Under the pieces are notes generated by a model. It was not told the origin of the DNA, did not search any database, and saw only the letters and a program-made list of their open reading frames with translations. From a virus, in the IMG/VR virus record IMGVR_UViG_3300030106_006452, positions 85,851 through 130,668 of that record: 44,818 nucleotides of DNA. The stretch is one strand, 5' to 3'. This document shows positions 1 through 44,818 of the stretch, in pieces. The stretch's first letter is position 1. Every line of letters starts with the position of its first letter. Made by a program: the position numbers and the translations under genes.

Positions 1-401
1 TTGCCATCACTAGTGGAAAACTTACTTCCAGCTTTCAAAACCGGGGCGTAATCGTAGTTTGGGGCGCCATTTGTAGCTGCAGGGATTAATACGAAAAAAG
101 TTAAAACTCCAAAGCTCGCCGGCGACAATTCAGGTTTTAGTCCAAGCTGTCTAGAAATTTTTAAAACGTTATCATACTCTGTTGCTGTTGATAGAAAAGT
201 TTCATTAACTTGATAATCCAAGTAAAAAGATAAAATATCACCCACATAAGAAACAGTATCTAGCATTAGAGAGCCGAAAGAGTTAGCTGAAAAGTCTCTA
301 AATGTATCAGGATAGTATCTTCTAGCATAGTCTACTAGATCTGATTTAATCGTTGAAAAATCTCGACTAGTATATTTTATCGCTGGTTTTTTTTCTGCCA
401 T
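1..401 (-). CDS. 6: Baseplate wedge protein, T4 gp6-like (partial, C-terminus outside window)
   Basis: I translated this open frame by hand from an ATG at 401; it runs without a stop to base 1, giving about 133 residues of the N-terminus. It begins MAEKKPAIKYTSRDFSTIK and continues with YARRYYPDTF, NSFGSLMLDTVSYVGD and SFYLDYQVNETFL. The 'YTSRDF...I...L...' opening followed by 'G.ml.d..sYv.D.lsfYld.q.nE.fl.tA' is the characteristic start of gp6/J-type baseplate wedge proteins of myoviruses. In T4, gp6 dimers form the ring of baseplate wedges. The start follows an AAAGGG ribosome-binding-like sequence and lies 19 bases after the stop of the gp25-like gene, the gp25-gp6 order seen in many T4-like phages. 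The usual family length is over 500 residues, so most of the gene is off the edge. Confidence 0.82.
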   Translation of the reverse strand, partial: MAEKKPAIKYTSRDFSTIKSDLVDYARRYYPDTFRDFSANSFGSLMLDTVSYVGDILSFYLDYQVNETFLSTATEYDNVLKISRQLGLKPELSPASFGVLTFFVLIPAATNGAPNYDYAPVLKAGSKFSTSDG

Positions 402-420
402 GTTTTCTAAAATCCCTTTA

Positions 421-843
421 TTATACCGCGGTTAGGTCATCAACTATTACCAGAGAATCACGCAAATTGTAGCCAGATATTTCATAAATAAGCTCTATAG
501 CTAGGTTATTTGTGGCGCCAGATTTTATGGCCAACGAGCTATCTCTAGAGATGTTTAATGAAATTATATTAACTTGTGGTAAATATATATTAACTTGCTC
601 TCTTATTCTTTCGTCTATAAAATAATCTGGTGATTGTTCGAACAAAAATCTCTTAATTCCAACGCCATAATCTGGTATCATTACTCTCTCACCGGGAGAA
701 GTATACAACAGCATCTTTAAATTTTGCTGTATGTTATCTTTTATTGTTTTGTTAAGCTCATAGAAAAAATCATTGCTATCTTGTACCAAGGGTAAGGCCG
801 CATCAAAGCCGATTGAACTATTTTTGCTCGACACTAGTGACAT
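421..843 (-). CDS. 25: Baseplate wedge protein, T4 gp25 / GPW family
   Basis: This 140-residue protein has the gp25/GPW lysozyme-like fold signature: an N-terminal region, then 'IQQNLKMLLYTSPGERVMIP' (about residues 38-57), the 'DYGVGIKRFLFE' block and a C-terminal beta region. The 'L.T.pGERv..P.yG.g...flFe' pattern is the family hallmark. In T4, gp25 nucleates baseplate wedge assembly together with gp6 and gp53. The length matches the family (130-140). The ATG at 843 follows an AGGGAG Shine-Dalgarno sequence by about 8 bases. It sits directly upstream of the gp6-like gene, which supports both calls. Nothing looks truncated. Confidence 0.92.
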   Translation of the reverse strand: MSLVSSKNSSIGFDAALPLVQDSNDFFYELNKTIKDNIQQNLKMLLYTSPGERVMIPDYGVGIKRFLFEQSPDYFIDERIREQVNIYLPQVNIISLNISRDSSLAIKSGATNNLAIELIYEISGYNLRDSLVIVDDLTAV

Positions 844-907
844 TTAGGATTCTCCCTGTTCATAAATAGTTTACAAAAAGTATTTTTTATTACAGAAGTT
901 ATAGACA
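844..907. other. Short gap between giant structural gene and gp25
   Basis: This 64-base AT-rich gap carries the gp25 Shine-Dalgarno sequence (minus-strand AGGGAG near 852-857). I see no TATAAATA-type late promoter on the minus strand and no convincing terminator hairpin. The plus strand reads CATAAATAG here, but no gene follows it in that direction. Confidence 0.5.
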
Positions 908-3900
908 TTAATTATCAGAATTTGTTTTATCGTCCGGACAATCATATGAGTTTGATGTATCAGTTTCATCTTTAGTTTTTTGAGCTGCTTCTTCTGGAGT
1001 TACCCCTTCATCGTCTTCTCCTTCTAATAGTTTAGCTATAATTCCAAATGGCGTTAGTGGTCCTGGTAAGAACCAAGGAGTTCTCCAAGTTGGGTCAGTC
1101 ATATTGGCCACACCTTTAAAAATCCCTTCAAAAAACGAAGAAAGTAAATCCGGATTAGAGAAGCGTGGGTTATTATAAGCTTCTGCGTCAATCTGACTTT
1201 CATACAAGTTAGGATTATTAATTCTATCAGAGGCTTGAAGCGATTGTTTTGTTCCAGTTCCAAGTGTGCGAATTGTGTTTTTGAATATGTCATTAAGAGA
1301 AGGATACTCATCGCTTAATACCTCAGTCACAAGGATAGATAAAAAAGATAACAAATCCTTGTAGGGTATTGATTCAAAAAGAGCAGCAAAAGAAGCTACG
1401 ATAAACTCGTTGTCTATGCTTAAAATATTATCGTCTTCTTGAGCGTTCAATATCTGTTCTTCATACTGTTGTTTATTTTCTATACTAGCATGTTTATATA
1501 CTAAAGGCAGCTTAAAATAAAGATCACCATCTTCCTCCCTTAGAAAATATTTTTTTTCCAAAACAGAAGTAACATAGGATTGAACGTTTTTTGTAGTCCC
1601 AGGGAAGGAGCCCTGACTTATATCTAAATTCATATTTAAAGATATTATCTCTAAATTTGCCTTTAAACTGTTAACAATAGTAGCATTTTCTCCGGATTCG
1701 TCTAATCTGATTAATAAATTAAAGGTTATGTATTTTCCAAACTTATAAAAGTAGCTATCTAGGCTACTTAGCTTAGTACCAAGCAACAATATTAGATCAT
1801 TAAATTCTTTTTCAATGAATGCCGCCTCTTGAGCTATGGCGGGGTTGGCGCTATCGGCGTATGGTCCTGCGCCATCGGCATAGGCTTCATAGCCATCAGG
1901 TACATAGTTACCAGCCACGATATTTGCGGCGACCGTGGACATAAAACCTAAATTCATCCAAAATTCCACGCCTTCTTCTTCGGTATCATAAAAGTAATTT
2001 TCTCCCGGTTTGAGGCTATATGTTTTAAGCACAAATTCAGGAGACTCAGTGTTTATGGTCAAAAGTTCTTTTAGTGTACTAATAATAGATTTTTGTTTTT
2101 TTAAAAGCAGTTCTGCGGGATTGAATCCCAGACCGTCGAGGTTATTGTTATATGAATATTTAATAGCATCAATGTATAGATCAGAAAAATATTGTGCTAC
2201 ATCGAATATGTGTAATAATCCTCCTTTAACTTGTGAATCTTGCAAGCTTAATCGCCCTTGCTTTTGACACAATAAACTTAAAGTAGAAAGTGATTCTAAC
2301 TCGTTTATATAAAACTGTTGACCGGGCGAAACCGCGTTAAACATTGAAGATAAAACCCTTCTTTCTGGGCCATACTCTTCCGCCCCAAATAGATATTTTT
2401 GTATTAAATATAGATAATTATATTGTTCACGTTGTTTATCTTCAATATAGGCCGGGTTATCAACCATGATTGTACTGCCAAAATCGCCTTCTTCGACAAA
2501 ATCCGGGATTTTGTCCGGCTCGGCGGTCGGTGGCGCGAATGGGGCGTATTCTCCAAAAACCTCGCCGGTTTTAAACAAATTTAAGCCAGAGGTTGTTTGC
2601 TCATTAAGCAAATTTACTTCATTAGAAGTAGAACTCTTTGCGATGCCAAGCAAATTAATCATATTTTTTGCGACGTGTAATTTTTTCCAATATACGTCCG
2701 GAAGATTTGAAACATCTTTTGGGAGTAAATCTGTAGATTTGTGTAAAGTTAAATCTATTAGCCAAGCACTAGAATTGTTAGTAGGTTCACCAATAGGCCC
2801 GTTTTCAGTAGGTAATATAGATATCATTGTAAGGAGATTTTCAGGAGTTAAAGCACTCTTATTCACATCAACGAAACTCAACTTTAGCAAAGATGGATCC
2901 AAAACTCTATTATTAAATATCTCGAACCCTTTCTCTATAAAAAAACCTCCATTTCTTAATCTGGGGTTGTTAGAATAAAATCCTTTAGGTATTATGGATT
3001 CTCTCTTCTCAGTATTGACTTTAATTATATTTGGTGGGGAAAGCACAGACAGTTCCTTTTCAGCTGGAATTACATTTCTTAATATTTGCTCATATAAGAC
3101 ACTGCTGCTTGGATCAGAATACATACTATCTAAGAACACTCCTGTTTTTTCGTCATCATCAGAGTTTCCAATAAGCTGCGGAGTGCTTTGACTAGAATCA
3201 TCAATTTTAGTTTTAATCCCAGCATTTTTGAGTCTGTTTAAAAACCCAGCTTGAATTATCTTTATCGAAGAAAAGACAAACAATTGAAGTATTTTTGTCT
3301 CTTCAACATCTTCAAGGTCCATACTTAAATCATTAGCTCCAACTAAATTTACAGCCCTATCTACACTTTGAGAAAACTCGGCTGGTATCAGCTCGTCCAT
3401 TCTTTGTTGAATTTTTTCAACGAGATAATTAAAATAAAACGAGTACCCAACTGCTATATCATCATTTATTTCTGGTAACAGTGTTTCAATGCCGAAAGAC
3501 ACAAAAACAAATAACATTTTCATCATCTCGGTTAAAGTTACAACTCTAATTGTTGCTTCATAAAGCGATACAATTTGTACTATTTCAGCCGGCGTTGGGA
3601 TGGAGCCATAGCCAACTTTACACTCAATCCCTTTTATTCTTGATTCCATTTTGCCAACAATATCGTTAAAATATAAAAGAGAAGGATCACAAATGTTAGT
3701 TTTAGAAAAATTTATTCTGTTAAATACTTCTTTTTTAAACAAATCATTAGCAGTTATAAACTCGGCATGTTCTATTATTATCCTTTCTAATATTTCGCCA
3801 AAGAAATTCGGTGAGTCTTCAACAGTTTGCTTTATCACAGTTTTGTAAGCAGATGCTCTCTCGCGATTGGCGCCAACGACATCATCAAATATACCACTAC

Positions 3901-6826
3901 CTTGTAGTGGTTTGTTGCTAGCATTATTAGGAAGCAATCCAGAGTAAATTGCGACCACTGGGTTATCAGCAGAGGAATATATAAGTCTTGTTTCGCCAAA
4001 CGGCAAAATAGCTTCAACTGGCGGCGCTCCGGCTGTATCAAAGCCTGGAATTATATAAGATCCGTTGTAGGGCGCGCTTTCAGCTGATTGCTGAAATTCT
4101 GCAGGTGGTTCATAATGAGCAAAATATCTCAGTTGCTTATTTCCGGGTTGCCAACCAGTTGAAATACTTATAACAAGACTAAAGCTGGTGTTAATAATAG
4201 ACACGTCCAAATTCGAGCCGTCGCTAATTCCAGAAACAAGATCATTTACACGCTGGGCGATTAATTTATTTCCGGCCGCATATTTTTGCAATTTTTCTTT
4301 AAAGTCTTGAGTATTAGTGTTAAAAAAAGAATTTCCATCTTCATCTTTTGGATCAATGTCATAAGCTTTAGCCATTGCCTCAGAAACATCATAACCAGTT
4401 GACATTATTTTTGAAATTGTCGAAATCATGTTAGGCAAATCTGTCGCACTTCTTGTTAAAGATGTCTTAAAATTATCGACTTCACCTTCAAAGGTTCTAG
4501 ATGCAAGCTTTAATATTGAAGTTAAACTTTTCTTTGACAAGTGAATCTGACTTGGATCTTGAAAAGATTCCAAAAGAGGTTCAGCTCCTTTAAAGGTCGC
4601 GGAGGGTCCGCAAAAAATTTCGGGAGTCTGTGGTGTTGCTAGATTTTTAATCGCATCTAATAAATCATTTAAGAGTCCATCTTCTTGATCTAACATTTCT
4701 TCTATAGCATTTTCAGCTGCTTTATTTTTTAAATCATCTACGTATGCACTGTTTGTGGAATTACACAAATCAGACAACATTTTTTTACTTTTTGTTAGCT
4801 CTTCTATTTTATTGTTACAAGCAACCTGATCAAACCTAGCTGCAAAAACATTAATAAAATTAATTAATTTTTGGCGTGTATTTAACACTGCTTTTAGCGG
4901 TGCATACTTATCTAGTGCCAAAAGGCCATAGTATATTTTATCGACAACCAAATTATATCTAATATCATTGGGATCTCCTGACATTAATATACAAATTTCA
5001 GATAAAGTTAACAAATCTGCAAGATCTAAAAAGAAATCTTTAATTAAAAGTTTGTCAACGTCGGAGCCTGGATTTTCATCAAAAACAAAGTTAAACAAAT
5101 CATCGTAAACAGCATCGTCATCTTTATCAACTAACAAGTCATTTATATTAGAATCGAAAGGGGGTGTTTGACTTGGAGCATTTGCAAAGTCACTTGCACT
5201 GCTTCCATCACACAAATAAGCTAATTCCTGCAGCATAATAGACACAGATTCAACAATGATTTTATCTACAAAAGAAATTATCTGCCTTAAAAGATTGTCC
5301 GACAGATTTTTTGTAAAAGATAAGATAGGGTGTGATTTTAGGCCGGCCTCGATTTCAGTCAAAGCTTTTCTTGCGGGATTCTCTAATAGTTTTCTTGTCT
5401 CAATTTCTGGTGGAGTAAGAGGCTCGACACACACACCAGCTTCACTTAATCTACTTCCAAATGCCTCCTTGGTATATAATGCTAGTAAAGTTATAGCCGC
5501 AGGCAGGGCAAGGAACACCATAGCACAGATTATTTCTTTTGTGCCTAAATTGTCATTAAACTCTTTGAGTACAAACGCTTTAAACCCAGCAGGGTCATCC
5601 TCTACTGATTCATTAAATTTACTTATTACTTCTGTCTTGAAAGCTCTGGCAACTGTATTTGTATTCACGTTTGCATTTGCGTAGCGCAATATTTTCTTGA
5701 GATCTTCATTAGAGAGATTTCTCATTATAATGTCACAAACAACAACATCTGGTGCTGCTGGTATGTATTTTTTTAAGCAATCAATTGCAAGACCCATAAT
5801 TGACTGTAATGGTAGAACATTTAAAACAAAATCAAAAGCGTCCCGGGTGGTTTTTATTTTGTCAGCGTTTAAAAGGGCATTTAAAAAAGCAGAATCGCTA
5901 ACTTGTAACAACTTCGCCTTTACTTTTTTTGATATGTCTTGTTTTTGCTGTTTAGTAAGTTTTCTTTGCTTTACTTCTCTAGCCGTTAATTTGCTCTTTT
6001 TTGTTTCCGCTTCGGGGTCATCTTCTCTAGGCTTTCTTTCTTTTTTTGGAACTGGTTCACAAGCAACTTCTCTTATAAAATTTAAACCATATGTGGTTAC
6101 TCCAGCAAGATTAGCTTGATCGTCACTAGTTGGCCCCTCAGATCCCACATAATTTACTGTACCTGCATATATTTGCTCTTCAATTTTTATCTGCTTCGTT
6201 TCTGTAACTCGGATTGGTAAGAAGATAATAGCTTGAAAATATATTAAAGATCCTGCATCTTCAGCGCCAGTATCAATATGATATTTTCCACTTAAAAATA
6301 TATCTGAACTTCTTTTAATTGTTTCGAATAACGCTACGCCGGCGTTATTATCTATTGGTAGCTTTTCACCATCAATATAAAGTCGTAAACTTTTGTCATT
6401 CTTTAAAAACCTACCAACTTTTGATATTTTTAATTCTTCAAAGGAAACAAAGTCCTCCATAATCTTATTTCTAAGTATACCGAGGAAGCCTCCTTTATCT
6501 TCTGCCACTGCAGAAACATACGACCCGGCATTAAATTCTTCTATTCCCCATATTTCTTTTATCTGACTTATAGGAAATTTTATATTACAGTGGTATATTT
6601 CTTGAACCAGATCAGGAAAAATATCATCTGCATCATCAGTAAGTTGTTTAAAAGTGGGCTGTTGGCCTTCGTCTGTTAAAGTTGCTAACTGTATAAACTC
6701 AATACCATTGAATTGATGACCTAATGGAAATGCTGCTGCAATTCTCTCATCATATATTTTATTTGCGAGATTGCTTTCTATTTTTGTAATAACTGGTTGT
6801 GTGTACCATCTTGTAAAATAAGTCAT
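908..6826 (-). CDS. Giant probable tail/baseplate structural protein (1972 aa)
   Basis: This is the largest gene of the window. The chosen ATG at 6826 (MTYFTRWYTQPVITKIE) lies 13 bases after the TAG of the upstream gene and follows an AGAGAG sequence; an in-frame ATG at 6889 would overlap that gene by 50 bases and is less likely. No domain is recognised. The protein is acidic, with many helical stretches, a hydrophobic run about 470 residues in (MVFLALPAAITLLALY) and a strongly charged segment around residues 260-310 rich in K, E and R. The C-terminus ends in an acidic, low-complexity tail. Position between spike-like genes and gp25/gp6 suggests a virion protein, perhaps baseplate-associated. 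Function is inferred from context only; a tape measure is less likely because it lacks the repetitive coiled-coil look. Confidence 0.6.
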   Translation of the reverse strand: MTYFTRWYTQPVITKIESNLANKIYDERIAAAFPLGHQFNGIEFIQLATLTDEGQQPTFKQLTDDADDIFPDLVQEIYHCNIKFPISQIKEIWGIEEFNAGSYVSAVAEDKGGFLGILRNKIMEDFVSFEELKISKVGRFLKNDKSLRLYIDGEKLPIDNNAGVALFETIKRSSDIFLSGKYHIDTGAEDAGSLIYFQAIIFLPIRVTETKQIKIEEQIYAGTVNYVGSEGPTSDDQANLAGVTTYGLNFIREVACEPVPKKERKPREDDPEAETKKSKLTAREVKQRKLTKQQKQDISKKVKAKLLQVSDSAFLNALLNADKIKTTRDAFDFVLNVLPLQSIMGLAIDCLKKYIPAAPDVVVCDIIMRNLSNEDLKKILRYANANVNTNTVARAFKTEVISKFNESVEDDPAGFKAFVLKEFNDNLGTKEIICAMVFLALPAAITLLALYTKEAFGSRLSEAGVCVEPLTPPEIETRKLLENPARKALTEIEAGLKSHPILSFTKNLSDNLLRQIISFVDKIIVESVSIMLQELAYLCDGSSASDFANAPSQTPPFDSNINDLLVDKDDDAVYDDLFNFVFDENPGSDVDKLLIKDFFLDLADLLTLSEICILMSGDPNDIRYNLVVDKIYYGLLALDKYAPLKAVLNTRQKLINFINVFAARFDQVACNNKIEELTKSKKMLSDLCNSTNSAYVDDLKNKAAENAIEEMLDQEDGLLNDLLDAIKNLATPQTPEIFCGPSATFKGAEPLLESFQDPSQIHLSKKSLTSILKLASRTFEGEVDNFKTSLTRSATDLPNMISTISKIMSTGYDVSEAMAKAYDIDPKDEDGNSFFNTNTQDFKEKLQKYAAGNKLIAQRVNDLVSGISDGSNLDVSIINTSFSLVISISTGWQPGNKQLRYFAHYEPPAEFQQSAESAPYNGSYIIPGFDTAGAPPVEAILPFGETRLIYSSADNPVVAIYSGLLPNNASNKPLQGSGIFDDVVGANRERASAYKTVIKQTVEDSPNFFGEILERIIIEHAEFITANDLFKKEVFNRINFSKTNICDPSLLYFNDIVGKMESRIKGIECKVGYGSIPTPAEIVQIVSLYEATIRVVTLTEMMKMLFVFVSFGIETLLPEINDDIAVGYSFYFNYLVEKIQQRMDELIPAEFSQSVDRAVNLVGANDLSMDLEDVEETKILQLFVFSSIKIIQAGFLNRLKNAGIKTKIDDSSQSTPQLIGNSDDDEKTGVFLDSMYSDPSSSVLYEQILRNVIPAEKELSVLSPPNIIKVNTEKRESIIPKGFYSNNPRLRNGGFFIEKGFEIFNNRVLDPSLLKLSFVDVNKSALTPENLLTMISILPTENGPIGEPTNNSSAWLIDLTLHKSTDLLPKDVSNLPDVYWKKLHVAKNMINLLGIAKSSTSNEVNLLNEQTTSGLNLFKTGEVFGEYAPFAPPTAEPDKIPDFVEEGDFGSTIMVDNPAYIEDKQREQYNYLYLIQKYLFGAEEYGPERRVLSSMFNAVSPGQQFYINELESLSTLSLLCQKQGRLSLQDSQVKGGLLHIFDVAQYFSDLYIDAIKYSYNNNLDGLGFNPAELLLKKQKSIISTLKELLTINTESPEFVLKTYSLKPGENYFYDTEEEGVEFWMNLGFMSTVAANIVAGNYVPDGYEAYADGAGPYADSANPAIAQEAAFIEKEFNDLILLLGTKLSSLDSYFYKFGKYITFNLLIRLDESGENATIVNSLKANLEIISLNMNLDISQGSFPGTTKNVQSYVTSVLEKKYFLREEDGDLYFKLPLVYKHASIENKQQYEEQILNAQEDDNILSIDNEFIVASFAALFESIPYKDLLSFLSILVTEVLSDEYPSLNDIFKNTIRTLGTGTKQSLQASDRINNPNLYESQIDAEAYNNPRFSNPDLLSSFFEGIFKGVANMTDPTWRTPWFLPGPLTPFGIIAKLLEGEDDEGVTPEEAAQKTKDETDTSNSYDCPDDKTNSDN

Positions 6827-6839
6827 TAATATTTTCTCT

Positions 6840-7817
6840 CTATGTTGTGTAAAAAGTCGGACTAGAAGAGTTCTTCGGTCCCACTGCATCGCTACTGTTA
6901 AAGCCAGCCATAGCTACTTGAAGTTTTTGCATTATTCCATCAGTTTTTGCGATTATTTCAGTTGATAGTGTTTTCATTCCTGGCTCAATAAGCTCCCAAG
7001 ACAACTCAACTTTACCGCCATTATAAGCAAAAGGGTTTCCTGACGCCATGGCGCCTATAGCTTGCGTTGGTAGACTTCCGTGTTGATGTGTAATTAGCGC
7101 AGCATTAAACTCAATTTGAGCTGTTATAAACGTATCCAAAATGCTATTAAGATTACTTATTTGATCATAAATGTCTTTAACCACAATTGAAATTTGATTT
7201 CCTCTGGCAACTGGTTGCAGATCGCTATCATCACCACCACCAATAAAATTCATTCTAGGTACGCTGTACATTTGGGCGCCTGCTGAGTTGGATTCGTCAG
7301 TGGTGCCACCGGTAACTATTTTGATGCCCTCGCGAGCTACGAACCTTAAACCATCTGCTTTAAGTGTAATAGAAGACTTTGCTCTAACGTTTCCAATGTT
7401 GCCCTCGGGTAATTCTAAATTATCATCAGAATCTGTTTTCTGGGATACATAAATTTCAGCAGCAGTAGTTTTATGATTTCTGATAGCAACAAGAGATTGT
7501 AATCCAGCCCCTGTTGGATCAGATGTAGTGCTAGCTGGGTCTTGTGAACTATAGCCAACGGCAATGGAGATGGTGCCTGCACCAGTTTGGGCGCCATAAC
7601 CGGTACCAGGGGCACGAGGGGTATCCCTCATTAAAGATATACATTGTCCATTGTCACCAGTTAGTCTCTTTTCGGACTTTGCCCTAACAGGCAAAATTGA
7701 TGGTTCTGTTAAAGTGTCACCTCTAGTTCCTAAATACTCCTGGCTTTGAGCGCTTATATTAGATCTTATTTTCTGTTCCTGAGTTAACTTAGAAACATCA
7801 AAAGCTTTTTTCAACAT
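6840..7817 (-). CDS. Baseplate/spike-like structural protein (325 aa)
   Basis: The middle of this protein (about residues 135-180) carries short alternating beta-strand motifs such as GNVRAKSSITLKADGLRFV and REGIKIVTGG, like the beta-helical or OB-fold parts of phage spike proteins. It continues with a 'DLQPVARGNQI...I.DI...I..LN.I...F...Q..FN.AL..H.H' segment (about 200-250), a pattern I associate with conserved virion proteins of marine T4-like phages. The stop lies 13 bases before the start of the giant structural gene, and the start is 21 bases after the tail hydrolase gene, so the three are probably co-transcribed. It is likely a baseplate hub or spike component; the exact T4 counterpart is unclear. 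Confidence 0.6.
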   Translation of the reverse strand: MLKKAFDVSKLTQEQKIRSNISAQSQEYLGTRGDTLTEPSILPVRAKSEKRLTGDNGQCISLMRDTPRAPGTGYGAQTGAGTISIAVGYSSQDPASTTSDPTGAGLQSLVAIRNHKTTAAEIYVSQKTDSDDNLELPEGNIGNVRAKSSITLKADGLRFVAREGIKIVTGGTTDESNSAGAQMYSVPRMNFIGGGDDSDLQPVARGNQISIVVKDIYDQISNLNSILDTFITAQIEFNAALITHQHGSLPTQAIGAMASGNPFAYNGGKVELSWELIEPGMKTLSTEIIAKTDGIMQKLQVAMAGFNSSDAVGPKNSSSPTFYTT

Positions 7818-7838
7818 TTTTAACTATATAGCTCCAAT

Positions 7839-10733
7839 TTATTTTTTATAGTCACTCTTTGGTGGTGTGTATCCAGGTGAACCTGGATCTACTCGACCAT
7901 CACCTTGATCTTTTCGTGTTCCGTAATACCCACCTCTTTTATCAATACCTGGACGGGCATCTGCTGGATATAGAACCCTACCACGCTTATTAAAAGGACC
8001 GGGCGCCACGCCAGGGCCTCTTAACCTAATATGAAAATGATTATTGTGTACTGGGTCATCTCCAGTTAATTTGCAATATTGTTTTGGTTCTTGGCCCGCG
8101 GGAAATTTTCTACCTCTCCATTTTGCCTCTCTATACGCTTGGTGAGTTAAACTCCATCCCTCTTTACCTTTTCTAGACCAATCTTCTATTAATTCTATAG
8201 CGTATTTTACCTGATCAACACCAAATATTATTACTCCACATAAGGGGATGGCATACAGTAAAAAGCTCATCAAAGCTATTTCGTCAATATATTCCCTAGT
8301 TAATGGTGTTGTCCCACCTTTCATACCCCAAAATTTTGGAGAATTACCAGAAGGCTTACCTTTCTTAGCCATACGCGGATTAACTCTAACATTCATACCT
8401 CGAAATACTCGGCCGTTGGGGTCAACATATTTAGTGGGTATCGATAAATCTACACCGATGCCGGTTTGGTGTGTAATATGGCGATTCCAAGTATCTCCAC
8501 CGGGCTTTCGTGATATATCTCCATAATAATACCCTGGCTTTATATCTGAGGGTATTGCTTGTTTGTCCTTTCCCACTAATTCTTTTGGAACCCACTTAGA
8601 AGGTTTATTAGGGTATAATTTAGTGGGATTTTTGTATCCTTTGCCTAAATCTTCGCCGCCTTTTACATTATTCAATCCTTTAAGGAAATTTCTCATTTTA
8701 AGAGTACCCCAGGCATGGTTTTTCACATTTTGCATTAAATTAACTCTGGGTGGAAAATTGCCACATTGTATCCATTTCAACTCCGGTGGATATGGCCCAG
8801 GATAGTTGTAGTATGAACCAGCTGGAGGGCACTCTGACTGCGTGGGCGCTGGTGGATTTGCAGTATTAGGAGTGTTTTTGTCCTCTTTATCTTTACTGGG
8901 CTTAGATGGTCCGAACTTCTTTTCGTAAGCTTTTAGTGCCTCTTGCTCGGATTTAAGGTCGCCTTTAAGCTCATCACGTTTGTTTTTTAATTTATCTTGT
9001 TGATCTATTAATTGGAACGCTTCTTCGGTGAGCTGATCGTATTGATCTTTGCCGTTGAACGCACTAGTAGGTTCTTTACCACCGTTTGCGGCAACTAGAG
9101 CATCCATTTGAACATAATATACTTCAATCTTTTCCTGTAGTGCAGCTATCTCTTCGTTTATTTGGGCAAGAGGGTTCTTTTCGTTTTGTTCTACTTTATT
9201 TTCACCAGTGCCTTCAGGAGATTCATTTGGTGACGCATCGGTTACTTGTTTTTCTTGATCTCCGGCGTTTTTATCGGCCTTGTCATTTGGTGATGGTTTT
9301 TCGCTTTGTGGCGCGGGAGCGGAAACTGAAACTACTTCTGGAATCAAATACTCAGGGCCAATTTGATATGCAGGTGGGTAGTGCCCTGTATTCATTTTTA
9401 TAAGTCTAGTACCGCTATTGTATACGTTGTTCCATCTCTCGCCGGAGCCTTTTGTAGCCATTTGCCAAGGAGCGTTGTTTTTCGGTCTTGCTTTGTGCTT
9501 TAACCCAACAAGAAAAGTAATTCTTGATTGATCGATTGCAGGAATGCTGCCGTCAGCTAACCCCTTGAATAATTGAGTTATACTATTGAAGCCATAATCT
9601 GCATCTAAAAATCTTGATGCAGTGATAAAGTCATTAAATATTCCTTTTTGGGCTACTTGTTTTAAAAAGTATCCGTGTGGACCGCCGCCGCCAGAATGAG
9701 AAAAAGTTAATACCTGATCGACGCCGCCTTCAAGACCAACACCGTGCTTAAGCACCTCATCTACAAATTGAGGCGTAACAGTATATCTTGTGTTACTCGA
9801 TGCAACAGTGGCTAAATTTGGCCACAAAAGAACACAATTATATCCATCAGGCATAAATGATGGACCCTTTGTTATTAGCTTCTCTGGTTTTCCGGAATTA
9901 TTGTCACCGTGAAAATATAAAAAAACATTCACTGCTTCTTTAGGGTTAATATTTTTAGGTATGACAATTGAGTAGTCTGTTTCTGCAGTATCTGTGCCCT
10001 CGCCGTTTTTTGTTGCCTTATTGGAGGTAGCTTTAAAAACATTAACTTGATCCATACTTGTTATAAATTTATTTATTTTTTTATCTGAGGTTATAATAGA
10101 AGGTTTAGGTCTTGGTCCCCTAGCGATTTTAGTGACTACATTTCTTTTTCTACCGCATTCATCGTAAAAACCTGAACCATTTTGGAAACCACCTGGGGCA
10201 CCAGGAATGTTAACAACTCCGGTTTTTAACGGCCTAATAAATATTGGATCTGAAAATGTATCCATATCTTTAAATGTAACTTGAACCGGATCTCCATAAT
10301 TCGGGACAGCGAACTCATAGCCTGTATAATTATATAATTTAAAAACCCCTAAAGTTACAATTATGTCTCTTATTTTTCTATTATAATCAGCTGATCCATC
10401 ATTTGTTACTGGGGTTGATATGTGAGTTATTTCTGGTATATTAACAACCGCTAAAAATGGTGAAAAATCTGTACTATTTACGTCCATTGCCTGAGATAGT
10501 TTTGCAGAGGCTAAAAAATCATCAAACATATAATCAGTTTGTAGGTTCTTCTCCGGAAATACTTGCATTATAAAATCGCCAACTAAAAGGTTTGTATCTA
10601 TAAATGCATCACGAGAGTTAGCATCTTTAATCTTTTCTCTTGCTAAACCAACGGCACTTGAAGTTTTCTTATCATAAATTTTAGTGCTAGATCTTATTTG
10701 AAAATTATTTTTAACAAAAGAAAAATTAGACAT
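7839..10733 (-). CDS. Tail-associated hydrolase: esterase-like domain plus MepA-like murein endopeptidase (964 aa)
   Basis: Three parts are visible. Residues 1-200 form a beta-rich N-terminus (FAVPNYGDPVQVTFKDMD, GTG-like turns) resembling a baseplate or spike OB-domain. Residues about 255-455 look like an alpha/beta hydrolase: an FLYFHGDNN oxyanion-type strand (271-279), a nucleophile elbow FSHSGGGG with candidate Ser347, and a candidate catalytic His451 (MNTGHYPP). A low-complexity, partly coiled-coil linker (470-640) follows. Residues about 660-925 match penicillin-insensitive murein endopeptidase MepA (LAS metallopeptidases): THQTGIGVDL gives His755 and Asp762 with the H-x6-D spacing, and HNNHFHIRL gives His899 and His901. 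Known MepA cuts D-Ala-meso-DAP cross-links in the periplasm; here it is probably a virion-borne wall-penetration enzyme. The esterase substrate is unknown. Confidence is higher for the peptidase than for the esterase. Confidence 0.82.
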   Translation of the reverse strand: MSNFSFVKNNFQIRSSTKIYDKKTSSAVGLAREKIKDANSRDAFIDTNLLVGDFIMQVFPEKNLQTDYMFDDFLASAKLSQAMDVNSTDFSPFLAVVNIPEITHISTPVTNDGSADYNRKIRDIIVTLGVFKLYNYTGYEFAVPNYGDPVQVTFKDMDTFSDPIFIRPLKTGVVNIPGAPGGFQNGSGFYDECGRKRNVVTKIARGPRPKPSIITSDKKINKFITSMDQVNVFKATSNKATKNGEGTDTAETDYSIVIPKNINPKEAVNVFLYFHGDNNSGKPEKLITKGPSFMPDGYNCVLLWPNLATVASSNTRYTVTPQFVDEVLKHGVGLEGGVDQVLTFSHSGGGGPHGYFLKQVAQKGIFNDFITASRFLDADYGFNSITQLFKGLADGSIPAIDQSRITFLVGLKHKARPKNNAPWQMATKGSGERWNNVYNSGTRLIKMNTGHYPPAYQIGPEYLIPEVVSVSAPAPQSEKPSPNDKADKNAGDQEKQVTDASPNESPEGTGENKVEQNEKNPLAQINEEIAALQEKIEVYYVQMDALVAANGGKEPTSAFNGKDQYDQLTEEAFQLIDQQDKLKNKRDELKGDLKSEQEALKAYEKKFGPSKPSKDKEDKNTPNTANPPAPTQSECPPAGSYYNYPGPYPPELKWIQCGNFPPRVNLMQNVKNHAWGTLKMRNFLKGLNNVKGGEDLGKGYKNPTKLYPNKPSKWVPKELVGKDKQAIPSDIKPGYYYGDISRKPGGDTWNRHITHQTGIGVDLSIPTKYVDPNGRVFRGMNVRVNPRMAKKGKPSGNSPKFWGMKGGTTPLTREYIDEIALMSFLLYAIPLCGVIIFGVDQVKYAIELIEDWSRKGKEGWSLTHQAYREAKWRGRKFPAGQEPKQYCKLTGDDPVHNNHFHIRLRGPGVAPGPFNKRGRVLYPADARPGIDKRGGYYGTRKDQGDGRVDPGSPGYTPPKSDYKK

Positions 10734-10735
10734 TC

Positions 10736-11032
10736 CTATTTTTCCCCTTGAATTACATCAAAAAGAGACTTTTTATCTTCATCCGATAGTTCTACACTCG
10801 TATCGGTTTTCTTCGCCATAATGGACGTAAGTTTTACTAATTGTTCATTGGATCTTTGTAAAGTTTCTACATACTTGGCTGCAATTAGACCCAAATCTTT
10901 ATGAGTCTCCTGGCCGTTGGTAATTTCTGCAAAGACTTGCGTTAAAAGGGTGGATGTGATATCACGGTCATCACGGATGTTATCGATTGCTTCTTTAATG
11001 TAAGCTTCTAAATCTTTTACTGATCGTCCCAT
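10736..11032 (-). CDS. Small helical protein, unknown function (98 aa)
   Basis: A short, mostly helical, charged protein (SVKDLEAYIKEAIDNIRDDR at the N-terminus; SDEDKKSLFDVIQGEK at the end). No recognised domain, signal peptide or membrane segment. Its ATG at 1032 bases into the second 10 kb (11032) overlaps the 3' end of the late sigma gene by 16 bases and has GGAG about 12 bases upstream inside that gene. Its stop is 2 bases before the start of the tail hydrolase gene. The position suggests co-expression with late genes, possibly a chaperone or small virion component, but nothing in the sequence shows this. Confidence 0.7.
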   Translation of the reverse strand: MGRSVKDLEAYIKEAIDNIRDDRDITSTLLTQVFAEITNGQETHKDLGLIAAKYVETLQRSNEQLVKLTSIMAKKTDTSVELSDEDKKSLFDVIQGEK

Positions 11033-11715
11033 TCTTTTTTAAACTCCGCGTATCTTTTACGCACCTTATTCAGAGAGCTTACAACTTGCTTTGTATTAAG
11101 TCCAGTTATCTCTCTAATATACAAGTAAATAGCTTTTTTATTAAAAATTTCTATATTGTTTGCTTCGTTAAAAAGAATCTCGATTGCTTGTATTGTCTTT
11201 ACTTCGTTTTCTCTAAGGGGCATTTTTTTCCAACCTTGGATCTCTTTGTTGAGATGCAGAAAAAACTCGTGCTTATTTCTATCCTCAATATAAGTGTTAT
11301 GCACCACTAACTGTTGAATAGATGGTGTGTTAGATTGGCCTGAGTGAGTTAAAAAATATTCTTCTAGGTGGGTTTCTCTTTTAGCCTTTTTTGAGGTCTT
11401 TTTAACCTCCGCTATAAACCAGTTTTTAGAGACAACACTAAAATAGGTAAACGCTTTGGATCCCTTCTCTGGGTCGAAGTTGTTTAAAACTGTAATAAGC
11501 CAGTTCTTGCAGTCGTCTTTAAGAGAATCAATATTTGGGAGAGAAGTAAACTTATAAGTGTAGACGATTTTATCTACCATTTCATCAAATACTGGGCCAA
11601 TAAACTCTTTATAAAGTTCATTTCGACGCTTGGGTTCTTGTGTTTGACAGTACTCTACAATGGCGTCTTGGTGTTCTTTTCTGAAATAATGATTTTTAGT
11701 TCTCTTCCTCGGCAT
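11017..11715 (-). CDS. 55: Late-transcription sigma factor, T4 gp55-like (232 aa)
   Basis: The ATG at 11715 (MPRKRTKNHYFRKEHQD) is preceded by an AAGAGGAAGAAG ribosome-binding sequence; a longer frame to 11769 would bury the start deeper in the upstream gene. Residues about 30-105 match a divergent sigma region 2, with the 'NNFDPEKGSKAFTYFSVVSK' block (79-98) followed by NWFIAEVKK, typical of gp55 sigma factors of T4 and marine T4-like phages. A C-terminal stretch (TGLNTKQVVSSLNKVRKRY, about 204-222) looks like a helix-turn-helix. In T4, gp55 directs RNA polymerase to TATAAATA late promoters together with gp33 and the sliding clamp gp45. No gp33 or gp45 gene is seen in this window. The call is strong for a sigma factor, good for gp55. 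Confidence 0.85.
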   Translation of the reverse strand: MPRKRTKNHYFRKEHQDAIVEYCQTQEPKRRNELYKEFIGPVFDEMVDKIVYTYKFTSLPNIDSLKDDCKNWLITVLNNFDPEKGSKAFTYFSVVSKNWFIAEVKKTSKKAKRETHLEEYFLTHSGQSNTPSIQQLVVHNTYIEDRNKHEFFLHLNKEIQGWKKMPLRENEVKTIQAIEILFNEANNIEIFNKKAIYLYIREITGLNTKQVVSSLNKVRKRYAEFKKEWDDQ

Positions 11716-11986
11716 ACTCTTCTTCCTCTTGTCTAAGGACACGCTGAAAACTTTGGCATTCCTCAACAAGAGCTTTAGAGTGACGAAGCAAATTTGCTAA
11801 GGTTTCGTCCCCATAAAAGCGTTCAAGACTATTAACAATGTCAATATGATCTCTATATTCTTCCAGTGTTATACTAAAACTATCTAGTTCCTCTTGAAAA
11901 GTTAAAAATCTTTTTAAGAGTTGAATAATATACCAGATAAAAACAACATTGAAAATAACTGAGAGGGCCAAGAAAAGGTGTGTCAT
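11696..11986 (-). CDS. Single-pass membrane protein, unknown (96 aa)
   Basis: An N-terminal hydrophobic segment (LFLALSVIFNVVFIWYIIQLL, residues about 4-24, written here in outline only) is followed by a soluble, helical, acidic domain ending in EEEEYAEEEN. This looks like a signal anchor with a cytoplasmic or periplasmic coiled-coil tail. It overlaps the sigma gene by 20 bases and shares 4 bases with the zinc-ribbon gene upstream, so translation is probably coupled. Similar tiny one-helix proteins next to late regulators occur in marine T4-like phages, but I cannot name a family. Confidence 0.7.
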   Translation of the reverse strand: MTHLFLALSVIFNVVFIWYIIQLLKRFLTFQEELDSFSITLEEYRDHIDIVNSLERFYGDETLANLLRHSKALVEECQSFQRVLRQEEEEYAEEEN

Positions 11987-12231
11987 CTGCTACTATCTAG
12001 TTCCTTTTTTTGATTTTTAAGATCTTCTTTTGAGCTTTCTATAAATTCTTTCGTTAGATCGCCAGTTTTTTTCTTTTTACCTTGTTTATTTGAGTTGTAG
12101 GAAAAGTTGCTAGGCTTACGCCCAACATTGTTAGAGGAGCACCACGGACACTCTTCTATTAATTCGCTCATTAGATGATTTTCTTTCCACTCACCTAAAC
12201 AATCTCCGCATTGATAAACATAAATTGGCAA
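11983..12231 (-). CDS. FmdB-like zinc-ribbon protein (82 aa)
   Basis: The N-terminus MPIYVYQCGDCLGEW with a first CxxC, followed about 20 residues later by CPWC, is the FmdB/CxxC_CXXC_SSSS putative regulatory zinc-ribbon pattern (Cys8, Cys11, Cys28, Cys31). The rest is lysine-rich and low in structure (NKQGKKKKTGDLTKEF). FmdB-like ribbons are proposed regulators or adaptor proteins; the role in phages is not known. The stop overlaps the start of the next gene by 4 bases (ATGA type). The short basic tail could bind nucleic acid, but that is inference. Confidence 0.78.
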   Translation of the reverse strand: MPIYVYQCGDCLGEWKENHLMSELIEECPWCSSNNVGRKPSNFSYNSNKQGKKKKTGDLTKEFIESSKEDLKNQKKELDSSR

Positions 12232-12243
12232 TTTAATCTCCCT

Positions 12244-12474
12244 TTAATCTGGCTGTTCGCAAACAACATCCCAGTCGGGAGATGAACCTGCCGCTTCTTC
12301 ATTAAACTTTACTAATGGCGGGTTAAGAACAACTAATCCCTCCGGAGACTCAGACATTTTAAAGCTTTCTAAAACCGGGACAATATCGGATTGTTCCATT
12401 AAGGATTTTTGTAGTGCCATCATAAGAGCACCAATTGCTTGTTTTGATAAATTTGTGTGTTGTACTTCAGTCAT
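12244..12474 (-). CDS. Conserved small phage protein, unknown (76 aa)
   Basis: A small acidic protein with one helix (LSKQAIGALMMALQKSLMEQ) followed by a beta segment (GLVVLNPPLVKFNEE). It resembles conserved hypothetical proteins of marine T4-like phages that I know only as unnamed. It overlaps the HAD-phosphatase gene by 4 bases, so translation is probably coupled to it. No catalytic motif, signal peptide or membrane segment is visible. Confidence 0.7.
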   Translation of the reverse strand: MTEVQHTNLSKQAIGALMMALQKSLMEQSDIVPVLESFKMSESPEGLVVLNPPLVKFNEEAAGSSPDWDVVCEQPD

Positions 12475-12776
12475 ATTTGCTCCTTAAAAAATCTATTAGA
12501 ATTTATATTTTTGTCATCGATAAAAAGATCATAAGCTGGTTTGCCAAATTTTAAATCGTGATATTTGACACCCCATTCTTTAAATTGTTTCTCCGTGACT
12601 GATCGCCAATCAATGCCAGACATAGTTCCGCGTGCAGTCCAATAAATTATCGTATCACCATTATAATACAAATCATTAATCTTTTTAATGTTTTCTTCTA
12701 TAGGTGTCGCTTTTGAATAATCGCGATCTTCTGGAGATGTACATATTGTCTCATCTATATCAACGTATATAATCAA
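12471..12776 (-). CDS. Small HAD-superfamily phosphatase (101 aa)
   Basis: Motif I is IIYVDIDETIC (nucleophile Asp6, general acid Asp8), motif II is YWTARG (Thr/Ala/Arg loop), the conserved lysine lies in KFGKPAYDLFIDD and the terminal acidic pair is IDDKN. This is the minimal cap-less HAD fold of about 100 residues seen in small capsule-locus phosphatases. Substrates of such proteins are sugar or nonulosonate phosphates in some pathways (KdsC or NeuB-pathway phosphatases), so it may remove the 9-phosphate or another phosphate during sugar synthesis. It marks the downstream end of the glycan cassette, starting 1 base after the DUF115-like gene stop. The substrate is inferred from context. Confidence 0.82.
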   Translation of the reverse strand: MIIYVDIDETICTSPEDRDYSKATPIEENIKKINDLYYNGDTIIYWTARGTMSGIDWRSVTEKQFKEWGVKYHDLKFGKPAYDLFIDDKNINSNRFFKEQI

Positions 12777-13646
12777 TTATTTTCTTTTCTCCGGGTTTAA
12801 TAAATACTCGCTGTAATTTTCTCCAAGCTTTTGTATTAATACTTTTGTTGAATTGTTACAAGGATGTCCGTGCCCAGCGTTGATAAATTTTATATCTTTT
12901 CCGATATCATGCAACATATAATCCCAAAAACTAAGATACTGATTCATATAGAAATTCTCTCTCAATTCTTCTTCCACTCTCTCTTCTATTGTCCCACTCG
13001 GTTTTATGTTTGGCCTAAAGGCATTTAGATTGTTTTCGTGAAGTTTTTTAGAGTAATAGCCGTCCATACCTACAAAACCAATTTGTTTAGCTCCTAATGC
13101 AGCTGCAATACAGGCTAGTCTTGGAACAGACCCAATTCTAGAGTGGTATCTAGTGAAGGCCCAAAAAACTCTATTTTCAAATTGTTTTTTATATGTTCCC
13201 ATCTCGTGTACTTGAGTATATTTATTTTCAAAACACACTATAGTGTCATTGTTGTTTAAGTACCCTACAAGGCTTTCATCAAATAAATCATTTTCATTGC
13301 CAAGCGTTATAAGAGAGACATTTAAATTTCTTAATTTATCGTTTTTATAAAAATAGTTACAAGACCAAATAAAATCATAATCATCAGGGTTAATACTGTA
13401 ATCATTAAACGATGGTCCTGAGCCTATGATTAAAATTTTTGAATTTTTATACTTCTGCAAAAAATCTAAATTTTGCAAAGCTATCTCTTTATTTAGAGAC
13501 ATTTTTGAAACACCTAAATGGCTTATAGCTCCTCTGAGAAATGGAGATCCAGACCTTAAAAGTTTTGAAAATTCAGACTTATTACACATAAAAGAACTAT
13601 TTTTGAAATCCCCGCTAGTGTTTGTTATTTCTTGTGTCCAGATCAT
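12777..13646 (-). CDS. DUF115/GT42-like putative glycosyltransferase, copy 1 (289 aa)
   Basis: After a variable 65-residue N-terminus there is a Rossmann-type strand and loop ILIIGSGPSFNDY (about 71-83), then IWSCNYFYKND. This 'GsGPS...D....CN.fy' layout is shared by sialyltransferases of family GT42 (Cst-I/Cst-II) and by DUF115/Maf proteins that attach pseudaminic or legionaminic acid to flagellin. A second block, KQIGFVGMDGYY, resembles the DUF115 C-terminal motif. Next to two CMP-sugar synthetases this makes a nonulosonic-acid transferase attractive. The catalytic His pair of GT42 cannot be assigned by eye. It could instead be another sugar-processing DUF115 member. Two diverged relatives lie at 24124-24981 and 41991-42749. 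Confidence 0.62.
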   Translation of the reverse strand: MIWTQEITNTSGDFKNSSFMCNKSEFSKLLRSGSPFLRGAISHLGVSKMSLNKEIALQNLDFLQKYKNSKILIIGSGPSFNDYSINPDDYDFIWSCNYFYKNDKLRNLNVSLITLGNENDLFDESLVGYLNNNDTIVCFENKYTQVHEMGTYKKQFENRVFWAFTRYHSRIGSVPRLACIAAALGAKQIGFVGMDGYYSKKLHENNLNAFRPNIKPSGTIEERVEEELRENFYMNQYLSFWDYMLHDIGKDIKFINAGHGHPCNNSTKVLIQKLGENYSEYLLNPEKRK

Positions 13647-14342
13647 CTATATCATTTCCCTTAAATGTTTTAAATCTACGTTTAGTATTGCATCTACTAT
13701 TGATAAATGCGAAATAAAATCTCCGTAAAGTTGATTGTATTCAGGATGTTTATAATCGTTATATATAATATTTAAACTTTTTGACGTAAAAACGTTTTCA
13801 CCCTCTTCTATGTACTCTTTTGAGCCGGGGGCCGATAAGTAAGTATCAGCGCCCAATTCTTTACAAATTGATGCAAGATAATGATCTCTTTTCCCAGTTG
13901 ATTGCAATTGAGAACTGTTAATGAATTTAGTATTTATGTTTAATCTTTCACACATTGATTTAATGATATTAGAATTGTATTCAGACAGTGTTTTGAAGTC
14001 TTTTTTAATCAAATCACCAACAAAACCAATGTTTTCATTATAATTTTTAGACTTTGAATATGAAAAACTAAGACCTTTGCAAATTTTATCCTTCCATTGA
14101 TCATCAATCGCTAATTCGCAATCTTTAATTAAAGATCTAGAATAGCCTTTTTTAATAGGAACTGAAACAAAATATTCTCCGTTGGAAGATTTCAATCTAT
14201 TTCTAGTTTGCCACGACCTTTTGGAGACTTGCACATCATCTAAAAATACAAAAACATCGCTCTTTTTTATCATATTAAAATAACCCAACCAAGGTAAAAA
14301 AGTTGGTTGCATTATAGCTATCGTTTTATTGCTCAATGGCAT
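13647..14342 (-). CDS. WbqC-like family protein (231 aa)
   Basis: The start KTIAIMQPTFLPWLGYFNMI followed by FVFLDDVQVSKRSWQTRNR is the WbqC family signature ('iaI.QP.ylPWlGYf..i...D.fv.lDdvq..k.sw.nRn.i'). The family is common in O-antigen and nonulosonate clusters, and its biochemical role is unresolved; a link to amino-sugar acylation has been proposed. Length (about 230) fits. It overlaps the beta-propeller gene upstream by 17 bases and abuts the DUF115-like gene downstream with no gap, so the three form a coupled set. Confidence 0.88.
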   Translation of the reverse strand: MPLSNKTIAIMQPTFLPWLGYFNMIKKSDVFVFLDDVQVSKRSWQTRNRLKSSNGEYFVSVPIKKGYSRSLIKDCELAIDDQWKDKICKGLSFSYSKSKNYNENIGFVGDLIKKDFKTLSEYNSNIIKSMCERLNINTKFINSSQLQSTGKRDHYLASICKELGADTYLSAPGSKEYIEEGENVFTSKSLNIIYNDYKHPEYNQLYGDFISHLSIVDAILNVDLKHLREMI

Positions 14343-15210
14343 AACCTATACCTGTTTTTCCGTACTGATTGCCATTATAAAGCATTATTTTTGTATCGTT
14401 ATGTTTAAACACACAAGAATATTGCACCATTTCGCTATCCCATCCTTGTTTCGATACATCTAAGCAGGCGTTCGGATGCCTTTCCCAATTTATTCCATCT
14501 TTTGACTCTGCATATCCTATTCTATATCCTATGCGGGGATCTTTAAAAGAAAAATACATTTCGTACTTTTCATCACTTTTGATAACGCAAGGTCTTGCTA
14601 GGGCAGTTTCATTGTGTTTTAAGTCAATTGCCACGAGGCCATCTCTTTGCCAATTTACTCCGTCATCAGAAGAAGCAAATTTTATGTTATATCTTGGCAA
14701 ATCTTTAGATATCCACCCTTCCCCTGAGACATACCACATCTTGTATTCGCCACCATCTTTTATTACCCACGGTGCAGTTAGTATACCAAAAGGCTCCCTA
14801 TCTGTCTTTGTGAACAATGGAGCCCTAGAATTTCTTACAAAATTTTCTCCTGAGCGGTTGGCCAAACCCATCACCAAGCTCATTCTATAAGTGGAAGTGC
14901 CAGAGTTCCAACCAATATAATACATCTTATCATCTATCAAGCAAGAAGGTGTAACTCCATTATCATCAAAACACCCTCTTTCACCCGGCGACAACACTGG
15001 TTCCTCACTAAATTTTACAACAGTTAATCTGTTGTCTTTAACTTTTAACAAACAATATCCAATATGAGAAACGTTATCAATGCCCCTACCAGAGAAAAAT
15101 ATTTTGTATAAATCTTGATCAACTTTCTCAACGGTTGGCAGCATAGCGTGAGTTTTCATCCACCACAAATTATCTTGTGGTTCTATAATGACACCTTTTT
15201 TTATCCACAT
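14326..15210 (-). CDS. Five-bladed beta-propeller protein, GH43/GH32/GH130-like (294 aa)
   Basis: Repeated blade motifs are visible: YKIFFSGRG, MYYIGWNSG, YKMWYVSGEGW, YEMYFSFKDPRIG and IMLYNGNQYGKTGIGYA, each a '.y.myys' strand followed by a Gly-rich turn, as in GH43/32/68/130 superfamily propellers. 'NNGVTPSCLIDD'-like and 'ESKDGINWERHP' loops ('A.S.DG..W') are typical of the fold. Proteins of this type sit beside WbqC in O-antigen loci of environmental bacteria. It could be a glycosidase, a phosphorylase or a non-catalytic sugar-binding propeller; I cannot assign the catalytic acids with confidence. It has no signal peptide, so it is probably cytoplasmic and works on precursors. Confidence 0.72.
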   Translation of the reverse strand: MWIKKGVIIEPQDNLWWMKTHAMLPTVEKVDQDLYKIFFSGRGIDNVSHIGYCLLKVKDNRLTVVKFSEEPVLSPGERGCFDDNGVTPSCLIDDKMYYIGWNSGTSTYRMSLVMGLANRSGENFVRNSRAPLFTKTDREPFGILTAPWVIKDGGEYKMWYVSGEGWISKDLPRYNIKFASSDDGVNWQRDGLVAIDLKHNETALARPCVIKSDEKYEMYFSFKDPRIGYRIGYAESKDGINWERHPNACLDVSKQGWDSEMVQYSCVFKHNDTKIMLYNGNQYGKTGIGYAIEQ

Positions 15211-15211
15211 A

Positions 15212-15892
15212 TTAATTCAACCTATGCGGCAGGATTGCCGTCACTCTACCTAAAGAATTTTTTGGTGCAGAAACTTTTAAAACCTCATGAGGTAAGTCAT
15301 ATCTGAAAATAAATAAGTCTCCAAACTCCTCTACATCTTTAGTGCTTATTGACTGTATTGGCTTGCTTGTGCTATAAAAAACGGTACCGCCTTCAACATA
15401 ATCTTTTGATTTTTCGCCTAATACCAGAATTAATCCACACATTTGTTTTTCTCTGCTGTGTTTGTGTAAATCAAAAAAATTATCATTAGTGTATTGTATT
15501 AAATGTGATCGATAATTTTCTCGATTTAACTTTTGACCGTTTATTTTTTCAAAAAAAGAAAACATTTCGTTAAACAAATTTTCTGTTAGATCGTCATAAA
15601 ACATTGGCAATGCGTCACGTATATTTTTAACCTTTCCAAAGTTTAATATCTTAAAACTATGATTGGTGCTGTTGCCTGTAAAAATGTTTTTAGGGTTCAG
15701 TTTTTTCTGATTAAACTTCATCCGACGATTCACGTACTGTTTTTTTTGAAAATATTCAATTAATTTTTTATTAACTTCTTTTTTATCTTTTGAAATAAAA
15801 TTTTTAATTTGTATAATATTTCCATCTTCTATGGACTTGCGTAAATTAATAAAGTCTATAGAATGTTTTTTTTGTATCGTTATTAATTCCAT
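15212..15892 (-). CDS. Probable Fe(II)/2-oxoglutarate oxygenase or cupin-like protein (226 aa)
   Basis: The C-terminal half shows a double-stranded beta-helix pattern: FFDLHKHSREKQMCGLILVL (139-158), YVEGGTVFY, GDLFIFRYDLPHEVLKVSA and GRVTAILPHR. Candidate metal ligands are His143 and/or His145 and His202, with Arg216 as a possible 2-oxoglutarate anchor. The usual HxD reads HKH here, so the Asp ligand is missing or replaced, and a cupin-type role is possible. The N-terminal 100 residues are lysine-rich and unassigned. It lies between the acyltransferase and propeller genes with 1-base gaps, so it probably modifies a sugar or its acyl group. The assignment to oxidase chemistry is tentative. 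Confidence 0.6.
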   Translation of the reverse strand: MELITIQKKHSIDFINLRKSIEDGNIIQIKNFISKDKKEVNKKLIEYFQKKQYVNRRMKFNQKKLNPKNIFTGNSTNHSFKILNFGKVKNIRDALPMFYDDLTENLFNEMFSFFEKINGQKLNRENYRSHLIQYTNDNFFDLHKHSREKQMCGLILVLGEKSKDYVEGGTVFYSTSKPIQSISTKDVEEFGDLFIFRYDLPHEVLKVSAPKNSLGRVTAILPHRLN

Positions 15893-15893
15893 T

Positions 15894-16586
15894 TTAAATT
15901 TCCTTCTTAAAATAAGACCTCATTACTTTTTTATTCAATTCTGAGTCTTTTGCAAAAACATTGCTTTTTGCACAAAGTATCATATCGCCATCTTGCAAGT
16001 CTTTGACAACCGAGGCTCCCATACCTATAAAACAATCGTTTCCAATTTTTATAAAATCTGCGGCTGTTGCATTAACTCCCAAAAAGCAACGCTCGCCAAT
16101 TTTGACGTGTCCTGAAATACAAACGTGACTGCTGATATATGTGTGATCACCTATGGAACAATTGTGACCCAAATGATTGCCACTCCAAATCATAACATTA
16201 TCACCTATTTTTACTGTAGGTTGGATTGTTTGATTTTCTAAAATAAAACAGTTTTCTCCAATTGTCAAATCAGGCCAAGTGACAGACTTAGAACAAACAT
16301 AACTTACTAGAGAATATCCTAAATCCTTCATCATAGAAAACTTTTCTTGTCTAGTTTGATTTAATTTTCTGTAAGACAGTGCGACATGAGCTTTAAATTT
16401 ATTCGGTGGGAATAATTCACAAATTTTATCAACTGGTACCAGTGGAAGATTTAAAAAGCTATCTGATTTTATGAATTCGTTATCAGCTGTAAATGCCACA
16501 ACTTCATACTCACTATCATTGGTAAAATAATAATATGCCAGTTCCGCGTACTCTCCTGTGCCAAAGATTACTATTTTATTGTCCAT
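15894..16586 (-). CDS. neuD: NeuD/PglD-like sugar acyltransferase (230 aa)
   Basis: An N-terminal Rossmann-like domain (IVIFGTGEYAELAYYYF, residues 5-21) is followed from about residue 105 by left-handed beta-helix hexapeptide repeats: LTIGEN, VKIGDN, CSIGDH, VKIGER, IKIGND. The GNHLGHNCSIGDHTYIS block (136-152) carries the histidine (His138 or His141) expected to act as the catalytic base in PglD. This family N- or O-acetylates bacillosamine or nonulosonic acids using acetyl-CoA. The gene overlaps the NeuA-type gene by 11 bases, as is common in sialic or legionaminic acid operons. The exact sugar is unknown. Confidence 0.87.
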   Translation of the reverse strand: MDNKIVIFGTGEYAELAYYYFTNDSEYEVVAFTADNEFIKSDSFLNLPLVPVDKICELFPPNKFKAHVALSYRKLNQTRQEKFSMMKDLGYSLVSYVCSKSVTWPDLTIGENCFILENQTIQPTVKIGDNVMIWSGNHLGHNCSIGDHTYISSHVCISGHVKIGERCFLGVNATAADFIKIGNDCFIGMGASVVKDLQDGDMILCAKSNVFAKDSELNKKVMRSYFKKEI

Positions 16587-17271
16587 TTAAAACATACTCC
16601 ATATTTCCATATAAAACTTCTGCAACTCTAAACTGCCACTCGTAATCTATATCGAATGTTTCTTTTTCTTCTACAGTAAAAAGCTCCGGATCGTTTTTTG
16701 TAAAATTTCCTAAATAAATTCCATCACCTATTCTGCTCATTTTTCCAGCGTAAAGACAATGGGCAGCTTCATATACTGATTCTACCAGTTTTGTATCCAT
16801 AGTGCCTGGGTACTTTGTTTTTAAAACACCATCAGTCCCCCAATAAAAATTTTTCTTTTCGTGAACAGCAAAAAGACTTTCATTTGGAGAATTAATAAAA
16901 TGATTTACAAAACTATCAATTGTTTCAATCCTCAACAAAGGACAACAAGCGTTAATAATGATGTAGTATTTAAATTTTAATTTGTTATACCATTCAGAAA
17001 CAACTCTTGTGTCTTTACTCTCACCAACAGATTTCTCACTTCTATGGTAGATTTTAACGTTGTTATTATTAGCTATCGACTTGAGATCATCATCATAAAG
17101 CGATGCAAAGAAATTTTCTCTGGGTATTACTTTTGATTTTAAAACCTTTTTTAAAGCAATATCAAACAAATTTGTATCATTAAAATCACGAAGCATCTTG
17201 TTTGGTATTCTAGTTGAATTCGTTCGCGCCTGTACGATGACGCATATATCATTAATCGATTTTTGGACCAT
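16576..17271 (-). CDS. neuA: CMP-nonulosonic acid cytidylyltransferase, NeuA-like, copy 1 (231 aa)
   Basis: The nucleotide-binding signature is VIVQARTNSTRIPNKMLRD near the N-terminus ('v.aR..StRiPnKml'), followed by ACCPLLRIETID and FDIDYEWQF near the C-terminus, whose Asp residues should bind Mg2+ and the sugar. Enzymes of this family activate NeuNAc, legionaminate or pseudaminate with CTP to CMP-sugars. The ATG at 17271 (MVQKSIND) was chosen over an in-frame GTG at 17289 because it has an AGGTTGG sequence about 9 bases upstream; the overlap with the small upstream gene is 20 bases. It shares the AAHCLYA and FDIDYEW blocks with the copy at 22615-23295, so the two look like diverged paralogs. 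Note the Arg-Thr-Asn variant of the usual RxGSKR loop. Confidence 0.82.
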   Translation of the reverse strand: MVQKSINDICVIVQARTNSTRIPNKMLRDFNDTNLFDIALKKVLKSKVIPRENFFASLYDDDLKSIANNNNVKIYHRSEKSVGESKDTRVVSEWYNKLKFKYYIIINACCPLLRIETIDSFVNHFINSPNESLFAVHEKKNFYWGTDGVLKTKYPGTMDTKLVESVYEAAHCLYAGKMSRIGDGIYLGNFTKNDPELFTVEEKETFDIDYEWQFRVAEVLYGNMEYVLNGQ

Positions 17272-17449
17272 TGTTCGCCAACCTATCACTTAAGCTTTGT
17301 ATTTTTCTATCACACTCTTTGATCTCAGAAAAAAGAGATCTAGCCCGTTCTGGTGCAAGTTCAAAACACATCCGAACTACGTCCATCCAGTTAACATTAT
17401 TACGAGCACGAATTTGCTCTATTTCATCAATTATCTCTTGATCAGTCAA
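17252..17449 (-). CDS. Small protein of nonulosonate operon, unknown (65 aa)
   Basis: A 65-residue helical protein (MTDQEIIDEIEQIRARNNVN, then WMDVVRMCFELAPERAR and an 'I.e.D..I..L...LA' helix at the end). It sits between NeuB-type and NeuA-type genes, overlapping both (8 and 20 bases). I recall very similar 60-70 residue proteins in sugar clusters of marine bacteria that carry nonulosonate genes, and the recurring pattern 'i..Ir..NN..Wm..lr.....P..a' points to a conserved family. The function is unknown; a partner subunit of the synthase or cytidylyltransferase is a reasonable guess. Confidence 0.78.
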   Translation of the reverse strand: MTDQEIIDEIEQIRARNNVNWMDVVRMCFELAPERARSLFSEIKECDRKIQSLSDRLANNGPKID

Positions 17450-18461
17450 CTTTAACTCCTTTTTTAATAAAATTATTTGTTAAAAAATCATCTTTTTTTA
17501 GATTTTCAGTAAAAACATAACCTGCATTAGCAACAAGAAAGAAATCTGATGCCGGTAGATTATTATCGTAAAATGGTCTTTTTGTGGTTATGTTTTGATC
17601 AGTAACCCTTTCGCCTTTTAATACATCTTGTTTAAGTACTATGGATCTCCTGCCCTGCATACTATTCTTTTTTTCACTATTAGAAAAAGTTTCTTTTATT
17701 CCTTTTGATTTTTCGGCCAGTCTTATAAAATCAACCATTTGTTTTAATTCATTTGGCTCTACTGCAAAAGAATGATCTGGACCTTCCATATCTTTGGACA
17801 AGGTAAAGTGCTTTTCTATGCAGCTTGCACCACACATAACAGCCAGTGATGGTGTAACAGGAGATAACGTATGATCGGATAATCCTACCTTGACGTTAAA
17901 TTTATTTTTTATGGTTTTTATTGTTTCTAAATTTATTTCCTCTTGAGGCGTTGGGTAAGCATTATTACAATGCAGAATAGTTACGTTATTATTACCAGCA
18001 TTATAACACGTTTGAATAATCTTGTCTACAAATTTTAACTCACAACCCAGGCCAGCAGATATTATAAGTGGCAATTTTGTCGACGCAGCATAGTTTATAA
18101 ACCTTAAATCGGTACTTTCAAAGCCTGATATTTTTATTCTCTTAACACCAAGATCGAATAAAAAATCAACCGCTTCCTCGTCAAAAGGCGTACACATAAA
18201 TTCTATCTCTTGTTCATTACAAAAATCGTTTATTTGTCTAAGCCAAGAGTTTGATACTTCTAGGGGTTTAAATAATTCAAAAACATCATGACCATTAACC
18301 TTTTTGCTTTTGGTGCTAAAAAGCTTGTCTGCCTTGAAACTTTGAAATTTCACTGCATCGGCGCCAGAGTCTTTTGCAACTTTGACTAACTGTCTTGCAG
18401 TTTCCATTTTTCCATTATGATTTGAGCCGGCCTCGGCTATTACAAAAGTTTTTTCAATCAA
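17442..18461 (-). CDS. neuB: N-acetylneuraminate/legionaminate-type synthase NeuB, full length, copy 1 (339 aa)
   Basis: The N-terminal TIM barrel opens FVIAEAGSNHNGKMETARQL and contains ADAVKFQSFKADKLF, IKISGFESTDL, ILHCNNAYPTP and GLSDHTLS, all NeuB signature blocks (phosphoenolpyruvate and metal-binding). Residues about 270-339 form the antifreeze-like SAF domain ending in the family's dimer-contributing lid (RRSIVLKQDVLKGERVTDQN). The enzyme condenses PEP with an N-acetyl-hexosamine precursor to make a nonulosonic acid. Length matches the family (330-350). It overlaps the DegT aminotransferase gene by 8 bases. Whether the product is sialic, legionaminic, pseudaminic or another acid cannot be told from the sequence alone. 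Confidence 0.93.
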   Translation of the reverse strand: MIEKTFVIAEAGSNHNGKMETARQLVKVAKDSGADAVKFQSFKADKLFSTKSKKVNGHDVFELFKPLEVSNSWLRQINDFCNEQEIEFMCTPFDEEAVDFLFDLGVKRIKISGFESTDLRFINYAASTKLPLIISAGLGCELKFVDKIIQTCYNAGNNNVTILHCNNAYPTPQEEINLETIKTIKNKFNVKVGLSDHTLSPVTPSLAVMCGASCIEKHFTLSKDMEGPDHSFAVEPNELKQMVDFIRLAEKSKGIKETFSNSEKKNSMQGRRSIVLKQDVLKGERVTDQNITTKRPFYDNNLPASDFFLVANAGYVFTENLKKDDFLTNNFIKKGVKVD

Positions 18462-19416
18462 TTTTATCCCACAAAGGTAAATTTAAAATTTTAGGGTGTA
18501 ATCTTTCTAGATTTAGAAGCGTTTGGTTGGAATCATAATAAGACATTTTGTGCAACATAGGATAATGTCGCGACCAACCTGTTTCAATTATAACATTATC
18601 AGCATCATCTTTTAAACAGGTTGCAAAATAAAAGGAAGAGTTTTTATCGTGAGGTATGAGATTGTATTTGTTTTTTAAGTAATCATAGTTTAACTTTCTT
18701 GTATTTAGGTTTTCTTCATATCTATCTAATTGCGTTAAAGCTATAGTGGCGTTTAGGTTATTCATATAGAACTTAAATCCATTTTGATTTACATCATAAG
18801 TGTTTTTAACTATTAGTCTTCCAAAGTTTCGATAAGATCTAAAGTAATCATCAGCCTCTTCACAGTCTGTCGATATCATACCACCATCTGATGAACAAAT
18901 GGGTTTATAAGGATGAAAAGAAAAGAATATAAAATCACTTTTAATTGTTGGTGTAACACAATGAGCGCTATCAATTACAATTATTTCATCTCCAAATAAA
19001 TCGAAATTTTCTATACTACTAACCCCTCCATAAAGTACCGGCATTACAATCGCTTTATTGGGAGAGTTCTTATTTCGTATTGTTTTATAGTGATCACTTG
19101 AGAATTGTAAGTCGTCTTGAACATCTACAAAAATCAAGTTATGGCCAAAATGTTTAGCAGCCCAAGCCGGAGAAGTAAAACCAAGAGATGTGGTGAAAAC
19201 ATCACAAGTTCCGTATTTCTCTTTAAAATAAGAGAAGATCATAAATGCCGATGCTGACGCAGAGTTGGTTGCAACATTGTATTTTTTATTTGAAAAACAA
19301 GAAAATTTACTTTCAAATAACTCAACATTAGGCCCAAAACCAAGGGCGCCGGTAGATAAAACATTGTTGATTTTTGAAATATCATCTGTTTTTATTTTTG
19401 ATTCAAATAATTTCAT
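18454..19416 (-). CDS. DegT/DnrJ/EryC1-family sugar aminotransferase (320 aa)
   Basis: Features of PLP-dependent sugar aminotransferases are visible: a Gly-rich N-terminal loop (LSTGALGFGPNVELFES), the VIDSAHCV block with Asp149 pairing to the PLP ring nitrogen, and FFSFHPYKPICSSDGGMI with Lys171 as the Schiff-base lysine. These enzymes add an amino group to a 4-keto (or other keto) UDP-sugar, as in PseC or LegC. The 320-residue length is slightly short (usual 360-400), the C-terminus lacking the last strands. It is paired with the dehydratase at 21624-22622 as a 4-keto-to-4-amino step. Overlap with NeuB (8 bases) and the PhyH gene (4 bases) supports one operon. Confidence 0.88.
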   Translation of the reverse strand: MKLFESKIKTDDISKINNVLSTGALGFGPNVELFESKFSCFSNKKYNVATNSASASAFMIFSYFKEKYGTCDVFTTSLGFTSPAWAAKHFGHNLIFVDVQDDLQFSSDHYKTIRNKNSPNKAIVMPVLYGGVSSIENFDLFGDEIIVIDSAHCVTPTIKSDFIFFSFHPYKPICSSDGGMISTDCEEADDYFRSYRNFGRLIVKNTYDVNQNGFKFYMNNLNATIALTQLDRYEENLNTRKLNYDYLKNKYNLIPHDKNSSFYFATCLKDDADNVIIETGWSRHYPMLHKMSYYDSNQTLLNLERLHPKILNLPLWDKID

Positions 19417-20255
19417 TGTAATAACTTTTTTTGCCTCTCAGAGAGTTTTTTATAATTGTTGCTTTTTTTATCTAGAATGTTTCCTTCTTTGGTATAATCA
19501 AAAGTTGACATATAGCCATTTACTATTTGAGGAGCGGTACTTCTTAAATAGCAAGCGACGGTCGCTATTCTTTCACCAGAAGCAACTTGACCTCCTTTGT
19601 GAAAACCATTTGAATCAAAAAAACAAACTGTGCCTTCTTTTCCGTCAGCAGTCAAAATATCTTCTTGAGGTATTTTATTTGTTGCCATCGAATTCAAATA
19701 TGCACCTTTAAAATATTTATCATTTATATTTGGCCATATTTTACTATTCTTTTTTCCAAAGCCGCTGCTTTTAACATAATGCAAGGCGCCATTTTGTATA
19801 GAAACATCATTATAGTAGACAAATATTTTTAAAATTTGCTTATCCTCTGTATCTCTGTGCCACCTTTGAGAATTTGACGGAGGAAACGGGTTCTCAGGGT
19901 GGTACATTATGGTGCAATTTCTTAATCTTATGTCTTCTTTTTGTAGATATTCTTCTGCGACATCTAGAAAAAAATCTTGTAAATAAAACTGAATTATAGG
20001 GGAATTATCTAAAGAAAGCCCTTCGCCCATTAATTGTTTGCTTTGAAATTCATAAAATTTATTTCTATCAACAATTGGATTCCCTTGTTTTAGTAGATTT
20101 TTTCTTTTTATTACGTGATCACGAGAAACAACTTCTTCTACAAAGGTTTTGTTTTTGTTATAAAGATTTGATATTGAATCACATTCCAATTCAGAAAAAT
20201 GAATTTTACAGAATCCAAAATCATTTAATTCTTTTATTATTTTATTTTTTTTCAT
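19413..20255 (-). CDS. PhyH-like Fe(II)/2-oxoglutarate dioxygenase (280 aa)
   Basis: The metal triad is readable: RWHRDTEDKQ gives His133 and Asp135, and CFFDSNGFHKGGQVASGERI gives His219, with Arg229 in the position that anchors 2-oxoglutarate. The segment IFVYYNDVSIQNGALHYVKSS is the typical phytanoyl-CoA dioxygenase strand ('.fiyL.dv....G.l.~v.gSH'). These enzymes hydroxylate small molecules, and members occur in natural-product and surface-sugar loci. No signal peptide. It sits between the aminotransferase and MBL-fold genes, so a sugar, an acyl chain or an amino acid attached to it could be the substrate; this is inferred. Confidence 0.85.
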   Translation of the reverse strand: MKKNKIIKELNDFGFCKIHFSELECDSISNLYNKNKTFVEEVVSRDHVIKRKNLLKQGNPIVDRNKFYEFQSKQLMGEGLSLDNSPIIQFYLQDFFLDVAEEYLQKEDIRLRNCTIMYHPENPFPPSNSQRWHRDTEDKQILKIFVYYNDVSIQNGALHYVKSSGFGKKNSKIWPNINDKYFKGAYLNSMATNKIPQEDILTADGKEGTVCFFDSNGFHKGGQVASGERIATVACYLRSTAPQIVNGYMSTFDYTKEGNILDKKSNNYKKLSERQKKLLQ

Positions 20256-20274
20256 TTTATTACTTTTTAAAAAT

Positions 20275-21615
20275 TTAACTGTGAAAATAATTCATACAAA
20301 AATGTAGTGCTCTTTGGTATACATCTGGCTTTCTTGAAAAAAGTATATGAGAGCCAATCTCTGCATTGTTCCAGTGTGCATATCTTGGGCCTTTTAAAAT
20401 TCTGTTTAGAAGTTTAAAATCTAATTTATAAGAGACATAATTTTCATCATTGAGGTCTTTTTCATCTATTATATCATACCCTTCACCACAGCAAGATATC
20501 TTAATCATTTTTTCTTCTGGTAAGTAAATATAAACATTTGTTTTACTAGAAAAGTTTAGTTCTTTTCTTTTATTGTTAAACCTTTCATAACTTTTTTCTA
20601 ATAAGGTGGATATATCACCCAAGCTTACTTGATTATCGTACTCATAATCATATTTTCTTTTTGATAAAACCTCTTGAATATATTTTTTCTTTTCTTCCGG
20701 GTCATAAGGCTCATATTTTTTTGATTGTGTTTCAGAGTTTAAATCAAAGTTTTGAGAATGATTTAATAGAATACCTTTTGAGTTGTTTTTAATATTTTTC
20801 TCATAAAAAGATAAAGCCTCTTGTAGAGTGGGCACTACTTTAAATTCTTCTAAATTTGCACGTTTTCCGCTGAGAGTGTAAGAGCCAGCAAAAGGCATAT
20901 AAAATTTTGGATTAACTTTATGTATATAATTTAAACCCATATTCAAAAATTTGTCTTTTTTTCTTTTTCCGTAAACTTTTAATTTGTCCTCATTTGAATA
21001 ATTTTGCCAACATTGCGGATATGATCCCGCGCCAGTGTATCCGACTAACAATAAATCAATTTTTTTAAAATCATTTAAAACAACCTCCAAGGTTTTTTCT
21101 GATAACTCAAAAGGACAATCGTTTATATTCAAAATTGTTTTATCGCCGTTGTCAAAAACAGCTAGTGAATCTATTGAAGTGGAGCCCATTTTCTTTTCCA
21201 TTATACCACATCCGTGAAATTTAAAACAACATTCTGGATTGCAGTTATCAGCGGCATAAATGGCCATATTTAAACCTTCGCCACACTTAAACAGTTCACC
21301 GTGATTTAATTCTATTACCTTTTTATCGAGCCGTTGGAGTCCCATTTTTAAAAACTTTGAATCATATGAATGTATTAATATTGGAATATCATTGTTAAAT
21401 TCAGCGAGGGATTTTCTACTCATATGATCAGGATGAATATGAGAAATATAAATATAATCTAAATCATTGAACTGTGAAAAATCAATATCTCCAAGCGGCG
21501 GATAGTGAGCCCAAGACCCATAATATTCACTATCACTTAACCAAGGATCAGTTAAAACTTTTGTATTTTTGTGCTCTATTAAAACACAAGCAGAAGATAA
21601 ATGGGTAACTCTCAT
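20275..21615 (-). CDS. Metallo-beta-lactamase-fold protein, UlaG/CMAH-like (446 aa)
   Basis: The N-terminus MRVTHLSSACVLIEHKNTKV, the TDPWLSDSEYYGSW block and the ISHIHPDHMS motif (HxHxDH, His59, His61, Asp63, His64) define an MBL-fold hydrolase with a two-metal site. 'TDPWL' with 'HiHpDH' resembles UlaG-type lactonases and the MBL part of CMP-N-acetylneuraminate hydroxylase (CMAH). A C-terminal extension (about residues 300-446) with charged, beta-rich sequence has no assigned fold. No Rieske cluster (CxH...CxxH) is visible, so a genuine CMAH reaction is unlikely. Position in the cassette suggests activity on a sugar, nucleotide sugar or lipid intermediate. No clear Shine-Dalgarno precedes the ATG. 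Confidence 0.75.
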   Translation of the reverse strand: MRVTHLSSACVLIEHKNTKVLTDPWLSDSEYYGSWAHYPPLGDIDFSQFNDLDYIYISHIHPDHMSRKSLAEFNNDIPILIHSYDSKFLKMGLQRLDKKVIELNHGELFKCGEGLNMAIYAADNCNPECCFKFHGCGIMEKKMGSTSIDSLAVFDNGDKTILNINDCPFELSEKTLEVVLNDFKKIDLLLVGYTGAGSYPQCWQNYSNEDKLKVYGKRKKDKFLNMGLNYIHKVNPKFYMPFAGSYTLSGKRANLEEFKVVPTLQEALSFYEKNIKNNSKGILLNHSQNFDLNSETQSKKYEPYDPEEKKKYIQEVLSKRKYDYEYDNQVSLGDISTLLEKSYERFNNKRKELNFSSKTNVYIYLPEEKMIKISCCGEGYDIIDEKDLNDENYVSYKLDFKLLNRILKGPRYAHWNNAEIGSHILFSRKPDVYQRALHFCMNYFHS

Positions 21616-21623
21616 TTGTATAT

Positions 21624-22622
21624 TTAGTTATCTAAATTTGATTCTTTATTACCTCTAGTAATAAGTTTTACTAATTCATCAACATTGTCACTCATATGAA
21701 GCGAGGAATTAAAGTGTGGACCAGTGTATTTAGCCCAGCGGTTATTATACGTCCTTTTAGTGTACTGTGGCCGTACACAAAGAAGATTAATATCGTTAAC
21801 TTCATAAGTAAAAGGCAGTTCTGTTTCAGCTAGCATATCTTCGTGAAGTTTTTCACCTGGGCGAAGACCCACTAAATCATAGGAAAAACTATTTTTATGA
21901 ATTTTTTCTATAGCTTTCAGTATGGTTGTCATACTATATGAACTGATCTCTGGAATAAATACTTCACCGCCCTCTGAATTATATGCGGCGCCGAGAACTG
22001 TGTCTACTGCGTCTTGAATAGTAAATAAAAATCGACTCATATCCAATGAAGTAACTTTTATGTTTTCATTCTTGGAAAGAAGGTCTAGCCACAAAGGAAT
22101 AAACGACCCTCGACTGCATATTACATTTCCATATCGAACAGAAGAAAAAACAGTATGATTACTATAATAATCATAATTAGTAAAAATTCTTTCAGCTATA
22201 AATTTTGAAGAGCCGTAAACGTTAACGGGCTGGCAAGCCTTGTCGGTAGACACCAAAATGCACTTATCTATTTTATTATTTAATGCAGCCTTGGCAACGT
22301 TTTCGCTTCCTTGGATGTTTGTTTTAACACACTCGTCCGGATGAAATTCCATATCATCAATTCTTTTTAAGGCCGCAGTGTGAATTATAACATCTGGATT
22401 TAATCTAGATAAACTAACATTTAGCTTATCATAGTCTCTAATGTCACCAATAACTCTCGTGACTCTTGGATCATTACCAAATGATAAAGCCTGTTTTCCC
22501 TCGTCACGGCTATACACAATTGGTTCACCGCCGTAGTTTAATATTCTTTTTACAACGGATTTACCTAGAGTTCCAGTGCCTCCAGTAATAAAAAATTTCT
22601 TGTTTTTTAAAAATCTATTCAT
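21624..22622 (-). CDS. pseB: UDP-GlcNAc 4,6-dehydratase-like protein, PseB/CapD type (332 aa)
   Basis: The NAD(P)-binding loop FITGGTGTLGKSV (residues 11-23), the HTAALKRIDDMEFHPDE block and STDKACQPVNVYGSSK with Thr126-Asp127-Lys128 and Tyr136-x3-Lys140 are the signature of short FlaA1/PseB/CapD dehydratases. They convert UDP-GlcNAc to a 4-keto-6-deoxy sugar, the first step to pseudaminic acid and to several other amino sugars. Length (about 330) equals that of PseB. The gene overlaps the second NeuA-type gene by 8 bases. An alternative is an FnlA/CapD-type epimerase-dehydratase used for FucNAc or QuiNAc; the two cannot be separated by eye. Confidence 0.88.
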   Translation of the reverse strand: MNRFLKNKKFFITGGTGTLGKSVVKRILNYGGEPIVYSRDEGKQALSFGNDPRVTRVIGDIRDYDKLNVSLSRLNPDVIIHTAALKRIDDMEFHPDECVKTNIQGSENVAKAALNNKIDKCILVSTDKACQPVNVYGSSKFIAERIFTNYDYYSNHTVFSSVRYGNVICSRGSFIPLWLDLLSKNENIKVTSLDMSRFLFTIQDAVDTVLGAAYNSEGGEVFIPEISSYSMTTILKAIEKIHKNSFSYDLVGLRPGEKLHEDMLAETELPFTYEVNDINLLCVRPQYTKRTYNNRWAKYTGPHFNSSLHMSDNVDELVKLITRGNKESNLDN

Positions 22623-23295
22623 TATTTAACCTATATAATGCCTCGTAAGTTTTAAATTCCCACTCATAGTCAATGTCAAATATTTCTTCTTCTTTCATTG
22701 ACCATAGCTTGATTTCTCCTGGGTTGTTAAAATCACCCATCCAAACTTCACCACCAATTGAATCAAGAGCACTAGCGTACAAACAATGTGCTGCTTCTTT
22801 CACAATATCAGCAGTTTTTGTATTCATCACTGCCTCTTTTAATGGAGTCATAAAGACATTATTGTGATCCCAATAATAATTTTTCTTCTCTACAACACCA
22901 AACATACCATTGCACTCTTCCTTGCAGTAATCAAAATAAAAATTTTCTATCGTTTCTTTCGTAAGCATTGGAGCACAAGCATTAACCATTATAACATATT
23001 TGTGAGGTATTTTATCCCACCACTCATACATTTCTGTCATTGGTGTTCCTTCTGACATAGCCGAAGCTTCGCTTCTGTGGTATATGTTAATCGGGTATTT
23101 TTTGCAAACATCAACCAACTCAGGCTCATAAACTGAAACCCAAATGTTGGAGTTGGGTATTTTTGAGTCGACTAGCTTTTGTATGCATAAGTCCATCAAA
23201 GTTGTTCCTGCAAATGGCCTTATCATTTTTTTTGGGCAACGCTGTGAAGATAATCTAGCTTGAATCATTACCGCTACATCGTCAACTCTTTTCAT
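22615..23295 (-). CDS. CMP-nonulosonic acid cytidylyltransferase, NeuA/PseF-like, copy 2 (226 aa)
   Basis: VMIQARLSSQRCPKKMIRPF is the nucleotide-binding loop, followed by MVNACAPMLTKETIE, EAAHCLYA and IFDIDYEWEFKTYEA; the metal-binding FDIDYEWEF block matches NeuA-type enzymes. The ATG at 23295 has a GAGGGT Shine-Dalgarno. It shares several local blocks (HRSE, AAHCLYA, FDIDYEW) with copy 1 at 16576-17271 but is diverged elsewhere, so the pair probably arose by duplication and now serves two different sugars or two steps. The order here is NeuB copy 2, then NeuA copy 2, then dehydratase, with 1- to 8-base overlaps. Confidence 0.82.
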   Translation of the reverse strand: MKRVDDVAVMIQARLSSQRCPKKMIRPFAGTTLMDLCIQKLVDSKIPNSNIWVSVYEPELVDVCKKYPINIYHRSEASAMSEGTPMTEMYEWWDKIPHKYVIMVNACAPMLTKETIENFYFDYCKEECNGMFGVVEKKNYYWDHNNVFMTPLKEAVMNTKTADIVKEAAHCLYASALDSIGGEVWMGDFNNPGEIKLWSMKEEEIFDIDYEWEFKTYEALYRLNNE

Positions 23296-24122
23296 TAATA
23301 CCCTCTTAATTTTTTTCTTGGCGCTAATTCTCCATCGGTAACTTTTTTAATCCCATCACCATACGCTAATTCTAACTCTCTAATACCCCTAACCATCTTA
23401 ATAAGACCTTGAGGTTCAACAGAGGACATATGGTCTGAGCCCCACATTGTTCTATCCAAAGTGATGTGTCTTTCAATGCAAGTGGCGCCAAGATAGATCG
23501 CCGCAACAGAAGTACCTAATCTGAATTCGTGGCCACTATAGCCAACTTCACAATTATACCTTTCTTTTAAGGTTTGAATACAACTTAAATTTAAATCTTC
23601 CAATGGTGCAGGATATGTAGAGTTACAATGTAACATCAAAGTCTCACAACCATCTAGCCATTCAACGGCTTGGTCGATCTCTTCATATGTGCTCATTCCA
23701 GTAGAAAAAATAATTTTTTTACCAGTAGCTGCAGAAGCTTTCATTAACTCTTCATTTGTGATCATAGCGGAAGGAATTTTAATCCACGGAATATCATACT
23801 TCATTAGGAAACTTAAACTATCCAAATCCCACGGTGAAGCTGACCATTCAATACCTTTTTCTTTACAGTATCTATCAATCTCGTCATATTCTTGCTTTTC
23901 AAACTCTACACGATATTTGTAATCAAGATAAGTCATTTCTCCCCAAGGAGTAGACCTCATTACGTTTTTTTGATGTTCTGGTACGCATACATCAGGATTT
24001 CTTTTTTGAAACTTTACAGCATCGCAGCCAGCAACTTTAGCTAGGTCGATTAATTGTTTAGCTATATCTAATGATCCGTTGTGGTTGATACCTATTTCTG
24101 CTATAACGTATACTTTTTTCAT
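23295..24122 (-). CDS. NeuB-type synthase without SAF domain, copy 2 (275 aa)
   Basis: The ATG at 24122 (MKKVYVIAEIGINHNGSLDI) is preceded 5 bases upstream by GAGGAA and is preferred to an upstream in-frame start at 24158 that would run into the neighbouring gene. The TIM barrel blocks are complete: AGCDAVKFQKRNP, WIKIPSAMI, MLHCNSTYPAP, VGYSGHE and IERHITLDRTMWGSDH. The protein ends at ELAPRKKLRGY, just where full-length NeuB proteins begin their linker to the antifreeze (SAF) domain, so the about 65-residue lid is absent. Such short NeuB proteins of about 280 residues are known in environmental bacteria and phages. Substrate and activity may differ from copy 1. Confidence 0.9.
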   Translation of the reverse strand: MKKVYVIAEIGINHNGSLDIAKQLIDLAKVAGCDAVKFQKRNPDVCVPEHQKNVMRSTPWGEMTYLDYKYRVEFEKQEYDEIDRYCKEKGIEWSASPWDLDSLSFLMKYDIPWIKIPSAMITNEELMKASAATGKKIIFSTGMSTYEEIDQAVEWLDGCETLMLHCNSTYPAPLEDLNLSCIQTLKERYNCEVGYSGHEFRLGTSVAAIYLGATCIERHITLDRTMWGSDHMSSVEPQGLIKMVRGIRELELAYGDGIKKVTDGELAPRKKLRGY

Positions 24123-24123
24123 T

Positions 24124-24981
24124 TTATTCCTCATAAAGAACAAAATTTCTATTAACATATGAGTTAATATTACTATTCTTTGTTAGTATTTCGATATCTA
24201 TATTATTATATTCAAGGTATTTTGTCAAGTGTATTTCTGATCTTTGGCCAATTTCCTGCTCGTGTTCTGGTAGATCTGCTTTCAGATTGTTCATATCAAA
24301 GTCATCAGTTACGTAATTCATTGTTGGCTTGTAACTTTCTTCTATGTCATAAAAATGTTTTATATTTCCATTTTGATCCAGCCTTGAACCATCCCAACCA
24401 AGAAAACTAACTTTTGTTACTCCAGTATGCACTAAAATAGGTGCAACCATATCATTCATAATACCTGGACCTATAATTCTATTATCAGGATTATTATCGA
24501 AAGAATTTTCATTCCATCGATTAGCATTACAAACAGACTTAGAATGACCCGCAGAAACATCAGATCCCCACAAAATATCAGGTTCATTTACAAAGTTCAA
24601 AGCGTATGTATTTTTTTTTATTAGATCAGCATTGACCCAGTTTTTATAATTAATAGGCATATCTTGCCTAGCAAAAACTAGATAATTTTTTTCTTTTGGA
24701 AAGTGAAAAGTATTGTAAGAGTTGGTTATACAGATGTCAACGATGTTTGGAAACTTTAACGCAGCAGTTTTTACAGCAAAAACTACCTTATTTTCGCAAA
24801 ATTTTTGTATCTTATCGACAGGAAACTCATTTAAGCTAACACCAGTTAGGAAACAAACAGCCTCCGAGCCTTGAAACATATTTTTGAATAATTTTGTCTT
24901 TTGCTGTCTAGTTCTTTTATTGGCAAGTTTTTTAAAAAAAAACCTTCTCTCTTTTAATGGAACTGTAAGCCATTTATTCAT
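24124..24981 (-). CDS. DUF115/GT42-like putative glycosyltransferase, copy 2 (285 aa)
   Basis: Similar in architecture to the gene at 12777-13646: a Rossmann-like strand (AVCFLTGVSLNEFP), an intermediate VVFAVKTAALKFPN strand, a GPGIMNDMVAPILV block and KVSFLGWDGSRLD, where copy 1 has KQIGFVGMDGYY. These shared landmarks suggest a common DUF115/Maf or GT42-like fold, though pairwise identity looks low. The ATG at 24981 is 1 base beyond the glycosyltransferase gene stop region and overlaps it by 8 bases. A transferase moving the CMP-activated product of the neighbouring NeuA copy 2 to an acceptor is the obvious hypothesis. Not supported by a recognisable catalytic triad. Confidence 0.52.
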   Translation of the reverse strand: MNKWLTVPLKERRFFFKKLANKRTRQQKTKLFKNMFQGSEAVCFLTGVSLNEFPVDKIQKFCENKVVFAVKTAALKFPNIVDICITNSYNTFHFPKEKNYLVFARQDMPINYKNWVNADLIKKNTYALNFVNEPDILWGSDVSAGHSKSVCNANRWNENSFDNNPDNRIIGPGIMNDMVAPILVHTGVTKVSFLGWDGSRLDQNGNIKHFYDIEESYKPTMNYVTDDFDMNNLKADLPEHEQEIGQRSEIHLTKYLEYNNIDIEILTKNSNINSYVNRNFVLYEE

Positions 24982-25828
24982 TTGCTATTTCCATAACCTT
25001 GTGGGGCATCTCTTCGCAAATTCTCTCAATTTCATCAATAAGCTCCAAGCCAGATAAATTAAACCATGGTTCTGAGGCTGCACCAATGAGTTTTTTTTGA
25101 TAAAATACTCTTACATTTAACATTTTGGCCTCAACTATTATTCTAGCGCAAGTCTCTAGATGCCCAGTGAAGAAAATAAAACTTTCGTGTTTAGAAAGCT
25201 TTTCTAAAAATTTATGATAATTTTTGTCTTTTATTAATTCAAAATTTAAATCTCTGTATTTACAGTATTCTATGGCCGTAGCTTTTCTTTTGATAGGATT
25301 ATCTGAGTCTAAAATTGCTATTGTATCAACCTTGTTATTAGAAGAAAATTTACGCATAACATTTAAGTCTTCTTTAGACCATATGGAGCAACCTAAATTA
25401 TGTACATTTTTCAAACCAGTATTATCAACAAAAACATCTTTTGACAACTTTGTTAAAAATAGATTTTTCTTTGCAGCTTTAAAAAATTCTATGTTGCATA
25501 ACATATGTTCTGGAGCTTTAAAATTTGGAAAAAATATTGGGTTTCTTGTTTTTAAATATTTGTGATCTTGTTCGTATATTAGATAAGTTAAATTATTAAT
25601 TGCATATTTTTTTGACTCTTCTGATAGTAAAACAAAATTACCAAAAACAAATATATCATTTTTTCTTTGTTTCATAAATTCAATTGTAACTTTAGAGGAG
25701 TTAATTAATTCTATTTCAGCTCCGATATTTTGCAATGAATTAGCAAGAGTTTCTGCATTTAATTCTGCGCCACCTTGGAATTCACTAAAAAAATAATCCA
25801 TTACAAAAACATACTTATGCAACTTCAA
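24974..25828 (-). CDS. GT-B-fold glycosyltransferase-like protein (284 aa)
   Basis: A GT4-like N-terminal loop, FFSEFQGGAELNAETLANSL, is the classic '.GG.e.....L...L' pattern of GT-B glycosyltransferases, and the C-terminal half keeps an ESFIFFTGHLETCARIIVEA strand matching the sugar-nucleotide binding region, although the canonical ExxxxxE motif is only partial. It is short (284 against 350-400), so the N- and C-domains are both trimmed or the enzyme is degenerate. The start is uncertain: TTG codons at 25828 and 25822 keep the first beta strand (KYVFVMDYFF), while the first ATG is at 25801. It overlaps the next upstream gene by 14 bases. Role: probably addition of a sugar to a surface glycan, inferred. 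Confidence 0.58.
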   Translation of the reverse strand: MKLHKYVFVMDYFFSEFQGGAELNAETLANSLQNIGAEIELINSSKVTIEFMKQRKNDIFVFGNFVLLSEESKKYAINNLTYLIYEQDHKYLKTRNPIFFPNFKAPEHMLCNIEFFKAAKKNLFLTKLSKDVFVDNTGLKNVHNLGCSIWSKEDLNVMRKFSSNNKVDTIAILDSDNPIKRKATAIEYCKYRDLNFELIKDKNYHKFLEKLSKHESFIFFTGHLETCARIIVEAKMLNVRVFYQKKLIGAASEPWFNLSGLELIDEIERICEEMPHKVMEIANE

Positions 25829-27074
25829 GCTCCTCTAAAGAATTAATCCACTCTAAATAATTTGTAGTTTCTTCATCGATAATGGCATTTTTCATATCAG
25901 AATAAACTTTTTCTTTAGAGAATTGTTTTAAAATCCACTTTTGAAGTCTTTTTGCCTGTGATTTAAATCTTCCGTAATCTTTATAGACTTCACGTAATTT
26001 CATTTTATATGACCCTTGTTGCGCATATGCCCACATAGAGTCTTTTTGTATAACACCCTGCCAAACTGCATCAGGTGTAACAGGCTGAAGATTATATTCA
26101 ACTTTTGCAAAATGAGCCTTCATCTTTTCTTTGCCTTTTTTATCTTTTGTCGGCTTATAAAGAAAATCTAAATGACCTGACCAATCTGTTGCTATTACTG
26201 GAAGGCCACTATATGCAGCTTCAAAAAGTGGAAGTCCATACCCCTCACCTCGTGTTAGACTCACTAAACAGTTTATGTCATCGTGACTGTATAGAGAATG
26301 CATTTCTTCATCATCTAGATCTCCGTGAAGCAAATATACTTTACATTTTCTATTTTTATATTTGGAAAGAGACTTTTGCAGTTCAGAGTAAATTACATTT
26401 CTGTCTAATATGCAACCTCCTCTTAGAAAAGTTTTAACGACCAAACCAACATCTGGATTATCGATAAACTCTTCCACAAACCAATTAACCGTTGCGCCCA
26501 AATTTTTTCTTGGACCCCATTGGGCCACAGTTAAAAAATTAAATTTAGTTGAGAGGTTTAAATCTAATTCTGGTAAAGAATCATATTTTTTAACCGGATA
26601 ATGTACAACATCAATGTTTTTTTTGCACTTAAGCTCTAAACGCTGGCCCGTATTCCTATCAACAGCTTCATAAACTGTGTCCAAGAAAATATTTTTTGAA
26701 TGCTCTGAAATAGTTATAATTCTATCCATTTCATTGCACTTCTGTAGCCACTCAGGAGCAACTTTTGTTGTTTCAATACCAGCAGTAACACCAATGTTAA
26801 TTGGCGCCATTTTTTGCCATTCATTTGGTATTGTAACTTGAATTGACATATCATATTGACCATTCTGTTGGCCATATAAAGCAGTTTTGTGTATTATGGA
26901 ATCTAACCAATTTCTCTCTTCGTTATTTTCCCAAACCCAAGAAGATTCTCCCCAGTTAACCGGCATTACATAAAGATCTAAGCCTTCCACTTCTCGCAGC
27001 GCTCTTATTACAAAACGACAATGCTCGCCATAGCCTGTTCTGGTTAATGCTGGACCTCTAACTAAAACTTTCAT
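25815..27074 (-). CDS. GT4-family glycosyltransferase (419 aa)
   Basis: An N-terminal strand and Gly-rich turn, VLVRGPALTRTGYGEHCRF, starts the GT-B fold. The C-terminal donor-binding half shows FLTVAQWGPRKNLGATV, the EEMHSLYSHDDINCLVSLTR segment and GEGYGLPLFEAAYSGLPVIA, which is the E-x7-E signature of GT4 enzymes (GLPLFEAAYSGLPVIATDWSG in outline). The ATG at 27074 has an AAGGAGG Shine-Dalgarno and overlaps the next gene's stop in a TAATG arrangement. These enzymes use nucleotide-sugar donors with retaining chemistry. The acceptor is unknown. Length is normal for the family. Confidence 0.87.
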   Translation of the reverse strand: MKVLVRGPALTRTGYGEHCRFVIRALREVEGLDLYVMPVNWGESSWVWENNEERNWLDSIIHKTALYGQQNGQYDMSIQVTIPNEWQKMAPINIGVTAGIETTKVAPEWLQKCNEMDRIITISEHSKNIFLDTVYEAVDRNTGQRLELKCKKNIDVVHYPVKKYDSLPELDLNLSTKFNFLTVAQWGPRKNLGATVNWFVEEFIDNPDVGLVVKTFLRGGCILDRNVIYSELQKSLSKYKNRKCKVYLLHGDLDDEEMHSLYSHDDINCLVSLTRGEGYGLPLFEAAYSGLPVIATDWSGHLDFLYKPTKDKKGKEKMKAHFAKVEYNLQPVTPDAVWQGVIQKDSMWAYAQQGSYKMKLREVYKDYGRFKSQAKRLQKWILKQFSKEKVYSDMKNAIIDEETTNYLEWINSLEELEVA

Positions 27075-28342
27075 TATGCGACCTCCTTAAGAACCCAACG
27101 TTTTTTATATTTTCGAGTGTCCCAAGATCCTTCCTCTTCATGAAGCTTTGTCATTGTATCAACCCAAGTTTTATTAAAGTTATCAAAATTATAGTTCTTC
27201 ATAACGTGCTTTCTTCCTTCTGCGCCCATTTGTTCTCTCTTTTCTTTGGAAAAGTTAAACATAGTTACAAACGCATTGACAACATCATCTCCGTTTAGTC
27301 TGTCTTCATAAATCCACGGAATTTGCTGTGATCCAATGATTGCTTTAGAAGCCGGGTAAAGAGGAATTCCAAATTCATTTTCCCCATCTACAATTTGTTC
27401 TTGTAGACCGCCGGTCATATTGACTATAATGGGCGTCCCACAAGATAAAGATTCCAAAGTAGCAAGTCCAAAGCCCTCTGCATCTGCAATATTCACAGTA
27501 CAATCTGCCATATTATACATCAAAGCTAACTGTTTTAAATCGACTTTTTGCTGGCTAAACAATACTTCACCATTTGTTAAGCCAAGGTGCTCTATAATTG
27601 CTTGCAGATCTTGTCCATTGGGATCTTTAACTTCTGTATGCATTACGAGTGATGCTTTGTCGTGGCCTACTTTATCAAGAAATTCCTTAAACCAAAAAAT
27701 TAAAGAACCAGATTGTTTTCTTCTTGCATTTCTGTTATTCCAAAAGAAAACAAATTTATCTGGGTCGTAAAATTCTCCAAAAACATTTTTTTTGAATTTT
27801 TCTAGATTTTCTTTGTTTTCTACTGGTGTGAAAATCTCACTATTGACCGCGTGTGGAATATATTTAGAATTAACTTCCGGGGCCACAGTTTTAACAATAT
27901 CATCTGTTACTTTTGAGATTGTCGCGATGAGGTCATTTGACTCATAAAATTGTTTATTATAGGTAGGATAGGGGTAGTTATCCCAAACGTGATAATAAAC
28001 CATAGGCATGAGAGGTCTAATTTCATTTTCCATCTCCCATAGCCAGGACCAGAATCGAGGGTCAGTCATAAACCAAAGAATATCCGGCTTTTCTTGGCGA
28101 ATTAAAGATCGCACCATTTCTTTGTTGCCATATCCATCAACTGGGAACATTATCCAATCGTCTCCATATTGTTCTGTTTTGATTGGATCATATTTGGGAT
28201 GTTTAATTGCGCCGCCGAAAGAGCGAATTTGGAACTTGCCAGTTTTTAATAACGCTTCACAAATATACCTAGTTTGAGTTCCAACGCCACTAGGACTGAG
28301 AGGCATATCACTAAGAGTGAAGACCTTAATTTTTTTATCCAT
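27074..28342 (-). CDS. GT4-family glycosyltransferase (422 aa)
   Basis: The N-terminal loop MPLSPSGVGTQTRYI (residues 14-28) and the donor-binding half, KFVFFWNNRNARRKQSGSLI then ALMYNMADCTVNIADAEGFG and LATLESLSCGTPIIV, show a complete GT-B glycosyltransferase with the GT4 E-x7-E motif. It is the upstream member of a tandem GT4 pair and shares the TAATG overlap with the next gene. The Shine-Dalgarno GAGG lies 8 bases before the ATG. It is the promoter-proximal end of the glycan cassette. Donor and acceptor sugars are unknown. Confident at family level. Confidence 0.88.
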   Translation of the reverse strand: MDKKIKVFTLSDMPLSPSGVGTQTRYICEALLKTGKFQIRSFGGAIKHPKYDPIKTEQYGDDWIMFPVDGYGNKEMVRSLIRQEKPDILWFMTDPRFWSWLWEMENEIRPLMPMVYYHVWDNYPYPTYNKQFYESNDLIATISKVTDDIVKTVAPEVNSKYIPHAVNSEIFTPVENKENLEKFKKNVFGEFYDPDKFVFFWNNRNARRKQSGSLIFWFKEFLDKVGHDKASLVMHTEVKDPNGQDLQAIIEHLGLTNGEVLFSQQKVDLKQLALMYNMADCTVNIADAEGFGLATLESLSCGTPIIVNMTGGLQEQIVDGENEFGIPLYPASKAIIGSQQIPWIYEDRLNGDDVVNAFVTMFNFSKEKREQMGAEGRKHVMKNYNFDNFNKTWVDTMTKLHEEEGSWDTRKYKKRWVLKEVA

Positions 28343-28349
28343 TTAAACC

Positions 28350-29156
28350 TCATGAGCAATGTTTTGTTTTGTAATATTCGCAAACGCCATATTTGCCGTA
28401 GCAGGAAAGTCTATTTTTGACGTGATTGCATTTATTGATATTATACACTGCTTTATTTAATAGTTTAAGTGCGTTACCTATTTTCTTTTCTCCATTGGTG
28501 ACTTTAAATATTTCAACATTGTTTTTGTTTGCGGTTCTTTTAAGAAGAGCAAAATGAGTTGTGATATCTTTATAATTTTTATTGTGCTTCTTGGCCCAAA
28601 AATGCTTATAAAGTGTAAGCTGGTAGGTTATCATCTTATCAGATTTTTTACGATTATCCCAACCCCAAGAACAAGTCTTCCAGTCAATTATATGATATTT
28701 TTTGGTATCTGGTGTGTATACTACAAGATCAATAAAACCCTTAAAATTTTTACTAGCTTTTTCATTATTAATGCTTTCGTAAAGTTGTTCTTCTACAGAA
28801 ACCATTTCAAATTTACCAAAATATTTTTTAAGCGCTGGTAAAATAAACTGAATTATGTGTTTGCCTTGAGATCTCATTGAACTTAAAAGATCAGGAGAAA
28901 AGTCGATACTTTCAGACGATCTTTTTATTTTTTGTAAGTTTTGAAGAAATTCTTTTTCAAAAAGTTCTTTAAGATCTTTAGACTTTTTGTTTTCATCATA
29001 ATCTTGTACTATAACTTCACAAACTGTGTGAAGAGCAGAACCAAAAGCAGTGTGCTCATTACCTTTAAATTGTTTTATTTTATCAATATAGTTAAGCTTA
29101 TGTTTCCAAGCGCAAGTGGTCCACTCTTTAAGTTCTGAGTAGGATATGTGAGACAT
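28350..29156 (-). CDS. PD-(D/E)XK nuclease, Cas4/RecB-like with cysteine cluster (268 aa)
   Basis: The start SYSELKEWTTCAWKHKLNYI (residues 5-24) carries Cys15; GSALHTVCE has His43; GFIDLVVY has Asp143; HIIDWKTCSW has Asp158 and Lys160; and YQLTLY has Gln179. These are the H, D, (D/E)XK and Q motifs of the RecB/Cas4/AddB-like nuclease family. The C-terminal CNHVKNRLSC, GVCEYY and KHCS cysteines (243, 252, 259, 267) together with Cys15 suggest a Fe-S cluster. Phages use such exonucleases in recombination, DNA degradation or packaging. It starts after a GAGGAA Shine-Dalgarno and marks the return from glycan genes to replication-type genes. Confidence 0.87.
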   Translation of the reverse strand: MSHISYSELKEWTTCAWKHKLNYIDKIKQFKGNEHTAFGSALHTVCEVIVQDYDENKKSKDLKELFEKEFLQNLQKIKRSSESIDFSPDLLSSMRSQGKHIIQFILPALKKYFGKFEMVSVEEQLYESINNEKASKNFKGFIDLVVYTPDTKKYHIIDWKTCSWGWDNRKKSDKMITYQLTLYKHFWAKKHNKNYKDITTHFALLKRTANKNNVEIFKVTNGEKKIGNALKLLNKAVYNINKCNHVKNRLSCYGKYGVCEYYKTKHCS

Positions 29157-29567
29157 TTATTCCTCTGTTGTTTTCTTTTTTGTTGCCCTTTTTCTTCTTG
29201 TTTTCGTCGTTGTTTTCGTCGTTTTTTTAAGACCATAGGGCAACGAAGCTTCCTGTTCTAACACCTTGCTTTTATTTTCAGGTGTTTCAGCTTTATTTTT
29301 TATTGGCTCTATTTTAACATAATCTTTTGAAATGTCAACTGATTTCTTTTTGAAAACATATCTACCTTCTGGATTTGAATTATCTATTACACCAGAACTC
29401 TGATTTTCTAAAAATACATAATCTTTTAAATCACCGCCATTATCCTTCTTTATAAACTCAATAATGTTTTTTACAGTATAATAAAATTTTTTATTTCTAG
29501 AGCGATTAACCACACTAAAAGTAAAAATAATATTAGAACCGTCTTGTTTTTTTGAAATATATTTCAT
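29157..29567 (-). CDS. Small protein with basic Lys/Arg/Thr tail (136 aa)
   Basis: The first 75 residues form a plain alpha/beta domain (FTFSVVNRSRNKKFYYTVKN, then GGDLKDYVFLENQSSG). From about residue 110 the sequence is repetitive and strongly basic (KKTTKTTTKTRRKRATKKK), resembling histone-H1-like tails, and the DNA contains direct repeats of GTTTTCGTCGTT. A role in binding nucleic acid is plausible, inferred from composition only. Shine-Dalgarno GGAG lies 6 bases before the ATG. The gene stops 1 base before the nuclease ATG. Confidence 0.7.
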   Translation of the reverse strand: MKYISKKQDGSNIIFTFSVVNRSRNKKFYYTVKNIIEFIKKDNGGDLKDYVFLENQSSGVIDNSNPEGRYVFKKKSVDISKDYVKIEPIKNKAETPENKSKVLEQEASLPYGLKKTTKTTTKTRRKRATKKKTTEE

Positions 29568-29575
29568 AATGTCTC

Positions 29576-30244
29576 CTAAAACTCAAAAAATGAATCCACT
29601 TTGTTATAAAGCACTGGGCTTAACTCTTTGAGTTTATTTTTATTTCCTAATAAATAGTTCTCAAAGCCATTTGCCCAATATTCTCGCAATGCAGTGATTG
29701 CGTAAGGTGAATAAAATAAACCGGAAGAAATAGCTCTAAGCTTATCGTATCCTATTACTTTGTAAAGATGCTGATCAAAATCGTAATCATACTCGGAATT
29801 TTTATAATCCTCTATATCATATTTTTCATCATCTAATAGATAATATAGTGTATTTCTTTTTGCAATAAATTCTCTCTCCAACCTACCATCACCATAAATT
29901 TGTTCTTGATTTTTCTTTTCAATAGCATGAGCTAGCTCGTGAAAAATATCATCCAAAAGATCCCTCTCGTTATCTTGATCCGGTGAAAGATATATCGCAC
30001 CATCCTTGTACATGGCATTATATTCGCGGCCATCTTTAAAAAATTCATCAACGTAACCAACAAAAAAAACATCAACATTATCAAAAAAATGGTTCGGCAC
30101 TAAATTTTCTATTTTGTTTTTTAACTGCTCCAAATCAATTTGTTTTTCAAAAGGCTGTGCGAAAACAAAAGGAACATTGTGTATCGTAAAATCAATATTT
30201 TCTTTTTTTGATTTTTTAACAGATTCTAAAATGTAATCAAACAT
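29576..30244 (-). CDS. Zincin-like protein with HExxH motif (222 aa)
   Basis: The motif FHELAHAIEK (His102, Glu103, His106) is a zinc-peptidase active-site pattern, and REYWANGFENYL near residues 187-198 could supply a third ligand or a structural match to LF-type or minor zincins. The N-terminus (residues 1-60) has no signal peptide, so the protein is probably cytoplasmic. Similar HExxH proteins of unknown role occur in marine T4-like phages. The ATG directly follows the TAA of the upstream gene. A peptidase activity is likely but the substrate is unknown. Confidence 0.72.
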   Translation of the reverse strand: MFDYILESVKKSKKENIDFTIHNVPFVFAQPFEKQIDLEQLKNKIENLVPNHFFDNVDVFFVGYVDEFFKDGREYNAMYKDGAIYLSPDQDNERDLLDDIFHELAHAIEKKNQEQIYGDGRLEREFIAKRNTLYYLLDDEKYDIEDYKNSEYDYDFDQHLYKVIGYDKLRAISSGLFYSPYAITALREYWANGFENYLLGNKNKLKELSPVLYNKVDSFFEF

Positions 30245-30484
30245 TTATGCCGCAAGTTCCGCATCAGTTAAACCTTGTTGATATCCTCTAATAAAATTCT
30301 CTTCTGCAACTGCTAAAAGAAACTCAGGAAATTCTTGTGCCATAACCTGAATTATCATTTCAACATTTACTTCATCATTTTCAGGGCTAAGTTTTTCTCC
30401 AACATAATTTATAAGCCACTTTTTCATTTCATTTTCTGCCTCAACTGGCTTAAGAAGATCTGGGTTTTCATTATCTATAGACAT
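30245..30484 (-). CDS. Conserved small acidic phage protein, unknown (79 aa)
   Basis: A small helical acidic protein whose C-terminal FLLAVAEENFIRGYQQGLTD is a pattern I recognise from conserved hypothetical proteins of marine T4-like phages. No catalytic motif is visible. It has a very strong Shine-Dalgarno (AAAGGAGGACACAT before the ATG), unlike most genes here, so it is likely made in quantity. The 44-base gap upstream contains no recognisable promoter. Confidence 0.78.
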   Translation of the reverse strand: MSIDNENPDLLKPVEAENEMKKWLINYVGEKLSPENDEVNVEMIIQVMAQEFPEFLLAVAEENFIRGYQQGLTDAELAA

Positions 30485-30528
30485 ATGTGTCCTCCTTTTA
30501 TGTAAATATAACAGATATTTGGCATACT

Positions 30529-31842
30529 TTAAAGAATTTTAGACGCAATAGTAGCAACTTTAGATCTTTCACCCTTTAAAAGAGTTACGTGCCCAGAAAC
30601 ATCAAAACTTTTAAATTTTTCAACTGCGTGAGTTAAACCATTTGAAGTTTCATCTAGATAAACATTATCAATTTGTTCTACATCACCAGTTAAAATAATT
30701 TTTGTTCCTTCGCCAACGCGAGTAAGTATGGTTTTAAGCTCATGAGCTGTCAAGTTTTGTGCTTCGTCAATGATAATAAAAGCGTTAGCTATTGATCGTC
30801 CTCTGATATAAGTTAAGGCTTCTACTTCAATCTTACCTCTATCCATATAATTCTCAAGAGTGGCTTTATCATTGGCCATTAGGTACTCCAAATTATCACG
30901 AATAGGTGCAACCCAAGGTGACATTTTTTCTTCTATTGTCCCTGGTAAGAAGCCAATATCTCTACCCATCGGCTGTATTGGCCTGGAAACCACTAAACGA
31001 CTATAAGTTTCTTTCTCGACAACCTGGCTAAGACCGGCTGCAATTGCCATTAAGGTTTTACCACAACCAGCCTTACCCACTAACGTAACTACATTTATTT
31101 TTGGGTCTTCTAACAAATCCATGGCGAAAATCTGCTCTTTGTTTCTAGGTTTCAAACCCCAAAGTCTTTTTTTATTGCCGGGATTAAGCAACTTTAAGGG
31201 TTTCTCATAAGACTCAAATTTTCCTAAAGCAGTTTTCTTTTCATTTTGATTTGATATTAACATCAAAAATTGATTTGAATTTAATTTTAACTCTTCTTCC
31301 TCTATGTAGACTTCTTCTCCGTTATAAAACCTATCCAAGACAGGCTCATCAACCAAGTGAGTTATGAAGCCAGTGTAAATATTATCTGTATCTTTTACAA
31401 CTTGATCTGATTGGAAATCCTCGGTCGTCAAACCCAGAGAATCGCACTTAACACGCATGTTAATATCTCGTGTGACCACGACTACTTTTCTTTTTGGGTT
31501 TTCATTTTTTTGGTTCAACGCAACGCTAATAATCTCATTATCAGGAACAGAAAGATCAAAATCTTCTGGAATGCCCTCTCTTTTGACCATCTTCACGCAT
31601 ATTAGACCCTTACCCTTATCTATTCTCACGCCTTTAGACAAACTACCTTTTTCACGGAGAGCGTCAAGATTGCGAATAAGCGTTCTTGCGTTTGTGCCCA
31701 CGCCGTCTTGTCTTTTTTTGTTGTTGTCTATTTCTTCTAGAACTTTAAGAGGAAGGACGATATCGTTATTACCATAAGATCGTATACAATTCACATCCGT
31801 TAAGCAGACGCTAGTATCAAGAATATAAATTTTTTTAGCCAT
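30529..31842 (-). CDS. phoH: PhoH-like ATPase with N-terminal PIN domain (437 aa)
   Basis: Residues 1-140 form a PIN ribonuclease-like domain with acidic positions in YILDTSV (Asp9), VLEEID (Glu37), VPDNEI (Asp101) and TRDINM (Asp126). Residues about 215-437 are the PhoH ATPase: LVGKAGCGKT (Walker A, 255-263), IIIDEAQ (Walker B, Asp359, Glu360) and TGDVEQID as sensor. The PIN-PhoH order and 437-residue length match bacterial PhoH2-type proteins (RNA helicase/nuclease activity has been reported for some). PhoH is among the most widespread genes of marine phages. Its role in infection is not known. It is the last gene before the only strand switch of the window. Confidence 0.92.
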   Translation of the reverse strand: MAKKIYILDTSVCLTDVNCIRSYGNNDIVLPLKVLEEIDNNKKRQDGVGTNARTLIRNLDALREKGSLSKGVRIDKGKGLICVKMVKREGIPEDFDLSVPDNEIISVALNQKNENPKRKVVVVTRDINMRVKCDSLGLTTEDFQSDQVVKDTDNIYTGFITHLVDEPVLDRFYNGEEVYIEEEELKLNSNQFLMLISNQNEKKTALGKFESYEKPLKLLNPGNKKRLWGLKPRNKEQIFAMDLLEDPKINVVTLVGKAGCGKTLMAIAAGLSQVVEKETYSRLVVSRPIQPMGRDIGFLPGTIEEKMSPWVAPIRDNLEYLMANDKATLENYMDRGKIEVEALTYIRGRSIANAFIIIDEAQNLTAHELKTILTRVGEGTKIILTGDVEQIDNVYLDETSNGLTHAVEKFKSFDVSGHVTLLKGERSKVATIASKIL

Positions 31843-31922
31843 GTTTACTCACTTTGTTAAACACTTGATCTTCTTAATTAAAACACTCATAATAAGTTAG
31901 TTTAACTTGAAGAAGCAGTCAT

Positions 31923-31930
31923 TATAAATA
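31923..31930 (+). promoter_or_regulatory. Candidate T4-type late promoter TATAAATA
   Basis: The exact T4 late promoter consensus TATAAATA lies about 95 bases upstream of the protease-like gene start at 32025, in the right orientation. A gp55-like sigma factor in the same window makes it credible. Chance of this 8-mer in AT-rich DNA is not negligible, so position and orientation are the main support. Confidence 0.5.
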
Positions 31931-31963
31931 GTGTTTTTGTTTATAAAAAAGGAGAAAAGACCA

Positions 31964-32011
31964 GTGGCACTCTTATTTATTTATATGAGAGTAAAAATCT
32001 CAGAGATATAG
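31964..32011 (+). CDS. Possible 15-residue leader peptide
   Basis: A GTG start at 31964 preceded by AAGGAG (31949-31954 region) opens a 15-codon frame, reading approximately MALLFIYMRVKISEI, that stops with TAG at 32009-32011. The stop overlaps the AGGAGG ribosome-binding site (32010-32015) of the protease-like gene. This geometry would allow translational coupling. It may equally be an accident of AT-rich sequence. Confidence 0.3.
   Translation: MALLFIYMRVKISEI
31978..31985 (-). promoter_or_regulatory. Candidate late promoter TATAAATA facing phoH
   Basis: On the minus strand TATAAATA reads from 31985 to 31978, about 135 bases upstream of the phoH start, in the right orientation for phoH. 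It faces the plus-strand late-promoter candidate, so the two transcripts would overlap by about 50 bases. It may be a chance match. Confidence 0.3.
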
Positions 32012-32024
32012 GAGGATAAAAAAA

Positions 32025-32780
32025 ATGAGTAGGGTTATGATTAGTGCCCTCACGTTCATTATGCTGTTTGCTTTCTCTTGCGGCACGATGAATTCAAATG
32101 TAAAAAATGATTTTCCAAGAGAAGGATTTGCGTTTATCAGTAAAACAGTTCAATTAAAAAGATGTTTTGGTGAAGGCAAATGTGCGACAATGGACTTACG
32201 TTCATCGGGCTCTGGTTATGTTGTCAGGCTTTCTGACAAAGGCGCATACATAGTCACTGCTGCTCACGTTTGTGATGGCGAAAGAGGCTTGTTGGAATCA
32301 GTTGAGCAAACTATCCATATGAGAGTTTCAACATTGTCGCTAAAAAGATATGACGCGGTTGTTCTAAAAAAAGATCAGTCAATTGACGCTTGTTTACTTT
32401 TTGCCGAGGGTTTAACTGAAGGAGTGGAGGTTATACCTCTAGCTATGAAACCTCCCAAGAAAGGTGAAAAAGTTTACAATATAGCGGCTCCTTTGGGTAT
32501 GTTTGATTATGATATGGTTCCAGTCTTTGAAGGTAGATATGCTGGAGAGGAAGGCGGCCAAGATGTATACGCATTGGCAGCTACGTTTGGTTCTTCTGGA
32601 TCGATGATTTTAAATTCTAAAGGTGAATTAGTAGGAATGGTTCACTCTGTTTTGGTAAAGTTTAGAAATATTGCTATTTCTTCGCCTTATGAAAAACTTA
32701 TTGAATTTATTAGAACCGGTTTGTCTAAAGCTGAATTAGCCGAGTGGATGTGTATTCCAGAAGAGTGTCTAGACTATTAA
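32025..32780 (+). CDS. Exported trypsin/V8-like serine protease, putative lipoprotein (251 aa)
   Basis: The N-terminus has an Arg, a hydrophobic core (ISALTFIMLFAFSC) and Cys19 followed by Gly, an approximate lipobox; the -3 residue is Ala rather than Leu. The catalytic triad of chymotrypsin-fold proteases fits: His81 (IVTAAHVC), Asp121 (SIDACLL), Ser191 (TFGSSGSMIL), the latter in a G-x-S-G-S context as in V8-type and Deg-type enzymes. The ATG follows AGGAGG by 9 bases. It is the only plus-strand gene, and its TAA overlaps the minus-strand gene's TAA at 32777-32780. It would sit in the periplasm or outer membrane and cleave an unknown target. It resembles a 'moron' added to the phage genome. 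Confidence 0.82.
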   Translation: MSRVMISALTFIMLFAFSCGTMNSNVKNDFPREGFAFISKTVQLKRCFGEGKCATMDLRSSGSGYVVRLSDKGAYIVTAAHVCDGERGLLESVEQTIHMRVSTLSLKRYDAVVLKKDQSIDACLLFAEGLTEGVEVIPLAMKPPKKGEKVYNIAAPLGMFDYDMVPVFEGRYAGEEGGQDVYALAATFGSSGSMILNSKGELVGMVHSVLVKFRNIAISSPYEKLIEFIRTGLSKAELAEWMCIPEECLDY

Positions 32781-33163
32781 TACCGATATCTAACACTTTT
32801 TTTATTCCAAATAGTCAGACCTAGTTTGTTTTTGACCCAGATTAGGTCTGTATATAAATTCATATAATCTGTATAATTTTCTTCATCCGTATGTGCTTGC
32901 ATGAAAGTGAACTCATCCATTTGAAAAAATGTATCCAAATAAAAAGATACTTTATTATCAATCTGCTGTCTGTTGTTTGCGATTGATGTTTTAGTATCTG
33001 GTAATGTAAATTCGTAATCGCTCCTATCGTGAATCACTGTTACCAATAAACGACCTGTTATCAACTCAACTTTTAAACTAATATGATCAATATTAGTTAC
33101 ATACCAATGTTCTTGTTCAAAAGTACGAATCGACTTTCTTTTTTTACCATACTTAGATGCCAT
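32777..33163 (-). CDS. Small basic protein, unknown (128 aa)
   Basis: A basic N-terminus (MASKYGKKRKSIRTFEQEHW) leads into an alpha/beta protein with no recognised motif. It stops convergently with the plus-strand protease gene, sharing 4 bases. Its ATG overlaps the stop of the gene upstream by 1 base. Nothing suggests export or catalysis. Confidence 0.68.
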   Translation of the reverse strand: MASKYGKKRKSIRTFEQEHWYVTNIDHISLKVELITGRLLVTVIHDRSDYEFTLPDTKTSIANNRQQIDNKVSFYLDTFFQMDEFTFMQAHTDEENYTDYMNLYTDLIWVKNKLGLTIWNKKSVRYRY

Positions 33164-33369
33164 TAATCCACTGCCGATATTAAACTAGCTTTAACAAACT
33201 CAACTTTTTTATTTTTATTTTTTGGATCTTGCAAGGTTAAATATTGTTCTGAGTTCCAACGAAGGTATTGAATATCTTCTAACAACCAAACTTTATTTTT
33301 GTAATATACTGGAGAACCAATATAAGCTCTTTTTCCATTTTCGTCTAAAGTAAATCTTGTTGTCGACAT
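33163..33369 (-). CDS. Small beta-rich protein, unknown (68 aa)
   Basis: The ATG at 33369 (MSTTRFTLDENGKRAYIG) is preceded by GGAGGG with 7-base spacing; a TTG start 6 bases upstream would put the spacing at 1 base and is less likely. The sequence alternates short beta strands (VYYKNKVWLLEDIQYLRW, EQYLTLQDPKN) and looks like a small SH3-like barrel. Function unknown. Confidence 0.7.
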   Translation of the reverse strand: MSTTRFTLDENGKRAYIGSPVYYKNKVWLLEDIQYLRWNSEQYLTLQDPKNKNKKVEFVKASLISAVD

Positions 33370-33383
33370 CTTCAACCCTCCTT

Positions 33384-33614
33384 TTAAGGGGTTTGTGACC
33401 CCTCCTCTCTTCGATGCATTACAAAATCATCCAATGCATCTATGCACTCTATCGCCTCTGCTAATATTGTAGTCCATTTATCAACTTCTTTTAATATATC
33501 AGTATGTTCTCCGACCATAACAGTCTGAGTAAACAGCATATCTAGCATCGCTCTCGCTTCTTCGGCTTGTGCCTCATATTTTATTTTTGCCGCATTAAAT
33601 AATTTATTGTTCAT
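33384..33614 (-). CDS. Small helical protein, unknown (76 aa)
   Basis: Almost entirely helical and acidic (AKIKYEAQAEEARAMLDMLF, then ILAEAIECIDALDDFVMHRR), likely a two- or three-helix bundle. No recognised family. It overlaps the HTH gene by 4 bases (ATGA type), so it may be translationally coupled to it and could act as a partner protein; that is inference. Confidence 0.68.
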   Translation of the reverse strand: MNNKLFNAAKIKYEAQAEEARAMLDMLFTQTVMVGEHTDILKEVDKWTTILAEAIECIDALDDFVMHRREEGSQTP

Positions 33615-33988
33615 AAAACCTCTTTTTCTTCTTTTTCAAAAAATGAAATTGTATTATACTTTTTAATATAGCGGTTAAACTCCATATAGTCAACCCCTAA
33701 AAATCTAGCGGCCTCTTTTTTTGTTCTAGCAATACTTAGAGCCGTTTTTAAAAGAGCGTCTGTAACTGCGTGTCTAGTAAGTCTCCATATGGGTATACCA
33801 TATAGCTTACCACATAAGTATCTGGTTGATAATTCTAGTTTAACAGCTATTAAATCTTCTAGAGAAATATTATTAATATTATTTAAAGTACTATCAGTAA
33901 TTTGCTTTTCAGATTTAAGTTTGTTTATTATACTATACTTGGAATATTTTGTAATAGTATTTTTCTTTTTTTTATTTTTCCATGACAT
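33611..33988 (-). CDS. Fis-type helix-turn-helix DNA-binding protein (125 aa)
   Basis: After a lysine-rich N-terminus (MSWKNKKKKNTITKYSKYS), residues about 80-110 read DALLKTALSIARTKKEAARF followed by LGVDYMEFNRYIKKYN. The 'K.eAA.fLGv....f.r.ikk' pattern is the Fis-like HTH seen in sigma54 activators and phage regulators. It probably binds DNA as a transcription regulator. No Shine-Dalgarno precedes its ATG; the upstream gap is 42 bases of nearly pure A/T. Confidence 0.72.
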   Translation of the reverse strand: MSWKNKKKKNTITKYSKYSIINKLKSEKQITDSTLNNINNISLEDLIAVKLELSTRYLCGKLYGIPIWRLTRHAVTDALLKTALSIARTKKEAARFLGVDYMEFNRYIKKYNTISFFEKEEKEVL

Positions 33989-34030
33989 ATATTAAATAAT
34001 AATAGAAATAATGATATAATTTAATTTATA
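33989..34030. promoter_or_regulatory. Very AT-rich gap upstream of HTH gene
   Basis: Nearly all A and T; on the minus strand it reads ATATAAATTAAATTATAT, close to but not the same as the late-promoter consensus TATAAATA. It may be a promoter for the HTH gene and the small genes downstream. No terminator hairpin is evident. Confidence 0.35.
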
Positions 34031-34759
34031 TTATTTATTATAATCTGGTGATTCTGGTTCTGGTAGGGTTGGTTGTAATTCTTGCTCAAACCTATCGAAG
34101 TATAGTTTAAGGTTAGTTAACATATATTCTTTATAAAGTTTCCTATCTTCATCATCAGCTAAAGATTCATATGCGTCTTGAATTTGATTTTCAACTTTAT
34201 TAAAGGTAGTTGAGGCAAAGTTGCGCCCGGTGATATTCATACCCTCCAAATCTTGAAATGATTGTGGCTCTTCTGATTCTTCAGGCTCAGATGGTATATC
34301 CTGATCACGAACTGGGATAAACTTGTCTTCTTCAACATCAATGTCTAAGGCTACTTCTTCTTCAAGTTCATTTTCTTCTTGACTTTCTCCAGCGCCTGCT
34401 GTAACATCTACTGGTGCAAGTGAGTTTTCGACTGCGTTGAGTACGTGCGCTCTAAATGATTCTCTTTGAGACTTTGATGTCGTGAGTCCCTTGTAAGCAT
34501 CTTCGATTATTGGAATGATTACTTTTAAAGTATCCTCAAGGACATTTATCCCCGTTGCTCTTTGAGGTTGACTGTCTGGAACATCTGCTGCACCAGATAC
34601 TTCTTTAATAAGAGATCGAATAACACCGCGGAGTCTATTCTCCTCAAGCATTACTTTATCTTGCTTTTCAGCAAGGTAGTTTTCTAGAAGGCCACGAATT
34701 AACTTTCTAAAACGTTGTTCTTCTTTAAGTTCTTTTAAAAATTCATCGCGATCAATCAT
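34031..34759 (-). CDS. Acidic phage protein of unknown function (242 aa)
   Basis: The ATG at 34759 (MIDRDEFLKELKEEQRFRKL) follows GGAG; an upstream TTG at 34774 is possible but overlaps the next gene by 11 bases. The N-terminal 50 residues form a charged helix ending ENYLAEKQDK, followed by an acidic, low-complexity middle (about 130-180: EENELEEEVALDIDVEED) and a helical C-terminus. The general look, including a 'LAE' tripeptide as recognised by T4-type prohead protease, fits a head-associated or scaffold-like protein, but no family is recognised. It is immediately downstream of the ligase/NMNAT-like gene. Confidence 0.62.
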   Translation of the reverse strand: MIDRDEFLKELKEEQRFRKLIRGLLENYLAEKQDKVMLEENRLRGVIRSLIKEVSGAADVPDSQPQRATGINVLEDTLKVIIPIIEDAYKGLTTSKSQRESFRAHVLNAVENSLAPVDVTAGAGESQEENELEEEVALDIDVEEDKFIPVRDQDIPSEPEESEEPQSFQDLEGMNITGRNFASTTFNKVENQIQDAYESLADDEDRKLYKEYMLTNLKLYFDRFEQELQPTLPEPESPDYNK

Positions 34760-34763
34760 TAAT

Positions 34764-36749
34764 TTACACTCCAAGTTTCTGTAATAAATAGTTTAACGCC
34801 TCATTAACTTCTTTTTCAGAAACTTTTTTACGTTTTCTTGGTTTAGCGCCGAGAGGCAGAGCATATCCTTCGACAGATCCGCCGGCCATTGAAGAGATTT
34901 CCTCTAATTCTTCTTCATCTTCTTCTAATATTTCATCAACTAACCCACGAAAAATACCCAAGAAGGGTTCATTAACCTCCTTTAGTTGTTGCTTTACCAA
35001 ATTTGTTATATATCCTGCTCTATCTTTTGAAGTATCAGGTAGAAATCGCTCAATGTCGTCAATAGCTCTTAGAGTATTTCTAAAGTCGGTTGCGCTTAAA
35101 ACTTCACCAACCGGGTCAAAAGCATAGTCAAGAGGGTTAAGAACCTCGGCGTCTTCAACATATTTTTGAACATTACCAGCAAAGCGTTCTGCAGCATCTC
35201 CACCTTTTGTCGAGGCGCCAAGAATGATCCTTGTTCCTTTCATTTCTGGGGAGTTACCATATTCCATTGCTGCTCTTACAGGTGAAGCCGTTTGTGCAAT
35301 CTCAACATCGACATTGGTAAGATTGGCATCATCTAAATAAAGGTTTAAAATTTCTTCAGCAGTCTTTGCTGTGATTCCATCTTTTTCTTTTGGACTAACT
35401 AAAACAACTACTCTATCAGCAATTTTAGAGTAATGTTTAATCATATCCAGATGGCCTCTGTGCGCAGGCTTAAACTTTCCTGGTAAAATAGCGACAGTTT
35501 CGCCTTTATTTTGCTCTCGAAGTAATTCCTTTACCATCTGTGGGATTTTACCTCTTCCGTACTTAAATAACCCCAAAAGTTGGTTCATTGGGGCAAAGTT
35601 TCCGGTAAACTTATACAACTGCCCATCGTACTGGAAAACAAAACCCTCAACAACGGTATCAATATTACTGTGGTGTTTAAGTTTATCAAGCTGTCGAACT
35701 AAAATATCTTGTGCTGATTCTTTTTCTGGCCCGTCATAGGTTTGTATAGCTCGTATAGCCTCCTCAGTTTCGTTTTTAAGTCTTTCTACTTCGGCTTCGT
35801 TATCTAGGATATAAGCGCTTTTTAATCCTCGAAGAAGCTCCACAGCAAAGTCGTGAATAGCCATTTCAATTGGCTGTACAAGCTTAGCAATAACAAATTT
35901 TGAATTTTTATTAAAAGCTGATATCTTTGCTTTTTCTTCTTTTTCCATCCCCCTGGCTATTTGAGACACAGTAGGGGCACTTTTATCGCCCAACATTCTT
36001 CTAACAAGAAGTTCAACTTTTTCGCTATCTAGGTCTGGAAATGTTTTTGCAGTATATGGTGTTAATTTGTTTTTTAAATAATCATTAATGGTCATATTGC
36101 CTGAATAGCCGGTGTTTTCAATACGACTTAATGTTTTTTGTATAAAACTTTCATCTGTAATTTTATTAAGCGTTAAAAATGCAGTTCTTCTAACTGAGAA
36201 GTCTTGATCCGCAGTTGCATTTTCAAATTTATCAATTACACTGTCAAGAAAGTTAGATTCTTTCTCATTTGCTACCACTTCTAAAGAATTATCTTGCTTA
36301 TTATACTTTTTATGACCGCCCCTGTGTATATTTAAAACGTTTTCATCATAATTAACAACATTAGGCGCAACAGGCCCCTGGATCTCTGTATTATAGAATA
36401 TCTCTCCATTAGGGCCAAAAATCTTAGCCTTTTCACCATCAGAAAGAGAATCAAGAGCCTTCACATAAGCATTAAAAGCTGTAACATAAGCTTTTTTAGC
36501 TTTTTCACCGCCCTTGAACTCACGATTAATAAGATCTTCAAAAGTCATCCCACCACGAGACATATCACCTTTATTTCTCGCAGCACGAGGCTTCCCGTCG
36601 ACATAACCAAGAAATATATTATAACCGTCAGTCTTTTCTGTTCCTACAAGTTCACCTTTGGCGGCTTTTTGTAGGATGTCGGCCATTTCGTTAAAAGTGA
36701 GATTACGATTATCGTAAAGGTGTGATAAGTGTCCTGCTACGCCGCCCAT
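34764..36749 (-). CDS. Ligase-like nucleotidyltransferase fused to NMNAT/cytidylyltransferase-like domain (661 aa)
   Basis: Residues 1-385 carry ligase/capping-enzyme landmarks: GTEKTDGYNIFLG with the KxDG lysine (Lys39), GEIFYNTEIQGP (about 115-126) and VVEGFVFQYDGQLYKFTG (366-383, motifs IV and V). Residues about 415-560 show an HxGH-type nucleotidyltransferase: AILPGKFKPAHRGHLDMI (GxFxPxHxGH, 420-437) and LSATDFRNTL (SxTxxR-like, 551-560). Covalent lysyl-AMP ligation and NMNAT-type adenylyl or cytidylyl transfer are known chemistries of the two families. The same pairing occurs in conserved proteins of marine T4-like phages. The C-terminus (618-661) is a separate tail with SSMAGGSVEGYALPLG and a basic KPRKRKK patch. 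Shine-Dalgarno AAGGAAAA is present. Substrates are unknown. Confidence 0.78.
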   Translation of the reverse strand: MGGVAGHLSHLYDNRNLTFNEMADILQKAAKGELVGTEKTDGYNIFLGYVDGKPRAARNKGDMSRGGMTFEDLINREFKGGEKAKKAYVTAFNAYVKALDSLSDGEKAKIFGPNGEIFYNTEIQGPVAPNVVNYDENVLNIHRGGHKKYNKQDNSLEVVANEKESNFLDSVIDKFENATADQDFSVRRTAFLTLNKITDESFIQKTLSRIENTGYSGNMTINDYLKNKLTPYTAKTFPDLDSEKVELLVRRMLGDKSAPTVSQIARGMEKEEKAKISAFNKNSKFVIAKLVQPIEMAIHDFAVELLRGLKSAYILDNEAEVERLKNETEEAIRAIQTYDGPEKESAQDILVRQLDKLKHHSNIDTVVEGFVFQYDGQLYKFTGNFAPMNQLLGLFKYGRGKIPQMVKELLREQNKGETVAILPGKFKPAHRGHLDMIKHYSKIADRVVVLVSPKEKDGITAKTAEEILNLYLDDANLTNVDVEIAQTASPVRAAMEYGNSPEMKGTRIILGASTKGGDAAERFAGNVQKYVEDAEVLNPLDYAFDPVGEVLSATDFRNTLRAIDDIERFLPDTSKDRAGYITNLVKQQLKEVNEPFLGIFRGLVDEILEEDEEELEEISSMAGGSVEGYALPLGAKPRKRKKVSEKEVNEALNYLLQKLGV

Positions 36750-36753
36750 AGAT

Positions 36754-37005
36754 TTATTTTCCTTCTTCTAATATTCTTACTTGTTCTTCTAAAAGAGAAA
36801 TTTTATTTTCGAGAGTTCTAACAACTCTTTTTATTTCAAGTAAGTTTTTACGAGCAACTGATAGTTGCCTACTTTCCTTTTGACTTTTTGGTCGCACTTC
36901 GTCTAAGATACGAAGAACAGACTCGACGTAAGCACGAGCAGTAGGATTACTTTTAACTTCTCCTATCAAAAAGTCCCTGGTCATTTTTCTTAAATCAACT
37001 TTCAT
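36754..37005 (-). CDS. Small coiled-coil protein (83 aa)
   Basis: Two helices, the second a long coiled coil (RVVRTLENKISLLEEQVRIL). Helix one carries a basic MKVDLRKMTRDFLIGEVK segment. No recognised family. Its ATG overlaps the zincin gene's TAA (TAATG), with AAGGA 7 bases upstream, and it lies 4 bases before the ligase/NMNAT-like gene, so it may be an adaptor for one of them. Confidence 0.68.
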   Translation of the reverse strand: MKVDLRKMTRDFLIGEVKSNPTARAYVESVLRILDEVRPKSQKESRQLSVARKNLLEIKRVVRTLENKISLLEEQVRILEEGK

Positions 37006-37739
37006 TAGTTGTCCTTGGACATTTCAGCAAGAATATCACGGACAGCATCACGAAGTGCGGACTCGTCTAAATCTTCTAGAACTGCTTCTTTTGCCTCAGT
37101 TGACATTGGATGAGCTTCCTCTAAAGCATCTTCTTTTTCTTCTTCATCGAGTTCTTCTGGTGCTTCTTCTAGTTGAGCAGTTTTGTAATCAGCGTTAGAC
37201 AGATCATAAGTACCCATTCCTTCGCTTAAGAATGATTTTTCTTTTGGCTTGTATCCCCATTTATCCATAAGCATTTCGCCAAATTCTTTATTTCTCCAGT
37301 TTTTGTAAGACATTTTCTGTTCTCCTTTGGTGTCTTTATCTTTATAATTAGTTTCGCCAAGTTGTTTCTTTCTACTATCTTCAAAATCACGAAAACACAT
37401 ATTTCCTTTTTCATATGCCTCTCGTTCCATTTCACGCATATGTGGATCTTTCTGAGCATAGCCAGGAGTGGTTGGCCCTGCACTCATTAGATCTCCGCGC
37501 TCGTTTTGTAGATGATGTACTAGCTCGTGCGCTAACGAGCGAAGACAATCTTTCATATGCCTACCAGTAATATAGACTGTGATAGACTGTTCCGTTGGAT
37601 CATAATGAGCAGTTTTGCCAAAAGGTTTTAAGCTATTTTGTTTATCTTGTGTAAAAATTATGGTGGGTTTGTTTTGAAGTTTATATCGTTGATGAAAAAA
37701 CTCTAATAAATCGCTGGCATAGGTTTTTATTTTGTTCAT
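37005..37739 (-). CDS. Zinc metallopeptidase-like protein (HELVHH), 244 aa
   Basis: The active-site motif SLAHELVHHLQNE (His71, Glu72, His75) is followed 30 residues later by MEREAYEKG, whose Glu104 or Glu107 could be the third zinc ligand of a gluzincin-like fold ('E.eAy..G'). The C-terminal 100 residues are acidic and helical (EEAPEELDEEEKEDALEE) without an assigned fold. No signal peptide, so it probably acts inside the cell or in the head. Phage zincins of this 'HELVHH' type are common in marine T4-like genomes and have no known function. The second such protein is at 29576-30244. Confidence 0.75.
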   Translation of the reverse strand: MNKIKTYASDLLEFFHQRYKLQNKPTIIFTQDKQNSLKPFGKTAHYDPTEQSITVYITGRHMKDCLRSLAHELVHHLQNERGDLMSAGPTTPGYAQKDPHMREMEREAYEKGNMCFRDFEDSRKKQLGETNYKDKDTKGEQKMSYKNWRNKEFGEMLMDKWGYKPKEKSFLSEGMGTYDLSNADYKTAQLEEAPEELDEEEKEDALEEAHPMSTEAKEAVLEDLDESALRDAVRDILAEMSKDN

Positions 37740-37762
37740 ATTTTAATTAGTACGATTGCATT

Positions 37763-38761
37763 TTAGATCTCATGAGGGGACCGAGAAAAAATAACAGACT
37801 TAATAAAAGGTACATTGTCCAGTCTTTGTCTAATGTATTCTTCCATATGGTTAGCATCAATGAAACGTTTGAGAGTACTATTTTCATTAATAGCAAATTG
37901 GCCGACATTTTCTAGAACATCCATTTTGTTAAAAACAACGTGCGTTGCTCCGTTTATATTAATTGCTTTTTGTAAAAAGTTTAAATTCATCCAGTTAACC
38001 TGCCGAACACGTCCTGTTGTCGCTCCGTATTCTTGACCCTCTTCTTGTATTTTATTAAACACCTCACCTGCAGGTTGGAACTTCTTAGACCCAACATAAG
38101 TTTCATAAGATTTAGCTACACCATAAATACTTCTTACTGTTTGAGGTGGAACACCATTCATAAGAGCTGCAGCCGAAATACAATTAGATGAAGTAACATA
38201 AGGGTAAGAGCCCCAGTCAATATCGAGCCCAAAGCCTTGGGCGCCCTCAAAAAGAATGATAGGATTTGTGCTACGCTCGTGCAATTCTTCATAAAGATCA
38301 AGAACATATGATCTCAGTTCTGCAACATCTTCGGCTCTCACACCGGTTCTGGCAAATTTATCACGATAAGCAGGACCATTGCCGCGTTTAGTTGTGCCTA
38401 TTTTTGTTTCTCTTGCTTCCTCTTCAATATGGTTTTGCGTAATAATGTGAGCATTTTTAGCGATAAATACAAGACCATCTGTATCAATACCGCCTTGTTT
38501 TAACTCTTCAATCTCTTTGAAAAACTGTTCCACGTTGACGACACACCCCGGACCAATAATGGACCGAATGCCAAAAAATACACCGGCAGGTATGTGATGA
38601 GTAATAAATTTTTTCCCTCTATGAAAGATAGTATGCCCTGCGTTGCAACCACCATTGTATCTGATAACATGCGTATATTCTCCTGTTCTACAAAGATGAT
38701 GTGTGACCTTTCCTTTTCCACAATCACCATATTGTAAATCTACAACAATATCTGAAATCAT
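37763..38761 (-). CDS. Short PurA/PurZ-family adenylosuccinate synthetase-like enzyme (332 aa)
   Basis: The ATG at 38761 (MISDIVVDLQYGDCGKGK) follows GGAGGG by 5 bases; a TTG at 38773 would overlap the Shine-Dalgarno and is rejected. P-loop GDCGKGK with Asp13 at the position of the catalytic Asp13 of E. coli PurA, AGHTIF with His43, the IMP/phosphate loop GTTKRGNGPAYRDKFARTG (122-140), FEGAQG, YPYVTSSN, TTGRVRQVNW and NKMD (the guanine-recognition motif) are all present. PurA joins IMP and Asp using GTP. At 332 residues it is much shorter than bacterial PurA (about 430) and close to the archaeal and phage PurZ size. PurZ makes the 2-aminoadenine precursor from dGMP. Which substrate this one uses is open. 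Confidence 0.85.
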   Translation of the reverse strand: MISDIVVDLQYGDCGKGKVTHHLCRTGEYTHVIRYNGGCNAGHTIFHRGKKFITHHIPAGVFFGIRSIIGPGCVVNVEQFFKEIEELKQGGIDTDGLVFIAKNAHIITQNHIEEEARETKIGTTKRGNGPAYRDKFARTGVRAEDVAELRSYVLDLYEELHERSTNPIILFEGAQGFGLDIDWGSYPYVTSSNCISAAALMNGVPPQTVRSIYGVAKSYETYVGSKKFQPAGEVFNKIQEEGQEYGATTGRVRQVNWMNLNFLQKAININGATHVVFNKMDVLENVGQFAINENSTLKRFIDANHMEEYIRQRLDNVPFIKSVIFSRSPHEI

Positions 38762-38783
38762 AAAACCCTCCAAATGAGGTTTT
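38762..38783 (-). promoter_or_regulatory. Hairpin covering the purA/purZ-like Shine-Dalgarno
   Basis: The minus strand reads AAAACCTC ATTTG GAGGGTTTT directly before the ATG at 38761: an 8-base-pair stem with one bulged G and a 5-base loop, whose right arm contains the GGAGGG ribosome-binding site. It could hide the start of translation or act as a weak terminator of the upstream lipoprotein gene. A TATAAT sequence lies just upstream (near 38784-38789). Confidence 0.45.
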
Positions 38784-38815
38784 ATTATAACATAAGAGAA
38801 TAAATAGTTAAAGAG

Positions 38816-40684
38816 TTAGTTTTCGTCACAGGCAGTTTCATCAAGGATGTCAAGAAGGTTGGAATACATTTGCACGGCCGTGGGGACTAAATCAAACTTT
38901 TTTGCTTTTGGAAGCGCATCGACAATATTGTCCCAATAAACATTTCCAAAGCCAGCACTGAAAACATAAAAGCTAAATCCAGGCGCTGCGTTCATTGAGT
39001 CTATGACATCACTTTGTGTTATCTTTGGAACCAAGTAGCTTTGAGGCTCTTCATCTGTAAAAAGTATTATTACTCTTTTTGTGTTTTGTCTCCATTCTAT
39101 ATCCCAGTTTTCTTTTTCGGGATCTGAAACATTAACACCACCCCAGCCATCAAACCAAGCAGCAGAGTTAATGTCAAACGTTCCAGGCCCTATTAAACTT
39201 TGCAAAGAAAGATAAATAGCATCTAAGCTTTGTTCGTCTGCGCCATCCATCTGTGTCGTGTCAATGTTTGAAAATGAAGTCATGAAATTTTCAAAGTCAG
39301 TTAAATTAATTTCTATTTTCAGCTTTTCAACGTTTTTTGTTAATCCGGCATCATATCCATCAACAGCAATTAATACTAGACCCCATTTTATAATCTCGGA
39401 ATCACTATAATGCACAGCAAACTGACTTAGCGCTGACAACACAGCGTTAATATCATTAAGCATAGACCCAGACATATCGACAATAAGAAGAATATCAGTG
39501 GGTTCAAGTTCTTTTTCTGTTACACCATCACAGTTTGTATCTTCGCCATTACAGATATCTTCGTCCATCGGAATAATTTCGTCCATACACAACTCAGCCA
39601 CGAATGTACCATTTTGAAAATCGCTGCCCCACACACCTTGATTACAATAAAAGTTTCCAGGTTTGCATATACCAACGCCTAGTGTCTCAGGTGGGCCACT
39701 GTAGCAGATAGAGAATAAATCTTCATCAACTAACTGATTACAGTTATCATCATGATTGTTACAATCTTCTGGCGCAACCGCTCCTAAATATGGATCACAT
39801 TTTTGATTTTCTGAAACTAGTTCAGGGAACCAATGACATGAGGCAAGACAGTCGCTCATTTTAAAGCTTGTGCAAGTTTGATCTTCGCACTCGCAAGTTT
39901 TATATCCCTCGCCGCACACCAAAGGTGTCTCTGTACATGGAGCTAATATTCCAACGTCTTTTTCAGTACAGAAACATTCTATATCTTCATCTATTAACCC
40001 ATCACAGTCATTATCAAGACCATCACATATCTCATCAAAAGGTTGCTTTGCTGTACACAGCCATTGTCCTTGTATACAATATTCCAAATCATCTTCACAA
40101 GCAGTTGAACATGCCTGGACAAGATCTTCATCTGTTAAACCATCACAATCATTATCTATATTATCGCAAACCTCTGCCGGTACAGGACCACACAAACCAC
40201 AATTATTTAATTGTCCTTCATCAATTTCACCATCGCAATCGTCGTCGATACCATTACAGACCTCTTCTGTGCAGTTAACAATACATTCAGTATACTGTAT
40301 TAAACCCTTAACACAAACTTTGTCTTGTATTCCTGGTTCGCCTTCTTCGTTTAAACATGGAGCATCTTTTTCAATTAAATACTGAGTTGGATTACATTCA
40401 AGCTGCTGTTCGCATTCGCCTTGAAAAACTATGGTATTCGGTTCTTCACATTTATTAACACAGATTTGTTTTCGCCAGACCTCACTTAAATCTTCACAAA
40501 AGTACCAGTCGCATTTTACACACGGATCTTGCCATATAGAATACGTGTCTTTTTCAGCTGTATCATCAATAACATCTTTAACATCGGGAACTGCAGGCAC
40601 AGGACTAGCAGCGACTGGTTCTTTTTTAACGGAACAGGAGGATAACAATATTGTACTAATAAGAAGAAACATCTTCATCTTCAT
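38816..40684 (-). CDS. MopE-motif and VWA-domain lipoprotein (622 aa)
   Basis: A signal sequence (KMFLLISTILLSS) ends at Cys17, a good lipobox (LSSC) with Ser at +2, which predicts an outer-membrane lipoprotein. Five copies of the 'C.g.DnDCDG..DEd' metal-binding motif follow, at about 141-157, 171-187, 218-234, 306-322 and 376-392, e.g. CDGLDNDCDGLIDED; these are typical of MopE-like proteins of myxobacteria and relatives and may bind Ca2+ or other metals. From about residue 396 a von Willebrand A domain follows: IVDMSGSM (MIDAS Asp403, Ser405, Ser407) and LFTDEE (Asp544). Many cysteines suggest disulfide-rich extracellular structure. Such proteins are usually bacterial; in a phage it implies alteration of the host surface. 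No clear Shine-Dalgarno precedes the ATG. Confidence 0.9.
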   Translation of the reverse strand: MKMKMFLLISTILLSSCSVKKEPVAASPVPAVPDVKDVIDDTAEKDTYSIWQDPCVKCDWYFCEDLSEVWRKQICVNKCEEPNTIVFQGECEQQLECNPTQYLIEKDAPCLNEEGEPGIQDKVCVKGLIQYTECIVNCTEEVCNGIDDDCDGEIDEGQLNNCGLCGPVPAEVCDNIDNDCDGLTDEDLVQACSTACEDDLEYCIQGQWLCTAKQPFDEICDGLDNDCDGLIDEDIECFCTEKDVGILAPCTETPLVCGEGYKTCECEDQTCTSFKMSDCLASCHWFPELVSENQKCDPYLGAVAPEDCNNHDDNCNQLVDEDLFSICYSGPPETLGVGICKPGNFYCNQGVWGSDFQNGTFVAELCMDEIIPMDEDICNGEDTNCDGVTEKELEPTDILLIVDMSGSMLNDINAVLSALSQFAVHYSDSEIIKWGLVLIAVDGYDAGLTKNVEKLKIEINLTDFENFMTSFSNIDTTQMDGADEQSLDAIYLSLQSLIGPGTFDINSAAWFDGWGGVNVSDPEKENWDIEWRQNTKRVIILFTDEEPQSYLVPKITQSDVIDSMNAAPGFSFYVFSAGFGNVYWDNIVDALPKAKKFDLVPTAVQMYSNLLDILDETACDEN

Positions 40685-40707
40685 ATAATAAATATGTGTT
40701 TGAGGGG

Positions 40708-41067
40708 TTAAGTGTACTGTTTATCTTGTTTTTCTGGTAGTTTTGTGATGCGAGTTGATATAATACGGTCGCCGTCTGCGTCTTTCATTGTTGATATTTT
40801 CTCTGCGACCAGTTGTAAATATGTGAGCGCTTTTCCTGGTTCCACATAAAAACGAAGGTAAAGTTTCATTAATTTGTTGTTTTGAGGGTCACGCTGAATG
40901 CCACCTTCACCGGCACGAATAACAGTAACACCTTCGATACCACGAATAGCTTCAAAAACGCGACCATAAAGTTTAGTGGCTGACTCGGCCTTTACAAGAA
41001 GCTCCGCAGAATAAACAGATTTTTGTTCGGTGAGGAAATATTTAAAATTTTCAAAAAGATTTTTCAT
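40708..41067 (-). CDS. Candidate internal head protein with prohead-protease-type leader (119 aa)
   Basis: The N-terminus MKNLFENFKYFLTEQKSVYS is like the capsid-targeting leader of T4 internal proteins (in T4 IPI, MKTYQEFIAEARVG), where gp21 cuts after the I-A-E. Here L-T-E at residues 12-14 fits the (L/I)-x-E cleavage rule. The rest is an alpha/beta domain (AELLVKAESATKLYGRVFEA, LYLRFYVEPGKALTYLQLV), ferredoxin-like in pattern. It may also be an ordinary conserved phage protein. The gene overlaps nothing and begins 4 bases after the membrane protein gene. Internal proteins are packaged in the head and injected with the DNA; that role is inferred. Confidence 0.55.
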   Translation of the reverse strand: MKNLFENFKYFLTEQKSVYSAELLVKAESATKLYGRVFEAIRGIEGVTVIRAGEGGIQRDPQNNKLMKLYLRFYVEPGKALTYLQLVAEKISTMKDADGDRIISTRITKLPEKQDKQYT

Positions 41068-41070
41068 AGT

Positions 41071-41961
41071 TTATTTTGGCACCTGTTTTAATGTGTCTAT
41101 TGCGGCTTTAGTTTTGCTAAAAGTGCTAGAACCAAATTCACTTCGTGTTTTAATATACACCTCCTCGTAGACTGCTCGGGTTCTTTTCCCAAGGTCAATC
41201 ATTGTGTCAAGAAGGTCAAACGCGTCTTTTCTATCATCAAACTGTAAAGATTTGTCTTTTGCGGTTGCAAGTAGATCGTCAAATGCTGATGAACCAAATT
41301 CAGCAACTTGTTTGGATAGCCCCTCTAACTTCTCAACGGGGAAATCGCTAGGTGAGTCTTGAAGTTGTTGTAATTCTTTAAGAGCTTTAGCAAATAAATC
41401 AATATTTTTAGATGCTTTGGATGTTTTGTCGCTTACAAGGTCGTTTGTGACACCTTTGATAAAATTAAATTTAGCGGAGTCTATTGGTTTGCCACCCTGA
41501 GTTAATTTTGCCTGTGCGCTTGGAGAGTAAATAATCGCGGCGATTAAGTAGACTATGATAACTAGCAACGCCATCCCTACTATCTTACAAAATAAAGGTC
41601 TGTCAGAGCAAAAATCTGCAACCATATCATATAATTTTTTTGCGGCTCTGAGAGCAGCGAATGCAGCACTCTTTGCCATCTCAACAATTTGAATTGATTT
41701 TTTTAAAACAAAATCTGATACTTTTTCTGAAATACCTTTAAGAAAATCACCTACTTTTTGACCCGCAGCTTTTAAAGTGTCGAGCAACCCTTCTTCTAAT
41801 AATTCTTTTTGGATTTGATTAAACTCTCTGATGGCTTGTCTTTCCCATCTCTCATAAAGCTGAGTTTCATTTATTACTTTTCTATCATATTGTTCAAGCA
41901 TAAGTTGGAAGGGATTTTCGTTAAACTTTTTCCAATTTTCCATTATCAACTTTGTTTCCAT
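41071..41961 (-). CDS. Membrane-segment protein, possible head or injected protein (296 aa)
   Basis: The N-terminus (MENWKKFNENPFQLMLEQ from residue 7) resembles the leader of T4-type internal proteins, and several (L/I)-x-E sites follow (QLYE, ELLE). Residues about 60-115 are amphipathic helical (KAAGQKVGDFLKGISEKVSD) and about 125-148 form a hydrophobic membrane segment (KIVGMALLVIIVYLIAAIIY). The C-terminus is a helical bundle. This could be a pore-like or injected protein, or a membrane component. The ATG at 41961 has GGGAG 10 bases upstream. No family is recognised. Confidence 0.58.
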   Translation of the reverse strand: METKLIMENWKKFNENPFQLMLEQYDRKVINETQLYERWERQAIREFNQIQKELLEEGLLDTLKAAGQKVGDFLKGISEKVSDFVLKKSIQIVEMAKSAAFAALRAAKKLYDMVADFCSDRPLFCKIVGMALLVIIVYLIAAIIYSPSAQAKLTQGGKPIDSAKFNFIKGVTNDLVSDKTSKASKNIDLFAKALKELQQLQDSPSDFPVEKLEGLSKQVAEFGSSAFDDLLATAKDKSLQFDDRKDAFDLLDTMIDLGKRTRAVYEEVYIKTRSEFGSSTFSKTKAAIDTLKQVPK

Positions 41962-41990
41962 TAAAAAATTTCTCCCATAATGTTTTTCAT

Positions 41991-42749
41991 TTATTTTATC
42001 AAAGCCTTGGTCAACATTCTGTTGTAGTAATTATCGTGTTCAAAACTAATTTGTATATTATTTTTTATAATATTTTGTGATAAATATTTTGCTGCAGCAT
42101 TAAATGTTATTCTCGCTTCACTTAGTCCACGCGTGCCAGCAGGGTCATGCCAACGACCAACTTGTAAATCACCAAAGCCTACAATGTGCAAATTTTTTAA
42201 ATTTTCAAATACGTTTATAATCAATGGCATTGCGAAACAAGAGAACTTATCATTATTCCTACCCGTCTTTTTCGACCAGCCCAAGATTACTATATCATCT
42301 TTAAAGTCAATTTTTTGCTCTACTTTTATTTCATCAATATTAATTTTTTTTGAATCAAACCAAAAAATTTCATTGTAATTGTTAATAAATTCCAATTTTT
42401 CAAATTTTTTAAATCTATGGCCACCTTGATATCTCCTGGCGCCATTACAAGTGGCCCAAGTGTAAAATTTTTTTAAATTGTCTTTATAATCATTTAGCGC
42501 GAATAAGGTGGTTTTTTGTTTAAATTGTTCAGAGTATGCATCTTCACTTTTACACCAAGATAAAGGATCTATAAAAATATGAAAGTCTGGAACTATATTA
42601 ATAGTTTTTAGATATTTTATAGATTCTCCATATGAAAAAATAAAACCGCCACCATTAATGTAATCCAGAATTTTTTGTTTTGATAATTCTTTGATTTTTG
42701 TTGAAGGACCAATTAAAAGTATTTTTTCTACATTTTCTATTTTTGTCAC
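41991..42749 (-). CDS. DUF115/GT42-like putative glycosyltransferase, copy 3 (252 aa)
   Basis: The pattern EKILLIGPSTKIKEL near the N-terminus (a Rossmann-type strand with GPS), a PDFHIFIDP segment, FALNDYKDN, and NLHIVGFGDLQVGRW near the end parallel the two cassette proteins at 12777-13646 and 24124-24981. The three share an outline rather than high identity. It is placed among head-type genes, outside the sugar cassette. It begins with GTG at 42749, with CGGGAG 8 bases upstream. A transferase acting on a surface sugar or virion glycan is possible. Confidence 0.5.
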   Translation of the reverse strand: MTKIENVEKILLIGPSTKIKELSKQKILDYINGGGFIFSYGESIKYLKTINIVPDFHIFIDPLSWCKSEDAYSEQFKQKTTLFALNDYKDNLKKFYTWATCNGARRYQGGHRFKKFEKLEFINNYNEIFWFDSKKINIDEIKVEQKIDFKDDIVILGWSKKTGRNNDKFSCFAMPLIINVFENLKNLHIVGFGDLQVGRWHDPAGTRGLSEARITFNAAAKYLSQNIIKNNIQISFEHDNYYNRMLTKALIK

Positions 42750-42781
42750 GATTTACTCCCGGTTGTCAAAAATAGATTATA

Positions 42782-42982
42782 CTATAAAACGTGCTCTAAT
42801 GTAAATTCTAAACACCAAAAAGCCTCGCCGTCTGCCCAGTAAACTAAAACGTCATATATCCTCTCGTCATCTCTATCATCATCACGCGCAAACTCTGGAA
42901 TTTCGTGAGTTTTAACGACAACACCTATACTATGTAATAAATCGAATCTTACAAGATCCCCAGGTTTAAAACTGCAGGACAT
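42782..42982 (-). CDS. Small conserved phage protein, SH3-like (66 aa)
   Basis: The opening FKPGDLVRFDLLHSIGVVVK followed by YDVLVYWADGEAFWCLE looks like a small SH3-like barrel, a pattern I recognise in T4-like phage small proteins ('kpGdlV.f....~G.vv'). No catalytic residues. It starts 4 bases from the neighbouring gene's stop with weak Shine-Dalgarno. Function unknown. Confidence 0.72.
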   Translation of the reverse strand: MSCSFKPGDLVRFDLLHSIGVVVKTHEIPEFARDDDRDDERIYDVLVYWADGEAFWCLEFTLEHVL

Positions 42983-42985
42983 GTT

Positions 42986-43846
42986 TTACTTTTCTTCGGC
43001 GGCTTCCTCCAGACTACCGCCAAAACCAGGTGGTGCCGACTTTGCTCTATCGTATGAGGGTTTAGTCATTCCTGGTGAAACATATTTATTACCGCCCTTT
43101 CCGATCAGGCGTATTTTCATTTTCCTATAGTTTTTCTTAACTGCTTTTTGAAATGGTTCGTTTTGTTCCTTTTGCATTCTTTTTGTTTTTCGTTTTGATG
43201 CTTCTTTTCTTTCAGTTGCGTAATCAAATGCTTTTTTAAGTCTTTTCTTAACTTTTGGATCTTTTGCATTTTGATATGCTGCTCTTACTCTTTGATGTAT
43301 GAGATTTATTATTTGTGATTGTCTTTTGTGAGACTTCGATTTAAAAGAAGACTTTGATAAAGTATCTTTGATATCTTGAACAGTGCTAAACTTGACACTT
43401 ACAGTATCTTTTGGATTCTCGTCTGTATAAAGCCTTCTACCAGAACCTTTTGGTTTTTTACCTGTTCCCTTTTTCGGGTCTTTGCCTTCTTTTAAGCCGC
43501 CACCAAGGTAGCTCAGAAAGTCATATTTTCCACCATAAATGTCTGAAAGTACGATGCGCCCAGGATCGGTCACTTCACCAGTATCAAAATTAATATAGCC
43601 ATCCTTGTTTAAAGAATACACTGCTTTGCTAATCTCTGGTGAATCCATATCAATTTTATCAAACTGTTTATCGAAAACGTTTTTCAAAACTGATAACTGG
43701 GCTGGGGTGAAGTCGCTTTCTTTATTAGGCTCAACTTCAAAATCAAAATCATCTTCGTCTTGCTGTTCTTGTAGACCGTGAGGTTCCATATAAGGATGGT
43801 CTTTGAGATACTTTGCCATTTTTGGTGATACTTTAAATCTAATCAT
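42986..43846 (-). CDS. Conserved basic phage protein, unknown (286 aa)
   Basis: The ATG at 43846 (MIRFKVSPKMAKYLKDHPYM) overlaps the upstream stop in an ATGA arrangement, so I reject a longer frame to 43930. Two parts: an acidic alpha/beta N-domain (EDDFDFEVEPNKESDFTPAQ, then VYSLNKDGYINFDTGEVTD), and a basic helical C-half with RLYTDENPKDTVSVKFSTVQ followed by SFKSKSHKRQSQIINLIHQR and KYVSPGMTKPSYDRA. I recall the DENPKDTV...HKRQSQIINLIHQR arrangement from conserved proteins of marine T4-like phages; function unknown. The C-terminus ends in SLEEAAEEK. Confidence 0.72.
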   Translation of the reverse strand: MIRFKVSPKMAKYLKDHPYMEPHGLQEQQDEDDFDFEVEPNKESDFTPAQLSVLKNVFDKQFDKIDMDSPEISKAVYSLNKDGYINFDTGEVTDPGRIVLSDIYGGKYDFLSYLGGGLKEGKDPKKGTGKKPKGSGRRLYTDENPKDTVSVKFSTVQDIKDTLSKSSFKSKSHKRQSQIINLIHQRVRAAYQNAKDPKVKKRLKKAFDYATERKEASKRKTKRMQKEQNEPFQKAVKKNYRKMKIRLIGKGGNKYVSPGMTKPSYDRAKSAPPGFGGSLEEAAEEK

Positions 43847-44250
43847 TTGCTTTGCCACTCGTAAGACACTTTGTCCTCTGTAATAGGTCCACCCGCTGCC
43901 CAAGTATAACAAGTTCTTGCGGAGTGGCATTTAAAAGAATGCATATGACAATATCCTAGTCGACCTTCTTCATCGCTTACAGGCCCAGGCATACATTTGT
44001 CCATTCGTGGAGAAATATCAAAAGCAGCACAATTTGCACACTTTGATTTCTTTGTAACATCGGGAGTTGTGTTCCAGTGCTCCGCTAATCTTACATAATA
44101 CTCTTCATCAGCCAGATTTAGCGGACCATACTGAATATAATCTGCTTTTATGGCTTTATCGCGCATATTTGTGTTATATTTTAGGTCTTGAGTGGCGCGT
44201 GGACATGACATTTTCTTTTCTGAACCAACAATCCTGATTCTGAATCTCAT
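43843..44250 (-). CDS. Cysteine-rich protein with HiPIP-like spacing (135 aa)
   Basis: A C-terminal half carries KCANCAAFDISPRMDKC, LGYCHMHSFKCHSARTCYTW and GGP: six cysteines arranged CxxC, C, C, C, C followed by W. This resembles small Fe-S or zinc proteins and a pattern seen in marine T4-like phage proteins ('C.nC.aF......c......GyC....fkC.a.RtC..W..GGP'). The ATG at 44250 overlaps the previous gene's TGA in an ATGA arrangement; a later ATG at 44211 (MSCPRATQDLKYN) is also possible. Function unknown; electron transfer or metal-dependent folding are guesses. Confidence 0.72.
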   Translation of the reverse strand: MRFRIRIVGSEKKMSCPRATQDLKYNTNMRDKAIKADYIQYGPLNLADEEYYVRLAEHWNTTPDVTKKSKCANCAAFDISPRMDKCMPGPVSDEEGRLGYCHMHSFKCHSARTCYTWAAGGPITEDKVSYEWQSK

Positions 44251-44522
44251 TTTTTTAAAATCTCCACAATTAACTTATCCTTACCCATAAGTAGTCTATG
44301 CCAAGTATAAGCGGGTATAAAATGTGTCTGACCAGCCTCTAATTTGACTGGAACTTGATTTTCTAGCTGTAAATGCCAATCTTTTGACTGTTCTACGTAA
44401 ACTTCGCGATCTTCGCGGTCTTTATGCCAAACTAACTCGCTATTCATCGTATTATGCGCGTCAAATATGCGAATAACCTTGTTTTCTGTTAATTTTACCT
44501 CTTCAAATGGAAATTCACGCAC
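44247..44522 (-). CDS. Small cupin-like or beta-barrel protein, unknown (91 aa)
   Basis: The sequence alternates beta strands (KVIRIFDAHNTMNSELVWHK, then WHLQLENQVPVKLEAGQTHF) with a GQTHFIPAYTWHRLL turn as in cupin-like folds, though the typical metal-binding H-x-H-E set is incomplete (WHK, HF, WH). The ATG at 44522 overlaps the stop of the upstream gene at the same base, and the TGA overlaps the following ATG. Function unknown. Confidence 0.68.
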   Translation of the reverse strand: MREFPFEEVKLTENKVIRIFDAHNTMNSELVWHKDREDREVYVEQSKDWHLQLENQVPVKLEAGQTHFIPAYTWHRLLMGKDKLIVEILKK

Positions 44523-44818
44523 TACCAGAACCTACCGGGGACATTTTTACCAAAATACTTGTGTGCTCGGCAAGCCCAGTACCCTGGCTTGGTTTTATCG
44601 TTCTTTTCAGCGCATCTATGGCGTTTTGCAAAAGATGCACGGGCTTTTGGGTCGTTCCAGTTGCCACTTAGACCACCTTTTGAGTCTCCAAAGGTTACTT
44701 TTTTAATTTTTCCGGTTTTTTTGTTCCTTACGAACACTTTGTACTTCTTTCCACCGCCTGTATTACGAGTTGGCTTGTTAAGAGGCGGATTTTTCTTCTT
44801 TTTTGCCCTTTTTTTCTT
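44522..44818 (-). CDS. DUF5872-like conserved phage protein (partial, N-terminus outside window)
   Basis: The open frame runs past the window edge: reading the minus strand inward from 44818 gives a basic stretch KKKRAKKKKNPPLNKPTRNT then GGGKKYKVFVRNKKTGKIKK, FGDSKGGLSGNWNDPKARASF and RHRCAEKNDKTKPGYWACRA. The 'KP.R..gG.KKy.V.v....G.v.kv.FGD..~~~...~pa.r..f..RH.C......k..yWac..' pattern is one I associate with DUF5872-like proteins widespread in marine T4-like phages. No start codon is forced within the window; the GTG at 44737 inside the frame is not the start. The function is unknown; the Cys-W motif suggests a zinc-binding element. Confidence 0.72.
   Translation of the reverse strand, partial: KKKRAKKKKNPPLNKPTRNTGGGKKYKVFVRNKKTGKIKKVTFGDSKGGLSGNWNDPKARASFAKRHRCAEKNDKTKPGYWACRAHKYFGKNVPGRFW

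Follow-up and report, generated by a model that had tools for sequence, protein, structure and literature searches.

A large T4-like bacteriophage, known from metagenomes only, carries a gene whose product is very probably a genuine adenylosuccinate synthetase (PurA) of short form, which, judged by its sequence, is predicted to be active and to have an auxiliary metabolic role. The gene product, termed here P0001, is encoded in the IMG/VR record IMGVR_UViG_3300030106_006452, which comprises 130,668 bases; its bases 85851-130668 form the 44,818-nucleotide stretch that was analysed ("the window"). The first-pass annotation of the window had offered two readings, namely a PurA that raises adenylate synthesis, or a PurZ0-type or in-between enzyme; the former has stood, while the latter has fallen on Asp13, on the tree and on the lack of companion genes for 2-aminoadenine (Z) DNA. 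From the sequence, its residues, its phylogeny, the absence of Z companions and the presence of PurB in two related viral genomes, all of which were observed directly, we infer the catalytic activity, substrate, physiological role and benefit to the phage. The proposed mechanism is ordinary, and the subfamily shared by viruses and Patescibacteria is new. Asp13 and His41 would act as the catalytic pair while GTP phosphorylates IMP at O6, the phosphate would then be displaced by aspartate to form adenylosuccinate, and the host lyase (PurB) would make AMP from it. During infection, IMP would be steered to AMP and ATP and, via RNR, to dATP for a phage genome of 37% G+C.

The gene, its product and its virus

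P0001 is read from a minus-strand frame of 332 codons, running from its ATG to the stop, and the plus-strand frames opposite to it are short or interrupted. The gene and the features around it are summarized in Table 1. A promoter directly upstream of purA is possible from the sequence, though within chance: two promoter-like sites were found in the stretch against a shuffle mean of 4.6, with no excess over chance.

Table 1. Features at and around the short purA gene (positions within the window)
Feature	Position	Strand	Basis or remark
661-aa protein, weak cytidylyltransferase-like match; downstream neighbour	34764..36749	-	synteny kept
83-aa protein; downstream neighbour	36754..37005	-	synteny kept
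244-aa protein with HELVHH zinc-peptidase-like motif, without family match; downstream neighbour	37005..37739	-	adjoins purA in most near relatives
purA-like gene, P0001, short adenylosuccinate synthetase (putative), 332 aa	37763..38761	-	PF00709, open frame, active-site residues, tree
GGAGG, ribosome-binding-site-like, 5 bases before the ATG	38767..38771	-	sequence
Promoter-like TTAACT-16-TATAAT, 10/12 match, upstream of purA	38784..38811	-	weak
622-aa putative lipoprotein, MopE metal-binding repeat and VWA match; upstream neighbour	38816..40684	-	adjoins purA in close relatives

The Pfam model PF00709 (Adenylsucc_synt) matches P0001 with 277.5 bits (E 2.1e-82, cut-off 27), and the motifs QYGDCGKGK (with Asp13), NAGHT (with His41) and NKMD (278-281) are all found in it. 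The annotation's description of a 332-residue PF00709 protein keeping Asp13 and NKMD is thus confirmed, as is its remark that the length is near that of archaeal PurA and phage PurZ (339 residues in Pyrococcus horikoshii PurA and 343 in phiVC8 PurZ). P0001 scored 277.8, 256.8 and 206.6 bits with the NCBIfam PurA models, each under its curated cut-off (402, 395.55 and 368, respectively), and 143 bits with the PurZ model. Since these models of known subfamilies miss the short form, we assign P0001 to the PurA family at large and to no named equivalog, and its place below every PurA cut-off marks a divergent subfamily. The AlphaFold2 model of P0001 (pLDDT 88.4, pTM 0.89; poor at residues 178-191) has its best PDB matches in PurA (E 5e-27), with a TM-score of 0.82/0.81 to the P. 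horikoshii structure 5k7x, while PurZ and PurZ0 structures follow at E 2e-18 and 2e-17, about nine orders of magnitude worse; because the fold is common to PurA, PurZ and PurZ0, the structure match is supporting evidence only.

Terminase, portal, major head protein and tail sheath of the record are all T4-like. The most similar terminases are found in the immuto group of Flavobacterium phages (45.5%), followed by that of Microcystis phage Mel-JY01 (44%), and the head protein is nearest to those of the uncultured phage LR756508, Mel-JY01 and Rhodothermus phage RM378; a Bacteroidota host would be a guess from these nearest isolates. Among the replication and nucleotide genes of the record are those for DnaB, RecA, a 5'-3' exonuclease and a gp32-like protein, for a PolIII alpha that bears a PHP domain and is truncated where the record ends, for a class II RNR-like protein, and for a PolA-family protein of 395 aa that matches PF00476 weakly; the G+C of the phage genome is 0.37. 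An N6/N4 DNA methylase gene also lies among the replication genes, outside the window (11364-12251 of the record, minus strand). Within the window, a long phage sugar/glycan cluster (13647-28342, minus strand) holds two NeuB (sialic/pseudaminic-type) synthases, WbqC, a DegT aminotransferase, a hexapeptide transferase, Polysacc_synt_2 and glycosyltransferases, and a PhoH-like protein with an N-terminal PIN domain is encoded at 30529-31842 (minus strand).

Active site, phylogeny and companion genes

The roles of the catalytic, IMP and aspartate residues are established for the E. coli PurA, and P0001 was mapped residue by residue onto the Salmonella enzyme in E. coli numbering. It keeps Asp13, Lys16, Asn38, His41, Thr42, Thr128, Thr129, Arg143, Gln224, Thr239, Val273, Thr300, Thr301, Gly302, Arg303, Arg305, Lys331 and Asp333, so that all catalytic and main IMP-site positions inspected are of PurA type, and these residues show little or no variation across an alignment of 79 viral and 36 Patescibacteria rows. 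The differences from the enterobacterial enzyme are Glu14 to Cys, Arg304 to Val and Arg306 to Gln; the first two of these sites are variable in the relatives of P0001 as well. The rows of PurZ and PurZ0, on the other hand, have Ser13, Ser128, Thr298, Val300 and Lys/Gln/Asn302, to which PurZ adds Phe331 and Asn/Gln333. Serine replaces Asp13 in all 147 phage PurZ/PurZ0 sequences, while Asp13 is kept in 99% of the E. coli-type PurA group (PMC12884076). Serine at position 13 was found neither in P0001 nor in any relative with an intact start, all of which have Asp13: the motif GDx(G/A)KGK is present in 95 of 96 distinct viral relatives, serine occurs in none, and the exception is a fragment cut at its N-terminus, which argues that the conservation is not due to chance.

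These residues bear on the reading in which P0001 is a PurZ0-type enzyme that uses GTP to convert dGMP in the first step to 2-aminoadenine DNA. Its short length and its phage origin would fit such an enzyme, and so would the guanine motif, since P0001 carries the GTP-type (N/T)KxD as NKMD (its relatives have NKxD or SKxD) and would use GTP as donor, as PurZ0 does. We nonetheless consider this reading highly improbable, given the Asp13 in place of the serine found in all phage PurZ/PurZ0 and the TTGR that replaces their VTxK/Q, together with the tree and the companion genes described below.

Two trees were built, a larger one of 101 rows and a smaller one of 44 rows from which the two longest branches were removed. 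In the 101-row tree, the short PurAs of viruses and Patescibacteria fall into a single clade (100/99) next to bacterial PurA and a PurA from a huge phage, the Patescibacteria proteins being a separate clade of their own (99/93), and PurZ and PurZ0 are placed with archaeal PurA (100/99). The 44-row tree likewise unites the viral and Patescibacteria proteins (100/100) and PurZ with PurZ0 (100/98), and leaves P. horikoshii PurA outside the bacterial and viral group (100/99), although the deeper order of the trees is provisional, with archaea represented by a single partial row and bacterial PurA by few. Forcing P0001 together with PurZ/PurZ0 in the 44-row tree was 32 log units worse and rejected (p-AU 0.037). 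The first-pass annotation had proposed a tree of PurA, PurZ and PurZ0, and had named a firm position within bacterial PurA as one half of what would speak against its Z-DNA idea; P0001 falls with PurA and outside PurZ/PurZ0.

The same annotation saw no DatZ, MazZ or DpoZ in the window, and this holds for the whole record of 130,668 bases, with known Z phages positive as controls. The DatZ family PF12917 was detected neither in the record nor in 21 related records (control phiVC8 positive), and neither DUF550 (PF04447, MazZ; controls S-2L and Acinetobacter phage vB_AbaSI_2 positive) nor DUF5664 (PF18909; controls MeganNoll and vB_AbaSI_2 positive) was found in the record or in the searched relatives; MazG (PF03819) gave nothing above its cut-off. 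Searches with DatZ, MazZ, DpoZ and PrimPol of known Z phages gave no convincing match in the record, where only PurZ as query finds P0001, and the 395-aa PolA-family protein was not found by phiVC8 DpoZ, nor did the Goodman Pol I match. dUTPases are encoded in nine related viral records and not in this one. As the records may be incomplete, the absence of companions carries weight only when seen across many of them. Residue 13, the tree and the companions searched for lead us to reject membership of P0001 in PurZ or PurZ0.

Flavobacterium phage MaF61 encodes a 447-aa "adenosuccinate synthetase" (PQ858689.1, 118051-119394; 23052-24395 on the plus strand of stretch L256) with serine at the Asp13 position (GSSGKGK) and a PurZ-like NFVNY; in the tree, the protein joins PurZ through a long branch. 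In the same genome (168 kb) there are genes for an adenylosuccinate lyase that carries ASL_C, for a guanylate kinase, an RNR and a B-family DNA polymerase, and for MazG-like and HD_3 proteins. MaF61 may thus use 2-aminoadenine and a B-family polymerase without having been recognised as a Z phage, and a 2026 paper naming it uses none of these terms. The "PurA-like" protein of Mycobacterium phage Bread (Bixzunavirus; 980-2308 on the plus strand of stretch L161) keeps Asp13, and at the IMP and aspartate residues it has Met for Arg143, TTW at 239-240 and WQGK for TTGR. The Bixzunavirus protein is probably a very divergent enzyme, and some records label it 2-aminooxy adenylosuccinate synthetase.

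Relatives in viruses and Patescibacteria

The first of two scans of viral contigs found 201 relatives; the top 80 share 58-95% identity with P0001 and, if complete, are 328-340 aa long. The second, looser scan found at least 528. The nearest cellular relatives come from Patescibacteria (56-62% identity over the aligned length). The short form is the sole PF00709 gene in all 14 Patescibacteria genomes searched, 12 of which also encode a Lyase_1 family protein, either PurB or a related lyase, and in two Patescibacteria loci read by eye the neighbours of the short purA look cellular, not viral. Because short length is common to the PurA of Patescibacteria, it gives no hint of PurZ.

Such nearest cellular relatives could fit a host gene brought into the record by contamination or mis-assembly. 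We regard this as having next to no probability: the same phage neighbourhood surrounds purA in many independent contigs, with the constant order g116 - purA - g114 - g113 - g112 among near relatives, and the record itself carries T4-like terminase, capsid, portal and sheath genes. Contamination is refuted by this conserved phage synteny. In more distant relatives, purA occupies other sites, often adjoining PolIII alpha.

Two related viral records, of 168 kb (IMGVR_UViG_3300023174_000056, G017) and 79 kb (G024), hold both purA and purB. The purB of the former lies at 1105-2385 (minus strand) of stretch L167, and its product scores 442.5 bits against the adenylosuccinate lyase equivalog cut-off of 446. 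No Lyase_1 protein (PurB) was found in the record of P0001, meaning that this phage supplies the first step only, and the use of deoxy-IMP is compatible with the sequence; both points would suit an IMP-using PurA with a second role beyond AMP supply, for example as a drain on IMP or GTP or with deoxy-IMP as a substrate. It is an improbable reading all the same, with residues of the ordinary IMP type, PurB also in the two relatives, and the short form as the only PurA of Patescibacteria. A short PurA serving AMP supply is the reading that we retain.

Most of the sampled diversity of the short PurA lineage consists of viral sequences, and the 101-row tree nests the Patescibacteria inside the viral rows. 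We put forward, as a doubtful proposal, that the lineage was exchanged between Patescibacteria and large T4-like viruses of marine and freshwater habitats, and that the sole PurA of these bacteria may be virus-derived. The 44-row tree does not reject the viral rows as one clade (p-AU 0.337), so no direction of transfer is claimed.

In the literature consulted, we did not find a short Patescibacteria-like PurA subfamily described in large T4-like viruses, and found little on viral purA/purB as auxiliary genes. Short "PurA-like" proteins of phages are easily confused in virome annotation, and true PurA can be separated from PurZ/PurZ0 among them: neither length nor phage origin is a reliable criterion, and the distinction has to be made by residues 13, 128, 302 and 333 together with the companion genes. 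Viral contigs hold many members of the subfamily, which current models do not name, so a dedicated model would correct virome annotations of adenine supply, and the tie of the subfamily to Patescibacteria raises a testable question of gene exchange.

Comparison with known systems

The closest counterpart of P0001 is the short PurA of Patescibacteria (Paceibacteria and Kaiserbacteria, e.g. CP066682.1), which has 330-360 aa, the motif GD(C/S)(G/A)KGK and the same active-site residues, but is cellular, the sole PurA of its genome and in a separate clade. Bacterial PurA of the E. coli/Salmonella type (about 430 aa) shares Asp13/His41 and the IMP, aspartate and GTP residues at about 35% identity, whereas P0001 is about 100 aa shorter and has Cys14, Val304 and Gln306. 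P. horikoshii PurA (2d7u, 5k7x) is alike in length (339 aa) and fold, yet it is 35% identical and falls outside the bacterial and viral group in both trees. Among the phage enzymes, PurZ0 of Gordonia phage Archimedes (7vf6) resembles P0001 in fold, in its guanine-type Asp333 and in being a phage gene, but is only about 25% identical, with Ser13, Ser128, VTN302-K303 and the company of DutZ/DmtZ/DUF5664. PurZ of phiVC8 (6fm1) and S-2L (7odx) is similar in fold and length and differs by its 25-29% identity, its Ser13, the Asn/Gln333 of an ATP user and the company of DatZ/MazZ.
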